This document shows, in pieces, positions 1 through 64,000 of a stretch of DNA of 64,000 nt. Numbering within the stretch: the first letter of the stretch is position 1; each line of letters begins with the position of its first letter. The stretch covers positions 2,415,125 through 2,479,124 of the forward strand of contig NC_012997.1 in assembly GCF_000023025.1 (NCBI RefSeq), written 5' to 3'. The notes under the pieces were generated by a model, which was not told where the DNA came from, made no database searches, and worked only from the letters and a program-made list of their open reading frames with translations. Both the position numbers and the translations under genes were made by a program. This DNA comes from Teredinibacter turnerae T7901. GTDB taxonomy: Bacteria > Pseudomonadota > Gammaproteobacteria > Pseudomonadales > Cellvibrionaceae.

Positions 1-288
1 TACAACCCGAATTTTCAGTGTTACCCAGCTTACTGGGGTGCTCATTGTATGCTTGTCAGAAATAGCAGCGTAAATAATATTATTGAAATGATGAGCGATT
101 GTAAGGTTGAGGATGTTGATGGGTTTTTTATATGTAATCCAAAAATTAAAACAATAGCCGTTTATACCCATAAGGCTCGAACGATATATTTTGGCTCAAA
201 TGTTCGAGGTGCAAAAGGTTTTGACCGAATCAAGGGGTATTTAAATTGGCTAAGTTTTTGGTTGGGTTTGCAAAGGATGAGGAATTAG
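1..288 (+). CDS. Gene 3' end cut by the window edge, possibly GT25-like glycosyltransferase
   Basis: The reading frame is open from base 1, so the first ATG at 49 is not necessarily the start and the N-terminus is probably outside the window. The visible 95 residues contain a stretch around residues 10-20 (YWGAHCMLVRN) followed by a DGFF segment. This vaguely resembles the C-terminal part of LPS glycosyltransferases of family GT25, where a G-x-HAY strand precedes an Asp. The match is weak and the function is not established. It ends one base before the next gene (288/290), so the two are probably co-transcribed. No transmembrane segment is evident apart from a short hydrophobic YLNWLSFWLGL stretch near the end. 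Confidence 0.5.
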   Translation, partial: YNPNFQCYPAYWGAHCMLVRNSSVNNIIEMMSDCKVEDVDGFFICNPKIKTIAVYTHKARTIYFGSNVRGAKGFDRIKGYLNWLSFWLGLQRMRN

Positions 289-289
289 A

Positions 290-1255
290 ATGGCCGTCGT
301 TGAAGTGGTGTTCACTAATGCACACAGTATTTCTGATCAAAACGGATTGGTAAACGATATCCCGCTATTTTTTAATATTTTTAACCTTTCTCCTGCTGAA
401 AAGTGGTTGGATTTATTGAAAGAGACGTTGGATGCCAAGGTTGCGCTGGAAGAGCACCAGTTGAATAGTTCAAAAGTTTTGGGGCGATTTGTAGGTTTTC
501 CTGGAGCTGAAAAATCAAAGAAGGAGCTGACAGATTTAATTAATAATTGTATTGACACTGTAAACACTTTTGCTAAGGATGCTATTCCAATAAACGCGAG
601 CGAAAGTTGTACACAAGATGACCTAAATGAGCTTCATAAATATTTTGAACTTCACCGGGGGCCGAGATTAAACCCAGGCTGGATGTTTGTTAGTGGGCCC
701 GAATCAGTGAAGAATGCGCTTGAGAATTTTAATCTGTACATTCACGAATATGAGGCGAGGCTGCGTTCCACTAGCGACGAAGGTGCTACGTCTTTCTCAA
801 AACTCGATATTACATTTAAAGGACCGAAAAGGCGTTTACCGTTGCGCCCCGAAGACTTTAATTATTTTAGCCCCCATTCTGATTTTGGTGGTGTTTATTT
901 GCATTATTGTGATGTTGGTAAGCAGGTGCTAGATGTATATTATGATCAAGATAGTGCTGTAGGTGTAGATAATATTCGGCCGTTGGAGTTCATTTCCGCC
1001 GATTTCGATATTTATTTTGGTATGTCGAATAAGCAGTGGTTTGGGATGGATTACAAAATTAAGCTGGAACATTGGTTAAAAGACCATGGTATGGATCCGC
1101 GCGATCCTAAATTAGGTATCGGATTTTTAAAAATTGGTCAAATGATTCCAGATGCAAGATTCAAACATCTAGATAGGTCTGAATTTTTGTCAATGTTTTC
1201 TGGTTATCTAAATGTCAAGTCGATACATGTTCACGGAACATTAGATTGGTATTGA
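290..1255 (+). CDS. Hypothetical protein, 321 aa, unrecognised
   Basis: A clear open frame starting with ATG one base after the preceding stop, with GGATGAGG just upstream (about 274-281) acting as a possible ribosome binding site. I do not recognise the family. The protein is soluble-looking, with no signal peptide and no membrane helix. The N-terminal half is helical and charged. The C-terminal half contains an aromatic-rich segment around residues 195-225 (HSDFGGVYLHYCDVGK) that looks like beta strands. A histidine-rich end (IHVHGTLDWY) closes the protein. Its close packing with the partial gene upstream suggests a shared operon. The connection to the exporter genes 60 bases downstream is only positional. 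Confidence 0.7.
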   Translation: MAVVEVVFTNAHSISDQNGLVNDIPLFFNIFNLSPAEKWLDLLKETLDAKVALEEHQLNSSKVLGRFVGFPGAEKSKKELTDLINNCIDTVNTFAKDAIPINASESCTQDDLNELHKYFELHRGPRLNPGWMFVSGPESVKNALENFNLYIHEYEARLRSTSDEGATSFSKLDITFKGPKRRLPLRPEDFNYFSPHSDFGGVYLHYCDVGKQVLDVYYDQDSAVGVDNIRPLEFISADFDIYFGMSNKQWFGMDYKIKLEHWLKDHGMDPRDPKLGIGFLKIGQMIPDARFKHLDRSEFLSMFSGYLNVKSIHVHGTLDWY

Positions 1256-1317
1256 TTAAATTAGTAATGTTTAGGGTAGTATTTATCGATCTTTAATTTA
1301 GATTTTGGAAAGATGTT

Positions 1318-2568
1318 TTGGATAAACAGATAGAGCGAAAACAGAGTTGGGTTTTAAAATACAAGTGGGTAGTCCTAGGTGCTGTTCTTCTTATAGTGAT
1401 TTTGTTCGGATATAGTTTTAGTGATATTGGAAATTTGCGTGTTGCTTCCGAGGATATCAGAACGGGGGTTGTGAAAAAGGGGGCTTTTACTGTACAGGTA
1501 CTTGGTAACGGAACGGTCGTTCCGAACGATATAGATCTAGTAATACCGAGAACTGTGGGTGATGTGGTGGAGGTACATGTTAAATCAGGTGACTACGTTA
1601 CTCCGGGGCAACTTTTATTTACCCTGACAAATGAGGAATTGAAGGTTGAACTTTCGGCGCAGTCCTTGGAGCTCGCTGAGAGTAATGCGACTTTAGCATC
1701 GAGAAGCTTTGAATTAGATGAGCAGCTTACTAAATTAGAATTCGAAGAAGTAAGGTTGGAGTCTGAGTTCCGTATAGTCGATGAAAAATATCAAGCTTTG
1801 AGAAAACTTATGAATTTGGATGTTCCGCCAATTTCTGCGCTGGATTATTCTCAAGCAAAAATACGAGCTGAACAATTTAGGAAACAATGGAAACTTGCTG
1901 TCCAACAAGTGGAAAATTTTAAACAAAAACGTGATGCCCAACTAGAACAGTATAGGGTAAACGTTACGGTCGCAGAAAAGCGATTAGAAAACATCCGGCA
2001 AAAAGTTGACTCCTTATCGCTCAAGGCAAAGAAAGAGGGTGTTATTCAAGAGGTTGAAATAAAGCCCGGTCAGCGTCTAAATCTTGGTCAGGTTTTGGGG
2101 AAGATTGTTAGTTCAAACGATATTTTTGTTCGCCTTAAAGTGCCTGCGATAAAAAGTGATAAATTAGAGGTCAATCAAAACGCAGTGATAGAATCCAATG
2201 GTCGAAAAATCCAGGGAAAGGTTATTCGCATAGATCCTAATGTTGTAGGGGCAAGTTTGAGTGTTGATATCGCATTAGAGCAAGAAGCGCCATTCTTAAA
2301 AACGAATATGTATGTAAGTGGCGAGATCAAGGTGTTTAACATCGAAGAAACGCTTTTTGTTGAGAAAATGTCTAGCCTAGTTGAAAACAGCTCAACAAAA
2401 ATATATGTTTTTGGGGAATCAAAAAAGTTCGCATACTTGAAGGAAGTTCAGTTCGGCGAGATATCTAATCGGTATGTTCAAATAAAAGCGGGTTTGGAAG
2501 AAGGCCAAGAGATCATACTGACTGATCTAGATGATGCCCGCGGCGCTGAAAAAATAATTATAGAATAA
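1318..2568 (+). CDS. Periplasmic adaptor subunit (HlyD/MacA-type) of an ABC exporter
   Basis: Membrane-fusion protein of 416 aa that would link an inner-membrane MacB-like transporter to an outer-membrane channel. The start is TTG at 1318, with GGAAAG (1306-1311) six bases upstream. One N-terminal membrane anchor is visible at residues 16-35 (WVVLGAVLLIVILFG). It is followed by a lipoyl-like half motif (VVEVHVKSGDYVTPGQLLF, residues about 82-100), a long coiled-coil hairpin (about 105-240) and the second half motif (KEGVIQEVEIKPGQRLNLGQ). A beta-barrel domain completes the fold. The ATPase and permease genes follow directly. The same arrangement (PvdRT, MacAB) exports lipopeptides and siderophores in other gammaproteobacteria, so a role in exporting the NRPS product is a reasonable inference. 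Confidence 0.88.
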   Translation: MDKQIERKQSWVLKYKWVVLGAVLLIVILFGYSFSDIGNLRVASEDIRTGVVKKGAFTVQVLGNGTVVPNDIDLVIPRTVGDVVEVHVKSGDYVTPGQLLFTLTNEELKVELSAQSLELAESNATLASRSFELDEQLTKLEFEEVRLESEFRIVDEKYQALRKLMNLDVPPISALDYSQAKIRAEQFRKQWKLAVQQVENFKQKRDAQLEQYRVNVTVAEKRLENIRQKVDSLSLKAKKEGVIQEVEIKPGQRLNLGQVLGKIVSSNDIFVRLKVPAIKSDKLEVNQNAVIESNGRKIQGKVIRIDPNVVGASLSVDIALEQEAPFLKTNMYVSGEIKVFNIEETLFVEKMSSLVENSSTKIYVFGESKKFAYLKEVQFGEISNRYVQIKAGLEEGQEIILTDLDDARGAEKIIIE

Positions 2569-2589
2569 AATGATTTAATATTGGGGTTG

Positions 2590-3327
2590 ATGATGGCGAC
2601 ACCACTGATAGAGCTAGAAAACATACATAAAATATACCGAACAGAAGATGTCGAGACGCTGGCGGTGAATAATGTAAGTATGAAAGTTAATAGCGGTGAA
2701 TATTTGCTTATAACGGGTCCTTCTGGTGGAGGAAAGTCAACCTTGCTGTCAATCATGGGGCTGCTAGAGGGGGCAAGTTCTGGTAGATATAGTTTAGCGG
2801 GTCAGGATATAACATCACATGGGCGTTCCAAGTTAGCTGAAATACGAAACCGAGAATTGGGGTTCGTATTTCAAGCCTTTAATCTAATAGATGACTATAC
2901 AGTTTTCGATAACGTCGCATTACCCATTCGCTATCGAAAAGAATTTACCAAGAAAGAAATAAAAAAACGTGTAGAAAAGGCTCTGGAAGAAGTGGATATG
3001 CTGCATCGCATAAAGCATCATCCCTCGCAACTTTCAGGTGGACAACAGCAAAGAGTCGCGATCGCCCGGGCAATTATTGGGGCGCCTAAAATTATTTATG
3101 CTGATGAGCCTACTGGAAACTTAGACTCACGAAATGCTGCAACAATCATGACTTTATTGAAAGAGCAGCACAGCGCAGGAGTTACCGTTTGCGTTGTAAG
3201 CCATGACGACAGGCATCTGGTAGATGCTACCCAGCGATACGCCATGCTAGATGGTTCGCTGCAACACTCAAGCACGGTTGATAGTGTGGTGAGTCCTTTT
3301 AAAGAGAATCATGCAGTTATGGACTAG
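2590..3327 (+). CDS. ABC transporter ATPase, MacB/LolD type
   Basis: Nucleotide-binding subunit of about 245 aa. Visible motifs are Walker A GPSGGGKST (near residue 45), the Q-loop FVFQAFNL, the signature LSGGQQQR, Walker B IIYADEPTGNLD and the switch His in VVSHD. This is the LolD/MacB-type ATPase signature. A TTG at 2581 is in frame, but ATG at 2590 (or 2593) lies just behind a GGGGT stretch and is a better start. The gene lies 12-22 bases after the adaptor gene and about 70 bases before the permease gene. ATPase and permease are therefore on separate polypeptides, as in PvdT-like relatives split into two genes. Confidence 0.93.
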   Translation: MMATPLIELENIHKIYRTEDVETLAVNNVSMKVNSGEYLLITGPSGGGKSTLLSIMGLLEGASSGRYSLAGQDITSHGRSKLAEIRNRELGFVFQAFNLIDDYTVFDNVALPIRYRKEFTKKEIKKRVEKALEEVDMLHRIKHHPSQLSGGQQQRVAIARAIIGAPKIIYADEPTGNLDSRNAATIMTLLKEQHSAGVTVCVVSHDDRHLVDATQRYAMLDGSLQHSSTVDSVVSPFKENHAVMD

Positions 3328-3396
3328 ATATAGGTTGCTCTAAATACAGCCGTTGATGTTGCGAGTGTAGAATACGCGAAGACAGGAAAATAATAG

Positions 3397-5841
3397 ATGA
3401 TAAGTGCTTTTGATATTAAACACTCTTTAAATAGATTGGTGGCAGATAAAGAGTACTCACTCCTAATTATAATTACCTTAGCACTATGTTTGTCTGTTTC
3501 GTTATTTCTCTACGCACAAGTATATTCGATTGCTTATAAGCCCCTGCCATTTGTCAATTCAGAAAAATTTATACAAGTATCTCGGGTGGATGGTGCAAAC
3601 GAACGTGTAAATGGTGGAATATCATATTTTGAATATCACTATATAAAGCGAAGACAGGCCGTACTAGAAAATTTTGGTGTATGGGAGGCTAGAAGCGTCA
3701 CCCTGCATAATGAGAAATTTTCTACCATCATCAATGGCGTGGGTGTTGGTGAAGAGGTGTTTAGTTTAACTGGCATAGAGCCTCTACATGGCAGATTATT
3801 TACGCAAGACGACGTACAGTTTGGGGCTGAACCCGTTGCGGTAATTGGTTTTAATCTTTGGCAACGTTTTTTTGGTTCTGACGATAGGGTGCTCGGTACA
3901 CTTGTAAATATCGACGGTGTAGCTACTCGTATCGTAGGTGTAATGCCAAAAGAGTACGAATTCCCGTTGAATCAGAACCTCTGGATTGCTTACGAGCCTC
4001 CAATAACCGAAGCCCCGCAAAATGCCGGTTGGCTGACGTTCGTAGGGAAGTTAAAGCCTGGAGTTTCGTTAGAGCAGGCAAGGGATGAATTTAACTCCCT
4101 TAGTCAGGAGCTTCAATCTGAATACCCATTGGTATACGGCGGTAAGTCACTAGCAACGCATCGTTATACCGAGGCCTACTCTAACGCTATGCGAGTTCCC
4201 ACCGTAATTATGTCAATAGTTGCTTTTGCAATTTTAGCCATGGGATGTTTTAGCGTGAGTAACTTGCTGGTGGTAAGGGCTCTAGAAAGATCAAAAGACA
4301 GTATGATTAAATCCGCTTTTGGTGTACCGCTAAAAGCACTGGTAATGCCACCACTCTTGGAAACCTTTGTGTTGTGTGGAATTGCAGGGATGTTCGGCTT
4401 TATCATAAGCAAATACGCCATCACATACTTGGCTAGTGAAATAAACACAGGGCCATTCTGGTGGAAAACACAAGGCGAACCCGGAATGTTCTTGGCCGGT
4501 ATAGTAGCGTTAATTTTAATTTGGTTTATTGCTGGCGTTTTTCCGGTTACTCACGCAGTGAAGTCACCATCTAATAGCGCAATTGCGGGTGGCTCAAAAG
4601 GGGGTAGTAGCAAAAGCTCAGGACCCTTGATGAAAATATTTACGTCATCGCAAATTCTATGTGCATTCGTATTAATGGTTTTTACCGGGCTTAGCTTCCA
4701 AGCGTTACACTATGTTTTAAACGCAGATTACGGAGTTGATACGGAAGGTTACATAGTCACTTCAGTAAAACTTCCTTCTGGTAGCTACAGCGAAGCTGAG
4801 CAACGTCTAGCTTACTACGAACAATTGTCTCAAAGGATAGAAGTAATCAGCGGAGTTGAACAAGTTGCTTACTCAGGAGGTTTGCCAGGTTATTTTGGTT
4901 ACTCCAGTAGCTACCAGTCTGTAGATAAGAAGATTGTCGACAACGGTTCAAATCCAAAAGCTATAGAAATAATTGTAAGTGACAACTATTTATCTCAGCT
5001 CGGTGTAAAGTTACTTAATGGGCGTATGTTTAACGACAACGATACTAGTGCTTCATCGAATGTAGCCATAATCAATAAAAATATGGCTGATAAGCTTTGG
5101 CCCGGTGATAGTGATGTTGCAGGGAAGCAGTTTCAATTGAATCCTGAACAAAACGGCCCGCTCATTACTGTAGTAGGTGTAGCGCCAGAGCTTGTTTATG
5201 GTTCACCGATAGTATTTGATCCGTCTAAATTTTCCGTAATATATAGGCCTATGACCCAAGTATTGCATGGCTGGTGGGAAATGAAAGTGGTGATTAAATC
5301 CGATTTAAATGCAAAAAAAATCAGTCAACCACTAAGGCTGGCTGCTTCAAAGGTGGATAATAGTGTAGCTTTGTCTGAAATTAACAGCCTTGATAAACAC
5401 CTTGCAAAAAATGGAAAAAATCTAAAGGACATGCTCTATAATTTTCTACCGGCGGCATTTCTTGCGCTAATAATGTCGGCGCTTGGCATTTACGGAGTCA
5501 CCAAGCGAACCATTATGCAAAAATCACTTGAAATTGGCGTGATGAAGTCTGTTGGCGTTGGTGACGCTAGGGTAACGAGAAAATTTATTTTTGAAAATAT
5601 AAAGCGTTTTGCATTTGGCGTGGTGCCAGGTGTTATTTTGATGACACTAATGCTGCCTGCGATTACTCAGAATCTGGTTGCTACGAATTCAAGTCTGTTT
5701 TGGCTGCTCGTAGGGTGGGTTTTAACCGCTATCAGTATTGTTGTTGTTGTGGCGAGCTACATTCCATTAATTAGGCTGCATCGTTTGAGCCCCCAAGATG
5801 TGTTGCAATTTAACGCACAAGTGAACAGTTTAAATACTTAG
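3397..5841 (+). CDS. ABC transporter permease with duplicated MacB-PCD/FtsX domains
   Basis: The 814-aa inner-membrane protein consists of two tandem MacB periplasmic-core plus FtsX units. The first has a membrane helix at about 20-42, a periplasmic region at 45-260 and three helices between 265 and 390. The second has a helix near 412-432, a periplasmic region at 440-670 and three helices between 680 and 795. The total of eight helices and the length correspond to the double-FtsX permease type, unlike MacB itself, which has four helices and a fused ATPase. The start ATG is preceded by AGGAAA (3384-3389). It forms an export system with the two genes upstream. Substrate specificity cannot be read from the sequence; export of the lipopeptide made downstream is inferred. 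Confidence 0.9.
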   Translation: MISAFDIKHSLNRLVADKEYSLLIIITLALCLSVSLFLYAQVYSIAYKPLPFVNSEKFIQVSRVDGANERVNGGISYFEYHYIKRRQAVLENFGVWEARSVTLHNEKFSTIINGVGVGEEVFSLTGIEPLHGRLFTQDDVQFGAEPVAVIGFNLWQRFFGSDDRVLGTLVNIDGVATRIVGVMPKEYEFPLNQNLWIAYEPPITEAPQNAGWLTFVGKLKPGVSLEQARDEFNSLSQELQSEYPLVYGGKSLATHRYTEAYSNAMRVPTVIMSIVAFAILAMGCFSVSNLLVVRALERSKDSMIKSAFGVPLKALVMPPLLETFVLCGIAGMFGFIISKYAITYLASEINTGPFWWKTQGEPGMFLAGIVALILIWFIAGVFPVTHAVKSPSNSAIAGGSKGGSSKSSGPLMKIFTSSQILCAFVLMVFTGLSFQALHYVLNADYGVDTEGYIVTSVKLPSGSYSEAEQRLAYYEQLSQRIEVISGVEQVAYSGGLPGYFGYSSSYQSVDKKIVDNGSNPKAIEIIVSDNYLSQLGVKLLNGRMFNDNDTSASSNVAIINKNMADKLWPGDSDVAGKQFQLNPEQNGPLITVVGVAPELVYGSPIVFDPSKFSVIYRPMTQVLHGWWEMKVVIKSDLNAKKISQPLRLAASKVDNSVALSEINSLDKHLAKNGKNLKDMLYNFLPAAFLALIMSALGIYGVTKRTIMQKSLEIGVMKSVGVGDARVTRKFIFENIKRFAFGVVPGVILMTLMLPAITQNLVATNSSLFWLLVGWVLTAISIVVVVASYIPLIRLHRLSPQDVLQFNAQVNSLNT

Positions 5842-5899
5842 TATTATAAAAATCAAAAGTATGTAAAAGATATATTTGCAAACAGGGGACGTTGCTGGT

Positions 5900-7870
5900 G
5901 TGGACGTAAGTATAGAAGAAAAAATAGCTAGCTTTCCAGTAAGTGATTTGGCTTTCGATAGCCTGACGCATGATTTTAGTGGGTTTGGAAAGAAGGGCAC
6001 TTATGATGAGTTTGATTTGGAAACTATCTCCTGTGAGCAAGGTGGACTAATCTTTCTTATCACTTTATACAATGAAACAGGAGACGCACTTGCAGCCACA
6101 CTAGCCGCATTAACAGATAGTATCGCGTATCTCTATGCGAAAAATGGTGAGGAGTATTCAGAAAATATTACCATTTGCATTATTGTAGATGGTGTTGAGG
6201 AAATGTCCGGTAGCGCTCAAATATTTTTTGAATCGCAAGGAATAGAATTCCCACTGCCAATGCTAAATAAAGACGATATTTATTTCTATAACGCTCATAA
6301 GGAGTTGCATCGGCTAAATGCGGTTGACGAGATACCGGCAGCGAGTGCATGGTTGGATCTTTACAAATTTAGTGTTAAATGCAGTGGCGGGGTTTGTCAG
6401 GACAAATTGCAAACTCGATGTAGCGATATATCTGTTCAATTTTTAGTGTGTATTAAAAGTAAAAATGCAGGAAAACTTGATTCTCATAAATTATATTATC
6501 AAAAAATATGTGACTATATAGTTCCGAGTTATTGTTTTCAGATTGATGCTGGTACATGCCCTGTAAAAGAGGCTGTGTACAATGTTTGGTACGCGTTTCA
6601 GTGTCAGGAGAACATGGGAGCGGCTTCCACGAGCCTGTATACGCATCCGCCTAAAAACTATTTTAATTTATTATCGATCTGGCAGTTCAATGACTTTGCA
6701 AAAAAATCCCTTGCAGGGATTTGGGGGGAATCAGCTAGTGGTTATATCAGTGTTGTGCCGGGTCAATTTAGCGCAATTCGTTGGGCTGCACTTGCAAGCG
6801 ACCCGAAATTACCACCTCAGATCGGTCCGCAACCCCTAGATGTATATTTAAAAGGCTTGGAGCCTTTAGATCCTTTCGAGTCTGCAATTTACCAAACGGA
6901 AGACCGAATACTCTGCAAAGAAATAGTAAGCCGGCCCAAATTCGGCTGGAAAATTCGGCATGTTGAATCTGCTATCGCTGTTACGGATTCCTGTAGTAGC
7001 TGGAGCGAACTGCTTAAACAGCGGAAACGTTGGAATAGTGGAGCACTATTTTCAAAAATAAGTTTCGCATCTGGTTTAAAACGTTACGTTAAAGGTGAGA
7101 ATAGCATTTCCCAAAAGCTAGACAGAACTATGTCTTCTGCTTTGCATACATTTTGGGGGGTTTTTGAATGGTTGCTGTTAGGGATATTCTTGTATTCTAT
7201 TGTTGCACTTACAGGTCTTGCTTTTAACAGCGGTGCTATAGGTCATTACTCAAATATTGCTACGCTATCCACCATCGCTTTAGTTGTTACCCCTTTGGTG
7301 GTTCAAATAGTGGTTTTTGCGAATGATATTAAAAGTGATTTATCCCAAAAAATTGTCTACTTTTCTGTAATTGTTCAGGTGTTGGTCACCTTCGTCATTG
7401 GGATGGCTGCTGTTTGGATGAATCCTGGTTTATTACGTCTTATTCTAATTGTTATGGCAATATTTGTTGGTACTATCGTTCTTAGTTGTATTAAGAATAG
7501 GCAGTCATCTAATGTCGTAATTCCATTTGCCAAATCCAGTATTCAATATTCGTTAATTAATCCGGCGGTTTCGTTGACTCTTTGGGCATATGCCGTAACA
7601 AATATACATGATAATAGTTGGGGAACGAAAGGGCTTGATTCTCCGGATTATAAGAGCAGTACGAAAAGTCAGTATAGAAAGTTTAGAAGGTATTATGTGC
7701 TTATTTGGTTAGGTACAAATATAGCTATTGCTGCAGCTTTATATGGAATATTTTTCAACAATCATTTGTTGGGTATTACTGTGTTATTGACGCTGTCGAT
7801 TATAGAAAATGTCATCGCAATGTTGGCTATTAGCACTCGGCATATTAGAAATATTTACCAAAAGATATAG
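5900..7870 (+). CDS. Chitin-synthase-like family 2 glycosyltransferase, membrane bound
   Basis: Processive GT2 enzyme with strong resemblance to eukaryotic-type chitin synthases. Seen in order are the nucleotide-sugar-binding strand FLITLYNE (near residue 45), a Cys/Lys-rich middle, GYISVVPGQFSAIRW (near 285; chitin synthases have GYISVLPGA-SAYRY), EDRILCKEIV (near 335) and QRKRWNSGA (near 375). The last is the QxxRW acceptor-site motif. Five or six transmembrane helices follow between 420 and 650. GTG at 5900 is preferred because AGGGGAC lies nine bases upstream; an in-frame TTG at 5876 has no good ribosome binding site. The family would polymerise or transfer N-acetylglucosamine. Its placement among exporter and NRPS genes is odd. 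It could glycosylate the product or a cell-surface component; the substrate is unknown. Confidence 0.82.
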   Translation: MDVSIEEKIASFPVSDLAFDSLTHDFSGFGKKGTYDEFDLETISCEQGGLIFLITLYNETGDALAATLAALTDSIAYLYAKNGEEYSENITICIIVDGVEEMSGSAQIFFESQGIEFPLPMLNKDDIYFYNAHKELHRLNAVDEIPAASAWLDLYKFSVKCSGGVCQDKLQTRCSDISVQFLVCIKSKNAGKLDSHKLYYQKICDYIVPSYCFQIDAGTCPVKEAVYNVWYAFQCQENMGAASTSLYTHPPKNYFNLLSIWQFNDFAKKSLAGIWGESASGYISVVPGQFSAIRWAALASDPKLPPQIGPQPLDVYLKGLEPLDPFESAIYQTEDRILCKEIVSRPKFGWKIRHVESAIAVTDSCSSWSELLKQRKRWNSGALFSKISFASGLKRYVKGENSISQKLDRTMSSALHTFWGVFEWLLLGIFLYSIVALTGLAFNSGAIGHYSNIATLSTIALVVTPLVVQIVVFANDIKSDLSQKIVYFSVIVQVLVTFVIGMAAVWMNPGLLRLILIVMAIFVGTIVLSCIKNRQSSNVVIPFAKSSIQYSLINPAVSLTLWAYAVTNIHDNSWGTKGLDSPDYKSSTKSQYRKFRRYYVLIWLGTNIAIAAALYGIFFNNHLLGITVLLTLSIIENVIAMLAISTRHIRNIYQKI

Positions 7871-7932
7871 TTGATTAGTGTGTAGTAGTTTACTTTTTCA
7901 GCATTAGCCTAAAGATAAAGGTATAGAGAGTT

Positions 7933-8850
7933 TTGGATAGCGTATCAATTTCCGAAGTGTCAAAAAAGTACATCTACAAGGGTAAAGCGCATCTTGTGGT
8001 TGATGAGATCAGCTTTGATATTCGTCCTGGCGAGATTTTTGGTTTGCTCGGTGTTAATGGTGCTGGTAAAACAACAACAATAAAAATGATTTCCGGACTG
8101 ACAATCCCTGATTCAGGTACGGTGCGAATATTTGGGTTAGACCCGAGTAATAGCAAAACACAGAAATTAATCGGTACAATTCTTGAGGGTAATAGAAATT
8201 TGTACTGGCAGCTTACAGCATTAGAAAATTTGGTGTACTTCGGTGTTTTGAAAGGGATGAGTATTGCGGCGGCTAGAAAAAAAGGTGCGGCACTTATGGA
8301 GGAATTTCAGTTTGATCAATATAAGGATTTATTGGTGCAGAATATGTCTCGCGGAATGCAACAAAAGTTAGCTATTAAGGTTGCGTTGATGCATGAACCA
8401 AAAGTTTTGATTTTAGACGAACCCACGCTAGGCCTAGATGTTCCTACGAAAGACTTTTTTTCTAGGTTTATCAGTGATATCGCGAAAAACATGGGCATTT
8501 CAATACTGTTGACATCACACGACTTGGAGTTTGTCGGACGTACCTCGAACTCATTTGGTGTGATCCAGAATGGAAAGCTCGTTAAGTACGGAAAAATGCA
8601 AGAATTAAATGCTTGGATAGATGATTCAGGATATAGGGTGATTCTTGCAGATGAGTTGGGAGGAGATGAGGCAAAGCAACTGGAAAAATTTGGTGGGAAG
8701 GTTATACAGGAAAATCATGCTAACTTTTTAGTATCTAAAGAACATTTGTACCAATTCTTAGATGCCGTTAAGCCAGCTAATATAATCAATATTAAATCGC
8801 TCGCTAATGATCTAGAAGAGCTCCTTCTTAACACGAGGTTGGAGAAGTAA
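7933..8850 (+). CDS. ABC-2 type exporter, ATP-binding subunit
   Basis: ATPase of 305 aa of the CcmA/DrrA class. Motifs are Walker A GVNGAGKTT (near residue 40), signature MSRGMQQKL (near 138), Walker B VLILDEPTLGLD (near 158) and switch His in LLTSHD. The signature has SRG instead of SGG, which is common in this class. The start is TTG at 7933; no in-frame ATG precedes the conserved VSISEVSKKY beginning. The stop is two bases before the GTG of the permease gene, so the two are translationally coupled. This is the second ABC exporter in the locus. DrrAB-type pairs are often found in antibiotic or lipopeptide clusters for export or self-protection. Confidence 0.92.
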   Translation: MDSVSISEVSKKYIYKGKAHLVVDEISFDIRPGEIFGLLGVNGAGKTTTIKMISGLTIPDSGTVRIFGLDPSNSKTQKLIGTILEGNRNLYWQLTALENLVYFGVLKGMSIAAARKKGAALMEEFQFDQYKDLLVQNMSRGMQQKLAIKVALMHEPKVLILDEPTLGLDVPTKDFFSRFISDIAKNMGISILLTSHDLEFVGRTSNSFGVIQNGKLVKYGKMQELNAWIDDSGYRVILADELGGDEAKQLEKFGGKVIQENHANFLVSKEHLYQFLDAVKPANIINIKSLANDLEELLLNTRLEK

Positions 8851-8851
8851 A

Positions 8852-9619
8852 GTGGATCTCATATTTATTGAATTTTATAGATCATTTTTCATGGCTATAA
8901 GGTATCCGACCAATTTTGTTATCCAGGTTGTCATGTCGGTATCGTTGTTTTACTTGTTGTTAATGGGTGGTGGGATGTTTCACTCGGAAGTGATCGAAGT
9001 AAAGCGGGTAGAGTTAATGTTAGTTAATTATTTTTTTTGGACAATCGCACTTCCTACCATTTCTTCTATTCCCCAGTCGATAGAAGAGGACGCAAAAGCT
9101 GGTACATTTGAGCAGGTTTTGCAGTCGGTTTATTCAACAGCATTTTTATTTTATATCCGTGGGCTCGCTCATTGTTTGCTTCAAATAGTGATTTCATTGT
9201 GTATTCTTAGCGTGCTCATCATTGTTACTGGTGTTGTACCACAAATTACCTGGCAAGTGTGTATTTCGATATTTTCTGTGATACTAACGGCTCTTGGTAT
9301 GAGCCTACTTATTGGCGGTTTAGGTGTGAGAGTAAAGCGCACTGGAATGGTCATTGCCGCATTACAACTGCCTCTTCTTTACTTACTTATATTTCCCTTC
9401 GAGCAGCAGTTTACTAATTCAGGCGTTGAATGGTGGTTATTTTTACCTTTTGTAGCAGATTCTATACAGGCTAGGCATTTGGTGATGTCTGGCGAGCTCA
9501 ATATCAAATACTATTTTTACTCTTATTCTATGCTTCTAGTATGGACAATTGTTGGGGCTGGTGGGTTTGTCGGTATGTTGCGTTATACCAAAAAAAGGGC
9601 AAAAACCAATGGCTATTAA
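8852..9619 (+). CDS. ABC-2 type exporter, permease subunit
   Basis: Integral membrane protein of 255 aa with about six hydrophobic segments (near residues 20-40, 60-75, 100-125, 135-160, 165-185, 225-245). It has the soluble loop EEDAKAGTFEQVLQS typical of ABC-2 permeases, where the segment between helices 2 and 3 contains an E-x-GTxEQ-like motif. The start is GTG at 8852, one base after the upstream ATPase stop. It should pair with that ATPase in a 2+2 exporter. The substrate is unknown; position just upstream of the MbtH gene suggests the NRPS product or a lipid intermediate. Confidence 0.9.
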   Translation: MDLIFIEFYRSFFMAIRYPTNFVIQVVMSVSLFYLLLMGGGMFHSEVIEVKRVELMLVNYFFWTIALPTISSIPQSIEEDAKAGTFEQVLQSVYSTAFLFYIRGLAHCLLQIVISLCILSVLIIVTGVVPQITWQVCISIFSVILTALGMSLLIGGLGVRVKRTGMVIAALQLPLLYLLIFPFEQQFTNSGVEWWLFLPFVADSIQARHLVMSGELNIKYYFYSYSMLLVWTIVGAGGFVGMLRYTKKRAKTNGY

Positions 9620-9630
9620 ATCAAAATTAA

Positions 9631-9756
9631 GGCATTGGGTGGTGTATTGGTGTAGGAAGCGTTACCCCGTGGGCCGATACTTGTAGATATTTATTGAAAA
9701 AAAGTGCTACGCCAGATATTCCTGGTTCTATGGGAACTGTTGTGATTAGACGTTAG
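9631..9756 (+). other. Short open stretch between exporter and MbtH gene, possible remnant
   Basis: Between the ABC-2 permease and the MbtH gene there is a 126-base open stretch. Its last 32 codons read like protein (VTPWADTCRY ... GTVVIRR) and end in TAG ten bases before the MbtH start. No ATG or GTG with a ribosome binding site opens it; the only in-frame initiators are a TTG at 9694 and an ATG at 9730. It may be the tail of a decayed gene or plain spacer. The AGGAGA at 9755-9760 overlapping its end serves the MbtH gene. Confidence 0.2.
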
Positions 9757-9766
9757 GAGAATTGAC

Positions 9767-9955
9767 ATGTCTGAACTAAGTGACTTGTACTATGTGGTAG
9801 TAAATCATGAAGAGCAATACTCAATATGGAATTCTAAAAAGGAAATTCCTGGTGGTTGGGTAAGTGTTGGTGAGCCAATGAGTAAAGACGCATGTTTAAG
9901 TTATATCGAAACTCATTGGACTGATATGAGGCCTCTTAGCTTAAGGAATAGTTAG
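9767..9955 (+). CDS. MbtH-like NRPS chaperone
   Basis: Small protein of 62 aa with the MbtH family layout: [10 protein letters not shown] (family NEEQYSLWP), PGGW, then [19 protein letters not shown], including the conserved Trp residues. MbtH proteins bind adenylation domains and help them fold and activate amino acids. A strong ribosome binding site AGGAGA (9755-9760) lies in front of the ATG. The only deviation noticed is Asn in place of the Pro of the SxWP motif. It is the first gene of the biosynthetic part proper and would serve the eight or more adenylation domains encoded downstream. Confidence 0.95.
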
Positions 9956-9969
9956 GTTCGGTATTTAAA

Positions 9970-11949
9970 ATGTATTTAAATGATTCGCATGAATTCATTC
10001 CAAGCGTCTTAGAAAGGCATGCCGTTAGATATGATGATGTGCCAATGTTACATTTCTTGGATGACTGGGGCGGCGTATGTAGTTCGCTCTCATACAGTCG
10101 AATGCATCATGAGGCGAGAAGGCTTGCCTTAGAATACGAAAAAAGAAATCTTAGGCAAAAAGCTGTGGTAATTATAGGCGAAACCACTGGCGACTTCGTT
10201 GTTGCATTTTTAGCATGCCTTTATAGTGGGGCTATTGCAGTGCCTGCGGCGCCGCCTCGAAGAATCAATAGTGAATCTTTTCGAAGGCTGCAATGTATTT
10301 TAGATAGCGTATCGGCAGAGTTGGTGATCGTTGGCGAGCAGCACAAAACGTTGGTTTCAGAAGTAAGAAATTACACTAAAGCTAATGAATTTGATATTCG
10401 TACTGTAAAGCAATTATTGAATGGTTCTACTGGTGGCTTTGCAAATCGAACGTGCTTAAAAGATGCAGCCTTTATTCAGTTTTCGTCAGGAACTACAGGT
10501 GACCCAAAAGGGGTCGTGATAAGTCATGGCGCACTTTTAAGTAACTTGGAGATCATCCAAAAAACTTTTCGTTTATCTTCAGATTCGAAATTGGTTGGCT
10601 GGTTGCCCATGTTTCACGATATGGGGCTTGTGGGTAATTTGTTGTCGATGCTTTATGTTGGCGGTGTCAGTTACATGATGTCGCCAAATATCTTTATGCA
10701 AAAGCCCTTGCTTTGGCTGCAGAGTATCACCCAATATAAGGCAAACACTAGCGGCGGGCCAAACTTTGCGTATGATTTATGTGTTGAAAAAATAACAGAC
10801 AACGAGCAAGAGCAATTAGACCTTGAGAGCTGGAAGACCGCCTTTAATGGTGCCGAAGTCGTAAGGCCGTCGACGATTCAGTCTTTTAGCGATAAGTTTT
10901 TTAAGAATGGTTTTGATAAAAAGTCTTTTCTTCCCTGTTACGGTATGGCGGAAGCGACATTGCTGGTCAGCGGATCACATTTAGATAGCATTGATATATC
11001 AAGTGCAGTCCAGCAATGCCCAAACACTCAATTCAAAATACACTCTTCTGGGCCTGTATGTGATGGGTGGATCGTTAAGGTTGTGGATCCGGATCATGAT
11101 ATCCCGTTGAAAGACGGTGATATTGGCGAGATCTGGATTTCTGGAGAATCTTTGTTTTCCGATTACTGGGGAATTAGCGACAAGAGTCACTTAAGAGAAT
11201 TGGCTTCTGAAAAAGGAAAACTATTTTACCGGACTGGAGATTATGGAAAAATAGAAAATAAACAATTGTTTATTACCGGCAGAAAGAAGGAGATGATTAT
11301 CATACGCGGCAGAAATATTTTTCCGCATGATATTGAAGGTGCTGTGTGCGAGTTACATTCAGCGTTCGTAAAAAATGGAGCAGCAGCAGTTTCTGTTGGT
11401 AATCAATGCGAAAATCTAGTTATCGTTCAAGAGTTGGAGCGTTTCGAAATTAAACGGTTGGATTTTCGCGATCTGGAGAATCGAATTTACTCTTTCGTGT
11501 CAAGTTATTTTTCAATTGCGCCCGCATTCATTGGCCTAGTTGTTAAAGGGAAGTTGCCCCGCACTACAAGTGGGAAAATAAAACGGATTCAGTTGGCTAA
11601 ATTATTAGAGGATGGTAGTTTTTCAGTATTAAATAAATATTCTCGTAGGGACTTAAAGCTAAAAGCGGAGCTTGGCAACGCGATTGTAGTACCGAGGGAT
11701 AGAAAATCCCTTGCTAAATATATTATCGATAAGATGCATCAAGAGCTCAAGCTGCCAGGAGGTACTTTGTCTGTTGATACGCCGCTTTTTCAAGTGGGAA
11801 TTGATTCTTCAGCCGCTGCGGGCCTAACAGCGTCTTTCGGTAAGGAGCTTGGCGTTTCTCTGGAGCCTACCTTGCTTCTGGAAGTTGAAACAATTGAGGA
11901 TCTTGTTATCAGATTGATGGGTGACACGGATATTAAGATAGGTGTATAG
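9970..11949 (+). CDS. Fatty acyl-AMP ligase fused to an acyl carrier domain
   Basis: Activates a fatty acid as acyl-AMP and can load it on its own carrier domain, starting a lipopeptide. The N-terminal 560 residues are an ANL-family ligase with SSGTTGDPKGV (near residue 172), GWLPMFHDMGLVG (near 214; this motif is typical of FAALs) and CYGMAEATLLVSG (near 320). GRKKEMIIIRGRNIFPHDIE lies near 437. The C-terminal about 75 residues are a carrier domain with the phosphopantetheine site GIDSS (Ser near 612). The start ATG has no strong ribosome binding site, but the conserved N-terminus begins right there. The gene overlaps or abuts the P450 gene. Together with the free ACP and the starter-like C domain of NRPS1, this argues for an N-acylated product. 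Confidence 0.92.
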   Translation: MYLNDSHEFIPSVLERHAVRYDDVPMLHFLDDWGGVCSSLSYSRMHHEARRLALEYEKRNLRQKAVVIIGETTGDFVVAFLACLYSGAIAVPAAPPRRINSESFRRLQCILDSVSAELVIVGEQHKTLVSEVRNYTKANEFDIRTVKQLLNGSTGGFANRTCLKDAAFIQFSSGTTGDPKGVVISHGALLSNLEIIQKTFRLSSDSKLVGWLPMFHDMGLVGNLLSMLYVGGVSYMMSPNIFMQKPLLWLQSITQYKANTSGGPNFAYDLCVEKITDNEQEQLDLESWKTAFNGAEVVRPSTIQSFSDKFFKNGFDKKSFLPCYGMAEATLLVSGSHLDSIDISSAVQQCPNTQFKIHSSGPVCDGWIVKVVDPDHDIPLKDGDIGEIWISGESLFSDYWGISDKSHLRELASEKGKLFYRTGDYGKIENKQLFITGRKKEMIIIRGRNIFPHDIEGAVCELHSAFVKNGAAAVSVGNQCENLVIVQELERFEIKRLDFRDLENRIYSFVSSYFSIAPAFIGLVVKGKLPRTTSGKIKRIQLAKLLEDGSFSVLNKYSRRDLKLKAELGNAIVVPRDRKSLAKYIIDKMHQELKLPGGTLSVDTPLFQVGIDSSAAAGLTASFGKELGVSLEPTLLLEVETIEDLVIRLMGDTDIKIGV

Positions 11950-11950
11950 G

Positions 11951-13183
11951 ATGTCTAACGATTTTTTATTGCCGGCAAACATCAAATTTAAGACGTTTTC
12001 ACTTGGATTTAGGAACGACCCCTTTAACACCTATAAAACTCTGCTATCTGACGCACCCATTTTTTATGTAAAAGGCTTGCATGGTAAAGAGTGGGTTGTG
12101 GCCAAGTATGAATATGTGTCTTCTGCCCTTAAAGATCGTTCTCTGGTAAAGCCTGATGTGGTAAATGAAATTGCTGGTCGGGAAAAAAACAATAAAAACG
12201 AAAAAAAATATTTATATCTTAAATCCATGATGAGTAATTGGCTCTTTTTTATGGAGGCTGATCGTCACGAAAAAATTAGAAAAATAATGGCTGCATGGTT
12301 TACGCCTTCAAAGGTGAGCGAAATAAACAAAATATTACTTAAATCTATAGAGGATAATCTTTCTACATTAAAAGCTGAGCACTCATTCGACGTATTGGGC
12401 GACTTATCCACCAAGGTGACCCTTACCACAATATCTCACCTGCTTGATTGTGCTCGGATGGACAATCGGGAAACAGAAAAGTATGCATTGGAGTTATTCA
12501 AGATAGTAAACCCTCCGGTACCGGTCAATGAGTATGATTCGTTAGAACAAGCCGCTCGATATTTTGCGATCAGCCTCCGTGAAGACTTGGATCGTGAACA
12601 TAGCAAACAAGGATTCGTGCAATACCTTCTTAAAAAGAAAAGCTGTGCTGATATAACGGAAGACGAAATCATTGGCGCTCTATCGCTGGTGATGTGTGTT
12701 GGGCTAGATACAACCAAACATTTGATCGGTAATTCTCTGCAAGCTCTCTATTCAGATGGTAAGCAACTGCAAGCAATTAGGCGCGATACAAGTTTGTTAA
12801 ATCAATCTATTTTGGAGTGTGGTCGATACAATGCTCCAGTTTCAATGTTGCCCAGAGTTGCTATAGAAGATACCTATATTGGCGATGCAAAGATTGCAGC
12901 GGGGGAGAGGGTATATTTTTTAGTAAGTGCCGCGTGCAGGGATGGCGAGCGCTTTAGTGAACCCGACTCCTTGAATATCCATCGAAGTAAGAGGTCCACA
13001 CTTATTTTTGGCGCTGGACACCATTTCTGTTTAGGGGCGCATTTGTCTTTGGTCATTGCAGAGCAAGTCATAAAACGGCTTATCACTAGCCCTGACTTGG
13101 CTATACACTTCAAGGATTTCAGTTGGGTTAGCTCACCAGGTATACGTGGTTTAGAGCGCGTACAGGCTTCTTGGGTTTCGTAA
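11951..13183 (+). CDS. Cytochrome P450
   Basis: Soluble bacterial P450 of 410 aa. The heme-binding loop FGAGHHFCLGAH (Cys near residue 360), the ExxR motif ECGR (near 289-292) and the I-helix oxygen-activation motif VGLDTTKH are all present. ATG at 11951, preceded by AGGTG at 11940-11944, is taken as start; an in-frame GTG at 11942 is the alternative. The gene follows the acyl ligase by one base, and its stop overlaps the ketosynthase start in a TAATG. In comparable clusters such a P450 oxidises a carrier-bound acyl chain or amino acid. Which carrier it visits cannot be told; no redox partner is encoded nearby. Confidence 0.93.
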   Translation: MSNDFLLPANIKFKTFSLGFRNDPFNTYKTLLSDAPIFYVKGLHGKEWVVAKYEYVSSALKDRSLVKPDVVNEIAGREKNNKNEKKYLYLKSMMSNWLFFMEADRHEKIRKIMAAWFTPSKVSEINKILLKSIEDNLSTLKAEHSFDVLGDLSTKVTLTTISHLLDCARMDNRETEKYALELFKIVNPPVPVNEYDSLEQAARYFAISLREDLDREHSKQGFVQYLLKKKSCADITEDEIIGALSLVMCVGLDTTKHLIGNSLQALYSDGKQLQAIRRDTSLLNQSILECGRYNAPVSMLPRVAIEDTYIGDAKIAAGERVYFLVSAACRDGERFSEPDSLNIHRSKRSTLIFGAGHHFCLGAHLSLVIAEQVIKRLITSPDLAIHFKDFSWVSSPGIRGLERVQASWVS

Positions 13184-15126
13184 TGTCCGATATAGCTGTG
13201 GTTGGATTGTCCTGTAAACTTCCCGGAGTATCCTCCGTAGAAGATTTTCATCGCCTCCTGTTTGATCCTCGTAGCAGAGCTTTGAATAGCTGTTCTGATC
13301 AAGATTGGTATAAGGGTTTCGATAATAAGTTTTTCTTTATTACTGACGAAGAGTCCGCAGCGATGGACCCTCAACAAAAGCTCTTTCTCGCCATGGCTTA
13401 TTGGGCGCTGGAAGATTCCCTTATTTGTAGCAGTGAGTTCCCTGAAAAAACTGGTGTTTATGTGGGAAGTTCTTCCTTTGAATTTGCGATGAATAAAAGG
13501 AAATCTGATTCTTGCAAATTTCGTTTGCCAGGCTTAGGCAACAATTTTATAGCTAATAGAGTCTCAAACTTTTTCAATTTTACTGGCCCTAGTATGGTTG
13601 TTGACGCGAGTTGTGCTTCATCAATGCTGGCTGTAAAGCATGCTTGCTCCGCATTGATCGCCAAAGAAATATCCCTTGCGATTACTGGTGGGGTCCATAT
13701 TCATGCTTCTGATTACGTCGATGGTTTGTACCAAAATAGTGGTTTGATTAGCAAAAAAGGACAGTGTAGGCCGTTGTCTAATTCTGCGGATGGTTTTATT
13801 CGTGGCGAAGGTGGGGGTTCTCTTGTGTTGAAGAGACTCGATGAAGCGCTAGAGAGTGGCAATAAAATATATGCAGTGATAAAAGGATGTTATACAAATC
13901 ATAATGGCACATCATTAAATATTACGAGTCCAAATCTAAAAGCTCAATTGTCTCTGTATGAGGACGCTTATGGCAAATCAGGCGTTTCCCCTAGCGACAT
14001 TGATTTTATTGAAACCAGTGCGTCTGGTAACTCGCTCGGAGATAAAATCGAATACAGCGGGTTAAAACAATATTTCTGTGAAAATCGTAATACCCATTTA
14101 TATTTGGGTGTTTTGAAGAACTTAATAGGTAATCTTGAATCTGCGTCCGGCACGATTGCTCTTATTAAGGCGGTCTTGCTGCTGCATGATAAAAAAATAC
14201 CTTCTCAAAAGATCGACGACCCTCTGGACCCAGTATTTCCTCTTATAGAAAAGTCATACAGTACGTTGCAGCTGGCTTGCGAAAAAGGTCAATGCTTTGC
14301 TGCTGTCAATAATTTTGGTTTGGGTGGCTCTAACGTTCATACGATACTCAGCAGTCATACAACAAAACATAGCGATCCTAATGCCGTTGAATCAGACGAG
14401 CAGGTCTTTCTGCTATCAGCACATACTAAAGATGCCTTGAAGAACCGTGTAATAGACTATGTCAGAGCTTTAGAAGTCGGAGAGAACAATGCGATTCCGC
14501 TTGTTCAATTAGCCTCTAAAGCGCAGCGTTATCTGGCGGTTCGCATTTCTGTCGTTTATTCAGATAGAGTCAGCTTAATAGATCAGTTAAAAAAATATAT
14601 CGATGGTTCCAGCTCGAATGAAATATATTCTGGGTGTTCACAGCATGAACCTGAGCTGTTCGTCAACGTCAGAAATGTTTTGTCATTTGTTAAGGGAAAT
14701 GAGCCTGAGCTTCGAAGGTTCGTATCTCGTTCCATGAATGGTTTTGCTGAAGAGCGCGCCGACTTACAAGACGATATGAATGATCAATACAAAAAAAATA
14801 TGTTTTTATCGTTTTTTAAATCGCTTATGAGTAACCGACATTTTAATCGACAGTTTCCTGATTTTGACGAAGTAATCAGAAATAGCAGTATGTCACCAGA
14901 TGTTGATGATGAGACATATAGTTTTCAGCGTGCTGACAGTATTTTCGAGGTAGAATCTGCCGAAGGCCAGCGAGAGATAATTGGTGCTTTTCAATGTCAG
15001 TCGATTCATCACGTTAGAGCAAAGATGTTCGCGCTTGGCTTTAATGTTTGCACATCTACCCCGTATTGCGCTAAAGATGTTCGAGTCTGGCCGCCACTGT
15101 ACCCCTTGTTTAACAAACCTTCTTGA
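13183..15126 (+). CDS. Ketosynthase-like protein lacking both catalytic histidines
   Basis: Beta-ketoacyl synthase fold of the modular PKS type (residues 1-410) plus the KS-to-AT linker (about 415-470) and a C-terminal part of 180 residues I do not recognise. There is no acyltransferase domain. The nucleophile is kept (DASCASSM, Cys144). The usual EAHGTGT is replaced by ETSASGN (Ser at 279), and the usual NIGH is replaced by LIGN (Asn at 317). Decarboxylative condensation needs these two His, so the protein should be a non-elongating KS that can only accept or transfer acyl groups. ATG at 13183 overlaps the P450 stop by one base. The free ACP gene follows within ten bases, suggesting an acyl relay from the FAAL to NRPS1. 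Confidence 0.88.
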   Translation: MSDIAVVGLSCKLPGVSSVEDFHRLLFDPRSRALNSCSDQDWYKGFDNKFFFITDEESAAMDPQQKLFLAMAYWALEDSLICSSEFPEKTGVYVGSSSFEFAMNKRKSDSCKFRLPGLGNNFIANRVSNFFNFTGPSMVVDASCASSMLAVKHACSALIAKEISLAITGGVHIHASDYVDGLYQNSGLISKKGQCRPLSNSADGFIRGEGGGSLVLKRLDEALESGNKIYAVIKGCYTNHNGTSLNITSPNLKAQLSLYEDAYGKSGVSPSDIDFIETSASGNSLGDKIEYSGLKQYFCENRNTHLYLGVLKNLIGNLESASGTIALIKAVLLLHDKKIPSQKIDDPLDPVFPLIEKSYSTLQLACEKGQCFAAVNNFGLGGSNVHTILSSHTTKHSDPNAVESDEQVFLLSAHTKDALKNRVIDYVRALEVGENNAIPLVQLASKAQRYLAVRISVVYSDRVSLIDQLKKYIDGSSSNEIYSGCSQHEPELFVNVRNVLSFVKGNEPELRRFVSRSMNGFAEERADLQDDMNDQYKKNMFLSFFKSLMSNRHFNRQFPDFDEVIRNSSMSPDVDDETYSFQRADSIFEVESAEGQREIIGAFQCQSIHHVRAKMFALGFNVCTSTPYCAKDVRVWPPLYPLFNKPS

Positions 15127-15135
15127 GATAAAAAA

Positions 15136-15441
15136 ATGGAAAAACGCGCATTTGTTAGTGAGTTGATACTGGAGCGGCTGCAGGGCTATCTTGAAAATCC
15201 TCAAATCACGGAAAATGATAAATTTTTTGAAATAGGTGCTGATTCAGTGATCATCGTAAGGCTTCGGCAAGAAATAGAGGATCGGTGCGAGGTGGACGTA
15301 TTTATCGAAGATTTTGTAAATGGTAATTTAATCTCAATCGAAGATTTGGTTAGCAAAGTGGTAAGCGAAATGATCCTGGATAAGCCTTTACCTGAAGAGA
15401 GTTCGAGTGTTTTTGCCGATAACGATTCAATAAGTATATAA
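15136..15441 (+). CDS. Stand-alone acyl/peptidyl carrier protein
   Basis: Carrier protein of 101 aa with the 4'-phosphopantetheine motif FFEIGADSVIIVRL (Ser near residue 38), helix I in front and the helix III/IV region behind. An acidic tail (PEESSSVFADNDSISI) extends beyond the domain. It sits ten bases after the KS gene and 89 bases before NRPS1. It is likely to carry the fatty acyl group during P450 or KS processing before transfer to the first condensation domain. Classification as ACP and not PCP is by context only. Confidence 0.88.
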   Translation: MEKRAFVSELILERLQGYLENPQITENDKFFEIGADSVIIVRLRQEIEDRCEVDVFIEDFVNGNLISIEDLVSKVVSEMILDKPLPEESSSVFADNDSISI

Positions 15442-15529
15442 ATATTCGTCTTGAAGGTGAGCGTTATTGCAAGTTTTAGCGTGGCATCTTAAAAACTATA
15501 AGTGACACTGTAGAGTGTGAGAGTTAAGA

Positions 15530-18500
15530 ATGGAAAAAGATATTACAAAATTAATATCGAGTTTACGAAGAAAAGGTATTGAGTTCCATTTAAATGGAGG
15601 TTCAGTAGATGTTAGGGGGCCTCTTTCCATTTTAAGTAAACAAACTATTCGATTCTTGCAGCAGAACAAAAAGGCACTCGTTGATGTGGTTTCGCAGCGA
15701 CTAAATATTTACCCAATTGCGACGACCGAACTGCAAAAAACATATTTTTATAAATGGAAGTCGGAGGTATTGAATCCCGCCTATAACTTGGTTTCCATAA
15801 CTAAGTTGTTGGCGGATGTGGATTTGGGGAAATTGCAGAATGCGGTTAATATAGTGGTTGACCGTCATTACATGCTCAGGAGTACCTTTCAAGAGAAAAA
15901 TGGCGAGCTAGTAAAAACCGTTTATCCAGAAATGCATAACTGCATCGAAATCCGCTATATAGATTGTGATGAGCAAAGTGCTTTGGTTGTAGAGTCATTT
16001 TGCGATGCACCATTTGATTTGGAAAAAGGCCCCCTGTTCAGATGTTTGGTTATACATAAAAATATTGGTGGCCAAGGGAAAACGGAAAGTGAATTTTGTC
16101 TCGTGGCACACCATATTATTATGGATTTTGTAGCCATGCAGGTCTTTACCTCTGATGTGGCAAGAGCTTATGATGATTTGTTGAAAACACCTTATAAATC
16201 TACGCTTGCTCCCGTTGAATATGATTTCGACGATACTATAGATGACAATTGTTTCACCGAAAGAACTAGAAGCCTCGATTATTGGAAGTCCCGCTTCCAA
16301 GGTAGAAAATTGGTATCTGGTATACCTTATGAAAAGCCTGCAGTACCTTCACAAGCTTATAATAAAGCATGGAAACTAAGTGATCAGTCCCTCGTGCAGC
16401 TGAACTCCTTCGCGCGAGAAAGTGGAACCACCCTATATACTTTAATTCTTTCAGTTTATTTTATCCTATCCCGATTATATACAACGGACAAATCCGCTGA
16501 CATTGTTGTTGGTGTCCCATCACTTCGGCGAAATAAGCCTAAACAACTTAAAGTAGTTGGCTCACTGGTTAATACACTGCCGATTAATATTGAAGCCGAT
16601 GCTTTTGCCTTACCGCTGGTTGAGTTCGTGAATAAAATACAGCGGTCAGTGTTTGCAGCACTGCAATATGATCAAATTGACTATCCGGATCTCGTTGCAA
16701 AGCTCCAGTTGACTAAAGCTCAAGCCGATTCGGGTCTAGTTAATACTATATTCAATTGGCATCAAATTTATGATGAAAACAAAATCTATGACCTCGAAAA
16801 ATCCTACGATGAGCAAATTCTCACCGAGGAGATCATGTCTCTTTCCAGCGGATTAAAAGGCGCTGTAACAGACCTCGTGTTTACGGTTCAAATGTTGGGC
16901 GAGGGGTTACAATTCCGAATAAACTACCGCAGCGATTTATATAGCGAAAGACGTATATCTGCGCTTGTAGATGAAACTCAGTGGTTGATAAAACACCTCT
17001 TAACACGTAGCAACGAATCTCCTAATTCTATTATTGCAAAACGACTTAGGGAAAACTTGCCTTCACTAGACTCTATGGAGAAGGCTCCCCAAACCACCGT
17101 GGTGGATGCCTTCAGAGGGTGTGTGGAAAACGCCCCGGACAGCATTGCTCTGGTGGAAGGGGAGCAACACATCAGCTTTAGCCGTTTGGATGCCTGGTCC
17201 GATGAACTGGCGGCGGTGTTACAAGCGGCGGGGTTGCAAGTGCAAGACCGCATAGGCGTATATCAACAGGCCGACAGCGCAATGATCGCGAGTGTGCTGG
17301 CCATATTAAAAATTGGCGGTGTGTATGTGCCGCTAGAGCGCGATTATCCCGCCGCCCGTTTGCAAGTGATGGCCGAAGATGCCCAACTCGCCGCCATAAT
17401 CTGCCGTGAAGAAGCTCCAGGAGAATTTTGCCCGACAATTCCACGGGTGTTCGTGGACAGTGTCAACCCCGACGAACTGCAGGGGTTGCCCTTAGAGGTT
17501 CCTGCGCTCACGGCCCAACATCCGGCTTATATCATTTACACCTCAGGTACTACGGGCGTTCCCAAAGGTGTGGTGGCGAAACACCAAGGGATTACCCGCT
17601 TAGTGTGCAACACCAATTACATCGACATACGTTCGGACGATGTATTTCTGCAGTCCACACCCATCTCATTTGACGGTGCCACCTTTGATATCTGGGGCCC
17701 GCTGTTAAATGGCGCGCGGTTGGTGTTGGCCCCCGAAATATTAAAGGACATGCACAATCTCGGGCATTATTACCAGCAGCATGGCGTTACAGTGGTGTGG
17801 CTGACCTCCGCCTTGTTCAGCACCATGGTGCGGGAACATCTTGATCGGATGTCCACGTTGCGTGTCTGTGTGGCGGGGGGCGATGTCGTTTCCTCTGAAT
17901 ATGTGCGACAGTATTTAACACGTTACCCATTTAGTCAGTTTATCAACGGTTACGGACCAACGGAAAACACGACCTTTTCAAGTTGTTATGTTATCGACGA
18001 TAGCGCCGCCGTAAAGGATGCGTTGCCCATTGGCTCCCCCATCACAGGCAGTCACTGTTATGTGCTTGACGAAGGGCTGGAACCGGTGGCCGTCGGGGTA
18101 CCAGGGGAACTTTATGTCGGTGGGCAAGGGTTGGCTTCGCACTATGAAGGGCGTGCCGGGCTAACGGCGGAAAGATTTATTCCGCATCCCTTCGCCAACA
18201 GCGGCGAGCGACTCTATCGCACCGGAGATATCGTGCGCTGGAATAGTGACGGCGCGTTAGACTTTTTAGGTCGCCGGGACGACCAAATTAAATTACGTGG
18301 TTTCCGCGTGGAGCTCGGGGAAGTTAACAGCGCGTTGGAAGCGCTGCCGGCGGTGGCGCAAAGCCACGCCGTTGTGGTGACGGACGAGCGAGACACCAAA
18401 CGCCTAGTGGCCTACGTGGCTGTTGGGTCGAGAGCCCCAATCTCTGAAGTGGGGGACGGCGCTCTTGAGGATGGAACCGTAAATGAGGACATCCTGTTAC

Positions 18501-21500
18501 AAGCCCTTAAGCAGACATTGCCCCCCTACATGGTGCCGGTGAAGCTTATATTGTTGGCGGAATTTCCACTAACGCCCAATGGCAAAGTTGACCGCCGGGC
18601 TTTACCGGAAGTGGACTTTAGTGGTCAGGTCCAAGGTTACGAAGCCCCGGCGAATCCCCTGGAAGAAACCCTGTGCCAATTGTGGTCCCGGGTATTGGGG
18701 TGTGATGAGGTCGGTCGCCACGACAACTTCTTTCAACTGGGTGGAGATTCCATCCTGGCCATCCAGATTCTCTCAGGGCTTCAAGCGCTGGGGGAGTCCT
18801 TGAGCATGCAAGCCCTTTATGAGCATCAGACCGTCGCTGCATTGGCAGACTATATCCAAGGGGGCGCGGACGAGGACTATGAAACCTTGGCCGAAGGGGA
18901 GCCGAGCTCAAGCTTACTTGTCGCGCGGGCCGTAAATAACGCCCGTCGAGAAGGCCAGTCGGGGGAAGGGGAGGCCGTCCAAACGTTGGTGGTTTGGGCG
19001 GGTGAACAAGGGGGCGACGAGGCCCATGTGGCCCCGCTAACGCCTTTGCAGCAAGGCATGTTGCACACCACTTTACACACAGAAGGCCAAGACCGTTACT
19101 GGATTCAAACCTGGTTTGAATTGCGTGGCAACCTGGACGAAGACCGTTGGCGGCAATGCTGGCAACAGGTGTGGGACAGTCACGCTATTTTGCGCAGCCG
19201 CTTTATCGATGTGTCCGCAGAGCATCCACTTCAGCTGCTTAATTGTCCTATAGCACTGCCCTGGGAAACCCTTGATTGGCAGGCCGAAGACGATATTGAG
19301 CACCACTTTAGCCAATGGCTCAATGAGCAAAAGAGCGCGATTCCCAAACCAGAGCAGGGGCCATTGGTGCGCTTTAGTGTTCTGCGGTTGTCACCACAGC
19401 ACTGGCGTTTTGTCTGGCAGTATCATCACGCCCTGTTAGATGGGTGGTCCAAATCCCTCCTGCTCGAACAAGCGATGACGGACTACCGGGACGGGGTTGG
19501 CCAGTTTACCCGCGAGGAAAATCCTCATTACGGCGACTATTTGGACTGGCTGCACAGCCGTGACATGAGTGTGGCGAAAACCTGGTGGCGAGATTATCTC
19601 AGTGACTTTGATCAGCCGGCTCGGCTGCCCCAGTTGAGCAGTAGGCGCGGTGCCGCCCGGGAAGGGTTGCTGCGGGTACCATTATCCGCCGCCACACGAG
19701 AGTCCCTGACTCGCTATAGCCAGAGCCAGGGGATCACCCTAAGCACCGTGATGCAGGGAGCCTGGGGTCTATTACTTGGTCGCTTGTGTGCCACGGCTGA
19801 CGTGGTGTTTGGTTTAACTGTGTCGGGTCGCACCGCCACGTGGCCGGGGGCCAATCATTGTGTTGGGCCGTTTATTAACACCGTGCCGGTGCGCATCCGC
19901 TGGGACAGTCACACCCCATTTACAGGGATGGTCAACCAGTTGCACCGGGATCGTTTGGCGTGTCAGCCGCACGAACTGCTCGGGTTACTCGAGATCCAAA
20001 AACAAAACGAACTGGGTGCGAATGTGGGCCTGTTTGACAGTTTGTTTGTGTTCGAAAACTACCCCTTTGACGATATTTTGCGGAGCCAGCAGATTAATGA
20101 TCTCCAGCTGGGAGCGGTGGACGGTCGCAATGCGGTGGAGTATCCCATCGTGCTTATCGTTCAACCCTTTGACGATCATTACGAACTGCAATTGTGCTTT
20201 GATGAATCACGGCTCGCCCCCGCAGAAGCCGGCCAGCTACTGGCACACTATCAATCCCTGTTACAGGCGGCGATGGAAAACCCCGAGCAATCGGCGGCGC
20301 AGCTTAACTGGCAAACCGAGGCCGATGCCGCGGCCATTGATCTGTGGAACCAAACGGCCCAGCCACTTGCCCCGCAAACCACCGTGGTGGATGCCTTCAG
20401 AGGGTGTGTGGAAAACGCCCCGGACAGCATTGCTCTGGTAGAAGGGGAGCAGCACATCAGCTTTAGCGTTTTGGATGCCTGGTCCGATGAACTGGCGGCG
20501 GTGTTACAAGCGGCGGGGTTGCAAGTGCAAGACCGCATAGGCGTATATCAACAGGCCGACAGCGCAATGATCGCGAGTGTGCTGGCCATATTAAAAATTG
20601 GCGGTGTGTATGTGCCGCTAGAGCGCGATTATCCCGCTGCCCGTTTGCAAGTGATGGCCGAAGATGCCCAACTCGCCGCCATAATCTGCCGTGAAGAAGC
20701 TCCAGGAGAATTTTGCCCGACAATTCCACGGGTGTTCGTAGACAGTGTCAACCCCGACGAACTGCAGGGGTTGCCCTATGAGGTTCCTGCGCTGACGGCC
20801 CAACATCCGGCTTATATCATTTACACCTCCGGTACTACGGGCGTTCCCAAGGGTGTGGTGGCGAAACACCAAGGGATTACCCGCTTAGTGTGCAACACCA
20901 ATTACATCGACATACGTTCGGACGATGTATTTCTGCAGTCCACACCCATCTCATTTGACGGTGCCACCTTTGATATCTGGGGCCCGCTGTTAAATGGCGC
21001 GCGGTTGGTGTTGGCCCCCGAAATATTAAAGGACATGCACAATCTCGGGCATTATTACCAGCAGCATGGCGTTACAGTGGTGTGGCTGACCTCCGCCTTG
21101 TTCAGCACCATGGTGCGGGAACATCTTGATCGGATGTCCACGTTGCGTGTCTGTGTGGCGGGGGGCGATGTCGTTTCCTCTGAATATGTGCGACAGTATT
21201 TAACACGTTACCCATCTAGCCAGTTTATCAACGGTTACGGACCAACGGAAAACACGACCTTTTCAAGTTGTTATGTTATCGACGATAGCGCCGCCGTGAA
21301 GGATGCGTTGCCCATTGGCTCCCCCATCACAGGCAGTCGCTGTTATGTGCTTGACGAAGGGCTGGAACCGGTGGCCGTCGGGGTACCAGGGGAACTTTAT
21401 GTCGGTGGGCAAGGGTTGGCTTCGCACTATGAAGGGCGTTCCGGGCTAACGGCGGAAAGATTTATTCCGCATCCCTTCGCCAACAGCGGCGAGCGACTCT

Positions 21501-24500
21501 ATCGCACCGGAGATATCGTGCGCTGGAATAGTGACGGCGCGTTAGACTTTTTAGGTCGCCGGGACGACCAAATTAAATTACGTGGTTTCCGCGTGGAGCT
21601 CGGGGAAGTTAACAGCGCATTGGAAGCGCTGCCGGCGGTGGCGCAAAGCCACGCCGTTGTGGTGACGGACGAGCGAGACACCAAACGCCTAGTGGCCTAC
21701 GTGGCTGTTGGGTCGAGAGCCCCAATCTCTGAAGTGGGGGGCGGCGCTCTTGAGGATGGAACCGTAAATGAGGACATCCTGTTACAAGCCCTTAAGCAGA
21801 CATTGCCCCCCTACATGGTGCCGGTGAAGCTTATATTGTTGGCGGAATTTCCACTAACGCCCAATGGCAAAGTTGACCGCCGGGCTTTACCGGAAGTGGA
21901 CTTTAGTGGTCAGGTCCAAGGTTACGAAGCCCCGGCGAATCCCCTGGAAGAAACCCTGTGCCAATTGTGGTCCCGGGTATTGGGGTGTGATGAGGTCGGT
22001 CGCCACGACAACTTCTTTCAACTGGGTGGAGATTCCATCCTGGCCATCCAGATTCTCTCAGGGCTTCAAGCGCTGGGGGAGTCCTTGAGCATGCAAGCCC
22101 TTTATGAGCATCAGACCGTCGCTGCATTGGCAGACTATATCCAAGGGGGCGCGGACGAGGACTATGAAACCTTGGCCGAAGGGGAGCCGAGCTCAAGCTT
22201 ACTTGTCGCGCGGGCCGTAAATAACGCCCGTCGAGAAGGCCAGTCGGGGGAAGGGGAGGCCGTCCAAACGTTGGTGGTTTGGGCGGGTGAACAAGGGGGC
22301 GACGAGGCCCATGTGGCCCCGCTAACGCCTTTGCAGCAAGGCATGTTGCACACCACTTTACACACAGAAGGCCAAGACCGTTACTGGATTCAAACCTGGT
22401 TTGAATTGCGTGGCAACCTGGACGAAGACCGTTGGCGGCAATGCTGGCAACAGGTGTGGGACAGTCACGCTATTTTGCGCAGCCGCTTTATCGATGTGTC
22501 CGCAGAGCATCCACTTCAGCTGCTTAATTGTCCTATAGCACTGCCCTGGGAAACCCTTGATTGGCAGGCCGAAGACGATATTGAGCACCACTTTAGCCAA
22601 TGGCTCAATGAGCAAAAGAGCGCGATTCCCAAACCAGAGCAGGGGCCATTGGTGCGCTTTAGTGTTCTGCGGTTGTCACCACAGCACTGGCGTTTTGTCT
22701 GGCAGTATCATCACGCCCTGTTAGATGGGTGGTCCAAATCCCTCCTGCTCGAACAAGCGATGACGGACTACCGGGACGGGGTTGGCCAGTTTACCCGCGA
22801 GGAAAATCCTCATTACGGCGACTATTTGGACTGGCTGCACAGCCGTGACATGAGTGTGGCGAAAACCTGGTGGCGAGATTATCTCAGTGACTTTGATCAG
22901 CCGGCTCGGCTGCCCCAGTTGAGCAGTAGGCGCGGTGCCGCCCGGGAAGGGTTGCTGCGGGTACCATTATCCGCCGCCACACGAGAGTCCTTGACTCGCT
23001 ATAGCCAGAGCCAGGGGATCACCCTAAGCACCGTGATGCAGGGAGCCTGGGGTCTATTACTTGGTCGCTTGTGTGCCACGGCTGACGTGGTGTTTGGTTT
23101 AACTGTGTCGGGTCGCACCGCCACGTGGCCGGGGGCCAATCATTGTGTTGGGCCGTTTATTAACACCGTGCCGGTGCGCATCCGCTGGGACAGTCACACC
23201 CCATTTACAGGGATGGTCAACCAGTTGCACCGGGATCGTTTGGCGTGTCAGCCGCACGAACTGCTCGGGTTACTCGAGATCCAAAAACAAAACGAACTGG
23301 GTGCGAATGTGGGCCTGTTTGACAGTTTGTTTGTGTTCGAAAACTACCCCTTTGACGATATTTTGCGGAGCCAGCAGATTAATGATCTCCAGCTGGGAGC
23401 GGTGGACGGTCGCAATGCGGTGGAGTATCCCATCGTGCTTATCGTTCAACCCTTTGACGATCATTACGAACTGCAATTGTGCTTTGATGAATCACGGCTC
23501 GCCCCCGCAGAAGCCGGCCAGCTACTGGCACACTATCAATCCCTGTTACAGGCGGCGATGGAAAACCCCGAGCAATCGGCGGCGCAGCTTAACTGGCAAA
23601 CCGAGGCCGATGCCGCGGCCATTGATCTGTGGAACCAAACGGCCCAGCCACTTGCCCCGCAAACCACCGTGGTGGATGCCTTCAGAGGGTGTGTGGAAAA
23701 CGCCCCGGACAGCATTGCTCTGGTAGAAGGGGAGCAGCACATCAGCTTTAGCCGTTTGGATGCCTGGTCCGATGAACTGGCGGCGGTGTTACAAGCGGCA
23801 GGGTTGCAAGTGCAAGACCGCATAGGCGTATATCAACAGGCCGACAGCGCAATGATCGCGAGTGTGCTGGCCATATTAAAAATTGGCGGTGTGTATGTGC
23901 CGCTAGAGCGCGATTATCCCGCTGCCCGTTTGCAAGTGATGGCCGAAGATGCCCAACTCGCGGCCATAATCTGCCGTGAAGAAGCTCCAGGAGAATTTTG
24001 CCCGACAATTCCACGGGTGTTCGTGGACAGTGTCAACCCCGACGAACTGCAGGGGTTGCCCTATGAGGTTCCTGCGCTGACGGCCCAGCATCCGGCTTAT
24101 ATCATTTACACCTCCGGTACTACGGGCGTTCCCAAGGGATCCATCACCACGCATGGGGGGTATCTCAACACGGCCCGTTATTACACCAAAACATGTGAAG
24201 TTAATAGGGGTTCTCGAGTGCTTCAGTTTGCTTCCATATGTTTTGATTCTTTCATGTTTGAATTCTTTCATATGTTAGTGGGGGGAGCCAGTTACATTTT
24301 ACGGCCTAGCGTTGAGCGTATTATTGGTAGCAATCTCGCTCGTTTTATTACGGTAAACCATATCACCCATGTAACCTTAACATCGTCGGTAATATCCACG
24401 TTAATTAACGAGCCTTTGCCCTCTATTGAATGGATTTTAAGTGGCGGCGAAAGCTGTAACGCCAATTTAGTCAAAGCATTCGCTGACAGATTTCATTTTA

Positions 24501-27500
24501 TTAATGCCTACGGCCCATCTGAAGCATCAATTTCAGTGTGTTCACTTGAATTTAGTCACCCACAAGAGTCGATTTCAATTGGCAGGCCCATTGATAATAC
24601 GTCGTTATACATTCTTGATGAACTATATAATCATGTGCCGGTTGGAGGAGTGGGCCAAATTGGTATTGCGGGGGCTGGCCTGGCCCATGGCTACCAAAAT
24701 AACCCACGACTAACTGCAGAAAAATTTATACCAAACCCATGGAGCACAGACGGTCAACGCTTGTATCTTTCGGGGGATTTGGGCTTTATTTGTTGTTCGG
24801 ATAGCTTGCTGCACCACGTAGGACGAATGGATAGACAAGTTAAAATCAATGGGGTTCGGGTGGAATTAGCAGAGATAGAATCTGCTTTGCGCTGTATTGA
24901 TGTCGTTAAAACTTGTTGCGTTGAAACAACGGAAGTAGGGCAAATTATCGCATTTGTTTGCTATGAAGAAACAAACATTCATCAGCGGGATAACATAAAG
25001 CAGCAACTGAGACAGCATTTGCCAGCACATATGGTGCCGGCCCATATTGTAGCGGTAGAAGAGATGCCGCTAACAGAAAATGGAAAAATAGATCTAGCAG
25101 CCTTAAATGTCCTCGCCGCTGAGTACCTTGAAAATCAGCGTCAAAATCGAGAATTCACGAGTAAAATTGCGGTTCGGATTGCCGAACTCATGGAGGGCGT
25201 TCTTAAAACAAAAAATATTACGGCAAACGATGATTTCTTTTCAATGGGAGGCCACTCGATCAGCGCCATGGAGATGGTGGCAAAACTTAATGATACTTTC
25301 TCAGTAAATATTTCGCTTGTCGATTTCTATGATATACCCAACCCAGAAGCACTCGCGGCGAAGATAAAGGGCGAAAGTATTAGCTCAAACAGCTGCCCTA
25401 CTGTGAAAAAAATCGAGCCGCGTTTTAAGCACCGGTTTGAACCCTTTCCTTTAACTGAAATACAACGCGCCTATTGGTTGGGTCGTTATCTCGGTGAGCA
25501 GGAAAAAGCCGTGTCCACCCATGGGTATTTTGAAGTGGACGTGGTTGATGCAGAATTTGATGTCAATCGTCTTGGTGAGGCATTCAAGCACACTATTAAT
25601 AAGCACGACATGATGAGAATGTGTTTGACTCGTAACGGCGAGCAGCAATGTCAACCTGAAGTTAACCATTTTTCAATAGACCTTGAAGATATATCTCAGT
25701 TCGATAGTGATGGCAAACGTGCAGTAATTGAAAAAATAAGAAATATGCTGTCACACCAAGTATTTGATGCGTTTAGCTTTCCTCTTTTTGAGGTGAGAGT
25801 GACTAAACTCGAATTGGATCGTTTTCGTTTACACTTTAGTATGGACGCCATGCTAATGGATTTTTCCAGTGTGGGGGTTTTCTTTTCAGATTTAGCCCTA
25901 GCTTATGAAACCAACGCTCCTCTGGAAAAACTGGGACTCACCTTTAGGGACTATCAAATAGCTTTTGAAGGCATGAAGCAAGAAGATGCCTACTCTCAAG
26001 CAAAAGGTTACTGGCAAGCGCGGCTAGATGGTTTGCCAGGAGCGCCGGAATTGCCGGTTATTGCCTCTAAATCCGCAGACAATCTCTTTGTGCGCAGGTC
26101 CGTCACAATACCTGCGGAACATTGGGAGACCATTCAGACCCTCGCTCGACAATTTCGCCTGACACCGACATCTTTATTACTAAGTGCCTATGTTGAAGTC
26201 ATCGCACTTTGGTCTGCCTCTGATCATTTTTGTATAAATCTTTCCCTGTTTAATCGACATGAATTGGATCCAGATATCCACAAAATAGTCGGCGATTTTA
26301 CATCGATGAATCTGACGGAATGTTGTGTGGATCGTACCAAGACGTATTTAGAGAGAATAAAAATACTTCAATATCAGCTATGGAGTGACATAGATCATCG
26401 GCTATATTCCGGTGTTGATGTGTTAAGGGATATTAACCGACAAAATGATTCTGCAAGTCGCATCAATATGCCAGTGGTATTTACCAGTGCTTTGGGCGTG
26501 GATTTTGGTATCGGCGTCGAAGAGGTACGTGGAGGCGAGTATCACATACCCACGTACAGCATCACGCAAACTTCACAGGTATGGATCGACTGCCAAGCAT
26601 ACGAAACAAATGGTAGCTGTATAGTTAATTGGGATGTTATGGAAAATATTTTTGAACCTGGCGTTCTCGATGCCATGTTCGAGTGTTTCGAAGCCCACCT
26701 GCTCCAGCTGAGTAATGACTCCATTTATAACAAACGCAAAGTTGTAGAAGCACCAGCGTCTCAGTTGGCTCAACGCGCATCTTTAGTCGAGGAGCGCTTA
26801 TATCCAATAGAACACCTTCATAAGGCCACACTAGAATCGGCTCGAGACTATCCACAAAATATAGCGTTTGTTGCGGGCGAACAGACAATTACCTATGCAG
26901 ATGTCGAAAGGTACGTTCGCTACCTGGGAATGCAATTACATAAAACTGGTTTAACAGCAAATGAGCCTGTTGCCGTTATTTTTAGGAAAGGCTGGCAACA
27001 ACATGTAGCGGCGCTTGCGGTACTTTTTGCCGGTGGTTGTTATGTTCCGATAGATGCAGACCTGCCCAGTCAAAGAATTGCAAATTATTTGGAAGAAGCG
27101 AGCATTAAGGTTGCGGTCATTTCTCCGGGGGAGAATGTCGCACAGCTACCCTTGACATCACATAATATTATTATATTTGATGAGCGAGAAACACAGGGGC
27201 AGGAAGTACTACAACAACAAATAGAGTGTGAGGTGGCAGGGCCCGCTTATATCATTTTTACCTCTGGTTCCACGGGAACCCCGAAAGGGGTTGCTGTCAG
27301 TCATCAGGCAGCTATCAATACAATATTTGATATTAATCGAATGTTTGCAGTCACCAAAGATGATGTGGTTTTTTCCATATCTGCATTTAATTTCGACCTT
27401 TCGGTTTACGACTTATTCGGTTTGATGCGGGTCGGAGGACGTATAGTGGTGCCCACCAAGTGGGAGCAAAAAGACCCTGAATCCTGGTATGCTTATTTGA

Positions 27501-30112
27501 AAAAAGAACAGGTCACTATTTGGAATAGTGTGCCGGCGTTATTTAATTTGCTGATCGATTATTTAGAATCCATCGGTGCTCAACTTCCAGTATCCCTTCG
27601 GCTAGTAATGTTAAGCGGCGATTGGATTCCCAAAGACATATCTCAACGAGCTTATAAGCTGAATCCCAATGTTAAAATTATAAGTCTTGGGGGAGCCACT
27701 GAAGCCGCTATTTGGTCTATATATTATCCAATTTCCCAGAACGAGAAATTTCCGCGTAGTATTCCTTATGGTAAGCCCCTGGCCAATCAAAACATTTATG
27801 TTATGAAACCTGATTTTACCTCCTGCCCAACTGGGGTTCCAGGTGAATTAATGATCGCAGGAGAAGGCTTGGCACTTGGCTATTGGCGGGATGAAGAAAA
27901 AACTCAACATTCCTTTGTTCACCACCCTGAAAGTGGCGAACGCCTGTATCAAACAGGCGATTATGGTCGCTATTTGCTGGACGGGAATATAGAGTTTTTA
28001 GGTCGACAAGATAAACAAATTAAGGTATCCGGCCACCGAGTTGAGCTGGGAGAAATAGAGAGTGTGTTAGATAAGCATGCACTGGTAAAAAGATCTATTG
28101 CGATATTGTCAGCGGATAAACAGTTAATTGCCTATGTGCAAATGTATAAACCCGATGACAGCACCGCGAATTTCCACGACATTTTACGCAGGCACCTGGA
28201 GAGTTACTTGCCAGACTACATGATACCTTCTTATTTTGTGTGCCTTGAGGGACTTCCTCTTAACATCAATGGAAAAGTCGACTACGGAGCATTGCCAGAA
28301 CCTGAACGGATAAAAGTCAGCGAATCTAGCGATAGTAAATATGAAGACTCCATTTTGGCAAGAATCTTTGCAGACCAGTTGAACCTAGAATCTGTATCAC
28401 CTGAAGACAATTTTTTCCAACTCGGGGGCGATTCCCTAATTGCTATTCAATGTGTCACTAAAGCGAGATCGCAAGGTTTCAGTATAAGCATAAAAGACAT
28501 TTTTGCTCAGCCAACCATTGGTGCACTAGAAGACTTCGCTCGCGGGAATGAAAACGATAACGTAAACCGCTCCGTGATTGAGCCAATGGTAGGGGCTGCG
28601 GATTCGAGTACACGGAATAACGCGCTTAAAGAAGCCGGCGGTACAGAAAATCCCTGTATTAAGGGAAGCAGCATCGAAAATTACCCTTTGTTTAGAGGCG
28701 GCCAGGAAGACCTTTATAGCTCTATAAACATCGCGCAAGAGCATTACGCCCTTAGTCCTATCGAAGACATTTATCCGATGACTGCCATTCAGCAGGAAAT
28801 GCTACTTCAGTCTAAGGTTCAGCCTGGGCGCGGTAATTACATCGTACAAACGACCTTCGAAATTCAAGATAAATCATTTGAATTCAATATATTCTATGCG
28901 GCCTGGCAAGAGATAATTAACAGGCATGCCATTCTTAGAAGTCAGTTTATCGGCGCAGATACACGATTTCCGGTGCAAATTGTACGGCAAACTGTTGCTG
29001 CCCCAGTAGAGCTAAATGATTGGACAAATAAACAGCCAGATGAACAACTATTTGAATATGAGTCATATCGATATAGTGATTGGGTAAATGGATTTGATGA
29101 AGGTATATGCGGGTTAAGTCGTGTAAAAGTGTTTAAATTTAACAATGACACATACCGTATTCTATGGACGTCTCACCACTGTATAGGCGATGGCTGGGCG
29201 CAAGCAGTGATCACTAGAGAAATGGTTGAGATATATAGCAGTATTAGTGAAAAATCCACTTATAACCTGCCCACCCCTGTTCCATTTAAACGTTATGTAT
29301 CATGGCAAGCAGAACAAGACGTGTCGTTAGCTAAAAGCTATTGGAAAAATCTCTTACAAACAGAAGTGGTTAGCAAACCACTGTTAAAAACTACTTTGAA
29401 TAGCATAGGGTTGCCTGAGCAAGGAAAACAATTTGAAGTTAGGAGAAAGCTTTCAGTTTTAAAAACAGCCAATCTCCGTGAATTAGCTAAGTCTCAGCAA
29501 TTTACTGTCAATTTGATTATACAGGCGACCTGGGCGCTAATTCTAAGTCGCTACGGTAACCAGTCTAGAGTGATATTTGGCGCTACTGCTTCTGGACGAC
29601 CGGAAACGATAGAGCAAGTTGAGCAAATTGTAGGGCCATTTCTTAATAGCTATCCAGTAGTCGCTGATCTGGATATAAATAAATCATTTATTGATCTTGC
29701 TAACATGCTCAAACGTCAGCAAATGGAAAAAGTAAAATTTGAGTATATATCGTTACGGCAGATTGCTTCTTGGGTGAAAAGTGATCAGGCGCAAAAATTG
29801 TTCTCTTCTTTAGTTATATTTAATAACTACCCTAAAGTTGATGTCCAATTGGGGCTAAAAGTTTTGCACCACGTGAGTCAAAACAATTACCCAGTAACAC
29901 TGGTAGTGTATCCATCAGAACAAATAGAGTTTGTGGTGAAATACAATGGTTTTGAGTACAAGGAAGAGCAAGCCGAGCTGTTGCTCAAACACTTTCTGGA
30001 TATGCTAGACAAAGTGATGCAGTCGCCCACAGAGGCGTTGAGTTACTTCCAGCTGGCAAATACAAGAAATAAAAGGCAAAAAAAATTAAAACTGAAAGAG
30101 CTTTCGTTGTAG
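15530..30112 (+). CDS. NRPS1: TubC-C-A-PCP-C-A-PCP-C-A-PCP-Cy-A-PCP-C, 4860 aa
   Basis: Domains by residue: TubC-type N-terminal docking domain (5-58); C1 (60-500; HHIIMDF, G of HHxxxDG replaced by F); A1 (520-1010), PCP1 (Ser near 1070), C2 (1150-1590; HHALLDG); A2 (1615-2105), PCP2, C3, an almost exact copy of the preceding 1095 residues; A3 (2710-3190), PCP3 (MGGHS near 3242); Cy4 (3300-3745) with LTEIQRAYWLGR and the cyclisation motif D-x4-D-x2-S at 3439-3447; A4 (3755-4255), PCP4 (near 4296); C5 (4410-4860; HHCIGDG), with no following A domain. Pocket codes read by eye are A1 and A2 DGFWVGGTFK (Val-like), A3 DSFTLGAISK (unassigned) and A4 DLYNMSLIWK (one change from the Cys code). Cy4 plus A4 predicts a thiazoline. 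C2 and C3 look DCL-type although no E domain precedes them. The start has GAGAG upstream. Confidence 0.95.
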   Translation: MEKDITKLISSLRRKGIEFHLNGGSVDVRGPLSILSKQTIRFLQQNKKALVDVVSQRLNIYPIATTELQKTYFYKWKSEVLNPAYNLVSITKLLADVDLGKLQNAVNIVVDRHYMLRSTFQEKNGELVKTVYPEMHNCIEIRYIDCDEQSALVVESFCDAPFDLEKGPLFRCLVIHKNIGGQGKTESEFCLVAHHIIMDFVAMQVFTSDVARAYDDLLKTPYKSTLAPVEYDFDDTIDDNCFTERTRSLDYWKSRFQGRKLVSGIPYEKPAVPSQAYNKAWKLSDQSLVQLNSFARESGTTLYTLILSVYFILSRLYTTDKSADIVVGVPSLRRNKPKQLKVVGSLVNTLPINIEADAFALPLVEFVNKIQRSVFAALQYDQIDYPDLVAKLQLTKAQADSGLVNTIFNWHQIYDENKIYDLEKSYDEQILTEEIMSLSSGLKGAVTDLVFTVQMLGEGLQFRINYRSDLYSERRISALVDETQWLIKHLLTRSNESPNSIIAKRLRENLPSLDSMEKAPQTTVVDAFRGCVENAPDSIALVEGEQHISFSRLDAWSDELAAVLQAAGLQVQDRIGVYQQADSAMIASVLAILKIGGVYVPLERDYPAARLQVMAEDAQLAAIICREEAPGEFCPTIPRVFVDSVNPDELQGLPLEVPALTAQHPAYIIYTSGTTGVPKGVVAKHQGITRLVCNTNYIDIRSDDVFLQSTPISFDGATFDIWGPLLNGARLVLAPEILKDMHNLGHYYQQHGVTVVWLTSALFSTMVREHLDRMSTLRVCVAGGDVVSSEYVRQYLTRYPFSQFINGYGPTENTTFSSCYVIDDSAAVKDALPIGSPITGSHCYVLDEGLEPVAVGVPGELYVGGQGLASHYEGRAGLTAERFIPHPFANSGERLYRTGDIVRWNSDGALDFLGRRDDQIKLRGFRVELGEVNSALEALPAVAQSHAVVVTDERDTKRLVAYVAVGSRAPISEVGDGALEDGTVNEDILLQALKQTLPPYMVPVKLILLAEFPLTPNGKVDRRALPEVDFSGQVQGYEAPANPLEETLCQLWSRVLGCDEVGRHDNFFQLGGDSILAIQILSGLQALGESLSMQALYEHQTVAALADYIQGGADEDYETLAEGEPSSSLLVARAVNNARREGQSGEGEAVQTLVVWAGEQGGDEAHVAPLTPLQQGMLHTTLHTEGQDRYWIQTWFELRGNLDEDRWRQCWQQVWDSHAILRSRFIDVSAEHPLQLLNCPIALPWETLDWQAEDDIEHHFSQWLNEQKSAIPKPEQGPLVRFSVLRLSPQHWRFVWQYHHALLDGWSKSLLLEQAMTDYRDGVGQFTREENPHYGDYLDWLHSRDMSVAKTWWRDYLSDFDQPARLPQLSSRRGAAREGLLRVPLSAATRESLTRYSQSQGITLSTVMQGAWGLLLGRLCATADVVFGLTVSGRTATWPGANHCVGPFINTVPVRIRWDSHTPFTGMVNQLHRDRLACQPHELLGLLEIQKQNELGANVGLFDSLFVFENYPFDDILRSQQINDLQLGAVDGRNAVEYPIVLIVQPFDDHYELQLCFDESRLAPAEAGQLLAHYQSLLQAAMENPEQSAAQLNWQTEADAAAIDLWNQTAQPLAPQTTVVDAFRGCVENAPDSIALVEGEQHISFSVLDAWSDELAAVLQAAGLQVQDRIGVYQQADSAMIASVLAILKIGGVYVPLERDYPAARLQVMAEDAQLAAIICREEAPGEFCPTIPRVFVDSVNPDELQGLPYEVPALTAQHPAYIIYTSGTTGVPKGVVAKHQGITRLVCNTNYIDIRSDDVFLQSTPISFDGATFDIWGPLLNGARLVLAPEILKDMHNLGHYYQQHGVTVVWLTSALFSTMVREHLDRMSTLRVCVAGGDVVSSEYVRQYLTRYPSSQFINGYGPTENTTFSSCYVIDDSAAVKDALPIGSPITGSRCYVLDEGLEPVAVGVPGELYVGGQGLASHYEGRSGLTAERFIPHPFANSGERLYRTGDIVRWNSDGALDFLGRRDDQIKLRGFRVELGEVNSALEALPAVAQSHAVVVTDERDTKRLVAYVAVGSRAPISEVGGGALEDGTVNEDILLQALKQTLPPYMVPVKLILLAEFPLTPNGKVDRRALPEVDFSGQVQGYEAPANPLEETLCQLWSRVLGCDEVGRHDNFFQLGGDSILAIQILSGLQALGESLSMQALYEHQTVAALADYIQGGADEDYETLAEGEPSSSLLVARAVNNARREGQSGEGEAVQTLVVWAGEQGGDEAHVAPLTPLQQGMLHTTLHTEGQDRYWIQTWFELRGNLDEDRWRQCWQQVWDSHAILRSRFIDVSAEHPLQLLNCPIALPWETLDWQAEDDIEHHFSQWLNEQKSAIPKPEQGPLVRFSVLRLSPQHWRFVWQYHHALLDGWSKSLLLEQAMTDYRDGVGQFTREENPHYGDYLDWLHSRDMSVAKTWWRDYLSDFDQPARLPQLSSRRGAAREGLLRVPLSAATRESLTRYSQSQGITLSTVMQGAWGLLLGRLCATADVVFGLTVSGRTATWPGANHCVGPFINTVPVRIRWDSHTPFTGMVNQLHRDRLACQPHELLGLLEIQKQNELGANVGLFDSLFVFENYPFDDILRSQQINDLQLGAVDGRNAVEYPIVLIVQPFDDHYELQLCFDESRLAPAEAGQLLAHYQSLLQAAMENPEQSAAQLNWQTEADAAAIDLWNQTAQPLAPQTTVVDAFRGCVENAPDSIALVEGEQHISFSRLDAWSDELAAVLQAAGLQVQDRIGVYQQADSAMIASVLAILKIGGVYVPLERDYPAARLQVMAEDAQLAAIICREEAPGEFCPTIPRVFVDSVNPDELQGLPYEVPALTAQHPAYIIYTSGTTGVPKGSITTHGGYLNTARYYTKTCEVNRGSRVLQFASICFDSFMFEFFHMLVGGASYILRPSVERIIGSNLARFITVNHITHVTLTSSVISTLINEPLPSIEWILSGGESCNANLVKAFADRFHFINAYGPSEASISVCSLEFSHPQESISIGRPIDNTSLYILDELYNHVPVGGVGQIGIAGAGLAHGYQNNPRLTAEKFIPNPWSTDGQRLYLSGDLGFICCSDSLLHHVGRMDRQVKINGVRVELAEIESALRCIDVVKTCCVETTEVGQIIAFVCYEETNIHQRDNIKQQLRQHLPAHMVPAHIVAVEEMPLTENGKIDLAALNVLAAEYLENQRQNREFTSKIAVRIAELMEGVLKTKNITANDDFFSMGGHSISAMEMVAKLNDTFSVNISLVDFYDIPNPEALAAKIKGESISSNSCPTVKKIEPRFKHRFEPFPLTEIQRAYWLGRYLGEQEKAVSTHGYFEVDVVDAEFDVNRLGEAFKHTINKHDMMRMCLTRNGEQQCQPEVNHFSIDLEDISQFDSDGKRAVIEKIRNMLSHQVFDAFSFPLFEVRVTKLELDRFRLHFSMDAMLMDFSSVGVFFSDLALAYETNAPLEKLGLTFRDYQIAFEGMKQEDAYSQAKGYWQARLDGLPGAPELPVIASKSADNLFVRRSVTIPAEHWETIQTLARQFRLTPTSLLLSAYVEVIALWSASDHFCINLSLFNRHELDPDIHKIVGDFTSMNLTECCVDRTKTYLERIKILQYQLWSDIDHRLYSGVDVLRDINRQNDSASRINMPVVFTSALGVDFGIGVEEVRGGEYHIPTYSITQTSQVWIDCQAYETNGSCIVNWDVMENIFEPGVLDAMFECFEAHLLQLSNDSIYNKRKVVEAPASQLAQRASLVEERLYPIEHLHKATLESARDYPQNIAFVAGEQTITYADVERYVRYLGMQLHKTGLTANEPVAVIFRKGWQQHVAALAVLFAGGCYVPIDADLPSQRIANYLEEASIKVAVISPGENVAQLPLTSHNIIIFDERETQGQEVLQQQIECEVAGPAYIIFTSGSTGTPKGVAVSHQAAINTIFDINRMFAVTKDDVVFSISAFNFDLSVYDLFGLMRVGGRIVVPTKWEQKDPESWYAYLKKEQVTIWNSVPALFNLLIDYLESIGAQLPVSLRLVMLSGDWIPKDISQRAYKLNPNVKIISLGGATEAAIWSIYYPISQNEKFPRSIPYGKPLANQNIYVMKPDFTSCPTGVPGELMIAGEGLALGYWRDEEKTQHSFVHHPESGERLYQTGDYGRYLLDGNIEFLGRQDKQIKVSGHRVELGEIESVLDKHALVKRSIAILSADKQLIAYVQMYKPDDSTANFHDILRRHLESYLPDYMIPSYFVCLEGLPLNINGKVDYGALPEPERIKVSESSDSKYEDSILARIFADQLNLESVSPEDNFFQLGGDSLIAIQCVTKARSQGFSISIKDIFAQPTIGALEDFARGNENDNVNRSVIEPMVGAADSSTRNNALKEAGGTENPCIKGSSIENYPLFRGGQEDLYSSINIAQEHYALSPIEDIYPMTAIQQEMLLQSKVQPGRGNYIVQTTFEIQDKSFEFNIFYAAWQEIINRHAILRSQFIGADTRFPVQIVRQTVAAPVELNDWTNKQPDEQLFEYESYRYSDWVNGFDEGICGLSRVKVFKFNNDTYRILWTSHHCIGDGWAQAVITREMVEIYSSISEKSTYNLPTPVPFKRYVSWQAEQDVSLAKSYWKNLLQTEVVSKPLLKTTLNSIGLPEQGKQFEVRRKLSVLKTANLRELAKSQQFTVNLIIQATWALILSRYGNQSRVIFGATASGRPETIEQVEQIVGPFLNSYPVVADLDINKSFIDLANMLKRQQMEKVKFEYISLRQIASWVKSDQAQKLFSSLVIFNNYPKVDVQLGLKVLHHVSQNNYPVTLVVYPSEQIEFVVKYNGFEYKEEQAELLLKHFLDMLDKVMQSPTEALSYFQLANTRNKRQKKLKLKELSL
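17090..20374 (+). repeat. Tandem module repeat, copy 1 (A1-PCP1-C2), 3285 bp
   Basis: First copy of a direct repeat whose period is exactly 3285 bp (1095 codons). It is measured from matching positions at 17100, 20385 and 23670. It covers the A-PCP-C unit. Comparing the translation with copy 2, I see six amino-acid differences, all in the A domain. Base composition is clearly richer in G+C than the AT-rich sequence on both sides. Confidence 0.95.
20375..23659 (+). repeat. Tandem module repeat, copy 2 (A2-PCP2-C3), 3285 bp
   Basis: Second copy, in frame and head-to-tail with copy 1. The PCP and C parts look identical at protein level to copy 1. The A domain differs at a few residues, for example RYPS for RYPF and GSRC for GSHC. 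Confidence 0.95.
23660..24138 (+). repeat. Tandem module repeat, truncated copy 3 (N-terminal part of A3), 479 bp
   Basis: Third, partial copy. Identity to copies 1 and 2 runs through the codons for SGTTGVPKG and stops at 24138. After that the A3 domain continues in frame with unrelated, AT-rich sequence. This makes A3 a chimera of two adenylation domains. Confidence 0.95.
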
Positions 30113-30125
30113 CTGGGTGAGTGAA

Positions 30126-31112
30126 ATGAGCTTGTTAAATCAATTGGATGAACATATAGATATAGATACCATACCCTATAAGGGTGGTCTTATTTCTGTA
30201 GTGTCACCTAGAAAACGTATAAATACTCAAGGTTTTTTAACTGAGTCAAAAAGTATATTGGGTGCAGTGGTGCGTCAGCAGGGGGCGTTACTTCTTCGTC
30301 GTTTTAAGTTGAATGGTGCTAAAGATTTTCTAACGGCAGTGGAAACGCTTTCAGGAAATAAGCTTTGTAACTATGAAAATAAATCCACACCAAGATCTCA
30401 AGTTATAGATAGAATTTTTACTTCAACAGAATATCCGTCCGATGCATTCATTCCCTTGCATAATGAAAATTCATACACACATACTTTTCCGCGATATTTG
30501 TATTTTTTCTGTTTGAAAAAAAGCATATCTGGCGGGGAGACACCATTAGCGAATAGTGCCTTAATACATCAAGCTCTTGATGAGAAGGTCAAAGATGAAT
30601 TTCTAGGTAAAGGCGTTCGTTATGTGAGAAATTATGGCGAGATAGATCTGCCCTGGCAGGAGGTGTTTGGTACAGATAAACCGCAGGAAGTAAGTGAATA
30701 CTGTGAAAAGCACTCCATTGATTACAAATGGAATAAAAACCAGTTGCGTACGGAAGAGTGTTGTCCTGCGTCGATACTTCACCCCGACACCAAAGAGGAT
30801 ATTTGGTTTAATCAAGCTCATCTGTTTCATTATAGTAATCTAGGAGAGGGGGCGCAGGATCTCATAAATGTGTACGGCTTGAATAATATACCGCGAAACG
30901 CACTTTTTGCAGACGGGGAAGTAATACCGAAAGGGATGTTAGATCACATCAGAGATACACTCAATGCCAATGAAATACTTTTTGATTGGCAGCCTGGCGA
31001 TTTATTGATTTTGGATAACTTAAAAATGGCCCACGGCAGAAGGCCGTTTGAAGGTCAAAGAAAAGTGTTGGTAGCAATGTCGGAAGAGTTGACTCATAGG
31101 GAATTAAATTAG
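30126..31112 (+). CDS. SyrP/TauD-family Fe(II)/2-oxoglutarate dioxygenase, probable aspartyl beta-hydroxylase
   Basis: Member of the TauD-like family close to SyrP, the enzyme that hydroxylates carrier-bound aspartate. Visible are STPRSQV, TSTEYP and the metal-binding HNEN (His-x-Glu) within IPLHNENSYTHTFP. CLKKSISGGETPLANS and the distal His in DNLKMAHGRRPFEGQRKVLV are also seen, the latter including the Arg that binds 2-oxoglutarate. The gene sits between NRPS1 and NRPS2, and both adenylation domains of NRPS2 carry Asp-type pockets, so beta-hydroxyaspartate is the likely product. ATG at 30126 is chosen; an in-frame GTG at 30117 is an alternative and neither has an ideal ribosome binding site. 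The stop is two bases before NRPS2. Confidence 0.9.
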   Translation: MSLLNQLDEHIDIDTIPYKGGLISVVSPRKRINTQGFLTESKSILGAVVRQQGALLLRRFKLNGAKDFLTAVETLSGNKLCNYENKSTPRSQVIDRIFTSTEYPSDAFIPLHNENSYTHTFPRYLYFFCLKKSISGGETPLANSALIHQALDEKVKDEFLGKGVRYVRNYGEIDLPWQEVFGTDKPQEVSEYCEKHSIDYKWNKNQLRTEECCPASILHPDTKEDIWFNQAHLFHYSNLGEGAQDLINVYGLNNIPRNALFADGEVIPKGMLDHIRDTLNANEILFDWQPGDLLILDNLKMAHGRRPFEGQRKVLVAMSEELTHRELN

Positions 31113-31114
31113 AA

Positions 31115-34100
31115 ATGGTTAGCTATAGTCCTCAACATTCTCAATTGCTGGAATATATTCAGTCTGGTCGAATTGGGCTGAACCTTTTAAAAACCACATT
31201 AACCGTAGTTGTGGACGAGGGGTTCGATTTTGAAAAATTTGCCCTGCTGGTAAAAGATGATTTTTCAAAACACTTTTTAAGTAAAGCCTATTTTTCCCAA
31301 TTGATGAAGGCGTTAGGTGTTGAGATATCTGAAAGCTGGTTCGTGAAAAATGATGTGCAGAATGGAAAGCTGAGCCTTAATGTGTCCGCTGGAGAGTGCC
31401 TGGGCTTAAGTATAGAGAAAGCTGAAAACAAAAAAACACTATGCATTGAAACGCAAATTACAATAAGTGTGAGCAGTGTGTTTGCAGATTTAGCCTTGTT
31501 AGAACATTGTCTTATGCAATGGTTGAACTACGAGAGCCTTGGCTCATCTATCGCCCCTGAACAAATAAGTAATTATCTCAATGAGTCGCTTGAAGACCTT
31601 GAAGGTCAAGTGTATTGGAATGGCGAATCGGGAAATTTGGATGTTATAGGTATTTCATCACTAACATGTGCTGCTTTTGACCAAAAAATAAAGGCCGTCG
31701 ATAAGAAGTCGTTAATATTGTCCCAAGAGAAAATAAAGAATATCCAATGTTTTTCTGTTTATCACGGCATTAATGTAGAGTCTCTATTATGCTTTGCTTG
31801 GAATGAAGCTCTGTCTAGGTTGTTTTACGGCCAAAATATATATCTAGGGTATATGGTTTCGGGACGAGAAGAGGAAGAACTAGAAGACATTATTTTTCCT
31901 TTGTCAAGGCCAGTCTACTTGAGTGTAAATTCAAAAAAAACTCAAGATCTACACTTTGATTTACAAAAACTGCAGGATGTGTTGATTAAAAATATAGATT
32001 TTGCGGATACATATAGCATCGAAAAATATTCAGAAAAACCAGGTTACTTTCCTTTTGGTTATTCTTATCGTCAAAATGAACAGTCTATACTAGAGGTGGT
32101 TGACGCGAATAGCTTCACCGCGCCTAGTATTATGAATTTGGCAGTTTATGAGGATTCCAGTGGCATACAATGTCAAATAGAGTATTCCTCTTCTCACCTC
32201 AAGGGTGAGGAGCTCGCATACGTTACTGCATTATTCGATTCGATTTTGTCGCTTTATTGTCAAGGTCCAGAACTGAGCTACAGTAGTATTGAAAATATAA
32301 CTTATGGTGTCTCTCAAGAACACTTATTTCGCCGCGCAAGTTCTGTAACCCCTTTTGCTAGCAATACAATAGTTGATTTGTATTATTCTAATTATGCTGA
32401 TGACAATAATACTATTGCCTATCGCAGTGAACAGTGCCAGTTGACAACATTGGAATTAGAGGAAAAGAGCAATAAGCTTGCCCATTTTCTATTAGACGTT
32501 GATTTGCCTCGTGAATCGGTAGTGGGAGTTCTTTTATCACCCTCTACAAGCCAGATCATTAGCCTGCTAGGCATTATGAAAGCGTCCTTGGCTTATCTCC
32601 CAATAGACCCGAGTACACCGGAGTCGAGAGTGGCGGATATGCTTTCTACCGGTGCTTGTGATTTTTTAATCACAAGTCAAGATAGTATGCTGGAAGTGGA
32701 AAACCTTCAATGTGAAAAACTGTTCATAGATCGAGATTGGTACGAAATTGAAGGGTACCAAGATACACGCCCCCAGGTATCCATCTTGGGTAAGCAATTA
32801 GCCTATGTCATATTTACTTCCGGATCTACTGGTAGACCTAAAGGAGTGGGTGTTCCCCACGAGGCTATTGCTAATTATCTCCAAAGCATCGAAAAACGGT
32901 TTACTTTGGAAGATGCACAAGAATTTCTGGCGTTTAGCTCGAGTGCTGCGGATTTGGGCTATACGGCGACCTTTGCGGCTTTATGCTACGGTAAAACAAT
33001 ACGTAGTTTCACTAAAGAGGAATCGTTAGACAGTTCATTGATTTCACGTAGCTTGGCAAGCAATCCTGTGAGCCTACTCAAAACCATTCCTTCATTTTTA
33101 CACGCGTTAGTCCATTCAAAAAACACTCATATTTATCCTAAAAGCGTACTCATTTTTGGCGGGGAAAAATTGACCCCGGACATCATCGATAGTCTTAAAC
33201 AAAAAGGACCGCTGCCCAAACTGTTTAATCATTATGGCCCCACTGAAACCGCCGTTGGTGTACTAGTGCACAGCTATGATATACATCGCGTCTACAATGA
33301 GATTCCTATTGGCAGCGTGCTGGATAATAATGATGTTTACATCCTAGATAACACTCTCCAACCATTACCGATTGGAATCGAGGGCGACATTTATATCGGG
33401 GGTAAAAATCTGGCTCGTGGATATATTAACGATCCAGGGGGCACCGCCAGGGCCTTTCTACCCAATCCTTTTAAATCAGGTGAAAGATTATATAAAACGG
33501 GTGATCGAGGTGTTGCCAATAGCGCTGGAGAAATTCTTTTTCGTGGCAGAGTTGATGAGCAGGTAAAAATCAGGGGTTATCGCGTCGAGCTTGATGAAAT
33601 ATCGTCATTGGTCACGCAGTCTAGACTTTTTCGTGAACATGCGGTGATATACAGCAAAAACACCGGAATATGTGTTGCTATTGTTGAAAACATTGCTGGC
33701 GGTGTTGTTGCAGCTAACCATAGCTGCATCGAAAAACTGGCTGCTATTCTTAAAGAAAGATTGCCTGATTATATGTTCCCTTCCGTTATTCAACGCGTGG
33801 AAAACATACCCCGATTAGCTAATAATAAGATTGATAAAAAATCCCTTCTTTTGGTTGTAGAGGGTAATAAGTCAATTCAAACGCTAGGCCCAACAACACC
33901 AGAACAGACGGTGTTGTACGATATATATTTGGATGTTTTTGGAAAAAATGAAATAAGTATCATAGATAATTTTTTTCATTTAGGTGGCGACTCAATTATT
34001 GCGATCCAAATTGTTAGTCGGGCGAAAGATGCAGGCCTTTCAATTGATTTAAGAAATATATTTGAAAAGCAAACAATCCTAGAAATAGCGAAAACAATTA

Positions 34101-37100
34101 AAATTGAACCGGCCGCAAAGTCGCGGGAGAGTTCATATGGCAGTTTTGATCTTAGCCCGGTAGCATTGAAGTTTTTTGCGGATAATCCTCGTGATAGGCA
34201 TCATTATAATCATTCTTTTATTTTTAGGATAAATGGATCATATTCCGAAGCCTTTTTGTCTAAGGTTTTTAAAGCAATTGGCGATCATCATGATGTTCTA
34301 CGAAGCCGCTTCATAAAAAGTGGGACGGTTTGGAAGCAATATATTACTCCAGAGTCATCTCTATTTTTTAGCTGTGTAGAGTTTGAGAAAGGCGCCCGTA
34401 GTGAGCGAGAAGCAGTGCTAGCCTTTGCCTCAGAAAGACAAAGCGAATTTGTTCTTGAGCAAGGGGGGTTGTTCAGAGTTTGGAATGTTAAATTTCCACA
34501 AACCAGTTATTTGTTGGTCGTAGCGCACCATTTATTAGTTGATGGTGTCTCCTGGCGCATTTTTCTCAAGGATATATCAACACTTTTTGGTCTGGCCTCT
34601 GAGGAGCCTGGCGAAATAGATCTATTGCAGGCATTAGGCGAAAAAACAATTGCGTATCGTCACTGGGCTATTGATAAATATAAACAGCTAAGTTCTTTAG
34701 AAAAAAGCGAGTTAGAATTCTGGAAAAAACACCTGAGTCACAGTAAAACATCAGAAAATCAGTCTTTGTCTACGACGTTTGGTGACATTTCTTCGATCAA
34801 CTTTAGTCTGAGCCCTAGTTTTGATTTGTCGTTGTGCACTCGTGCAGCAAAAAAACTTAATCTAAGTGTAGAGGAAATCCTATTGGCTATAGTTCTGTTC
34901 TCCTACAGGGAGATAGCGCGTAGCCAGAATATTCGGGTGTTAATGGAAGGACACGGCAGGGAAGGGGATTTCGATTTATCTAAAACAATGGGTTGGTTCA
35001 CTAAGCTATTTCCCTTGGTTTTTTCCCTTGAGCAACACGCTCTACTGCCCACGTTGCAAGATATCAAAGCACAGCTTACACCGATAAAAGATAAACTTGG
35101 ATATGGCAGTCTTCGTTACATGCATCCTGATGGCGCTATCAGAGAGGAACTAGACTGCCCTGTAGATCTAGTATTCTGCTACCTCGGAATAACGGATTCA
35201 GGCATAGATGGACTCTCTAATCTAGAAATATGCGATTGGCAGGTGGAAAATACTCGCAGCCCAAACACGTTTATGCACGGACCTATCACCATTAATATTG
35301 GTGCAAGTGAACGGGGGTTTGAGGCAGTATGTCTATATAATAAGCACCTATATGATGAAAAGACTATTAACGGCTTCCTTGATTCAACCCATCAAGTCTG
35401 TGAAAAAATATGCGAATTAGTGATACAAGCAAATCACACCTTCCTAAATCTCTGTGATTTTCCCTTATTAAAATGCAATCAAAATCAGTTTCAACAGCTA
35501 CTGTCACACGAAGACCTGGCTGTAGATCTAGACAATATACAAAATATATATCCCGTTGCACAAAATCAATTAGGCATGCTTTATCACAGTCTCGCGGAAA
35601 CGTCGTCTGATGCCTATGTTATTCAGTCAGTAATGCATATCAACGAAGCGATCGACGTGAAAGCTTTTAAATATGCTTGGAACCAGATTACCCAGCGTTT
35701 CGATATATTTAGAACTCGATTTGTTGGCATGTTTACGGAATGTCCAGTCCAAGTTGTAAATAAGAGGGTAGTGACTCCATTCGAGTTTAGTGACAGTGCC
35801 GGGATAGATGAGCTTGATTCTCAAGCGTATATCGAAAAATTATGTAAGGACGAGCTTCGTACGAAATTCACTTCGAAAGATCCAAGCTGGATGCGCTTAA
35901 AATTGGTAAAAATTGATATAAATGAGTATATTTTTATCTGGACCTTACATCATGCCATAATAGATGGTTGGTCTAAATCAGTGGTGATGTCTGAATGGAA
36001 GAATTTATATCTAAATGCGTTAGCTGGCGAAAGTCCCAATCAGGTTTCTCGCAAGCAATACTCAGACTATATTCGTATTACTGAGCAGTCAAATATTGAT
36101 GTCGCTAGCGCCTATTGGTCTAGCTACTTAGCTATCGACAATATACACGATGCAGGGAAAATCCCTCAAGATGAAACTATTGCTTATTGCGGTAAGCCAA
36201 AAAGCGCGGAGTGCTATCGGCTTTTAGACCCTATTCTAGTGGACAAGTTAACCCGCGCGAGCGGTAACTATAAGGTCACCCTTAACATTATATTCCAAGT
36301 AGCCTGGGGCCTTCTGCTTTGTCGTTACAATCAGTCGGAGCACGCCGTTTTCGGTAGCGTAACCTCTGGACGAAACCATCTTTCTAGTGATGATTTGGAT
36401 ATCGTTGGACCTCTTGTTAATACAGTTCCCGTAGTATTTCGTGCGAATAGAGCTGATACTTTTGCTGATCTGCTGGCTCAAACTATGAAGAACCAGCAAC
36501 AAAGTTCGGCATATGATTACTTATCTTTAACAGAAATAAGTCGTTTGGCAAATATAGGCGTGGGAGAAACTCTTTTTGAGAGCCTATTAAATTTTGATAA
36601 CTACCCATCTTTAGGGAACAGCGCATCAGATGTTATTCAGTTGAAAGATTATGTATCACTGAATCATTATCCACTAACGCTTGTATTTGTGCCGAATAGG
36701 CAAATTATCTTGAAATATGATAGCAAGCGTGTTTCATCACTATTTGCGGAGAATTTGCTGGATAACTTTCTATCCTTACTTAATAGATCTATTAGTGACT
36801 GTGATTTGAGGGTAGGAGAACTGCTCTCTTTTGGTAATAGAATACCTTTGAAGGACTCAAGTGCCGTTAATGAATTCAGCCCTGATTTTAAAAATTTAAT
36901 TTCTCTTTACTATCATAATTTACCTGAGGACATGACAGAGCTTGCGGTGAGCAGTCGCGCAGGCGTTATTAATTACCGAGAATTTGAAAGCGCAACAAAT
37001 AAAATCGCTAGGTTAATAATGGAGGTAACTACAGGTGAGCAAGCTAGTATCGGTGTGTATTTTAACGCCTGTGTTGAACAAATAATTGCTATTTTCTCTG

Positions 37101-40054
37101 TTTTAAAAGTCGGTGCAACGTTTATCGCCATTGACCCTCAAGCCCCTTTTAAACGGAATAACGCGGCTATCGAAGCTGCAAATTGCCAAGTGATATTGAG
37201 TGAATCTAGCCATTTGGAAGAACTCAGTGACTTTACAGCCGAGCTGATTTTGCTGGATCGTGATAAGCATGAATATCAAGAGTTAGATGATAGCCCACTT
37301 GAACACTTTGTTGGAGATTTGGTACCCGCCTATCTGGTCTTCACTTCCGGGTCGACAGGCGTGCCCAAAGGTGTGGTGGTCTCTCATAAGGCGATCAGTA
37401 ACTATGTGGTAGCAATGGAAGATTTAACACGCATGCCACGAAATGCCATATATGGCTCTTTTGCGTCTGTAGCGACAGATCTAGGGTATACAACCCTATT
37501 TGGAGCACTGTGTTTTGGTCGGCAATTACGGGTGTTTAATCAAGAGATATTACTTTCTCCCTATGAACTACTAATAGAGCTAAAAACCTCACAAGTTGAT
37601 TGCTTAAAGGTTGTACCATCCTACCTCTCTACAATTATCAATTTTGGTGTCGATGTTTTGCCAAAACGTCTGCTCATTCTGGGCGGGGAGATACTAACTG
37701 GTGCTCTCGTTCAAGAAATCAGATCACTAGGTTGGCAGGGTAGAGTTCTGAACCATTATGGCCCCACTGAAACAACAGTAGGGGTTCTCGCTCATGAAAT
37801 TAAAATAGAGGGATATCCGCGAATTTACCCCGTAGGTGCGCCGCTAAAAAGTAATCGCGTCGCGATTCTTGATAGTCATGGCAATGAAGTACCGTTTGGT
37901 TGTGTAGGGGAGATCGCTATTGCAGGTAGTAATTTGGCAAATGGGTACTTAAGCCAACCTCAAGCTACTGCAAGTCAATTCATTCCCGATTTTGTTGGTA
38001 ACTCTTCCCAAAGAATGTACTTAACAGGAGATAAGGGGTATATCAACTCTGATTGCCAGGTCGTGTGTTTAGGTAGAGGGGATGGTCAAATAAAAATAAA
38101 TGGATATAGAGTTGAATTGGGTGAGATCGAAGCGCGTATCCGCGGTCTCACTGGTACCGATGCTGCCTGTGTATATGAAAAGAATAGGGGAATCCTTGCT
38201 TATGTAGCCTTCGAAAAGTCTATTGACCATCTCTCAAATTCTTTGGCAGATGTCTTGCCATCTATCATGCTGCCATGTCAATACATTAAGGTAAAAGAGA
38301 TTCCCAGAAAATCTAATGGAAAAATAGACAAATCAAAACTCGATCATATAAGGATGATTGCGCCAAGCGAAAAAAAATATATCAGACCAGAAACGGAGAT
38401 TGAAGTCTCACTGGTAAATATAATTTCCGAATTGGCTAGCGTTAACCCTCAAGATATAAGTTTAGCGGATTCTCTTCATAGTCTCGATATCCATTCTTTG
38501 TTAGCTATACGTCTCATTGGGAAAATAGAGCAGCTGTACTCCGTTAAAATTCCGGTAAAGATGCTTTACGGCGCTGCGAACCTCAAGACGTTAGCGCAGC
38601 AATTGGAACGCGCCCAGAACATTGATTCGAAAATGACAGTGGATGAAGTTAAGTCGAGTATGCAAAGTGGTGCGTTGCTACCAACTGTACTACAGCAGTG
38701 GTATTTAGATACCCTGGAAGAAAGGCGAAATGATGCCGTATCATGGGTTAATGTTTACGAATTGAGTTTATCTGCTCGAGTAGAGAAGGCACATATAAAG
38801 CTGGCAATTGAGACCTTAATTGCGTATCACGATGGACTAAGAAGCACGTTTTACCCTCTGCAACCCCCTGTTCGGGACGGCTTTCTATATAGGACCTGGG
38901 GAGCGAATGTTGATAATAAAATACCCAATAAAATGATCACGGATCTGTCAATAAGGGAAGCGCAATATGCTAGGGTTCTTGAAGAAATCTCGCATGCCTA
39001 TATGGAAATCAGTGAAGTAAAAGGTAATCTAAATCACTGGATTTTAATCGAAGAAAAAGATGAATTTAAACTAATAATTCTGATTCATCATTTGGTTCAC
39101 GATCGCCCATCTATATACATTCTCTTAAGACAATTATATCTAGTGCTAGACGATTTAGCCTCAGGGCGAGAGGTATTGCTGGAAGCCAAATCGGACAGTA
39201 TATTTGATATATCTAAAAAATGGGGTGAGCTGTTTGCAGAAGGGGCTGGATTGCAAAAATCAATATCCTTTTGGAGGAATCATTCCTGGAAGGATATCAA
39301 ACCCATACCGAAAAATCTAAGCAAAGAAACCTCCATCAATCCAGATGAAGAGATAATCGTTGAATGTGATATTTCCCTGCAAAAAACTGAGTGCCTGATG
39401 AATGAAGTGGCGACCTCGTTAAATACATCCCTCCTGAATATAGTTGTTTGGTCTATTGCCCGTGCCGTTGCCGGTCAATTTGATATTCAAACTATTTTTA
39501 CATCCGTTGTTTCGGATGGAAGGGACCGTATAGAGTTTAAGAATTTTAATTTACAAAATACAATCGGGTGGTTTACTGAAGAACAGAAATATTTTCTGAA
39601 TTTAGCTTCTGTTTCGGATATCGTTGAGGATGTAAAATGCTTATCGGACCAATTGGTTTCCGGGAAGCTCGAAAGTACTCGGTTTGATACTGTGAGAACA
39701 TATCTGAAAGATCTGCCAAGCAGGGACGCCTTAAGTGTATTGAAAATAAATTTCAGAGGTTTTCAATCAGATTTCATCGAAAATAAATACTTCCATCTTT
39801 CACAAGACGGCTATTTGGCGAAAATAGCGAGCGCGCATAAAAAACAAGGCGCTTTAAATTCTTTGCTTACATTGAACGCTATTATTATAAAGGGTAAGCT
39901 CAGCGTGGGGCTTAGTTATTCCGATAAGGATTTTAACAAGGGCGTAGTAAAAGAGATCTTGAGTAGTTTCGAAAATAATATTAACAAGCTTTTATCTGGT
40001 GCGCCTGAGGTTAGGAGTCAATATTCAGGGTTTAGACAGTTGGAAAAGGCTTAG
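31115..40054 (+). CDS. NRPS2: interface-like C'-A-PCP-E-C-A-PCP-degenerate E, 2979 aa
   Basis: Domains by residue: C-superfamily domain without the HHxxxDG motif (1-400; keeps AWNEALSRLFYG...VSGRE); A5 (415-915), PCP5 (LGGDS near 953); E5 (1010-1470) with AHHLLVDGVSW, EGHGRE and TMGWFT, a complete epimerase signature; C6 (1478-1900; HHAIIDGWS, fits a D-to-L condensation after E5); A6 (1920-2400), PCP6 with SLDIHSL in place of LGGHSL (near 2460); terminal E-like domain (2510-2970) with HHLVHDRPS and TIGWFTEE but no EGHGRE. Both pockets read DLTKIGHVGK, close to the Asp code DLTKVGHIGK. The predicted units are D-Asp then Asp, either hydroxylated by the upstream SyrP-like enzyme. The N-terminal domain resembles the interface domains described with stand-alone aspartyl beta-hydroxylases of siderophore synthetases. 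The A10 motif of A5 is NNKID instead of NGKID. Confidence 0.94.
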   Translation: MVSYSPQHSQLLEYIQSGRIGLNLLKTTLTVVVDEGFDFEKFALLVKDDFSKHFLSKAYFSQLMKALGVEISESWFVKNDVQNGKLSLNVSAGECLGLSIEKAENKKTLCIETQITISVSSVFADLALLEHCLMQWLNYESLGSSIAPEQISNYLNESLEDLEGQVYWNGESGNLDVIGISSLTCAAFDQKIKAVDKKSLILSQEKIKNIQCFSVYHGINVESLLCFAWNEALSRLFYGQNIYLGYMVSGREEEELEDIIFPLSRPVYLSVNSKKTQDLHFDLQKLQDVLIKNIDFADTYSIEKYSEKPGYFPFGYSYRQNEQSILEVVDANSFTAPSIMNLAVYEDSSGIQCQIEYSSSHLKGEELAYVTALFDSILSLYCQGPELSYSSIENITYGVSQEHLFRRASSVTPFASNTIVDLYYSNYADDNNTIAYRSEQCQLTTLELEEKSNKLAHFLLDVDLPRESVVGVLLSPSTSQIISLLGIMKASLAYLPIDPSTPESRVADMLSTGACDFLITSQDSMLEVENLQCEKLFIDRDWYEIEGYQDTRPQVSILGKQLAYVIFTSGSTGRPKGVGVPHEAIANYLQSIEKRFTLEDAQEFLAFSSSAADLGYTATFAALCYGKTIRSFTKEESLDSSLISRSLASNPVSLLKTIPSFLHALVHSKNTHIYPKSVLIFGGEKLTPDIIDSLKQKGPLPKLFNHYGPTETAVGVLVHSYDIHRVYNEIPIGSVLDNNDVYILDNTLQPLPIGIEGDIYIGGKNLARGYINDPGGTARAFLPNPFKSGERLYKTGDRGVANSAGEILFRGRVDEQVKIRGYRVELDEISSLVTQSRLFREHAVIYSKNTGICVAIVENIAGGVVAANHSCIEKLAAILKERLPDYMFPSVIQRVENIPRLANNKIDKKSLLLVVEGNKSIQTLGPTTPEQTVLYDIYLDVFGKNEISIIDNFFHLGGDSIIAIQIVSRAKDAGLSIDLRNIFEKQTILEIAKTIKIEPAAKSRESSYGSFDLSPVALKFFADNPRDRHHYNHSFIFRINGSYSEAFLSKVFKAIGDHHDVLRSRFIKSGTVWKQYITPESSLFFSCVEFEKGARSEREAVLAFASERQSEFVLEQGGLFRVWNVKFPQTSYLLVVAHHLLVDGVSWRIFLKDISTLFGLASEEPGEIDLLQALGEKTIAYRHWAIDKYKQLSSLEKSELEFWKKHLSHSKTSENQSLSTTFGDISSINFSLSPSFDLSLCTRAAKKLNLSVEEILLAIVLFSYREIARSQNIRVLMEGHGREGDFDLSKTMGWFTKLFPLVFSLEQHALLPTLQDIKAQLTPIKDKLGYGSLRYMHPDGAIREELDCPVDLVFCYLGITDSGIDGLSNLEICDWQVENTRSPNTFMHGPITINIGASERGFEAVCLYNKHLYDEKTINGFLDSTHQVCEKICELVIQANHTFLNLCDFPLLKCNQNQFQQLLSHEDLAVDLDNIQNIYPVAQNQLGMLYHSLAETSSDAYVIQSVMHINEAIDVKAFKYAWNQITQRFDIFRTRFVGMFTECPVQVVNKRVVTPFEFSDSAGIDELDSQAYIEKLCKDELRTKFTSKDPSWMRLKLVKIDINEYIFIWTLHHAIIDGWSKSVVMSEWKNLYLNALAGESPNQVSRKQYSDYIRITEQSNIDVASAYWSSYLAIDNIHDAGKIPQDETIAYCGKPKSAECYRLLDPILVDKLTRASGNYKVTLNIIFQVAWGLLLCRYNQSEHAVFGSVTSGRNHLSSDDLDIVGPLVNTVPVVFRANRADTFADLLAQTMKNQQQSSAYDYLSLTEISRLANIGVGETLFESLLNFDNYPSLGNSASDVIQLKDYVSLNHYPLTLVFVPNRQIILKYDSKRVSSLFAENLLDNFLSLLNRSISDCDLRVGELLSFGNRIPLKDSSAVNEFSPDFKNLISLYYHNLPEDMTELAVSSRAGVINYREFESATNKIARLIMEVTTGEQASIGVYFNACVEQIIAIFSVLKVGATFIAIDPQAPFKRNNAAIEAANCQVILSESSHLEELSDFTAELILLDRDKHEYQELDDSPLEHFVGDLVPAYLVFTSGSTGVPKGVVVSHKAISNYVVAMEDLTRMPRNAIYGSFASVATDLGYTTLFGALCFGRQLRVFNQEILLSPYELLIELKTSQVDCLKVVPSYLSTIINFGVDVLPKRLLILGGEILTGALVQEIRSLGWQGRVLNHYGPTETTVGVLAHEIKIEGYPRIYPVGAPLKSNRVAILDSHGNEVPFGCVGEIAIAGSNLANGYLSQPQATASQFIPDFVGNSSQRMYLTGDKGYINSDCQVVCLGRGDGQIKINGYRVELGEIEARIRGLTGTDAACVYEKNRGILAYVAFEKSIDHLSNSLADVLPSIMLPCQYIKVKEIPRKSNGKIDKSKLDHIRMIAPSEKKYIRPETEIEVSLVNIISELASVNPQDISLADSLHSLDIHSLLAIRLIGKIEQLYSVKIPVKMLYGAANLKTLAQQLERAQNIDSKMTVDEVKSSMQSGALLPTVLQQWYLDTLEERRNDAVSWVNVYELSLSARVEKAHIKLAIETLIAYHDGLRSTFYPLQPPVRDGFLYRTWGANVDNKIPNKMITDLSIREAQYARVLEEISHAYMEISEVKGNLNHWILIEEKDEFKLIILIHHLVHDRPSIYILLRQLYLVLDDLASGREVLLEAKSDSIFDISKKWGELFAEGAGLQKSISFWRNHSWKDIKPIPKNLSKETSINPDEEIIVECDISLQKTECLMNEVATSLNTSLLNIVVWSIARAVAGQFDIQTIFTSVVSDGRDRIEFKNFNLQNTIGWFTEEQKYFLNLASVSDIVEDVKCLSDQLVSGKLESTRFDTVRTYLKDLPSRDALSVLKINFRGFQSDFIENKYFHLSQDGYLAKIASAHKKQGALNSLLTLNAIIIKGKLSVGLSYSDKDFNKGVVKEILSSFENNINKLLSGAPEVRSQYSGFRQLEKA

Positions 40055-40078
40055 TCTCGTAATTTTTGGGAGAGAATA

Positions 40079-41200
40079 ATGGAAGCAATAAACTTATCAA
40101 ACCTGCATGAAAAAAACTCGCGATTTAGAATAATTGCGGGTGCTGAGGATCGCCTTATCGACTTCGTTTACGCTGTCGACTCGCTTGATGCTTTTGATTT
40201 GTCAGCTGATGAGAAAGAAGTGAGTGGGTATCGCACAAAAGCGATCACTACTGAATATGTAAAGGCGCTTTACGTTGAGTTTGAAGATAAAACTGCTTTG
40301 ATTATTGCGGCACAAGACAATGATATCATGCAAAACTACGACGTATTTAACCAATCTATCGCTGTAGTGGTCAATAATCAAATTCGGGACGAGGGTAAGA
40401 AAAATGGTATCCGTTTATTGGCTGAGTGTGACCATGAAACGTTTTGTTCGATATGTGTTGCCCATACATGGGCAATAGCGCTTGTTAATTCTATTGAGCT
40501 AGATGATGCTTTTGCGATCCAAGCACAAAATTCCTTCAAGCATCTGCTGAGTAACCACAAAACTATTGTAGGTGGAAATCCATTTCCAGCCTCTAAGCAT
40601 CTTGAATATTTTTCTTGGATATATTATGTAGAACTTCGTGCAATACGTGAAATATTTGAAATGACTAATAAAGTTAAACTGCACGATGTGGCGACAAATT
40701 CTGCTCATTTTCCTCTTTTGATAAATTGCCTTGACGAAGAACAGCTTTTTGATCTTCAGTTTACAGAAATAATATGCTCCGATATTCACCCAGAGTATGG
40801 TCAACAAAGTATTGATAACATACTTTCGTGCTTTCCGGAAAAGGGTAGACGGCTTGATTTAATTAAACTTGATCTAACTCAGGACAATAAGTTGCTAGAG
40901 CAAGCCGATGTTATCATCGCTAATGATATTCTCGAACATTTTCATGAAGAGGAGTCATTTGATGTGCTTTGTAAGCTTTGGGCAAGAACAAAAGATTTGC
41001 TGCTCATTCATGTTCCTTTCGAGGAAATTCCAACGAAGGCCTATGGACATTTGACATCTTTTAACAAAGAAAAATTAAACCAATGGGCTAGCAAACTACA
41101 CGGCTGTGAAAATATTACTGATAAATATGCTCATGTAGCGAGCGAAAGCTATGACCCCTGCTTTATCGACAACTTCCTATTTTTAAAAAGATATCGTTAA
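40079..41200 (+). CDS. Probable SAM-dependent methyltransferase with an extra N-terminal domain
   Basis: Protein of 373 aa. The C-terminal half (about 195-370) has a class I methyltransferase-like order of strands: LHDVATNSAHFP in the position of motif I, an acidic strand end SDIHPEYG, then ADVIIANDILEHFHEEE and LLLIHVPFEE. Motif I lacks the usual GxGxG, so SAM binding is uncertain. The N-terminal 190 residues are not recognised. GGGAGAG lies seven to eight bases before the ATG. The gene sits between NRPS2 and NRPS3 and may methylate the peptide on a carrier. It could equally be a non-catalytic relative. Confidence 0.65.
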   Translation: MEAINLSNLHEKNSRFRIIAGAEDRLIDFVYAVDSLDAFDLSADEKEVSGYRTKAITTEYVKALYVEFEDKTALIIAAQDNDIMQNYDVFNQSIAVVVNNQIRDEGKKNGIRLLAECDHETFCSICVAHTWAIALVNSIELDDAFAIQAQNSFKHLLSNHKTIVGGNPFPASKHLEYFSWIYYVELRAIREIFEMTNKVKLHDVATNSAHFPLLINCLDEEQLFDLQFTEIICSDIHPEYGQQSIDNILSCFPEKGRRLDLIKLDLTQDNKLLEQADVIIANDILEHFHEEESFDVLCKLWARTKDLLLIHVPFEEIPTKAYGHLTSFNKEKLNQWASKLHGCENITDKYAHVASESYDPCFIDNFLFLKRYR

Positions 41201-41243
41201 TGTGGTTTGTAAGCGTTAAGTTGGTATCGATGAGGAGTAAGCC

Positions 41244-44200
41244 GTGAAGCAAGACGATAATTGGAGCGCTTCCGAACATCCACTTTATGGTGAAAACAAA
41301 AGCGAACGCCATTTAATGGATGTCGGTCAAGAGATCAAAAAAAACGAAAGATATTGGAAACATTATCTATTGGATATTCCGGATATTCATAACCTTTCGT
41401 TAGATGGCGCGCGCACAGGTAAGATCAAATCGCAATACGCTTCAATACAATGTTCAATTAATAAACGGTTAACTAGACTTATTAACATTGCTTGCGATCA
41501 TTACAATGTAAACGCTCTCATTTATTTAGAGACTGTGTTTTCTATTCTTATAGCTAGATTTTCAAGCTCGAAGGATATTGTTGTTGGAGCGAGGGATGTA
41601 AACAAATTCGATAAGATTAACAGCGAACAGAGTATGGGTTTCATTCCTTTGCGAAGCCAATTCTCGTCAGAGTTAACCTTTGAAGAATTGTTGCTGGACT
41701 CGCAGTCGTCATACTTGCGCTCGTTGTCTCATATCCGAATTCCACTCAATAGCTTGCTACAGGTAACAGAAACGTCCGACACTTTGCACGCTCATCCGGT
41801 TTTTCAGGTGGGCATATCATATGTCACTGTGAAAGAACATGATGTTTCTCTAAATAATAGTCGCGGAGTGCAACTCTCATATGACAATGATTGCCTGTCA
41901 CTTGATATACTTCTCACAATTTATAACAAGCAAGATGTTCTACAATGTGAATGGCATTTTGATGCACAATTGTTTAATGAAAGTACTGTCAAGAGAAAAG
42001 CAGAGAGCTTTCTGTTATTGCTTGAGGATAGTCTTTTAGCACCGGAAAAGAATGTCAACAAGCTTAACATTATTCCGGACAATGATTTACGCTTGTTAAA
42101 AAAATGGAATAATACAAGTAAGCGTGCTAGCGAACATGAACGCTGTTATGTCTATGAGCTTTTTGAGGAGCAAGCTTCCCTTACCCCGGACAATATAGCG
42201 ATACTTGACTCCTTTCGGTGTGTAAGCTACCGAGAATTAAATCAACGTAGCAATCAATTAGCACATCACCTTCTAGCGGAAGGTCTTGGTTCTGGTGAGC
42301 GAATCGGTATATTTATCGACCAGTCCTTTGAGTATATTGTAGCGATATTATCGGCGTTAAAAACACATTGTACGTATATCCCCATTGATCCCAAATTACC
42401 CGAAGAGCGTATTCGCTATCTGTTGAGTGACGCCGAAATTAAATATGTCCTGACGACTGGAAGTGAATCATTATTACCTCTTACGATTCAACAATGTTGT
42501 CGTTTTTCTGTAGATGACCGTTTATATCAGCAGTATCCCGAGACGAACGTAGATCTGGAACATAATACCGGATCGGAATTTCCCGCCTATGTAATTTATA
42601 CCTCTGGATCTACTGGCCTACCAAAAGGTGTGATAGTAACCCATCGATCTTTGTTAAACCTGGCATTTTACAAGCGCGCAACATTTGGTTTAAATTCTAG
42701 CGATTGCGTTATACAGTTTGCATCAGTAGGGTTTGATGCGGCGGTATCAGAATGGTTGATGGCGCTTAGTATAGGAGCGAGATTAAGTGTTATCTCACCT
42801 GGGAGAAAAATTGACATCGATCAGTTCGCTGATCATATGGCAAACACCGGCGTGACCTGTGCAACCTTACCCCCAATATTTCTCCAAACCTACCCACTTG
42901 AACGTCTCAAAAAATTAAAGACACTTATTGTTGCCGGAGAACAATTTCCCCCACAATTGGCAAATAGTATAAGAGAAATGTTGCCCGAGGTCCGGTTGTT
43001 TAACGCCTATGGACCTACGGAAGGTACGGTATGCTCAACTTGTTATAAAGTTGAGTCAGAAATGAAAAAATCCGTTCCCATTGGTAAGCCCATAGAAAAT
43101 GTACAGTGTTTTGTGTTAAATGAATGTAGTAAGATGCAACCTGTTGGCGCGTTTGGAGAGCTATGCATAGCAGGCGAAAATCTCGCTGCGGGATATTCTA
43201 ATGACACACTTACTAATGATAAATTCACTATTGTTACCATCCAATCGACACAGATATTAATTTATCGTACGGGGGATTTAGTGCGTTGGTTGCCCGACGG
43301 TAACTTAGAATATGGAGGTAGGATTGACGATCAAATAAAAATTCATGGGGTGAGAATAGAGCCAAGAGAAATTGAGTATCAATTATCACGCCATGAATTA
43401 ATAAAAGATTCGTGTGTCGTTAGCAGGTCTATGTCCAAGGCAGAACATGCTCGCGCCCTTGTAGCCTATGTGGTTTTGAATAATCAGAAAACGGTTTTCG
43501 ATAACGTCTTACAAGATGATATTATTTCATTCTTAAAACAACGGTTGCCAGAATATATGGTTCCCGCTGTAATCACCAACATCCCTCGAATCCCGCAGAC
43601 GAACAATGGCAAGCTAGATAAACAAAAATTGCCTGATATCTTTGGCGAAGCAATAACTCCGAATACTGATTTTCAAAGACTTCTCTATAACATTTGGAAA
43701 GATACTCTAGGGATCACTGGTTTTTCTATTACTGATAATTTTTTTGCCTTGGGTGGAGATTCTATTAAAGCACAAATCTTTCTCATCGCTCTCAATAAGC
43801 ATGGCTATGAAATACCTCTTGATGAATTTTATCGTAAACCGACGATAGAGGGGTGTGCTGGTATATATAGAGCTGGCGGCGGCCTGCCAGACGTGTACCA
43901 AGAGTGCTTAAGATTTAAGGCAACAAATTTACAGAGCAAGATGCTTTTTCAATCTCTCACTAGCCAGCACAAAGCAATTAATATAGAGCAGTTCGCTCTT
44001 AAAATAGATTCATATAACAAGCACCAACTGCTCGCCACCTTAGAAAAACTTGCAAGCATTCACAGTTTATTGAGGGCCACGATTTCTATAGCTAAAACAG
44101 GTATTTACTTTAGTACAGAAAACACAGCAATAATAGATTGTGGCTTTCTACCGCTCTCAGAAAAATTTGATCTTGATGATGCCATGTCAACCGATGCTGA

Positions 44201-45149
44201 GTTAGGGTTTGATGTTTTAAAAGGCAGATTAGTAAGAGTAAAGGTTTATTGGTGCAAAACGCACGCATATGCAATTTTCTCATTTCATCACGCAATTATC
44301 GACGGGTGGTGTCAGAGCCTGTTTATTCAAGATTTTTGGCGGGTTTATAAAGGGGATGACAAAACCATTCCAAGGTTGATTTCATACGGTGACTATGTGG
44401 CGCGCATGAAATCCATTGCGCATAATAAAGAAGATGGTAGTAAAAGATTTTGGAAGGATCATTTGTCGGTTTTCGGGGCCTCTACAGTTTTCGCTGTAGA
44501 TGATCGTTTTTCTCGCAAAAAATCGGTTGAACCCCGCTATATCACAAAGCTTTTTCGGCCTGATCTCGTTGTGCGATTAAATCAGTTAGCAAAAACACAT
44601 CTGGTTTCTCTCCATTCTCTGTTTTTATATGCATGGGCGAAATCGCTAAGCGACTTTGAAGAGACTGATTGCGTTGATTTTTTACAAGCGGTTTCGATTA
44701 GGCCGACTACCATCAATGCAATTGATAGGTTGTTGGGTCTCTGTATAAATTTAGTGCCCAATCAAATAAAAGTTGGCAAAAAAAATAGCCTCGTTCCAGC
44801 AATCAAATCAATCGATCAATCCACCAACAAGCTTGTTCAATATGGGTATGAGGATATAGAAAAAATCCGTCAATATGCCGGGTTGCCCGCACAGTATGAA
44901 AGAAAATTATGGTCACTTTTTGTCTATCAAAACTTCCCTTCGTTGCCAGAAAATATATGCTACACACTGGTGAAGTCGCGTTGGTATTCTACACAACCTT
45001 TTACCATTATTGTATTTCCCGACGAATTACCACGTATCGAAGTGTCACATAACACAAATTTTATTGATGAAAATGCAGCAGACGGTCTGCTTGAGGATTA
45101 TATAGAGACGCTCGAGTTTATGTCGAATTTACTTACACTAAACAAGTGA
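41244..45149 (+). CDS. NRPS3: half C-A-PCP-C, 1301 aa
   Basis: The start is GTG at 41244 with GAGGAG (41231-41236) in front. Residues 30-280 are only the C-terminal lobe of a condensation domain (from YWKHYLLDIP through FVQVGISYV-like strands); the lobe with HHxxxDG is missing. A7 (290-800) has TSGSTGLPKG near 453 and the pocket DASTIAAVCK, which is like aromatic-activating (Phe/Tyr) pockets. PCP7 is LGGDS near 837. C8 (870-1295) has an intact HHAIIDG near 1014. No A domain, reductase or thioesterase follows C8. It may be a terminal releasing condensation domain, or it may hand over to an enzyme outside this gene. The stop overlaps the following methyltransferase start (GTGA). Confidence 0.93.
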   Translation: MKQDDNWSASEHPLYGENKSERHLMDVGQEIKKNERYWKHYLLDIPDIHNLSLDGARTGKIKSQYASIQCSINKRLTRLINIACDHYNVNALIYLETVFSILIARFSSSKDIVVGARDVNKFDKINSEQSMGFIPLRSQFSSELTFEELLLDSQSSYLRSLSHIRIPLNSLLQVTETSDTLHAHPVFQVGISYVTVKEHDVSLNNSRGVQLSYDNDCLSLDILLTIYNKQDVLQCEWHFDAQLFNESTVKRKAESFLLLLEDSLLAPEKNVNKLNIIPDNDLRLLKKWNNTSKRASEHERCYVYELFEEQASLTPDNIAILDSFRCVSYRELNQRSNQLAHHLLAEGLGSGERIGIFIDQSFEYIVAILSALKTHCTYIPIDPKLPEERIRYLLSDAEIKYVLTTGSESLLPLTIQQCCRFSVDDRLYQQYPETNVDLEHNTGSEFPAYVIYTSGSTGLPKGVIVTHRSLLNLAFYKRATFGLNSSDCVIQFASVGFDAAVSEWLMALSIGARLSVISPGRKIDIDQFADHMANTGVTCATLPPIFLQTYPLERLKKLKTLIVAGEQFPPQLANSIREMLPEVRLFNAYGPTEGTVCSTCYKVESEMKKSVPIGKPIENVQCFVLNECSKMQPVGAFGELCIAGENLAAGYSNDTLTNDKFTIVTIQSTQILIYRTGDLVRWLPDGNLEYGGRIDDQIKIHGVRIEPREIEYQLSRHELIKDSCVVSRSMSKAEHARALVAYVVLNNQKTVFDNVLQDDIISFLKQRLPEYMVPAVITNIPRIPQTNNGKLDKQKLPDIFGEAITPNTDFQRLLYNIWKDTLGITGFSITDNFFALGGDSIKAQIFLIALNKHGYEIPLDEFYRKPTIEGCAGIYRAGGGLPDVYQECLRFKATNLQSKMLFQSLTSQHKAINIEQFALKIDSYNKHQLLATLEKLASIHSLLRATISIAKTGIYFSTENTAIIDCGFLPLSEKFDLDDAMSTDAELGFDVLKGRLVRVKVYWCKTHAYAIFSFHHAIIDGWCQSLFIQDFWRVYKGDDKTIPRLISYGDYVARMKSIAHNKEDGSKRFWKDHLSVFGASTVFAVDDRFSRKKSVEPRYITKLFRPDLVVRLNQLAKTHLVSLHSLFLYAWAKSLSDFEETDCVDFLQAVSIRPTTINAIDRLLGLCINLVPNQIKVGKKNSLVPAIKSIDQSTNKLVQYGYEDIEKIRQYAGLPAQYERKLWSLFVYQNFPSLPENICYTLVKSRWYSTQPFTIIVFPDELPRIEVSHNTNFIDENAADGLLEDYIETLEFMSNLLTLNK

Positions 45150-45928
45150 AACATTTTATGGATTTGGGAATATATACTGAGTCTGCAGATATCTATGATG
45201 ACTTTGAGTTGAGGGGAAAGGGTACCTCTGACATAACAAATCAAAAAATTATAAATATACTAGAAAAAAATTCTGTTAAAACCGTGCTCGATATGAGTTG
45301 CGGTACAGGTGCTCAAGCTATCGCGTTGGCTCGTCATGGGTTTGATGTGACTGCTAGTGACTTGAGTCGCGAGATGATAGAAATAACCAAAACAAAATCT
45401 AAAGGCTTGGCTATCCAATTCAATGTTGGGGATATGCAGTATTTGGATCTGGGTAAGTTCGATGCTGTAATAAGTATGTTTAACTCTATCGGGCATCTCA
45501 CGAAAGAGCAGCTGTTTAAAACACTTGTTAATGCTAAAAATAATCTTAGCAAAAACGGATTGCTTATTTTTGATATTTTTAACAGAGATGTTATGCCATT
45601 GCTCCCGAGGCATAAGTTTATTGATCAGGCGAGGGAAGAAGGTAATCAATTTTTAATTAGATTTACACAGTTTGATTTTAGCCGCCCTGAGGGGATACTT
45701 AACACCAAGCAAACTCTTTTAATTCAAAAAGGTATAGGGAAAACAAAAACTATTAATCGAGAATACGATTTGCTTACGTATAAAAGAAAGGAACTGAAGT
45801 TTATGCTTGGCGAGGCCGGATATCACAATGTCCATATTTCGGATCATGGTTTGGCAGATTTTGCGGATTTAGAGAATCCATTAGTAAACATGCTAATGCA
45901 TTTAGTCGTAGCAGTTAAGCTGGATTAA
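45146..45928 (+). CDS. Class I SAM-dependent methyltransferase
   Basis: Protein of about 260 aa with clear motif I VLDMSCGTGAQAIALA (near residue 48), the acidic residue after strand 2 in VTASDLS, GDMQYLDL, and motif IV FDAVISMFNSIGHL. These are typical of small-molecule methyltransferases (Methyltransf_25/11 type). GTG at 45146 overlaps the NRPS3 stop; ATG at 45158 is an alternative. Coupling to NRPS3 suggests it acts on the product, for N-, O- or C-methylation; the position cannot be predicted. Confidence 0.9.
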   Translation: MKHFMDLGIYTESADIYDDFELRGKGTSDITNQKIINILEKNSVKTVLDMSCGTGAQAIALARHGFDVTASDLSREMIEITKTKSKGLAIQFNVGDMQYLDLGKFDAVISMFNSIGHLTKEQLFKTLVNAKNNLSKNGLLIFDIFNRDVMPLLPRHKFIDQAREEGNQFLIRFTQFDFSRPEGILNTKQTLLIQKGIGKTKTINREYDLLTYKRKELKFMLGEAGYHNVHISDHGLADFADLENPLVNMLMHLVVAVKLD

Positions 45929-45996
45929 TTAAAGTCTACCCATAAAACAAAAAAATCAATTGCCTGCAGCTAGGTTTTAAAAAAGGGGAGTAGAAA

Positions 45997-47196
45997 ATGA
46001 GCAAAACATATTGTACTGCGCCGTTTGTTCATATGAATATAGCAAATGATGGGAATGTGACTCCTTGCTGCACCAGTACTCGCAGTTTTGGTAATTCAAA
46101 AAGGCAGTCTCTGAGTGATATTTGGTCCGGCGATCAGATGGAACAGTTTAGAGAAGAAATATTAGGGGGTAAGCAGGTCGAAGGCTGCGAGATATGCTAT
46201 CAACTTGAAGATTCCGGTGCTGACAGCTTTCGACTTCGCTGGAATCGTAGTTTTATTTTAAAATATATACAGGATCCCAAGCTGCGCTCAGATACACCGC
46301 TGTGTATTCATGTGCATTTTTCAAATATATGTAATTTAAAGTGTCGGATGTGCTGGCATGGGTCAAGTAGCTCTTGGTTTAATGATGCAAAAAAACTTAA
46401 CCTGACTGTCTCTGATAAAGCTTTGATAACCAGTGACGGGGCTCAGCGGATGGTGGATCAGCTGGATCCTTTTATTGATAAGGCGGTGGAATTTTATTTT
46501 GCTGGCGGCGAACCGCTTATGATGCATCAACATTACGAACTTTTACAGCGCTTAATTGATCGCGGTCGAACGGATGCCATTATAGGCTATAATTCAAATA
46601 TGACACTATTGCACTTAAAAGATTGGGATGTTATTGAGCTATGGAAACAGTTTAAATCAGTAAATGTTGCGATTAGTATAGACGAGGTTGATGAACGCAC
46701 TCCGTATTTAAGGGAAGGGTCCGATTTCGAGACCATTAGAAATAATGCCATGAGGATTAAGAGAGAGGCTCCCAACGTTTATATACGCGTCTCTCCAACA
46801 ATAACTCTGTTAAATATATTTAATATCACCAATCTTTTAAAGCGTATAGTATCTGAGGGTATTTGTCGCTATGAAGATATAACTTTAAATATTGTTCAAG
46901 AGCCTAAGTATTACAATATCAGGCTGTTACCCTTAGCTCATAAAAAAGAAATAGATCGCCGGGTAGCGGCATTTATTAAGGCCGAGAATTTGCCAGCGTT
47001 GATGATCAAGTGGTTAAAAGATGTGACGAGTTATATGAATGCAGAAGATTGGTCTCATAGATTAGGGGAGTTTTATGAATTTAACCAAAAAATAGATAGT
47101 ATTCGAAGTGAATCCTTTGTCGACGTTTTTTCAAATGAAAGCTATATGCTCGAGCTATTTGAGCTAGCGAGTCAGCAAAGCGAGGCTGTGACTTAA
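45997..47196 (+). CDS. Twitch/SPASM-type radical SAM protein
   Basis: Radical SAM enzyme of 399 aa. The cluster-binding motif CNLKCRMC (Cys 112, 116, 119) is followed by AGGEPLM, the usual GGE motif. An N-terminal extension CTAPFVHMNIANDGNVTPCC and GCEICYQLE supplies further cysteines that could hold an auxiliary iron-sulfur cluster, as in the 'twitch' proteins. The gene has GGGGAG upstream of the ATG. The reaction is unknown. Its position between a methyltransferase and a B12-type radical SAM enzyme suggests peptide tailoring, possibly C-methylation or crosslinking. Confidence 0.88.
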   Translation: MSKTYCTAPFVHMNIANDGNVTPCCTSTRSFGNSKRQSLSDIWSGDQMEQFREEILGGKQVEGCEICYQLEDSGADSFRLRWNRSFILKYIQDPKLRSDTPLCIHVHFSNICNLKCRMCWHGSSSSWFNDAKKLNLTVSDKALITSDGAQRMVDQLDPFIDKAVEFYFAGGEPLMMHQHYELLQRLIDRGRTDAIIGYNSNMTLLHLKDWDVIELWKQFKSVNVAISIDEVDERTPYLREGSDFETIRNNAMRIKREAPNVYIRVSPTITLLNIFNITNLLKRIVSEGICRYEDITLNIVQEPKYYNIRLLPLAHKKEIDRRVAAFIKAENLPALMIKWLKDVTSYMNAEDWSHRLGEFYEFNQKIDSIRSESFVDVFSNESYMLELFELASQQSEAVT

Positions 47197-47245
47197 TAAA
47201 ACTAATTTTAGATAGCCTGTTACCTGAATAGCGCGGGATAAAGAA

Positions 47246-49141
47246 ATGAGAGTCGCTTTTATCAATATGCCTTTTGCCAATATACAGCGGCCTTCATTAG
47301 GCTTGTCTCAACTGGAGGCGGTTGTAAGTCAGTCGGTTGTGGAAAAGATTGACGTATATTATTTTAATCACGAGTTTTGTAAATTGATTGGCACAGATAT
47401 GTTTGATTTTATCTCTAATCAGTTTACTTCTGGTTTAGGTGACTGGTTGTTCCGCCATATTGCATTTCCCGAACAACCGGACAATAAAACACAATACCTC
47501 AATCGTTTTTACCCGCAGAATGATCCGCAAACTCTCGCGTTTAAGAAGGGGTTGCTCCAATTTAGGGAACAAATTGATGCAAAGCTAGATGAACTTATCA
47601 ATGATAACGGTCTAGACAACTATGACATTGTCGGTTTCTCTTCGATGTTTTCTCAAAATGGCGCTAGTTTTGCGTTGGCTAAAAAACTTAAACAAAGGAG
47701 GTCAAGTATATGTGTAGTTATCGGTGGTGCTAATTGCGAGTCTCCAATGGGAGAGGAAATCGCTAAAAATGTTCCGCAAATTGACTTTGTTTTTTCTGGC
47801 CCCTCGTTGGTTTCTTTTCCAGAATTCCTAAAGCATTATGCTGAGAGGAACTTGCAATCGTGCAATGCTATTCAAGGGGTTCTTAGCAAAAATAATGTTG
47901 ATTTTTTAACGAAACAAAATCGGATAGGAAAGGAACGCCCCTTAGATGACTACTTGCCTCTTGATTACACTGATTTTATTAGGCAGTTTGACGAAGCTTT
48001 TCCGAAAATAAAAGATTCAAAATTGATACTCTTTGAAACATCACGCGGTTGTTGGTGGGGTGAAAGGGCGCATTGCACCTTCTGTGGTTTAAATAGTCAA
48101 TCTATGGCTTATAAAACAATGGCGCCAGAAGTCGCCATAGGTCAGTTTGACGATATTTTTAAATATTCTGGTAAATGTAAAAATTTCTCGAGTGTCGATA
48201 ATATTATCCCGCAAAAATATACCCACAATGTCTTTCCTCACATTAACCCTCCGGATAATGTCAATATATTTTACGAGGTAAAAGCATCTTTGAAAGAGTG
48301 GGAGATGGAGCTGCTCTCGAAAAGCAGGGTTAAATTACTTCAGCCAGGGATCGAGGCGCTAGATTCTTCAACGCTCAAATTGATGAAGAAAGGGACATCT
48401 TCTTTTACAAATATATCATTTTTAAAAAATTGTGTGTTGTACGATATTTTGCCTATTTGGAACTTGCTTATAGGGTTCCCCGGGGAACAAGAACATGTCT
48501 TTATCAAGTATGCGAACGACTTGCCTCTGCTCTCTCATCTGCCTCCACCAGGAGGATGTTATCCTGTTCGTTTTGATCGCTATAGCCCTTATTTTATGAA
48601 TTCAAAAGAGTATGATTTGTGGTTAAAACCATTCGATTTTTACGAATACCTTTATCCATTTGATAAAAACACCTTGAATAATATGGCGTACTACTTTTAC
48701 GATAGCAATTACGCTTCACCATATATAAATATGATGTCTCGTTGGATTTCAAAATTAAACGCTATCGTAGCTCGCTGGAATGATAGCTGGAAAAAAGCTA
48801 ATCTGGATAAGTCTGTAACGAACGAGCTACATCAATATCAACCCGAGCTGTACTTTGTGGATCAAAACACTATTTATGATTCAAGAAATGGTGAAATAAA
48901 AAGTTATGAGATTAGTGCAGAGACTCGTGAATTGTTGAATTATCTTGATAAACCCAGGTCCCACGATTGTTTAATTGACAAGTTTTCTAAAGAGCTTAGT
49001 CTTGAAAGTGAGCTTGAATTTTTACGATCAAATGGTTTGGTATTTAAAGATGAAAATCGTTTAATCAATTTAGTGTTACCGAGAAAGGGATCTGATTTGG
49101 CAGTTCTTATGGCAAGCGCAAAAGAATCACAAGTTGCGTAA
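47246..49141 (+). CDS. B12-binding radical SAM protein of the RiPP-maturation C-methyltransferase type
   Basis: Protein of 631 aa. The N-terminal 240 residues look like a cobalamin-binding Rossmann domain (YDIVGFSSMFSQNGASFALAK, VVIGGANCE, VFSGPSLVSFPEF). The radical SAM core has the non-standard cluster motif ETSRGCWWGERAHCTFCGL with Cys 269, 277 and 280 (CX7CX2C). This motif is characteristic of the 'RiPP maturation radical SAM protein 1 / C-methyltransferase' family. FEVKAS-like, LQPGIEALDS and LIGFPGE follow. A C-terminal domain of 150 residues completes it. No precursor-peptide gene is seen in the flanking gaps, so here it probably methylates an NRPS-bound or released peptide. It is the last gene of the + strand biosynthetic run. 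Confidence 0.88.
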   Translation: MRVAFINMPFANIQRPSLGLSQLEAVVSQSVVEKIDVYYFNHEFCKLIGTDMFDFISNQFTSGLGDWLFRHIAFPEQPDNKTQYLNRFYPQNDPQTLAFKKGLLQFREQIDAKLDELINDNGLDNYDIVGFSSMFSQNGASFALAKKLKQRRSSICVVIGGANCESPMGEEIAKNVPQIDFVFSGPSLVSFPEFLKHYAERNLQSCNAIQGVLSKNNVDFLTKQNRIGKERPLDDYLPLDYTDFIRQFDEAFPKIKDSKLILFETSRGCWWGERAHCTFCGLNSQSMAYKTMAPEVAIGQFDDIFKYSGKCKNFSSVDNIIPQKYTHNVFPHINPPDNVNIFYEVKASLKEWEMELLSKSRVKLLQPGIEALDSSTLKLMKKGTSSFTNISFLKNCVLYDILPIWNLLIGFPGEQEHVFIKYANDLPLLSHLPPPGGCYPVRFDRYSPYFMNSKEYDLWLKPFDFYEYLYPFDKNTLNNMAYYFYDSNYASPYINMMSRWISKLNAIVARWNDSWKKANLDKSVTNELHQYQPELYFVDQNTIYDSRNGEIKSYEISAETRELLNYLDKPRSHDCLIDKFSKELSLESELEFLRSNGLVFKDENRLINLVLPRKGSDLAVLMASAKESQVA

Positions 49142-49245
49142 TGGTTTTGCTTTCATGGTCAGGAAGCTTTTTTTGGTATCGTCTAAATCGTTGTGATATC
49201 AAGCTGCTAATAGGCGACGCTTAGTTGCGAGCTGGCACAGTATTT

Positions 49246-49782
49246 ATGCTAATTGCCCTAATTGTTGTTTGTGAAATTGGATTTTGGGTAATGCTGGCGT
49301 TAGGCATGTTGGTTCGATACCTGCTACACATGCCTCGCCTAGGAACGCTCTTTTTGTTATGCGTTCCTTTACTAGATTTCATTCTATTTGTAGCGGCAAG
49401 CGTTGACTTGCACAAAGGAGCTGAAGCGGAGCTTGCGCATGCTTTATCTGGCATATATTTAGGGCTATCTCTCGTGTATGGCCACAGCGGTATTCGATGG
49501 ATTGATAACTACGCCGCCTATAGATTCGCAGGTGGGACTAAACCTCTAACTCCTCCTAAACACGGTAGACTCCGGACAATCTATGAATGGAAGCAGTGGC
49601 TAAAAGGGTGTCTGGCAGCTTCAATAACGGCAATTTTCTTATATAGCGGGGTGTTGTTCGTTGGCCAAGCAGATAAAACACATGTATTGACGGACTCTAT
49701 ATCAGCTATCCCTTGGGTCATGGCAGGGTGGCTGATATTCTGGCCTGTTTGGTACACTATTCGAGAAGAAACAGGTCCATAA
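49246..49782 (+). CDS. Small integral membrane protein, unrecognised
   Basis: About 178 aa with four or five hydrophobic helices (residues 1-25, 35-55, 70-85, 125-145, 155-172 from ATG 49246). A polar loop contains GHSGIRWIDNYAAYRFAGG and TPPKHG. An in-frame TTG at 49225 is possible. I do not recognise a function. It is separated from the radical SAM gene by about 100 bases and probably does not belong to the biosynthetic operon. Confidence 0.7.
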   Translation: MLIALIVVCEIGFWVMLALGMLVRYLLHMPRLGTLFLLCVPLLDFILFVAASVDLHKGAEAELAHALSGIYLGLSLVYGHSGIRWIDNYAAYRFAGGTKPLTPPKHGRLRTIYEWKQWLKGCLAASITAIFLYSGVLFVGQADKTHVLTDSISAIPWVMAGWLIFWPVWYTIREETGP

Positions 49783-49932
49783 AACGCTTCAACAATGCGC
49801 GTACGTCACCTCTGAACGCTTTCCTAAAGCCATACTTCGCTTAGACTAGAAATTATCTATAAAAATCAGTTGCTTACCGTAGTTGCGGGAGTTGTACCTG
49901 TTAGCCCTTTTTATCTTTGATGACAAATATAT

Positions 49933-49961
49933 TTGACATAATGTAAAGCAAGGTATACCAT
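49933..49961 (+). promoter_or_regulatory. Possible sigma-70 promoter for the membrane protein/XRE pair
   Basis: A perfect TTGACA at 49933-49938 is followed by TACCAT at 49956-49961 with a 17-base spacer; TATACC at 49954 with 15 bases is the alternative. The -10 is weak. It lies about 100 bases before the ATG at 50060 and just ahead of the inverted repeat at 49974-49997. Confidence 0.4.
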
Positions 49962-49973
49962 TTGTAAGCATAA

Positions 49974-49997
49974 AGTTACACAAAGATAAATGTAACT
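49974..49997. promoter_or_regulatory. Inverted repeat AGTTACA-N10-TGTAACT, possible operator
   Basis: A perfect 7+7 dyad with a ten-base spacer lies between the promoter candidate and the gene pair that ends with an XRE repressor-like protein. This is the size and position expected of an autoregulatory operator. No binding data; inference from position and symmetry. Confidence 0.4.
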
Positions 49998-50059
49998 AAC
50001 AGAGTATGTAGGTGTCCGGCTGCTGTAGCAGTCAAATTTTGCTAAGGAGCGAGCTTTCA

Positions 50060-50560
50060 ATGTTGTTTGAATTAACGAATCGAGAAAAAAACCTTTGGGT
50101 GACACTGTTCATCGATATCAGCGCAATGGCAATGTATTTTTTTAAGGTGGGGAGTTTGGATAAAGGTTTGTATTCCAGCGCAGGTGATATGACCTCTGTC
50201 CTCATTTCTGTCATTAATTATTCAATCCTCGTTTCAATTGTTCTTTATGGGCTGATAGCGTTTCAATCCTCTCGACGAGATCAGCCCGCCGAGGAACCTG
50301 CGGATGAGCGTGATTATCAATTCGAAGCTAAAGCAAACAGGTCGGCGCTCTACACCCTCCATACTTGTATCATATGTTTAGTTGGCTACCTGTATTTGGG
50401 GTATGTGTCAGAGCATTTTGGATTTCAGGGGGCTTGGGTAGACAATATCACTAAACCCCTAGAGCCCATTATTATTTTACATATTTTATTGGTGGCGGCT
50501 TTTATTTCTGACTGTACAAAAGCGCTCGTCCAACTATTCCATTATCGTCGGGGGTACTAA
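50060..50560 (+). CDS. Membrane protein partnered with an XRE regulator
   Basis: About 166 aa with four hydrophobic helices and a polar, acidic middle loop (SSRRDQPAEEPADERDYQFEAKANRSA). ATG at 50060 is preceded by TAAGGAG (50043-50049) with good spacing and is preferred over an in-frame GTG at 50012. The stop overlaps the regulator start (TAATG), so the two are co-translated. Pairs of a four-helix membrane protein and a short Cro/CI-type regulator are common in bacteria, but their role is generally unknown. Confidence 0.78.
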   Translation: MLFELTNREKNLWVTLFIDISAMAMYFFKVGSLDKGLYSSAGDMTSVLISVINYSILVSIVLYGLIAFQSSRRDQPAEEPADERDYQFEAKANRSALYTLHTCIICLVGYLYLGYVSEHFGFQGAWVDNITKPLEPIIILHILLVAAFISDCTKALVQLFHYRRGY

Positions 50561-50781
50561 TGAGCCCCATCAAAATATCAAATAATATTCGTCGCTTTCG
50601 CTTTGAAGCTAGCGAAATGAGTCAAGCTAGTTTAGCTAAAGCTGCCGGAGTTACAAGGCAAACAATTTCTGCTATCGAAGCTAACAAATATTCCCCTTCA
50701 TTAGAACTGGCTTTCAGAATTGCGCATGTGTTTGGTGTGGGTATAGAAGCAGTTTTTAGTTATGAAATTGATCCGAATTGA
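50560..50781 (+). CDS. XRE-family (Cro/CI) transcriptional regulator, 73 aa
   Basis: The protein is almost entirely one helix-turn-helix domain: MSQASLAKAAGVTRQTISAIEANKYSPSLELAFRIAHVFG covers residues 20-59 (segments MSQASLAKAAGV and TRQTISAIEANK are the HTH). It resembles the short YozG-like regulators. The start overlaps the membrane-protein stop by one base. It may repress its own operon through the dyad at 49974-49997. Confidence 0.92.
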   Translation: MSPIKISNNIRRFRFEASEMSQASLAKAAGVTRQTISAIEANKYSPSLELAFRIAHVFGVGIEAVFSYEIDPN

Positions 50782-50831
50782 TTTAGTTGCCATTTATAAG
50801 CCACTAGAGGATATTTTCTGCTGCTGTAGAT

Positions 50832-52181
50832 TTAGGGTGAGTCCTCCCGAGATAGGGAGATTCGATAACCCCAGAGCGGGTTAGTCATTTTTACAGGCAC
50901 AGTCAGTGTGCCTGTTTGAATGCTGTAAACCGAATCTGAGTCTACTACCGTTCCATTAACTGGTGACTCCTTGCTTGACCATGTAACATGTTCAACCTTT
51001 ACCCGTATCCTGTCAGCAAATGAAGTAGGAATGCCGCTGATTTTTACATCCGCGATTCCCAGAAAATTGCCGCCAACGATAATACTTGCCCGTTGGTTTT
51101 TCATGTCCAGACTGGCAAAGCCGTCCAGGCCATCGCTAGCCTCATTCGGAGGCGTAGTCGTGACCATTTCGCCACTCATTTCGCCGTACCACTTATAGAG
51201 CCACCAGCCGCCGTTGCGGGCGCCTTCGGCTGTTATCAAACTACCCAAGCGCCCGGGTAGGGCAGGGAACCACCACGAAATATTTGCGGTATCAACGCCA
51301 TGACGCTCAAATTTAGCGATAAAGGGAACCGCTACGCCGGGCGCACCCTCAAAGACGTGATTATCGTGGGAGTATTCGTTGATACTTATAAGCCGGGGAG
51401 TAATCTGAAGACGGTTTTCCAGGGCTCTATAGTTCGTGATGTTGTTAGCAATTGTCTGGGAGCCTTGTAACTGATGCCAGCTAACAATGTCTGGCATGCA
51501 ATCGTTGGCTTTGCAAAAACGTAGAAATTCCTCCATTTGGGATTCCGCGTAGTAAGCAGATGAAGGACCTATGATTTTGGATAATGGGTCGAGCTTCCGC
51601 AGTAAGTCGTAAGTGGGCTTCCAAACAGTAGTCAAAAAATTACCGTTCTGTGCCTGCCAAGTACCTTTAGGTTCATTCCAGATTTCATACCCATAGTAAT
51701 TCGTTCGCCCGGACCTTTGCTTTGCGGTAATAACTTCTCGAACCTTTTTTTCCCAATTGTTCCAGCCACTCCATTGGTAGGGCCAGCCAGGGTGTACGTC
51801 GGCTAACCGAATGGCAACTTTTGCCTTAGTCACTTTCCACAGCCTTTTGGATACTGCTATCGCACTGCCGTAAGGTTGTTGTGCTCCTTCGCCGGAAAGT
51901 GCTGGCTGGACGTAGGAGCTAGGGTTCAAAGGTGCAACGAGCCCATCAATGTTAGTCGGAATATTTTCAACTACGCCGTAGAGAGCGCCCGAGGCGACAT
52001 GCGTCACCGGCTTAATCGCGTTCCCAAGATCTACATAGAGTGTTTTGCGTTCGAAATGATCGTCCGTAACGACGTCCTCTCCAGATAGCTGTTTCGAGTT
52101 ATTGCAGCCGATGACAAATAAAAGGCCAATCGAAACCACTGCTTTTAGGATGGAACTTGATTTGGTGGGAATAAATAGCAT
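50832..52181 (-). CDS. GH39-like lipoprotein glycoside hydrolase
   Basis: Clan GH-A type glycosidase of 449 aa. A lipoprotein signal (LLFVIGC, Cys26) would anchor it to the outer or inner membrane. Catalytic candidates are the acid/base Glu170 in YEIWNEP and the nucleophile Glu269 in LISINEYS, the pair spaced as in family GH39 and relatives. A C-terminal beta-sandwich of about 110 residues follows the barrel. It runs opposite to all neighbours and is probably not part of the peptide pathway; it fits a polysaccharide-degrading lifestyle. The substrate is unknown (xyloside or other beta-glycoside). Confidence 0.83.
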   Translation of the reverse strand: MLFIPTKSSSILKAVVSIGLLFVIGCNNSKQLSGEDVVTDDHFERKTLYVDLGNAIKPVTHVASGALYGVVENIPTNIDGLVAPLNPSSYVQPALSGEGAQQPYGSAIAVSKRLWKVTKAKVAIRLADVHPGWPYQWSGWNNWEKKVREVITAKQRSGRTNYYGYEIWNEPKGTWQAQNGNFLTTVWKPTYDLLRKLDPLSKIIGPSSAYYAESQMEEFLRFCKANDCMPDIVSWHQLQGSQTIANNITNYRALENRLQITPRLISINEYSHDNHVFEGAPGVAVPFIAKFERHGVDTANISWWFPALPGRLGSLITAEGARNGGWWLYKWYGEMSGEMVTTTPPNEASDGLDGFASLDMKNQRASIIVGGNFLGIADVKISGIPTSFADRIRVKVEHVTWSSKESPVNGTVVDSDSVYSIQTGTLTVPVKMTNPLWGYRISLSREDSP

Positions 52182-53251
52182 AAAAATTTCCGAAAATAAG
52201 TGATCCAGATGTGAAAATAGTACTCTATGGAATAATCAGCGATTTGCAGGAGTTTCAGATTTGTTCAATGGTTTAGCGTTAATTTTAGAGGTGTGTTAGC
52301 TTGTGTTAGTTAATTTTTGAAAACACATTGTTATAAATTCGACTTAACATGCTATCGCAGGTCACGCCCTAATGTATATATGCGCGCCATGTGCAAGAAT
52401 AGTTAACGGTATATGAAAAATCAATAATGTAGGCTTTTCTGATGTTGTCCTTACAGCGATGCTTGGGGTCGGTGATAGCCCCACTTGCGTTTCGTTGTGG
52501 CTTGGCGTAAGTCGCACTCTGCCGCCAAATGGTGAGCCTCGCGTCCCTGTCCTCTAGGGCCTGTTAACACTAATTCGATTTATTCTGTTGCGGCTAAAAT
52601 TTCGCTATCAAGGCGTTTGGAGCGTAGTTTGGTTGTTCCAAATGAGCGACAAACAACGCTGAGAGCGGGATTTTAGCCGCAACCCGCAGGGCTGGGCCTG
52701 TATTTACAGGCTGATGCGTTATTTTTCACTCGTTTAGCCCGCTAAACAACGCCAAAAATGCCTTTCATCCTGAAAATACAGGCTCCAGCAGAGCGAATTG
52801 AATTAGTGTTAACAGGCCCTAGCCTATTTCTTGCTGATTTTTGCTGAACGTGTATCGGGTTTGCGTTATACACTTTTATATTTGCTGCTTTTTGTAGCTT
52901 ACGTGCTATCGCGGATTCAGTCGCTACGGAATTCATGTGCAGCTTAGTTAGCATGATATTTCACTCCACGATTTTCACCTGTAAAAAATAATTGTGATTG
53001 GTTTTTTCTTCTCGTTTAGCCTTATAGGCTACTTTCATGATTAGGTGTTCTGAGTAAGTAGGTAGTTGTCTTTTGTGTCGTTTGATACCTGCTTATGTAT
53101 TGTAATCGACTCTTTAGTTTGCCCCCCAAAAAACCCGTTAATAAAAGGCACGTTTTTCTGTCACTGATGTCGTCATGCATCTTTAATGTAAATTTGTTGT
53201 AACTTTAACTGTGAATCCTGTCCCGGAACAATAAAACCATTTTGGAGTATC
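52182..53251. other. Intergenic stretch of 1.07 kb without a convincing gene
   Basis: It separates the divergent glycosidase gene from the second NRPS set. It contains the MITE-like element at 52554-52822 and AT-rich sequence on both sides. A - strand frame at 52742-52954 straddles the element edge and is not credible as a gene. A small TGGGG/CCCCA hairpin is seen around 52468-52487. No tRNA-like structure was noticed. Confidence 0.6.
52554..52822. mobile_element. MITE-like element with 23-bp terminal inverted repeats
   Basis: CTAGGGCCTGTTAACACTAA... at 52554-52576 is perfectly mirrored at 52800-52822 (23 bases). The outer CTAG may be a duplicated, palindromic target. The 269-bp unit has no coding capacity. 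Inside there is a second perfect 14-bp inverted repeat (GTTGCGGCTAAAAT at 52587-52600 against 52670-52683) and a short hairpin GCCTGTATTTACAGGC at 52696-52711. This is the make-up of a non-autonomous element mobilised in trans, possibly by an IS5-like transposase. The transposase family is a guess. Confidence 0.7.
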
Positions 53252-53434
53252 GTGCTTCGCCGATTATGTGTGCTTCAAGGAATAATGGTGCTCTATGGCG
53301 CGCCATTGCAAAAGTGGCATTCACAAATGCCAATAGTAGTGAATGCTGGATTTGATAAAGATAGAAAAATAAAACTTATCAGCCAATCTAAATCCTTCAA
53401 ACTGCGTCTGAGTTTAAAACGCCATATCCATTAG
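53252..53434 (+). CDS. Possible small protein, 60 aa, upstream of NRPS4
   Basis: GTG at 53252 has GGAG five bases upstream, and the frame ends in a TAG whose last base is 12 bases before the NRPS4 ATG. The product is basic (many Lys/Arg in the second half) and not recognised. It may be a leader or a chance frame; its only support is the ribosome binding site and the tight junction with NRPS4. Confidence 0.25.
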   Translation: MLRRLCVLQGIMVLYGAPLQKWHSQMPIVVNAGFDKDRKIKLISQSKSFKLRLSLKRHIH

Positions 53435-53445
53435 TGGAGGCGAGC

Positions 53446-56400
53446 ATGAACATTAATTTAGTTAATCCAAAAACTGGTTCTGATCCTATTGCCAAAGCTG
53501 TTAATGAGGGGGTTAAGTTCTGGCAAAACAGGTATTGCGCCAAGTCGTTTTATAAACAGCCTACTTCTTTCTGCGATCGCGTACTAGATACAAGCTGTCT
53601 TACTTGGTCACCGGGCACCAGGCTAGATTCATCAATCTATGCGGCAAATGCTGTTTTTAACGATATTTACCTCACTGATCAAGCGCATATTCTGCTGACA
53701 TCTATTGGGTCGGCACTGGAGTCTACTCTGGGTATCTTAAAAGCAGGGTCGCCAACCGTTGTGCTGAATTTGAGTATCCCCAGCGATCTTTGTAAAAACA
53801 GACTTGAAAATGATATTTTTGGAACAGGTCGTCTGTGTTTTCCAATTTTACTGCCTTCAGCGATTCGCGATGTCGGAGAGCGCCTGTTGCGGACAAAAGC
53901 TGAATATGTAGCGATATTGTCGCAGTTACATAATCTAACAGCAGCTGAAAACATTGTTGAAGATAATGAGAAAGCGAGTCGTTTAGTTACTAGTGGGTCG
54001 GGCATTCTTGTCCGTCTTTCAACGAACCGCTCAAAAATAGATCCAAGCGAAGTAGACGATAGCGATTATTGGCTTATCATTGATATATCGGGCTTGGACG
54101 ATTGCCCCGTGCTTAAAATCGGAGGGTGGCACTCGGATATCGCCGCTCTCGCTGACAAAATTTATCTTAATTTGAGAGAGCAGGATGCGAAAATTCTAGC
54201 GCATTTCAACTCGGCTGGCCCAGTACTTCCTGCCAATTACCCTCTTGCAATACAACCTTTAGCTCATCTAAGGCAATTTCTGAAGCGGCACCCTGATTTG
54301 CACGATATCTATCCGGCGACAGACATGCAGCGTGGGATGATCTCCTTTTCCGGTATAGAACAGCGTGGCGGTAGCTATGCGGTTCAAGCGATTCTAACGA
54401 TGGGGCCCCTCAATTCCAACGCGTTAAAACAGTCAATCGAAATACTGATAGCGCGACATGATGCTTTGCGAACTATATTTGAAAAGGGTGCGCGCGGAGA
54501 GCTATTGCAGTTGGTGCTGATCAGGCAACCTATCGATTGGCGAGAAGTTCATTTGCCCTCTACATCCGGGGGCGATGTAACTACTAGCGTTAGCGCTCTT
54601 GCTGAAGAGGAAAGGGTTAAACAATTTGATTTAGGTCGTTCACCCAACAGGTTTCTATTCATTGGTAGGGCAGATGGATGCAGTGTTCTGGTCTGGACCT
54701 ACCACCACGCGTTACTCGACGGCTGGTCGTTAAATTTATTGCTTGACGAACTGCAAAAGATCTACCCTGGACTATTGCTTAATCAGCAGGCGGATGAGCT
54801 TACAACTCCTGTTCCATTTAAAGACTATATTGCCTGGTTGAGCGATCAGCAAGTTGAGCCCGCAGAATCATATTGGCGTAATTACTTAAAAGGTTTTAAG
54901 GCTTCAACTCACATCTCGTTTGCTAAACCCAATTCCGAGCAAGTTTACGTTCAGAAGTTGGTTTCAGAGACCTTATCCGCGGAAACTTCGGAGAGGCTTT
55001 ATCATCTTTGCGTAGCCGAGCAATTAACTCCGAACGCTGTCGTTCAGTTGGCGTGGGCCATATTGCTCGGCAAGTTTAGCCGGGAAAATGACGTGCTTTT
55101 TGGCTATGCTGTGAGTGGTCGTGCCGGTGCAGCGGAATTAGATGGCATTGTTGATTTAGTTGGTATGTGTCTAAATGCACTGCCTATGCGGTTAAAGCTG
55201 TCCGGCGAAGCCAGTATTCGACAGTTACTAAACAGTGTACAGAATCAGCTTGAACTTGCGTCGGATTACGAATTCTTATCGCTTGATAAAATCAGCAAGC
55301 TAGGTGATCTACCATCATCTGAGAGGCTGTTCGATACATTTGTAACAACCGAAAATTTGCCGTTCGCGAAAGGCGATCAGATTAAGCGCCTAGATATTCA
55401 CGAAATTAAAACGCTGGGCCACAATAACTTCGGACTCAATTTGATTGTTCACCCTGGTGAAGAGGTAGCTGTGGATCTGGTATACAACACGGCATCCTAT
55501 AGCGATGTTGATGCTAGAACTATCCTAAGCAGTTACGCGCAAATACTATCTGAAATCGCTTTTGCTATTGATCGTCCGTTAGCCGATGTACAAGCGCTGA
55601 ACCGATTTCAATTGCAAGAGCTGCATCGTCTAAACGAACGAACTCGGTACGCATATAAAGCGGAAACTATCTGGGATCGGTTTTTGGCGGTCTCTCAACG
55701 CAATAACCAGAGGGTGGCGGTTGTACACGAAGGTAAAGCGTGGACCTATTCGGCGCTACGTGACCGTGCATATTATCTCGCATCGAATTGGGTCAACGCG
55801 GATATCGAACCAGGCGAATATGTCGCGATTGTGCTGCCAAAATCGACGGATTTTATCGCCGCGATATTAAGTCTACACGCACTGGGTTGTGCATATGTTC
55901 CTTTGGGTACGCAACAGCCTGAGGCCCGTTGCGCTCACGTAATAGCCGATGCCGCTATTCGTTGGCTCATAACCGATTCGGAGCACTTAGTAAAATTTAG
56001 ATCCCTGTCCTGTAATTCCCTCGATGTATCTGACGTTTCAGAAAATATTGAATACAGATTACAACCCAAACATCGGCAAGACGTCGAAAAACCTGCTTAT
56101 GTCATCTATACATCTGGTACCACGGGAACGCCCAAAGGTGTTGTAATTACACACAAAAACATTGCAAATTTTTGCTGTTGGGTCTCCCGTGAGGGATTGA
56201 TAGCAGAGCATTCTAAAGTTACGCAGTTTGCGCCTTTCACCTTTGATGCCTCAGCGGGCGAAATATTTGCGAGTTTATGGATCGGAGCTGAACTCCACAT
56301 CTTGTCTGACGGTTTGACCAAAGACCCACTCGCTGTCGGTAAGTACCTTCAGCTTAATCAAATATCATTCTCTGCATTTCCGCCCGAGTACCTGAATGAA

Positions 56401-57543
56401 ATGGAGCCAAACTATGTTAATAAGCATAGTGTAGTACTAACTGCGGGCGCTTCGCCCTCGCGTCATTTGGTAGATACCTGGAGCAAGGCTTGCCGCTATA
56501 TCAATGGTTACGGTCCGACAGAAACGACTGTGCTGTCGAGTTTTTGCTATGGAGATAGGATTCAATCAAACACGTTCATCAGTATTGGTTCGCCAATTGA
56601 TAACTCGTCGATTTACGTTGTCGATCAGTTTGGCCAGCTATGTGCCGACAATGTTATCGGCGAGATTTGGATCGGTGGGGATGGTGTCGCTCAGGGTTAC
56701 CTTAATTTGGGCAGTCTGAATAGTGAAAAATATATCAAAAATTATTTTACTGGCGAAGGTCGAATATACAAAACAGGCGATATGGGAAGACGTCATCCAG
56801 ACGGGAGTGTTGATGTAGTCGGGAGGATAGACGACCAAGTGAAAATTCGAGGCTATCGAATTGAGTTGGGTGAAATCGAATCCGTTTATGCCCGTCACTC
56901 GGAAGTTGAGCAGGTAAGGGTGTTGGCAAGAAAAGACGCCGCTCAAAGTACCGTATTGACGTTGTATCTGATATTAACCCGCTCCAGTAAACAGGCCGCG
57001 AATGAGGATCAGGGCCAATCGAACACGGCCAGCAATACTGAGCTAATACGCGCGTTCAAATATTTTGGCCGTATGCACCTGCCAGACTACATGGTGCCTG
57101 CACACATATTCTTCGTCGACGCCTTTCCCTTGAATGTGAACGGGAAGCTGGATCAAGAAAAACTCCCGTCGCCGAGTAGCGCGTCAGTATCGAATGAGGC
57201 TTACGTGCCCGCCTCGAACGAGATCGAGCGCATGCTCGTTGACTGCTGGTCCAACGTGTTAGGTATCAACACCGATCAGGTCGGGATACATGATAATTTC
57301 TTCGAAATTGGCGGTGATTCGTTCAAAGTGATGACTCTGGTAAAACAGCTATCCGGCACCCTCAATATTGAAATCGCACCAGCAAAAATATTTCGCTATC
57401 CATCCATCGACTTGTTTGCTCAATATCTAAGTTCATCAGTGAGGCAAACGACAACGCATAGCGCCGCTATTCACAACGGTAAAGCCCGAATGCGGCAGCT
57501 AAAACGCAAGAAATCGAGGGAAGACAAAGGAGTTAATGCATGA
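53446..57543 (+). CDS. NRPS4: degenerate C-lobe-C-A-PCP
   Basis: ATG at 53446 follows GGAGG (53436-53440) by five bases; an in-frame GTG at 53434 is less likely. Residues 1-275 look like a decayed C-terminal lobe of a condensation domain (begins GVKFWQNRY, has FGTGRLCFPILLPS) without any active-site motif. A full C domain follows (285-730; DIYPATDMQRGM, YHHALLDGWS near 420). A (745-1250) has TSGTTGTPKG near 889 and the pocket DAGALAGVLK, which I cannot assign. PCP (EIGGDSFKVM near 1287) is followed by a basic tail. The stop overlaps the ATG of the hybrid PKS-NRPS (GCATGA), so the two proteins act consecutively. Whether this is the same pathway as NRPS1-3 is open. Confidence 0.92.
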   Translation: MNINLVNPKTGSDPIAKAVNEGVKFWQNRYCAKSFYKQPTSFCDRVLDTSCLTWSPGTRLDSSIYAANAVFNDIYLTDQAHILLTSIGSALESTLGILKAGSPTVVLNLSIPSDLCKNRLENDIFGTGRLCFPILLPSAIRDVGERLLRTKAEYVAILSQLHNLTAAENIVEDNEKASRLVTSGSGILVRLSTNRSKIDPSEVDDSDYWLIIDISGLDDCPVLKIGGWHSDIAALADKIYLNLREQDAKILAHFNSAGPVLPANYPLAIQPLAHLRQFLKRHPDLHDIYPATDMQRGMISFSGIEQRGGSYAVQAILTMGPLNSNALKQSIEILIARHDALRTIFEKGARGELLQLVLIRQPIDWREVHLPSTSGGDVTTSVSALAEEERVKQFDLGRSPNRFLFIGRADGCSVLVWTYHHALLDGWSLNLLLDELQKIYPGLLLNQQADELTTPVPFKDYIAWLSDQQVEPAESYWRNYLKGFKASTHISFAKPNSEQVYVQKLVSETLSAETSERLYHLCVAEQLTPNAVVQLAWAILLGKFSRENDVLFGYAVSGRAGAAELDGIVDLVGMCLNALPMRLKLSGEASIRQLLNSVQNQLELASDYEFLSLDKISKLGDLPSSERLFDTFVTTENLPFAKGDQIKRLDIHEIKTLGHNNFGLNLIVHPGEEVAVDLVYNTASYSDVDARTILSSYAQILSEIAFAIDRPLADVQALNRFQLQELHRLNERTRYAYKAETIWDRFLAVSQRNNQRVAVVHEGKAWTYSALRDRAYYLASNWVNADIEPGEYVAIVLPKSTDFIAAILSLHALGCAYVPLGTQQPEARCAHVIADAAIRWLITDSEHLVKFRSLSCNSLDVSDVSENIEYRLQPKHRQDVEKPAYVIYTSGTTGTPKGVVITHKNIANFCCWVSREGLIAEHSKVTQFAPFTFDASAGEIFASLWIGAELHILSDGLTKDPLAVGKYLQLNQISFSAFPPEYLNEMEPNYVNKHSVVLTAGASPSRHLVDTWSKACRYINGYGPTETTVLSSFCYGDRIQSNTFISIGSPIDNSSIYVVDQFGQLCADNVIGEIWIGGDGVAQGYLNLGSLNSEKYIKNYFTGEGRIYKTGDMGRRHPDGSVDVVGRIDDQVKIRGYRIELGEIESVYARHSEVEQVRVLARKDAAQSTVLTLYLILTRSSKQAANEDQGQSNTASNTELIRAFKYFGRMHLPDYMVPAHIFFVDAFPLNVNGKLDQEKLPSPSSASVSNEAYVPASNEIERMLVDCWSNVLGINTDQVGIHDNFFEIGGDSFKVMTLVKQLSGTLNIEIAPAKIFRYPSIDLFAQYLSSSVRQTTTHSAAIHNGKARMRQLKRKKSREDKGVNA

Positions 57544-60500
57544 CCTCAACAACAGGTTTTGAAGTCGCAATCATCGCAATGGCTGGTCGCTTTCCGAAGG
57601 CAGAAAATATTGCTGAGTTTTATGAGCTACTAAAAAATGGGCAGGAAGGTACACGAGTATTAACTGATCTGGAGTTAATAGAGGCTGGCAATTGTTACAA
57701 TCTAATCAGTAACGAGAATTACGTTAAAAAAACGGCCAGTGTTAGCGGTAAGGGCTATTTCGATGCAGATCTTTTTAATTACAACCCCGCAGATGCGGCC
57801 AGTCTTGACCCGCAAATAGCTATGTTTCACGAATGTGTATGGGAAGCGTTAGAAAGCGCCGGGTATAACTCCGAGACGTATAGCGGGCTGATTGGGCTAT
57901 TTGCCGGGGCTGCAGCACAAGTAAAGCTACCGGTAGACGCGGTTGGTGACACGAACTCGTTCGCGGAAAATTTTAACAACTATACGCTCTCTCAGCCAGA
58001 TTTTTTGTGCACTCGCATTGCGCATAAGTTAAATCTCCGTGGGCCAGCGGTTCGCATTGAGTCAGCGTGTTCTACATCGTTGGTCGCGATGCATTTCGCA
58101 TGTCAAAGCTTAATAGCCGGCGAATGTGATATAGCTCTGGCCGGTGGTGTTTCGATCCAAAGTTTGAAAGATACGGGCTATCTCTATCATCCGGATATGA
58201 TTTTGTCCAAAGACGGCAGTTGTCGAGCATTCGATGCTGATGCTAGCGGTACTATGGTGGGCGAGGGTTGTGGCGTTGTAGTACTAAAGATGCTCGAAGA
58301 CGCAATCGAGCATGGCGATACTATAATTGCGGTCGTAAAGGGATCCGCGATAAATAACGATGGCAAGATGAAAGTAGGGTATACAGCTGCGAGTGTTGAA
58401 GGTCAGGTAAGCGTTATCCGCGCAGCACTGGAGCGCGCAGAAATACCACCAACCAGTGTTGGCTACATAGAAGCTCATGGTACAGGCACAAAGCTTGGTG
58501 ATCCGATAGAAATAGAAGCGCTAGCCGATGCCTATAATTTCTCTTCACTGGAACCGTGCGCAATAGGCGCAGTAAAAACCAATATCGGGCATTTAGGTGT
58601 AGCCTCTGGTATAGCTGGCGTTATAAAAACGGTTCTTTCTCTACAACACCAATGCTTTTTCCCGAGTTTGCATTTTAACTCCCCGAACCCAAATATTGAT
58701 TTGACCGGCGCGGGGCTCGAGGTGAATACCGAATTTCGCCGATGGAGCTCGTCGAGTCTTCCCAGACGCGCTGGAATAAGTTCTTTTGGTATCGGTGGTA
58801 CAAATGCACATTGTATTTTAGAAGAGTATAACCATGTCTTCAGATCCTCGCCTTCGCGCGCATCACAGGTTGTTTGCCTATCCGCTAATACTGAACAGTC
58901 ACTTATCAATAATGTAAAAAATCTCGTTCAGGACATAAAGAACCGTTGGATGAGTGCCGACGAAAAAACGTTAGCGGACATTTGTTATACCCTGAGTGTT
59001 GGTCGTCGCGAGTTGGCTTACCGATTTTCATGCGTTGTGAACGATATAGCTGAATTGGTTGCTCAGCTAGAAGCCTTTTTACTGGCTCCCAAAATAAACT
59101 TCTGCGACCCCAAGCGGCGCGAAAAACTATGCTACTTGTTTCCCGGGCAAGGAGCGCAATTTGCTGGCATGGGTAAATTTTTGTACGAAACGGAGGAGGT
59201 TTTTCGAAGCTGCATTGATGCATGCCTGGAAATCTGCGCACCTGACGTAAAAGAGACACTCCTGAACTGCCTGGTTTCGGAAGAGTCTACAGAAGAAGTG
59301 ATTGGCCAAACTCATATTGCCCAGCCGCTGCTGTTTATGTTTGAGAGTGCATTAGCGATGCAGCTTGCGCATTGGGGCATTCAATCCGAAGGAATGCTCG
59401 GCCATAGCTTGGGTGAGTATGTCGCGGCACATTTGGCAGGGGTATTCTGTCTAGAGGATGCGATGCGATTGGTTTTGAAGCGTGCAGAGCTAATGCAATC
59501 CTGTAAACCGGGAGGGATGTTGAGCGCGCTGCTTACACCTGAGGAGGGCAAGCAATATTTGCGTGGTTCCATCGAGATTGCCGTTGTTAATGGGCCCGAT
59601 CGTATTGTGTTTGCGGGCGATACCAGTGAACTTGAGGATCTTCGATTGAAATTGGACGCTTCGAGTGTGCCCAATTCTTTGTTGCGTACCTCACATGCTT
59701 TCCATTCCTCTTTTATGGAGCCAATTTTAGACGAATTTGAATTGTTTGCGAGTGCTATCCCAACGTCATCGCCGACAAAACAATTTGTTTCTAACGTGAC
59801 TGGAAAATGGGCGGAACCCGCTAGGGTGCAGCTAGCAGGCTACTGGCGATCTCATCTCCGATCGCCAGTTCAATTTGGTTCAGGGGTGGAGTTTCTCGAG
59901 CGCAATCATAACTGGGCTTTTGTTGAGGTGGGGCCTGGAGAGGCACTTGGCAAGCTTGTATCGCAAAACGCGAACTTTAAAAAAGATAAAAAAGTTATCG
60001 CGAGTATTGGCGGTGCTGGTGCTAGTAAATCTTGCCGCGGATCGCTGGCAGTCTTGTTGAGCGAGTTGTACTGCGCGGGCATATCTGTCGATTGGCATAG
60101 TTACTACGGCAATGAGAGTCGAAGACGGCTCGACCTGCCAACCTATAGTTTTGACCAAAAATATTGGTATCCAGATCATGCGAACGTACCTAATTTAGCT
60201 GATTCTGCCAATGATTCTCAAGTGTCGAGCGAAGATACATATGCGCGCGCGGAACGATCCGTAGTGGACGCTAAAGAGGCAATAACCCCCATTGAAGATC
60301 AGCAGGATACCAACCGTGAATTGTTGCCAAATGCTCATTGCACTACTTTACATGAAATATGGTGTAAACATCTCGGTCGCGAGAGTATTGGTGTAACGGA
60401 AGATCTATTCTCATATGGGGTTGATTCGCTACTCTCAATCAGAGTGATTACCGAAATTCGCAATCAATTGGGGGTAGAGATATCGCTGGAACGCATGTTC

Positions 60501-63500
60501 GAGATGTCATCGATTCAAGAGCAGGCGAATGAGATTAGTGTGCTGCAGAACTCGGATGCGAGCGAGACCCTGCCCGCTATTGCTCGTACCAACCACAACG
60601 GGCGGGCGGTACTGTCATCTTCGCAGAAGCGATTATGGATTGTGTCGCTTCTGGAGCAGGAAGTCTCCGCCTACAACTGTGTGCTTTTCTTTAAAGTGCA
60701 TGATCTCAATATTAGTGCGCTTCAAAAAACGTTTGAATGGATTCTTCAGCGACACGCAATATTACGAACCGTGTACATGATGGATGAGGGTGTACCCTAT
60801 CAACAGGTCCTTGAAGACTATAGCTTTACACTTCGTCAGTTGAACTATGCGCAGTTGTCGGAAGCGGAGAGAGTCGAAAAAATAAGAGAATTAATAAGTA
60901 CGGATACACTGAGAAAATTCGATTTATCGGAAGAATTGATGATTCGTGTCACGTTGATTCAACTTCCTGACAATTCTCACAATGTGATGCTTACCCAGCA
61001 CCATATAACATTCGACAATTGGACGACAAACCTGCTTATTGGCGAATTAAACACCGTATACGATGCACTAAATCGTGGTGAGCAGCCTTCATTACCCGCT
61101 TTGCCTGTTGACTATATCGATTACGCAATCTGGCAGGAATCGCTGTTAGAGTCTCAGGCCATGAAAAACATGTTGGCCTATTGGAAGAAAACCCTGGATG
61201 GCATACCTCAAGTACACAGCCTGCCGCTGGATAAAGTGCGACCGCCTCAACAAAACACCATTGGCGGGCAGGTAAATTTACTGGTTAGCAAAGAGACGGC
61301 CAACAACCTTGAGCAATTTTCAAAAGCTCACGGTGCAACACTGTTTATGACGTTGCAAGCTGCGTTCGCCGTGTTTCTATCACGTTACAGCGGTGAGAGC
61401 GATATTGTGGTGGGATTTTCGGTATCGAATCGCCCCCACATTGAACTGGAAAATGTTATGGGTATTTTCGTCAATACCCTTGTTTTACGTTCCGATCTTT
61501 CGGATGACCCTGTATTTTTGGATTTTCTTGCAAAGACTAAGAAAAATCTTACTTCTGCTTATGCCAATCAAGCCTTTCCGTTTGAACGACTGGTAGAGGC
61601 GCTCAATCCCGAGCGCAGCCTGAGCTATGAGCCTCTGGTACAAATACATTTAACCATTTTGAACCAGGACCTCGGCCATGAGTCGGATTGGTATAGTGCG
61701 GATAACGGCCGAACCTTTACGCCTCTCCCTGGAGACCTGCCATACAGTAAGTTCGATTTAACCCTATACGTTTCCATAACACCTGACGGTATTACAACAA
61801 GCTGGGAGTATCCGTGCAGTCTTTTCGAACGTGAAACTATAGAACGCATGGCGGTTAATTTCTCGGTACTGCTTGACAGTATTGTCAATAATCCGAGTTT
61901 GCCGGCAAGTAAGCTACCGCTATATTCCGAGCGCGAGAGGGAACAACTGCTATTTGATTTTAACTTACGGAGTTATCCGGGTGGGATTAAACCCGCTTTG
62001 CCCATGCCGGTGCAAGAGACTGAGTTGCCACATGATGGAAACTGTACCGAAAAACTAAAATTCAGCTTGTTTTACTTCGCTAATGATACCGGTGGGCGCA
62101 CCGCGGACAAATACCAACTATTGTTGGAGGGCGCAAAATATGCTGATGCGAATTTTTTTGAGGCTGTTTGGACTCCGGAGCGACATTTTGATACTTTTGG
62201 TGGGCTCTATCCAAATCCCGCGATTACATCTGCTGCGATTGCTTCAGTGACAAACAGAATAAAAATCCGGGCAGGAAGTTGCGTACTACCTCTTCATAGT
62301 CCTATACGCTTGGCAGAGGACTGGTCAGTTATTGACAATATGTCGGGTGGCAGGGTAGGGATCGGTATCGCTGCGGGATTTCATCCTAAAGATTTTACTA
62401 TTGCCCCTGCGTCTTACGAATCACGACAGACGTCGCTGTTTGATCAAGTTGAAATTATCCGACAATTATGGCGTGGAGACTCAATAGCATTGAAAAATGG
62501 ATTGGGTGAAATTGAGAGCGTGAATATTAGGCCGCTGCCAATACAAGCAGAGTTGCCTATCTGGCTAACAACCACTGGTAATATTGAATCTTTTAAACGA
62601 GCTGGAACTATGGGTATTAATTTGCTTACCCACCTTATGGGCCAGACTGCAGCAGAGCTGCGTGACAAAATATCTGCATATCGCGCTGCCTGGCGAAACG
62701 CCGGGCATAGGGGGCGGGGTAGCGTGAGTGTTTTAATACACACTTTCGTATCGAGTGACCAAAACTATGTATACAGCATGGTGAAGGAACCCTTTAAAGC
62801 CTATCTAAAAGAATCGATAGGCTCTCCGCAATTTCTGCAAAAACATCTCGGTGTAGCAGCTTCCTCAGAATCACAGTCTGACGATATGGAAGTTCTTATC
62901 GAAAGAGCGTTTAGTCGTTACTATAAAACCAGCGCTCTACTCGGGACACCGCAAAGTTGCAAACCTATTGTTGACGAATTGCAATTGGCTGGCGTGGATG
63001 AAATTGCGTGTTTGATCGATTTCGGCATCGAAGATCAAATTGTTTATGAAAATTTAACTCATCTCAACACGCTTCGTGAGCTGGTGCAATTAAAAGAAAC
63101 TAAGGCGACTTCAGATATTCCTATTGTTGCAAGCGCTAAAAACAGTACCAAAACATGGGTAGAAATATTCGAAGCGCAGGCTGCAGCCACACCTCATGCA
63201 ATAGCTGTCAAATGTCTGGATCAGGTACTTGATTACGCGGAGCTAGAGCAGATAACGTCGAGTATCGCTAAAAAACTACGAAGTAGGAAAATCGAGCGCG
63301 ACTCGATAGTTGCGTTGCTGGATCATCGGGATATCGACCTCGTCATTATGATGATTTCTGTTTTGCGGGCGGGAGCAGCATTTTTACCGATTGACCCGAC
63401 ACACCCCCCGCAAAGGTGGTGCGATATTCTTGAAGAAGCTCAGCCCGATCTGGCCATTATAGGGCATCGGTTGAGCAATGAGCGAAGTACCGTAGAAGGC

Positions 63501-64000
63501 TCGATCGAGATTAAACGCCTGCTTAGCTTTGGCGAACTACTCAGCGAGCCTGAGGCTAATGAAAGTTTAAATTTTCCTAAGTCTGATGATTTGGCTTACG
63601 TTATTTACACATCGGGTTCGACGGGCAAACCCAAAGGGGCGATGGTTGAGCACTTTGGAATGCTTAACAATATGCATACAAAGCTCGATCCATTGGAGAC
63701 GACCTCAGCAGATGTCATTGCCCAAACTGCGTCGCAGTGTTTTGATGTTTCTGTTTTTCAGTTTCTCGGCGCTGTGACATTCGGTGGCTCAGTGGTAATC
63801 GTGCCTCACGCGTTGGTAATCGATCCTGAACGGTTTCTCCAGTATCTAGATCAACATCAGGTAAGTATATGGGTAGTAGTTCCGTCCGTTCTACATGCGC
63901 TGCTGCCCTTTAAGCAACCTCTGCCGAGTTTGCGCTGCTTGCACTCCACAGGTGAAGCATTTCCACCGTCGCTCACCGACCGTTGGTTCGCCCAGTACCC
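57540..64000 (+). CDS. Hybrid PKS-NRPS: KS-AT-ACP-C-luciferase-like monooxygenase-A, incomplete
   Basis: The frame is open from ATG 57540 to the window end (2153 codons). KS (5-430) has all catalytic residues: SACSTS (Cys177), EAHGTGT (His313) and NIGH (His351). AT (530-830) has FPGQGAQ, GHSLGE and HAFH, the last indicating malonyl-CoA. ACP is YGVDSLLSIR (Ser near 963). C (1000-1470) has SSSQKRLW and QHHITFDNW, where Asn replaces the Gly of HHxxxDG. A luciferase-like flavin monooxygenase domain (about 1506-1853) starts LKFSLFYFAND and includes EAVWTPERHFDTFG and GSCVLPLHSP; it is the natural-product LLM type (MSnat). A starts near 1870 (TSGSTGKPKG near 2023; partial pocket D-V-F-V-H-T) and is cut by the window edge. 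The protein would add one malonyl unit and one oxidised amino acid. Confidence 0.93.
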   Translation, partial: MTSTTGFEVAIIAMAGRFPKAENIAEFYELLKNGQEGTRVLTDLELIEAGNCYNLISNENYVKKTASVSGKGYFDADLFNYNPADAASLDPQIAMFHECVWEALESAGYNSETYSGLIGLFAGAAAQVKLPVDAVGDTNSFAENFNNYTLSQPDFLCTRIAHKLNLRGPAVRIESACSTSLVAMHFACQSLIAGECDIALAGGVSIQSLKDTGYLYHPDMILSKDGSCRAFDADASGTMVGEGCGVVVLKMLEDAIEHGDTIIAVVKGSAINNDGKMKVGYTAASVEGQVSVIRAALERAEIPPTSVGYIEAHGTGTKLGDPIEIEALADAYNFSSLEPCAIGAVKTNIGHLGVASGIAGVIKTVLSLQHQCFFPSLHFNSPNPNIDLTGAGLEVNTEFRRWSSSSLPRRAGISSFGIGGTNAHCILEEYNHVFRSSPSRASQVVCLSANTEQSLINNVKNLVQDIKNRWMSADEKTLADICYTLSVGRRELAYRFSCVVNDIAELVAQLEAFLLAPKINFCDPKRREKLCYLFPGQGAQFAGMGKFLYETEEVFRSCIDACLEICAPDVKETLLNCLVSEESTEEVIGQTHIAQPLLFMFESALAMQLAHWGIQSEGMLGHSLGEYVAAHLAGVFCLEDAMRLVLKRAELMQSCKPGGMLSALLTPEEGKQYLRGSIEIAVVNGPDRIVFAGDTSELEDLRLKLDASSVPNSLLRTSHAFHSSFMEPILDEFELFASAIPTSSPTKQFVSNVTGKWAEPARVQLAGYWRSHLRSPVQFGSGVEFLERNHNWAFVEVGPGEALGKLVSQNANFKKDKKVIASIGGAGASKSCRGSLAVLLSELYCAGISVDWHSYYGNESRRRLDLPTYSFDQKYWYPDHANVPNLADSANDSQVSSEDTYARAERSVVDAKEAITPIEDQQDTNRELLPNAHCTTLHEIWCKHLGRESIGVTEDLFSYGVDSLLSIRVITEIRNQLGVEISLERMFEMSSIQEQANEISVLQNSDASETLPAIARTNHNGRAVLSSSQKRLWIVSLLEQEVSAYNCVLFFKVHDLNISALQKTFEWILQRHAILRTVYMMDEGVPYQQVLEDYSFTLRQLNYAQLSEAERVEKIRELISTDTLRKFDLSEELMIRVTLIQLPDNSHNVMLTQHHITFDNWTTNLLIGELNTVYDALNRGEQPSLPALPVDYIDYAIWQESLLESQAMKNMLAYWKKTLDGIPQVHSLPLDKVRPPQQNTIGGQVNLLVSKETANNLEQFSKAHGATLFMTLQAAFAVFLSRYSGESDIVVGFSVSNRPHIELENVMGIFVNTLVLRSDLSDDPVFLDFLAKTKKNLTSAYANQAFPFERLVEALNPERSLSYEPLVQIHLTILNQDLGHESDWYSADNGRTFTPLPGDLPYSKFDLTLYVSITPDGITTSWEYPCSLFERETIERMAVNFSVLLDSIVNNPSLPASKLPLYSEREREQLLFDFNLRSYPGGIKPALPMPVQETELPHDGNCTEKLKFSLFYFANDTGGRTADKYQLLLEGAKYADANFFEAVWTPERHFDTFGGLYPNPAITSAAIASVTNRIKIRAGSCVLPLHSPIRLAEDWSVIDNMSGGRVGIGIAAGFHPKDFTIAPASYESRQTSLFDQVEIIRQLWRGDSIALKNGLGEIESVNIRPLPIQAELPIWLTTTGNIESFKRAGTMGINLLTHLMGQTAAELRDKISAYRAAWRNAGHRGRGSVSVLIHTFVSSDQNYVYSMVKEPFKAYLKESIGSPQFLQKHLGVAASSESQSDDMEVLIERAFSRYYKTSALLGTPQSCKPIVDELQLAGVDEIACLIDFGIEDQIVYENLTHLNTLRELVQLKETKATSDIPIVASAKNSTKTWVEIFEAQAAATPHAIAVKCLDQVLDYAELEQITSSIAKKLRSRKIERDSIVALLDHRDIDLVIMMISVLRAGAAFLPIDPTHPPQRWCDILEEAQPDLAIIGHRLSNERSTVEGSIEIKRLLSFGELLSEPEANESLNFPKSDDLAYVIYTSGSTGKPKGAMVEHFGMLNNMHTKLDPLETTSADVIAQTASQCFDVSVFQFLGAVTFGGSVVIVPHALVIDPERFLQYLDQHQVSIWVVVPSVLHALLPFKQPLPSLRCLHSTGEAFPPSLTDRWFAQY

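Follow-up and report, generated by a model that had tools for sequence, protein, structure and literature searches.

Modules of NRPS and PKS assembly lines are known to evolve in concert, domains within a cluster being closer to each other than to their orthologues through internal recombination; the described cases include the calcium-dependent lipopeptides, syringopeptin, and the rapamycin family (Medema et al. 2014, PMC4256081). Assembly-line genes also contain long repeats, termed GRINS, which have been linked to gene conversion and abnormal base composition (PMC9899208, PMC10394414). They are defined by GC and TA skew, with a cut-off of 0.15 (PMC9899208) or 25% (PMC10394414), and are described as rare in proteobacterial PKSs (PMC10394414). 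For bacteria in general, GC-biased gene conversion has been reported in the form of raised GC at sites of recombination, above all in third codon positions (Lassalle et al. 2015, PMC4450053); an AT-biased report is cited in PMC8223754, and the G/C preference of bacterial gene conversion is disputed. For NRPS A domains, core motifs have been proposed as exchange boundaries, with A3–A9 exchanges in microcystin synthetase (PMC8097286).

The locus studied here shares within-cluster homogenization with the first of these systems, whereas the cases presented in PMC4256081 are described with no base-composition change limited to the homogenized stretch. The comparison in PMC4450053 is of gene averages, recombining against non-recombining; in contrast, we observe GC steps of 0.10–0.16 within single genes, at repeat edges. 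Similarly, the exchanges reported in PMC8097286 swap the pocket part of the A domain, whereas here the part before A3 is common and the pocket part stays different. We propose, with a probability of roughly 64%, that paralogous modules have been homogenized by gene conversion favoring G/C. The features of the window, that is, the whole stretch of 64,000 nucleotides analyzed, are as follows (G004, a sister species, being the nearest one compared).

15530..30112, + strand: NRPS gene, 4860 aa, C-[A-PCP-C]x2-A-PCP-Cy-A-PCP-C (ORF list, Pfam)
15722..17017, + strand: first condensation domain, unrepeated; the gene part upstream of the block has GC 0.40 (Pfam PF00668, GC)
17090..24138, + strand: tandem block, GC-rich, 2.15 copies, period 3285 bp (self-comparison, GC)
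17100..20384, + strand: copy 1, an A-PCP-C unit that begins within the C-A linker (copy alignment, Pfam)
20385..23669, + strand: copy 2, an A-PCP-C unit with 19 differences from copy 1 (copy alignment, Pfam)
23670..24138, + strand: partial copy 3, N-terminal portion of the third A domain as far as the A3 core motif (copy alignment)
23693..24694, + strand: hybrid third A domain, with a GC-rich shared start and an AT-rich remainder of its own (domain search, GC)
24139..24600, + strand: stretch past the repeat, divergence from G004 0–1.5% per 200 bp (comparison with G004)
25445..26719, + strand: condensation/cyclization-like domain downstream of the block, unrepeated (Pfam on two fragments)
26834..27886, + strand: fourth A domain, GC3 0.374, unrepeated (Pfam, domain search)

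Pfam gives the domain order C-[A-PCP-C]x2-A-PCP-C(Cy-like)-A-PCP-C; the Cy label was assigned by eye from DxxxxDxxS, which we take to be the motif of such domains. Likewise, YTSGTTGxPKG at the end of partial copy 3 is presumably the A3 core motif. At an offset of 3285, identity over 15–26 kb is 61%, versus 23–26% at the 29 other offsets tested. Homology starts at 17090 (17089 being the last mismatch) and ends at 24138, and the entire block lies inside the single 4860-aa ORF. The offset comparison and the copy alignment both confirm the exact, head-to-tail, in-frame period and the 2.15 copies given in a preliminary description of this DNA. Its count of about six residues between the full copies was accurate (6 residues changed; 19 of 3285 sites unlike), and the tandem in-frame module amplification that it proposed is supported. 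Among the repeats listed in self-comparison of the window, the block is the only one above 80% identity, and its other matches in the genome reach at most 114 bp. With 3770 bp at 99.3% identity, the block has the length and identity of GRINS (at least 500 bp, above 80%, within one cluster). However, the GRINS anomaly as defined in those reports is one of skew, whereas here it is one of GC content: mean absolute skews are 0.09–0.12 (0.091 and 0.089 in the block; 0.12 and 0.09 in the flanks), and GRINS membership was rejected on skew.

We compared the array with that of G004, which has the same 2.15-copy layout and identical junctions. Copies differ at 19 (source) and 26 (G004) sites within genomes and at 60–74 between genomes, with dS of 0.014 and 0.025 versus 0.057–0.069. 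Across the four copies, 44 sites follow the pattern aabb, none abab, and one abba, while 42 concern one copy only and one is of another kind. Moreover, the differences between copies are clumped, the largest gap being matched in 38 of 20000 and 7 of 20000 shuffles. Because the copies are closer within a genome than between genomes and no site tracks copy position, the array undergoes concerted evolution: it is an established pair of modules, common to both genomes, homogenized separately in each of the two species, and its identity is patchy. The stretch 24139..24600 was probably exchanged along with the block between the source and G004 lineages. The gain had been called recent in the preliminary description, which the shared layout and junctions do not support. 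Of one observation that, by its own account, would speak against it, homologues with the same architecture and equal divergence between copies, the architecture is indeed found in G004, and equal divergence is not, as the copies are homogenized within each genome.

An aabb pattern could also arise, with no gene conversion, if both lineages had descended from an ancestor with 1.15 units and each had gained its own duplication when the two A-domain starts of 469 bp underwent unequal crossing-over. The junctions would then always coincide and few within-genome differences would be expected, as observed; however, the differences would not be clumped, and the same pattern occurs at a second, non-tandem locus, where it cannot arise in this way, so we consider this unlikely. 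A wrong copy number from assembly, for which the near-identity of the copies speaks and nothing further, is scarcely credible, since two single-contig assemblies both carry 2.15 copies with different between-copy differences.

The copies have GC of 0.561, 0.562, and 0.567, compared with 0.400 upstream and 0.435 and 0.424 downstream, which bears out the earlier remark that the block is richer in G+C than the sequence on either side (0.56 vs 0.40/0.43). GC3 is 0.59–0.62 in the block and 0.375–0.404 in the flanks. The left GC change point lies at 17077 (2-log-unit interval 17035–17098, which includes the left repeat edge), and the right one at 24178 (24153–24193), 15–55 bp past the right repeat edge. 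Of 1280 positions to which the interval was rotated in the window, none but its own matches the block in GC. The published genome GC is 50.8% (PMC2699552), and the whole cluster is AT-rich relative to it.

These sharp steps at both array ends and the AT-rich cluster would also fit one or more foreign GC-rich modules that an ancestor of both species acquired by recombination, with the C-A linker and the A3 motif as entry points, and that were later homogenized, the GC being that of the donor. The GC excess seemingly extending beyond the right repeat edge is more easily explained by such an import. Furthermore, copy-private changes in the block lean to AT (S>W 28, W>S 10), contrary to conversion favoring G/C, and such changes are also expected from amelioration of imported DNA. 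However, searches for a donor of the 3285-bp unit, as the preliminary description had recommended, gave no close DNA match in plasmids, where the protein search returned 2734 records, all below 60% identity. In genome_contigs, 41 loci were 29–39% identical in the best segment, by a pattern scan that catches close relatives only; among 369 sampled class genomes, the single match at E ≤ 1e-160 was the source genome itself. A flank search of 390 genomes sampled from the order and of the eight genomes of the genus found no relative of the cluster apart from G004. In the other six congeners, the gene parts used as queries gave no long match and hence no empty site. Import also leaves the second locus unexplained, as well as the same association of GC with repeats in two further cases. 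We therefore regard import plus homogenization at the window locus as rather unlikely, and the origin of the block called foreign in the preliminary description gains no support.

Locus 2 of the source genome carries a 6456-bp NRPS repeat with one mismatch, its copies being 4.8 kb apart; GC is 0.644 in the repeat versus 0.47–0.49 in its flanks and in the 4.8-kb spacer. In G004, these copies differ by 37 mismatches, with site patterns of aabb 83, abab 0, and abba 0. A cluster from another family, G702, is colinear with locus 2 and likewise carries this repeat twice; its copies are 91.9% alike, and its GC step is 0.05. The GC-rich parts lie apart from each other, at two places bounded by the same edges, which import fits poorly. 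Nucleotide alignments between the source and G702 continue across two repeat edges, and GC3 falls there from 0.72–0.81 to about 0.5 while similarity to G702 continues. At the two codon-alignable edges (400 codons per side), amino-acid identity to G702 is 0.59 inside and 0.54 outside, and 0.73 and 0.63, with GC3 of the source genome at 0.81/0.48 and 0.77/0.47. At one edge, against our reading, identity drops outward from 0.735 to 0.505 over 200 codons. Four-fold sites outside the repeats are near saturation relative to G702 (0.32 identical, 0.265 by chance), and silent sites inside are heavily turned over (0.506 identical, 0.368 by chance); GC4 is 0.864 in the repeats and 0.548 outside. Given this colinearity through the edges and the near-saturated silent sites outside, the GC excess of locus 2 seems to be maintained in place rather than to be a relic of import. 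Substitutions polarized by G702 give an equilibrium GC of 0.57 in the repeats and 0.40 outside, and W>S changes number 20 of 48 and 21 of 49 where a share of 0.27 would be expected (p 0.02 and 0.01); the two counts draw on almost identical data, and the outgroup is saturated.

Under G/C-favoring conversion, A-domain starts of neighboring modules, from the C-A linker to the A3 motif, would be made alike, and unequal crossing-over between them could then duplicate the A-PCP-C unit. Recombination between the copies would keep the tandem pair nearly identical. In the third A domain, conversion would go no further than the A3 motif, since the pocket beyond it must stay different. Mismatches in recombining DNA may be resolved toward G/C, for which locus 2 provides the direct support; the GC of repeated stretches would thereby rise as far as their edges, with the unrepeated sequence next to them remaining AT-rich. 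We lean slightly toward the stronger statement that markedly G/C-favoring recombination between symbiont modules writes sharp GC islands within genes, with effects on composition at silent sites and in the protein, and so amounts to a direct demonstration of bacterial GC-biased gene conversion. GC steps at homogenized repeat edges offer an internal control without equivalent in between-gene comparisons, because repeated and unrepeated stretches share gene, replication, expression, host, and most selection. Near-identical modules with GC-rich repeats may give a natural test of G/C-favoring copying in bacteria. When a synthetase is AT-rich, a GC-rich module within it is not necessarily foreign, although a first reading invites this. 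A growth route of assembly lines is also suggested, in which homogenized domain starts feed unequal crossing-over.

A reversed causality, in which stretches already GC-rich recombine more easily and stay homogenized while AT-rich neighbors diverge, would produce the same coincidence of GC and homogenization. We find it highly improbable: at locus 2 the contrast persists although silent sites have been replaced almost fully outside and to a great extent inside; a fresh duplication with 0/4251 differences has GC of 0.447 (0.50 in the adjoining older three-copy part); and a source-genome NRPS gene at 4.50 Mb has GC of 0.58–0.63 without a repeat. The fresh duplication, which lacks the GC step, speaks for G/C-favoring conversion; the gene at 4.50 Mb counts against it. 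Two further repeats show the same step as the block: a third, 1184-bp repeat (GC 0.556 vs 0.40–0.46 around) and the array of the congener G003 (0.59 vs flanks of 0.489/0.451).

A survey of repeats with a minimum of 400 bp and 88% identity covered stretches picked from NRPS-module matches, some for suspected repeats or very long genes and thus not a random sample, and yielded 11 families. A 220-bp match in G486 and a 68.9% match near 2.07 Mb fell under these limits and were omitted, and no repeat above them occurred in the 41 loci from genome_contigs, most of which are from Streptomyces. A GC step of at least 0.10 occurs in four of the 11 families, all in this genus (window block, locus 2, 1184-bp repeat, G003). 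Four others show a smaller rise over their flanks (G591, G575, G180, and a 5696-bp tandem, about 0.01), and three show none (G759, G672, G284), all with cluster GC above 0.60. Recombining DNA is richer in GC at the window locus and locus 2, and this is not general across the 11 families. In GC3, A and C domains within repeats lie above the unrepeated ones of their type found at these loci, a comparison in which both A domains from the fresh duplication (0.379) count as unrepeated. By GC3 per domain type, a naturally high GC of A domains is ruled out for the four families with large steps and not for G591, whose repeated A and C domains are not GC-richer than the one unrepeated A and C found there. 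Codon optimization is an unlikely cause of the GC, as two codons that rpoB prefers, GTT and GGT, are less frequent in repeats than in flanks; CGT, also preferred in rpoB, is an exception at the window locus, with 0.24 inside and 0.19 outside.

The pocket letters DGFWVGGTFK given in the preliminary description agree with our own reading by eye, at what we take to be the pocket positions, and predict a Val-like substrate. The tandem amplification would add two successive identical residues to the product. Finally, the fourth A domain together with the Cy domain presumably allows a putative Cys/thiazoline reading.

The tandem NRPS array in the window has an exact period of 3285 bp, with homology running from 17090 to 24138 inside a single gene of 4860 aa. 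Between copies 1 and 2 there are 19 differences over 3285 sites, changing 6 residues, which bears out the period and the in-frame, near-identical copies with about six residue differences given in the preliminary description. The GC contrast proposed there holds as well: the block has a GC of 0.56, versus 0.40 upstream in the gene and 0.42–0.44 downstream, and the GC3 of its copies is 0.59–0.62, versus 0.375–0.404 in the flanks. The left end of the array lies in the linker joining the first C domain to the A domain. The right end falls within the third A domain, in its A3 core motif, making this domain a hybrid. Changes private to a single copy run 28 towards AT and 10 in the opposite direction, as expected of mutation whether the GC was kept in place or imported. 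Elsewhere in the window, a P450 gene (11942–13183), a TauD-like oxygenase gene (30117–31112) and, beyond the NRPS genes, a methyltransferase gene (45146–45928) and two radical-SAM-like genes (45997–49141, the second slightly below the Pfam cut-off) likely encode tailoring enzymes.

The T7901 genome used here (G000) is a single contig of 5,193,164 bp; the published genome is given as 5,192,641 bp with 50.8% GC (PMC2699552). T. turnerae is reported to form two clades about 0.92 alike (PMC7329324), and the nearest relative with the same cluster, G004, presumably belongs to the other one. The rpoB regions of the two genomes are 94.7% identical, and G004 aligns to nearly the whole window as three pieces (92.1, 93.1, and 87.4%), the biggest cluster piece spanning 41 kb at 93.1% identity. 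G004 carries the same 2.15 copies with the same junctions, and the claim of a recent gain is therefore not supported. Over the four full copies, two from each genome, 44 sites are genome-specific (aabb), no site tracks copy position (abab), a single site is abba, another shows three states, and 42 carry a change confined to one copy. The copies differ at 19 sites within G000, 26 within G004, and 60–74 between genomes; dS is 0.014 and 0.025 within genomes and 0.057–0.069 between them. This is the pattern of concerted evolution through conversion, or of array turnover, and it demonstrates homogenisation of the window copies. Each lineage could instead have re-expanded the array independently from a shorter ancestor; this would yield the genome-specific sites but not the clumping of copy differences along the unit, whose largest gap was matched in 38 of 20,000 shuffles for G000 and 7 of 20,000 for G004.

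The G000–G004 dS is 0.064 in the block, compared with 0.14 in the gene neighbours before it and 0.24 and 0.17 after it, and divergence is likewise low over most of window 30–38.5 kb and at 24.14–24.6 kb. We read these stretches, the block included, as probable exchange between the two lineages, nothing peculiar to the block, so that the cluster would be a patchwork of segments swapped between lineages. Per 500 bp, divergence is 0.6–4% across 30100–38500 (9.4% in one bin), 4–10% before, and 6–20% after.

The module had also been described as foreign, but no donor was found in the plasmid, genome-contig, and sampled class-genome collections searched. Besides G004, no cluster relative matched either flank among 390 sampled genomes of the order, or the right flank among 8 genomes of the genus, where the congener G005 gave one 39% match covering part of that flank; hence, there is no empty site for the block. 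The answer on foreign origin came from other repeats. These repeats, and one gene without a repeat, are as follows.

G000:C1:2522943-2529398 and 2534240-2540695 (L097, L104): 6456-bp NRPS direct repeat (locus 2), ~108–126 kb from where the window begins, one copy in each of two neighbouring genes, copies separated by 4.8 kb
G000:C1:3162376-3163559 and 3191429-3192612 (L111, L113): 1184-bp A-domain repeat, 97.7%, 29 kb apart, NRPS genes at 3.16–3.19 Mb
G000:C1:3175853-3188689 (L112): 5696-bp-period tandem duplication in the same 3.16–3.19 Mb region
G003:C1:1757545-1765830 (L142): NRPS array in a congener, 2.57 copies of a 3219-bp unit
G000:C1:4497000-4506500 (L116): NRPS gene lacking any repeat in the genome, 4.50 Mb, GC 0.58–0.63

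Locus 2 belongs to a second NRPS cluster, which lies downstream of the window block at a distance of ~84 kb. Its copies show 1 mismatch in G000 and 37 in G004, with 83 aabb sites and no abab or abba sites. Either copy has a GC of 0.644, versus 0.47–0.49 outside and in between, and the four GC change points lie 43–73 bp inward of the repeat edges, which their 2-log-unit intervals include. In G702, from another family of the order, the cluster is colinear and carries the same repeat in two copies that are 91.9% alike (GC 0.607/0.610 versus 0.55–0.56), and the nucleotide match crosses two repeat edges at ~67%. In the codon alignment, amino-acid identity is 0.63 in the repeats and 0.57 outside. 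Two edges fall within this alignment and two outside it. Over 400 codons per side, identity falls from 0.59 inside to 0.54 outside at the first edge (G000 GC3 0.81 to 0.48), and from 0.73 to 0.63 at the second (G000 GC3 0.77 to 0.47; identity 0.735 and 0.505 over 200 codons). An in-frame stop is reported in the orthologue at G702:C1:2111159-2113594, where the frames are split.

Four-fold sites are identical at 0.32 outside the repeats (chance 0.265) and 0.506 inside (chance 0.368), and the GC4 values inside and outside are 0.864 and 0.548 for G000, and 0.839 and 0.762 for G702. The composition of such sites can scarcely reflect an old import; the GC richness of the repeats seems to be kept up in place. 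Substitutions polarised with G702 give an equilibrium GC of 0.57 in the repeats and 0.40 outside, and W>S changes, with each copy counted once, are 20/48 and 21/49, versus 0.27 predicted from flank rates (p 0.02 and 0.01); the two copies supply almost the same data. Because G702 is near saturation, these results are supportive rather than decisive.

Repeated A and C domains exceed unrepeated domains of the same type at these loci in GC3: in the window, 0.59–0.60 versus at most 0.467 among six A domains, and 0.63 versus at most 0.454 among four C domains. This comparison placed among the unrepeated the two A domains (GC3 0.379) that belong to the fresh 5696-bp duplication. The control failed in a further genome, G591. 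The rpoB-favoured codons GTT and GGT are rarer in repeats than in flanks, as is CGT at locus 2 (0.10 versus 0.32); at the window locus, CGT is not rarer (0.24 versus 0.19).

The 1184-bp repeat has a GC of 0.556, versus 0.40–0.46 around it, and the G003 array 0.59, versus 0.489 and 0.451 beside it and 0.47 in its cluster; the remaining 1-kb windows of the surrounding 100 kb lie at 0.35–0.52. The 5696-bp period is no multiple of 3 and spans gene ends. Its fresh part has 0 differences over 4251 bp (GC 0.447) and is apparently a very recent module gain, while its C-domain part has three copies with 4–10 differences per 1445 bp (GC 0.50); the flanks have 0.468 and 0.457. The whole probably arose when a domain repeat, long homogenised, lately allowed duplication of the entire stretch. 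When repeat intervals were shifted along their own stretches, the repeat's GC was reached, true placement included, in 1/1280 placements for the window, 2/1155 for locus 2, 2/1195 for the 1184-bp repeat, 1/1991 for G003, and 557/1195 for the 5696-bp tandem. Counting against GC-favouring conversion, a strong GC step occurs in only 4 of 11 repeat families surveyed, those 4 all being from this genus; no rise is seen for three repeats whose clusters exceed 0.60 GC, and the 4.50 Mb gene is GC-rich without homogenisation.

The examined repeat edges are marked by conserved motifs. We take these to be the C-A linker and A3 for the window block, C1 and A3 for locus 2, the A-domain start and A8 for the 1184-bp repeat, and an A9-like motif and the A-domain start for the G003 array. 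We infer that conversion between modules may run from one conserved motif to another and halt where selection would retain a module's own substrate pocket. The alike stretches would allow unequal crossing-over, adding modules in register, and mismatch repair favouring G/C would lift GC wherever copies recombine.

Homogenisation of NRPS/PKS modules has already been described (PMC4256081), and GC-biased conversion in bacteria has been both proposed (PMC4450053) and doubted (PMC8153448). By title and abstract start, in coverage mostly outside subscription literature, we found no paper on GC-biased gene conversion in NRPS repeats or in bacterial gene families under concerted evolution. GRINS, the closest described counterpart, have strand skew as their defining feature, and the window block shows no raised skew. 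As for the genomic background, one stretch (G000:C1:5000000-5010000, L124) has a GC of 0.38, far below the other eight sampled (0.47–0.54).
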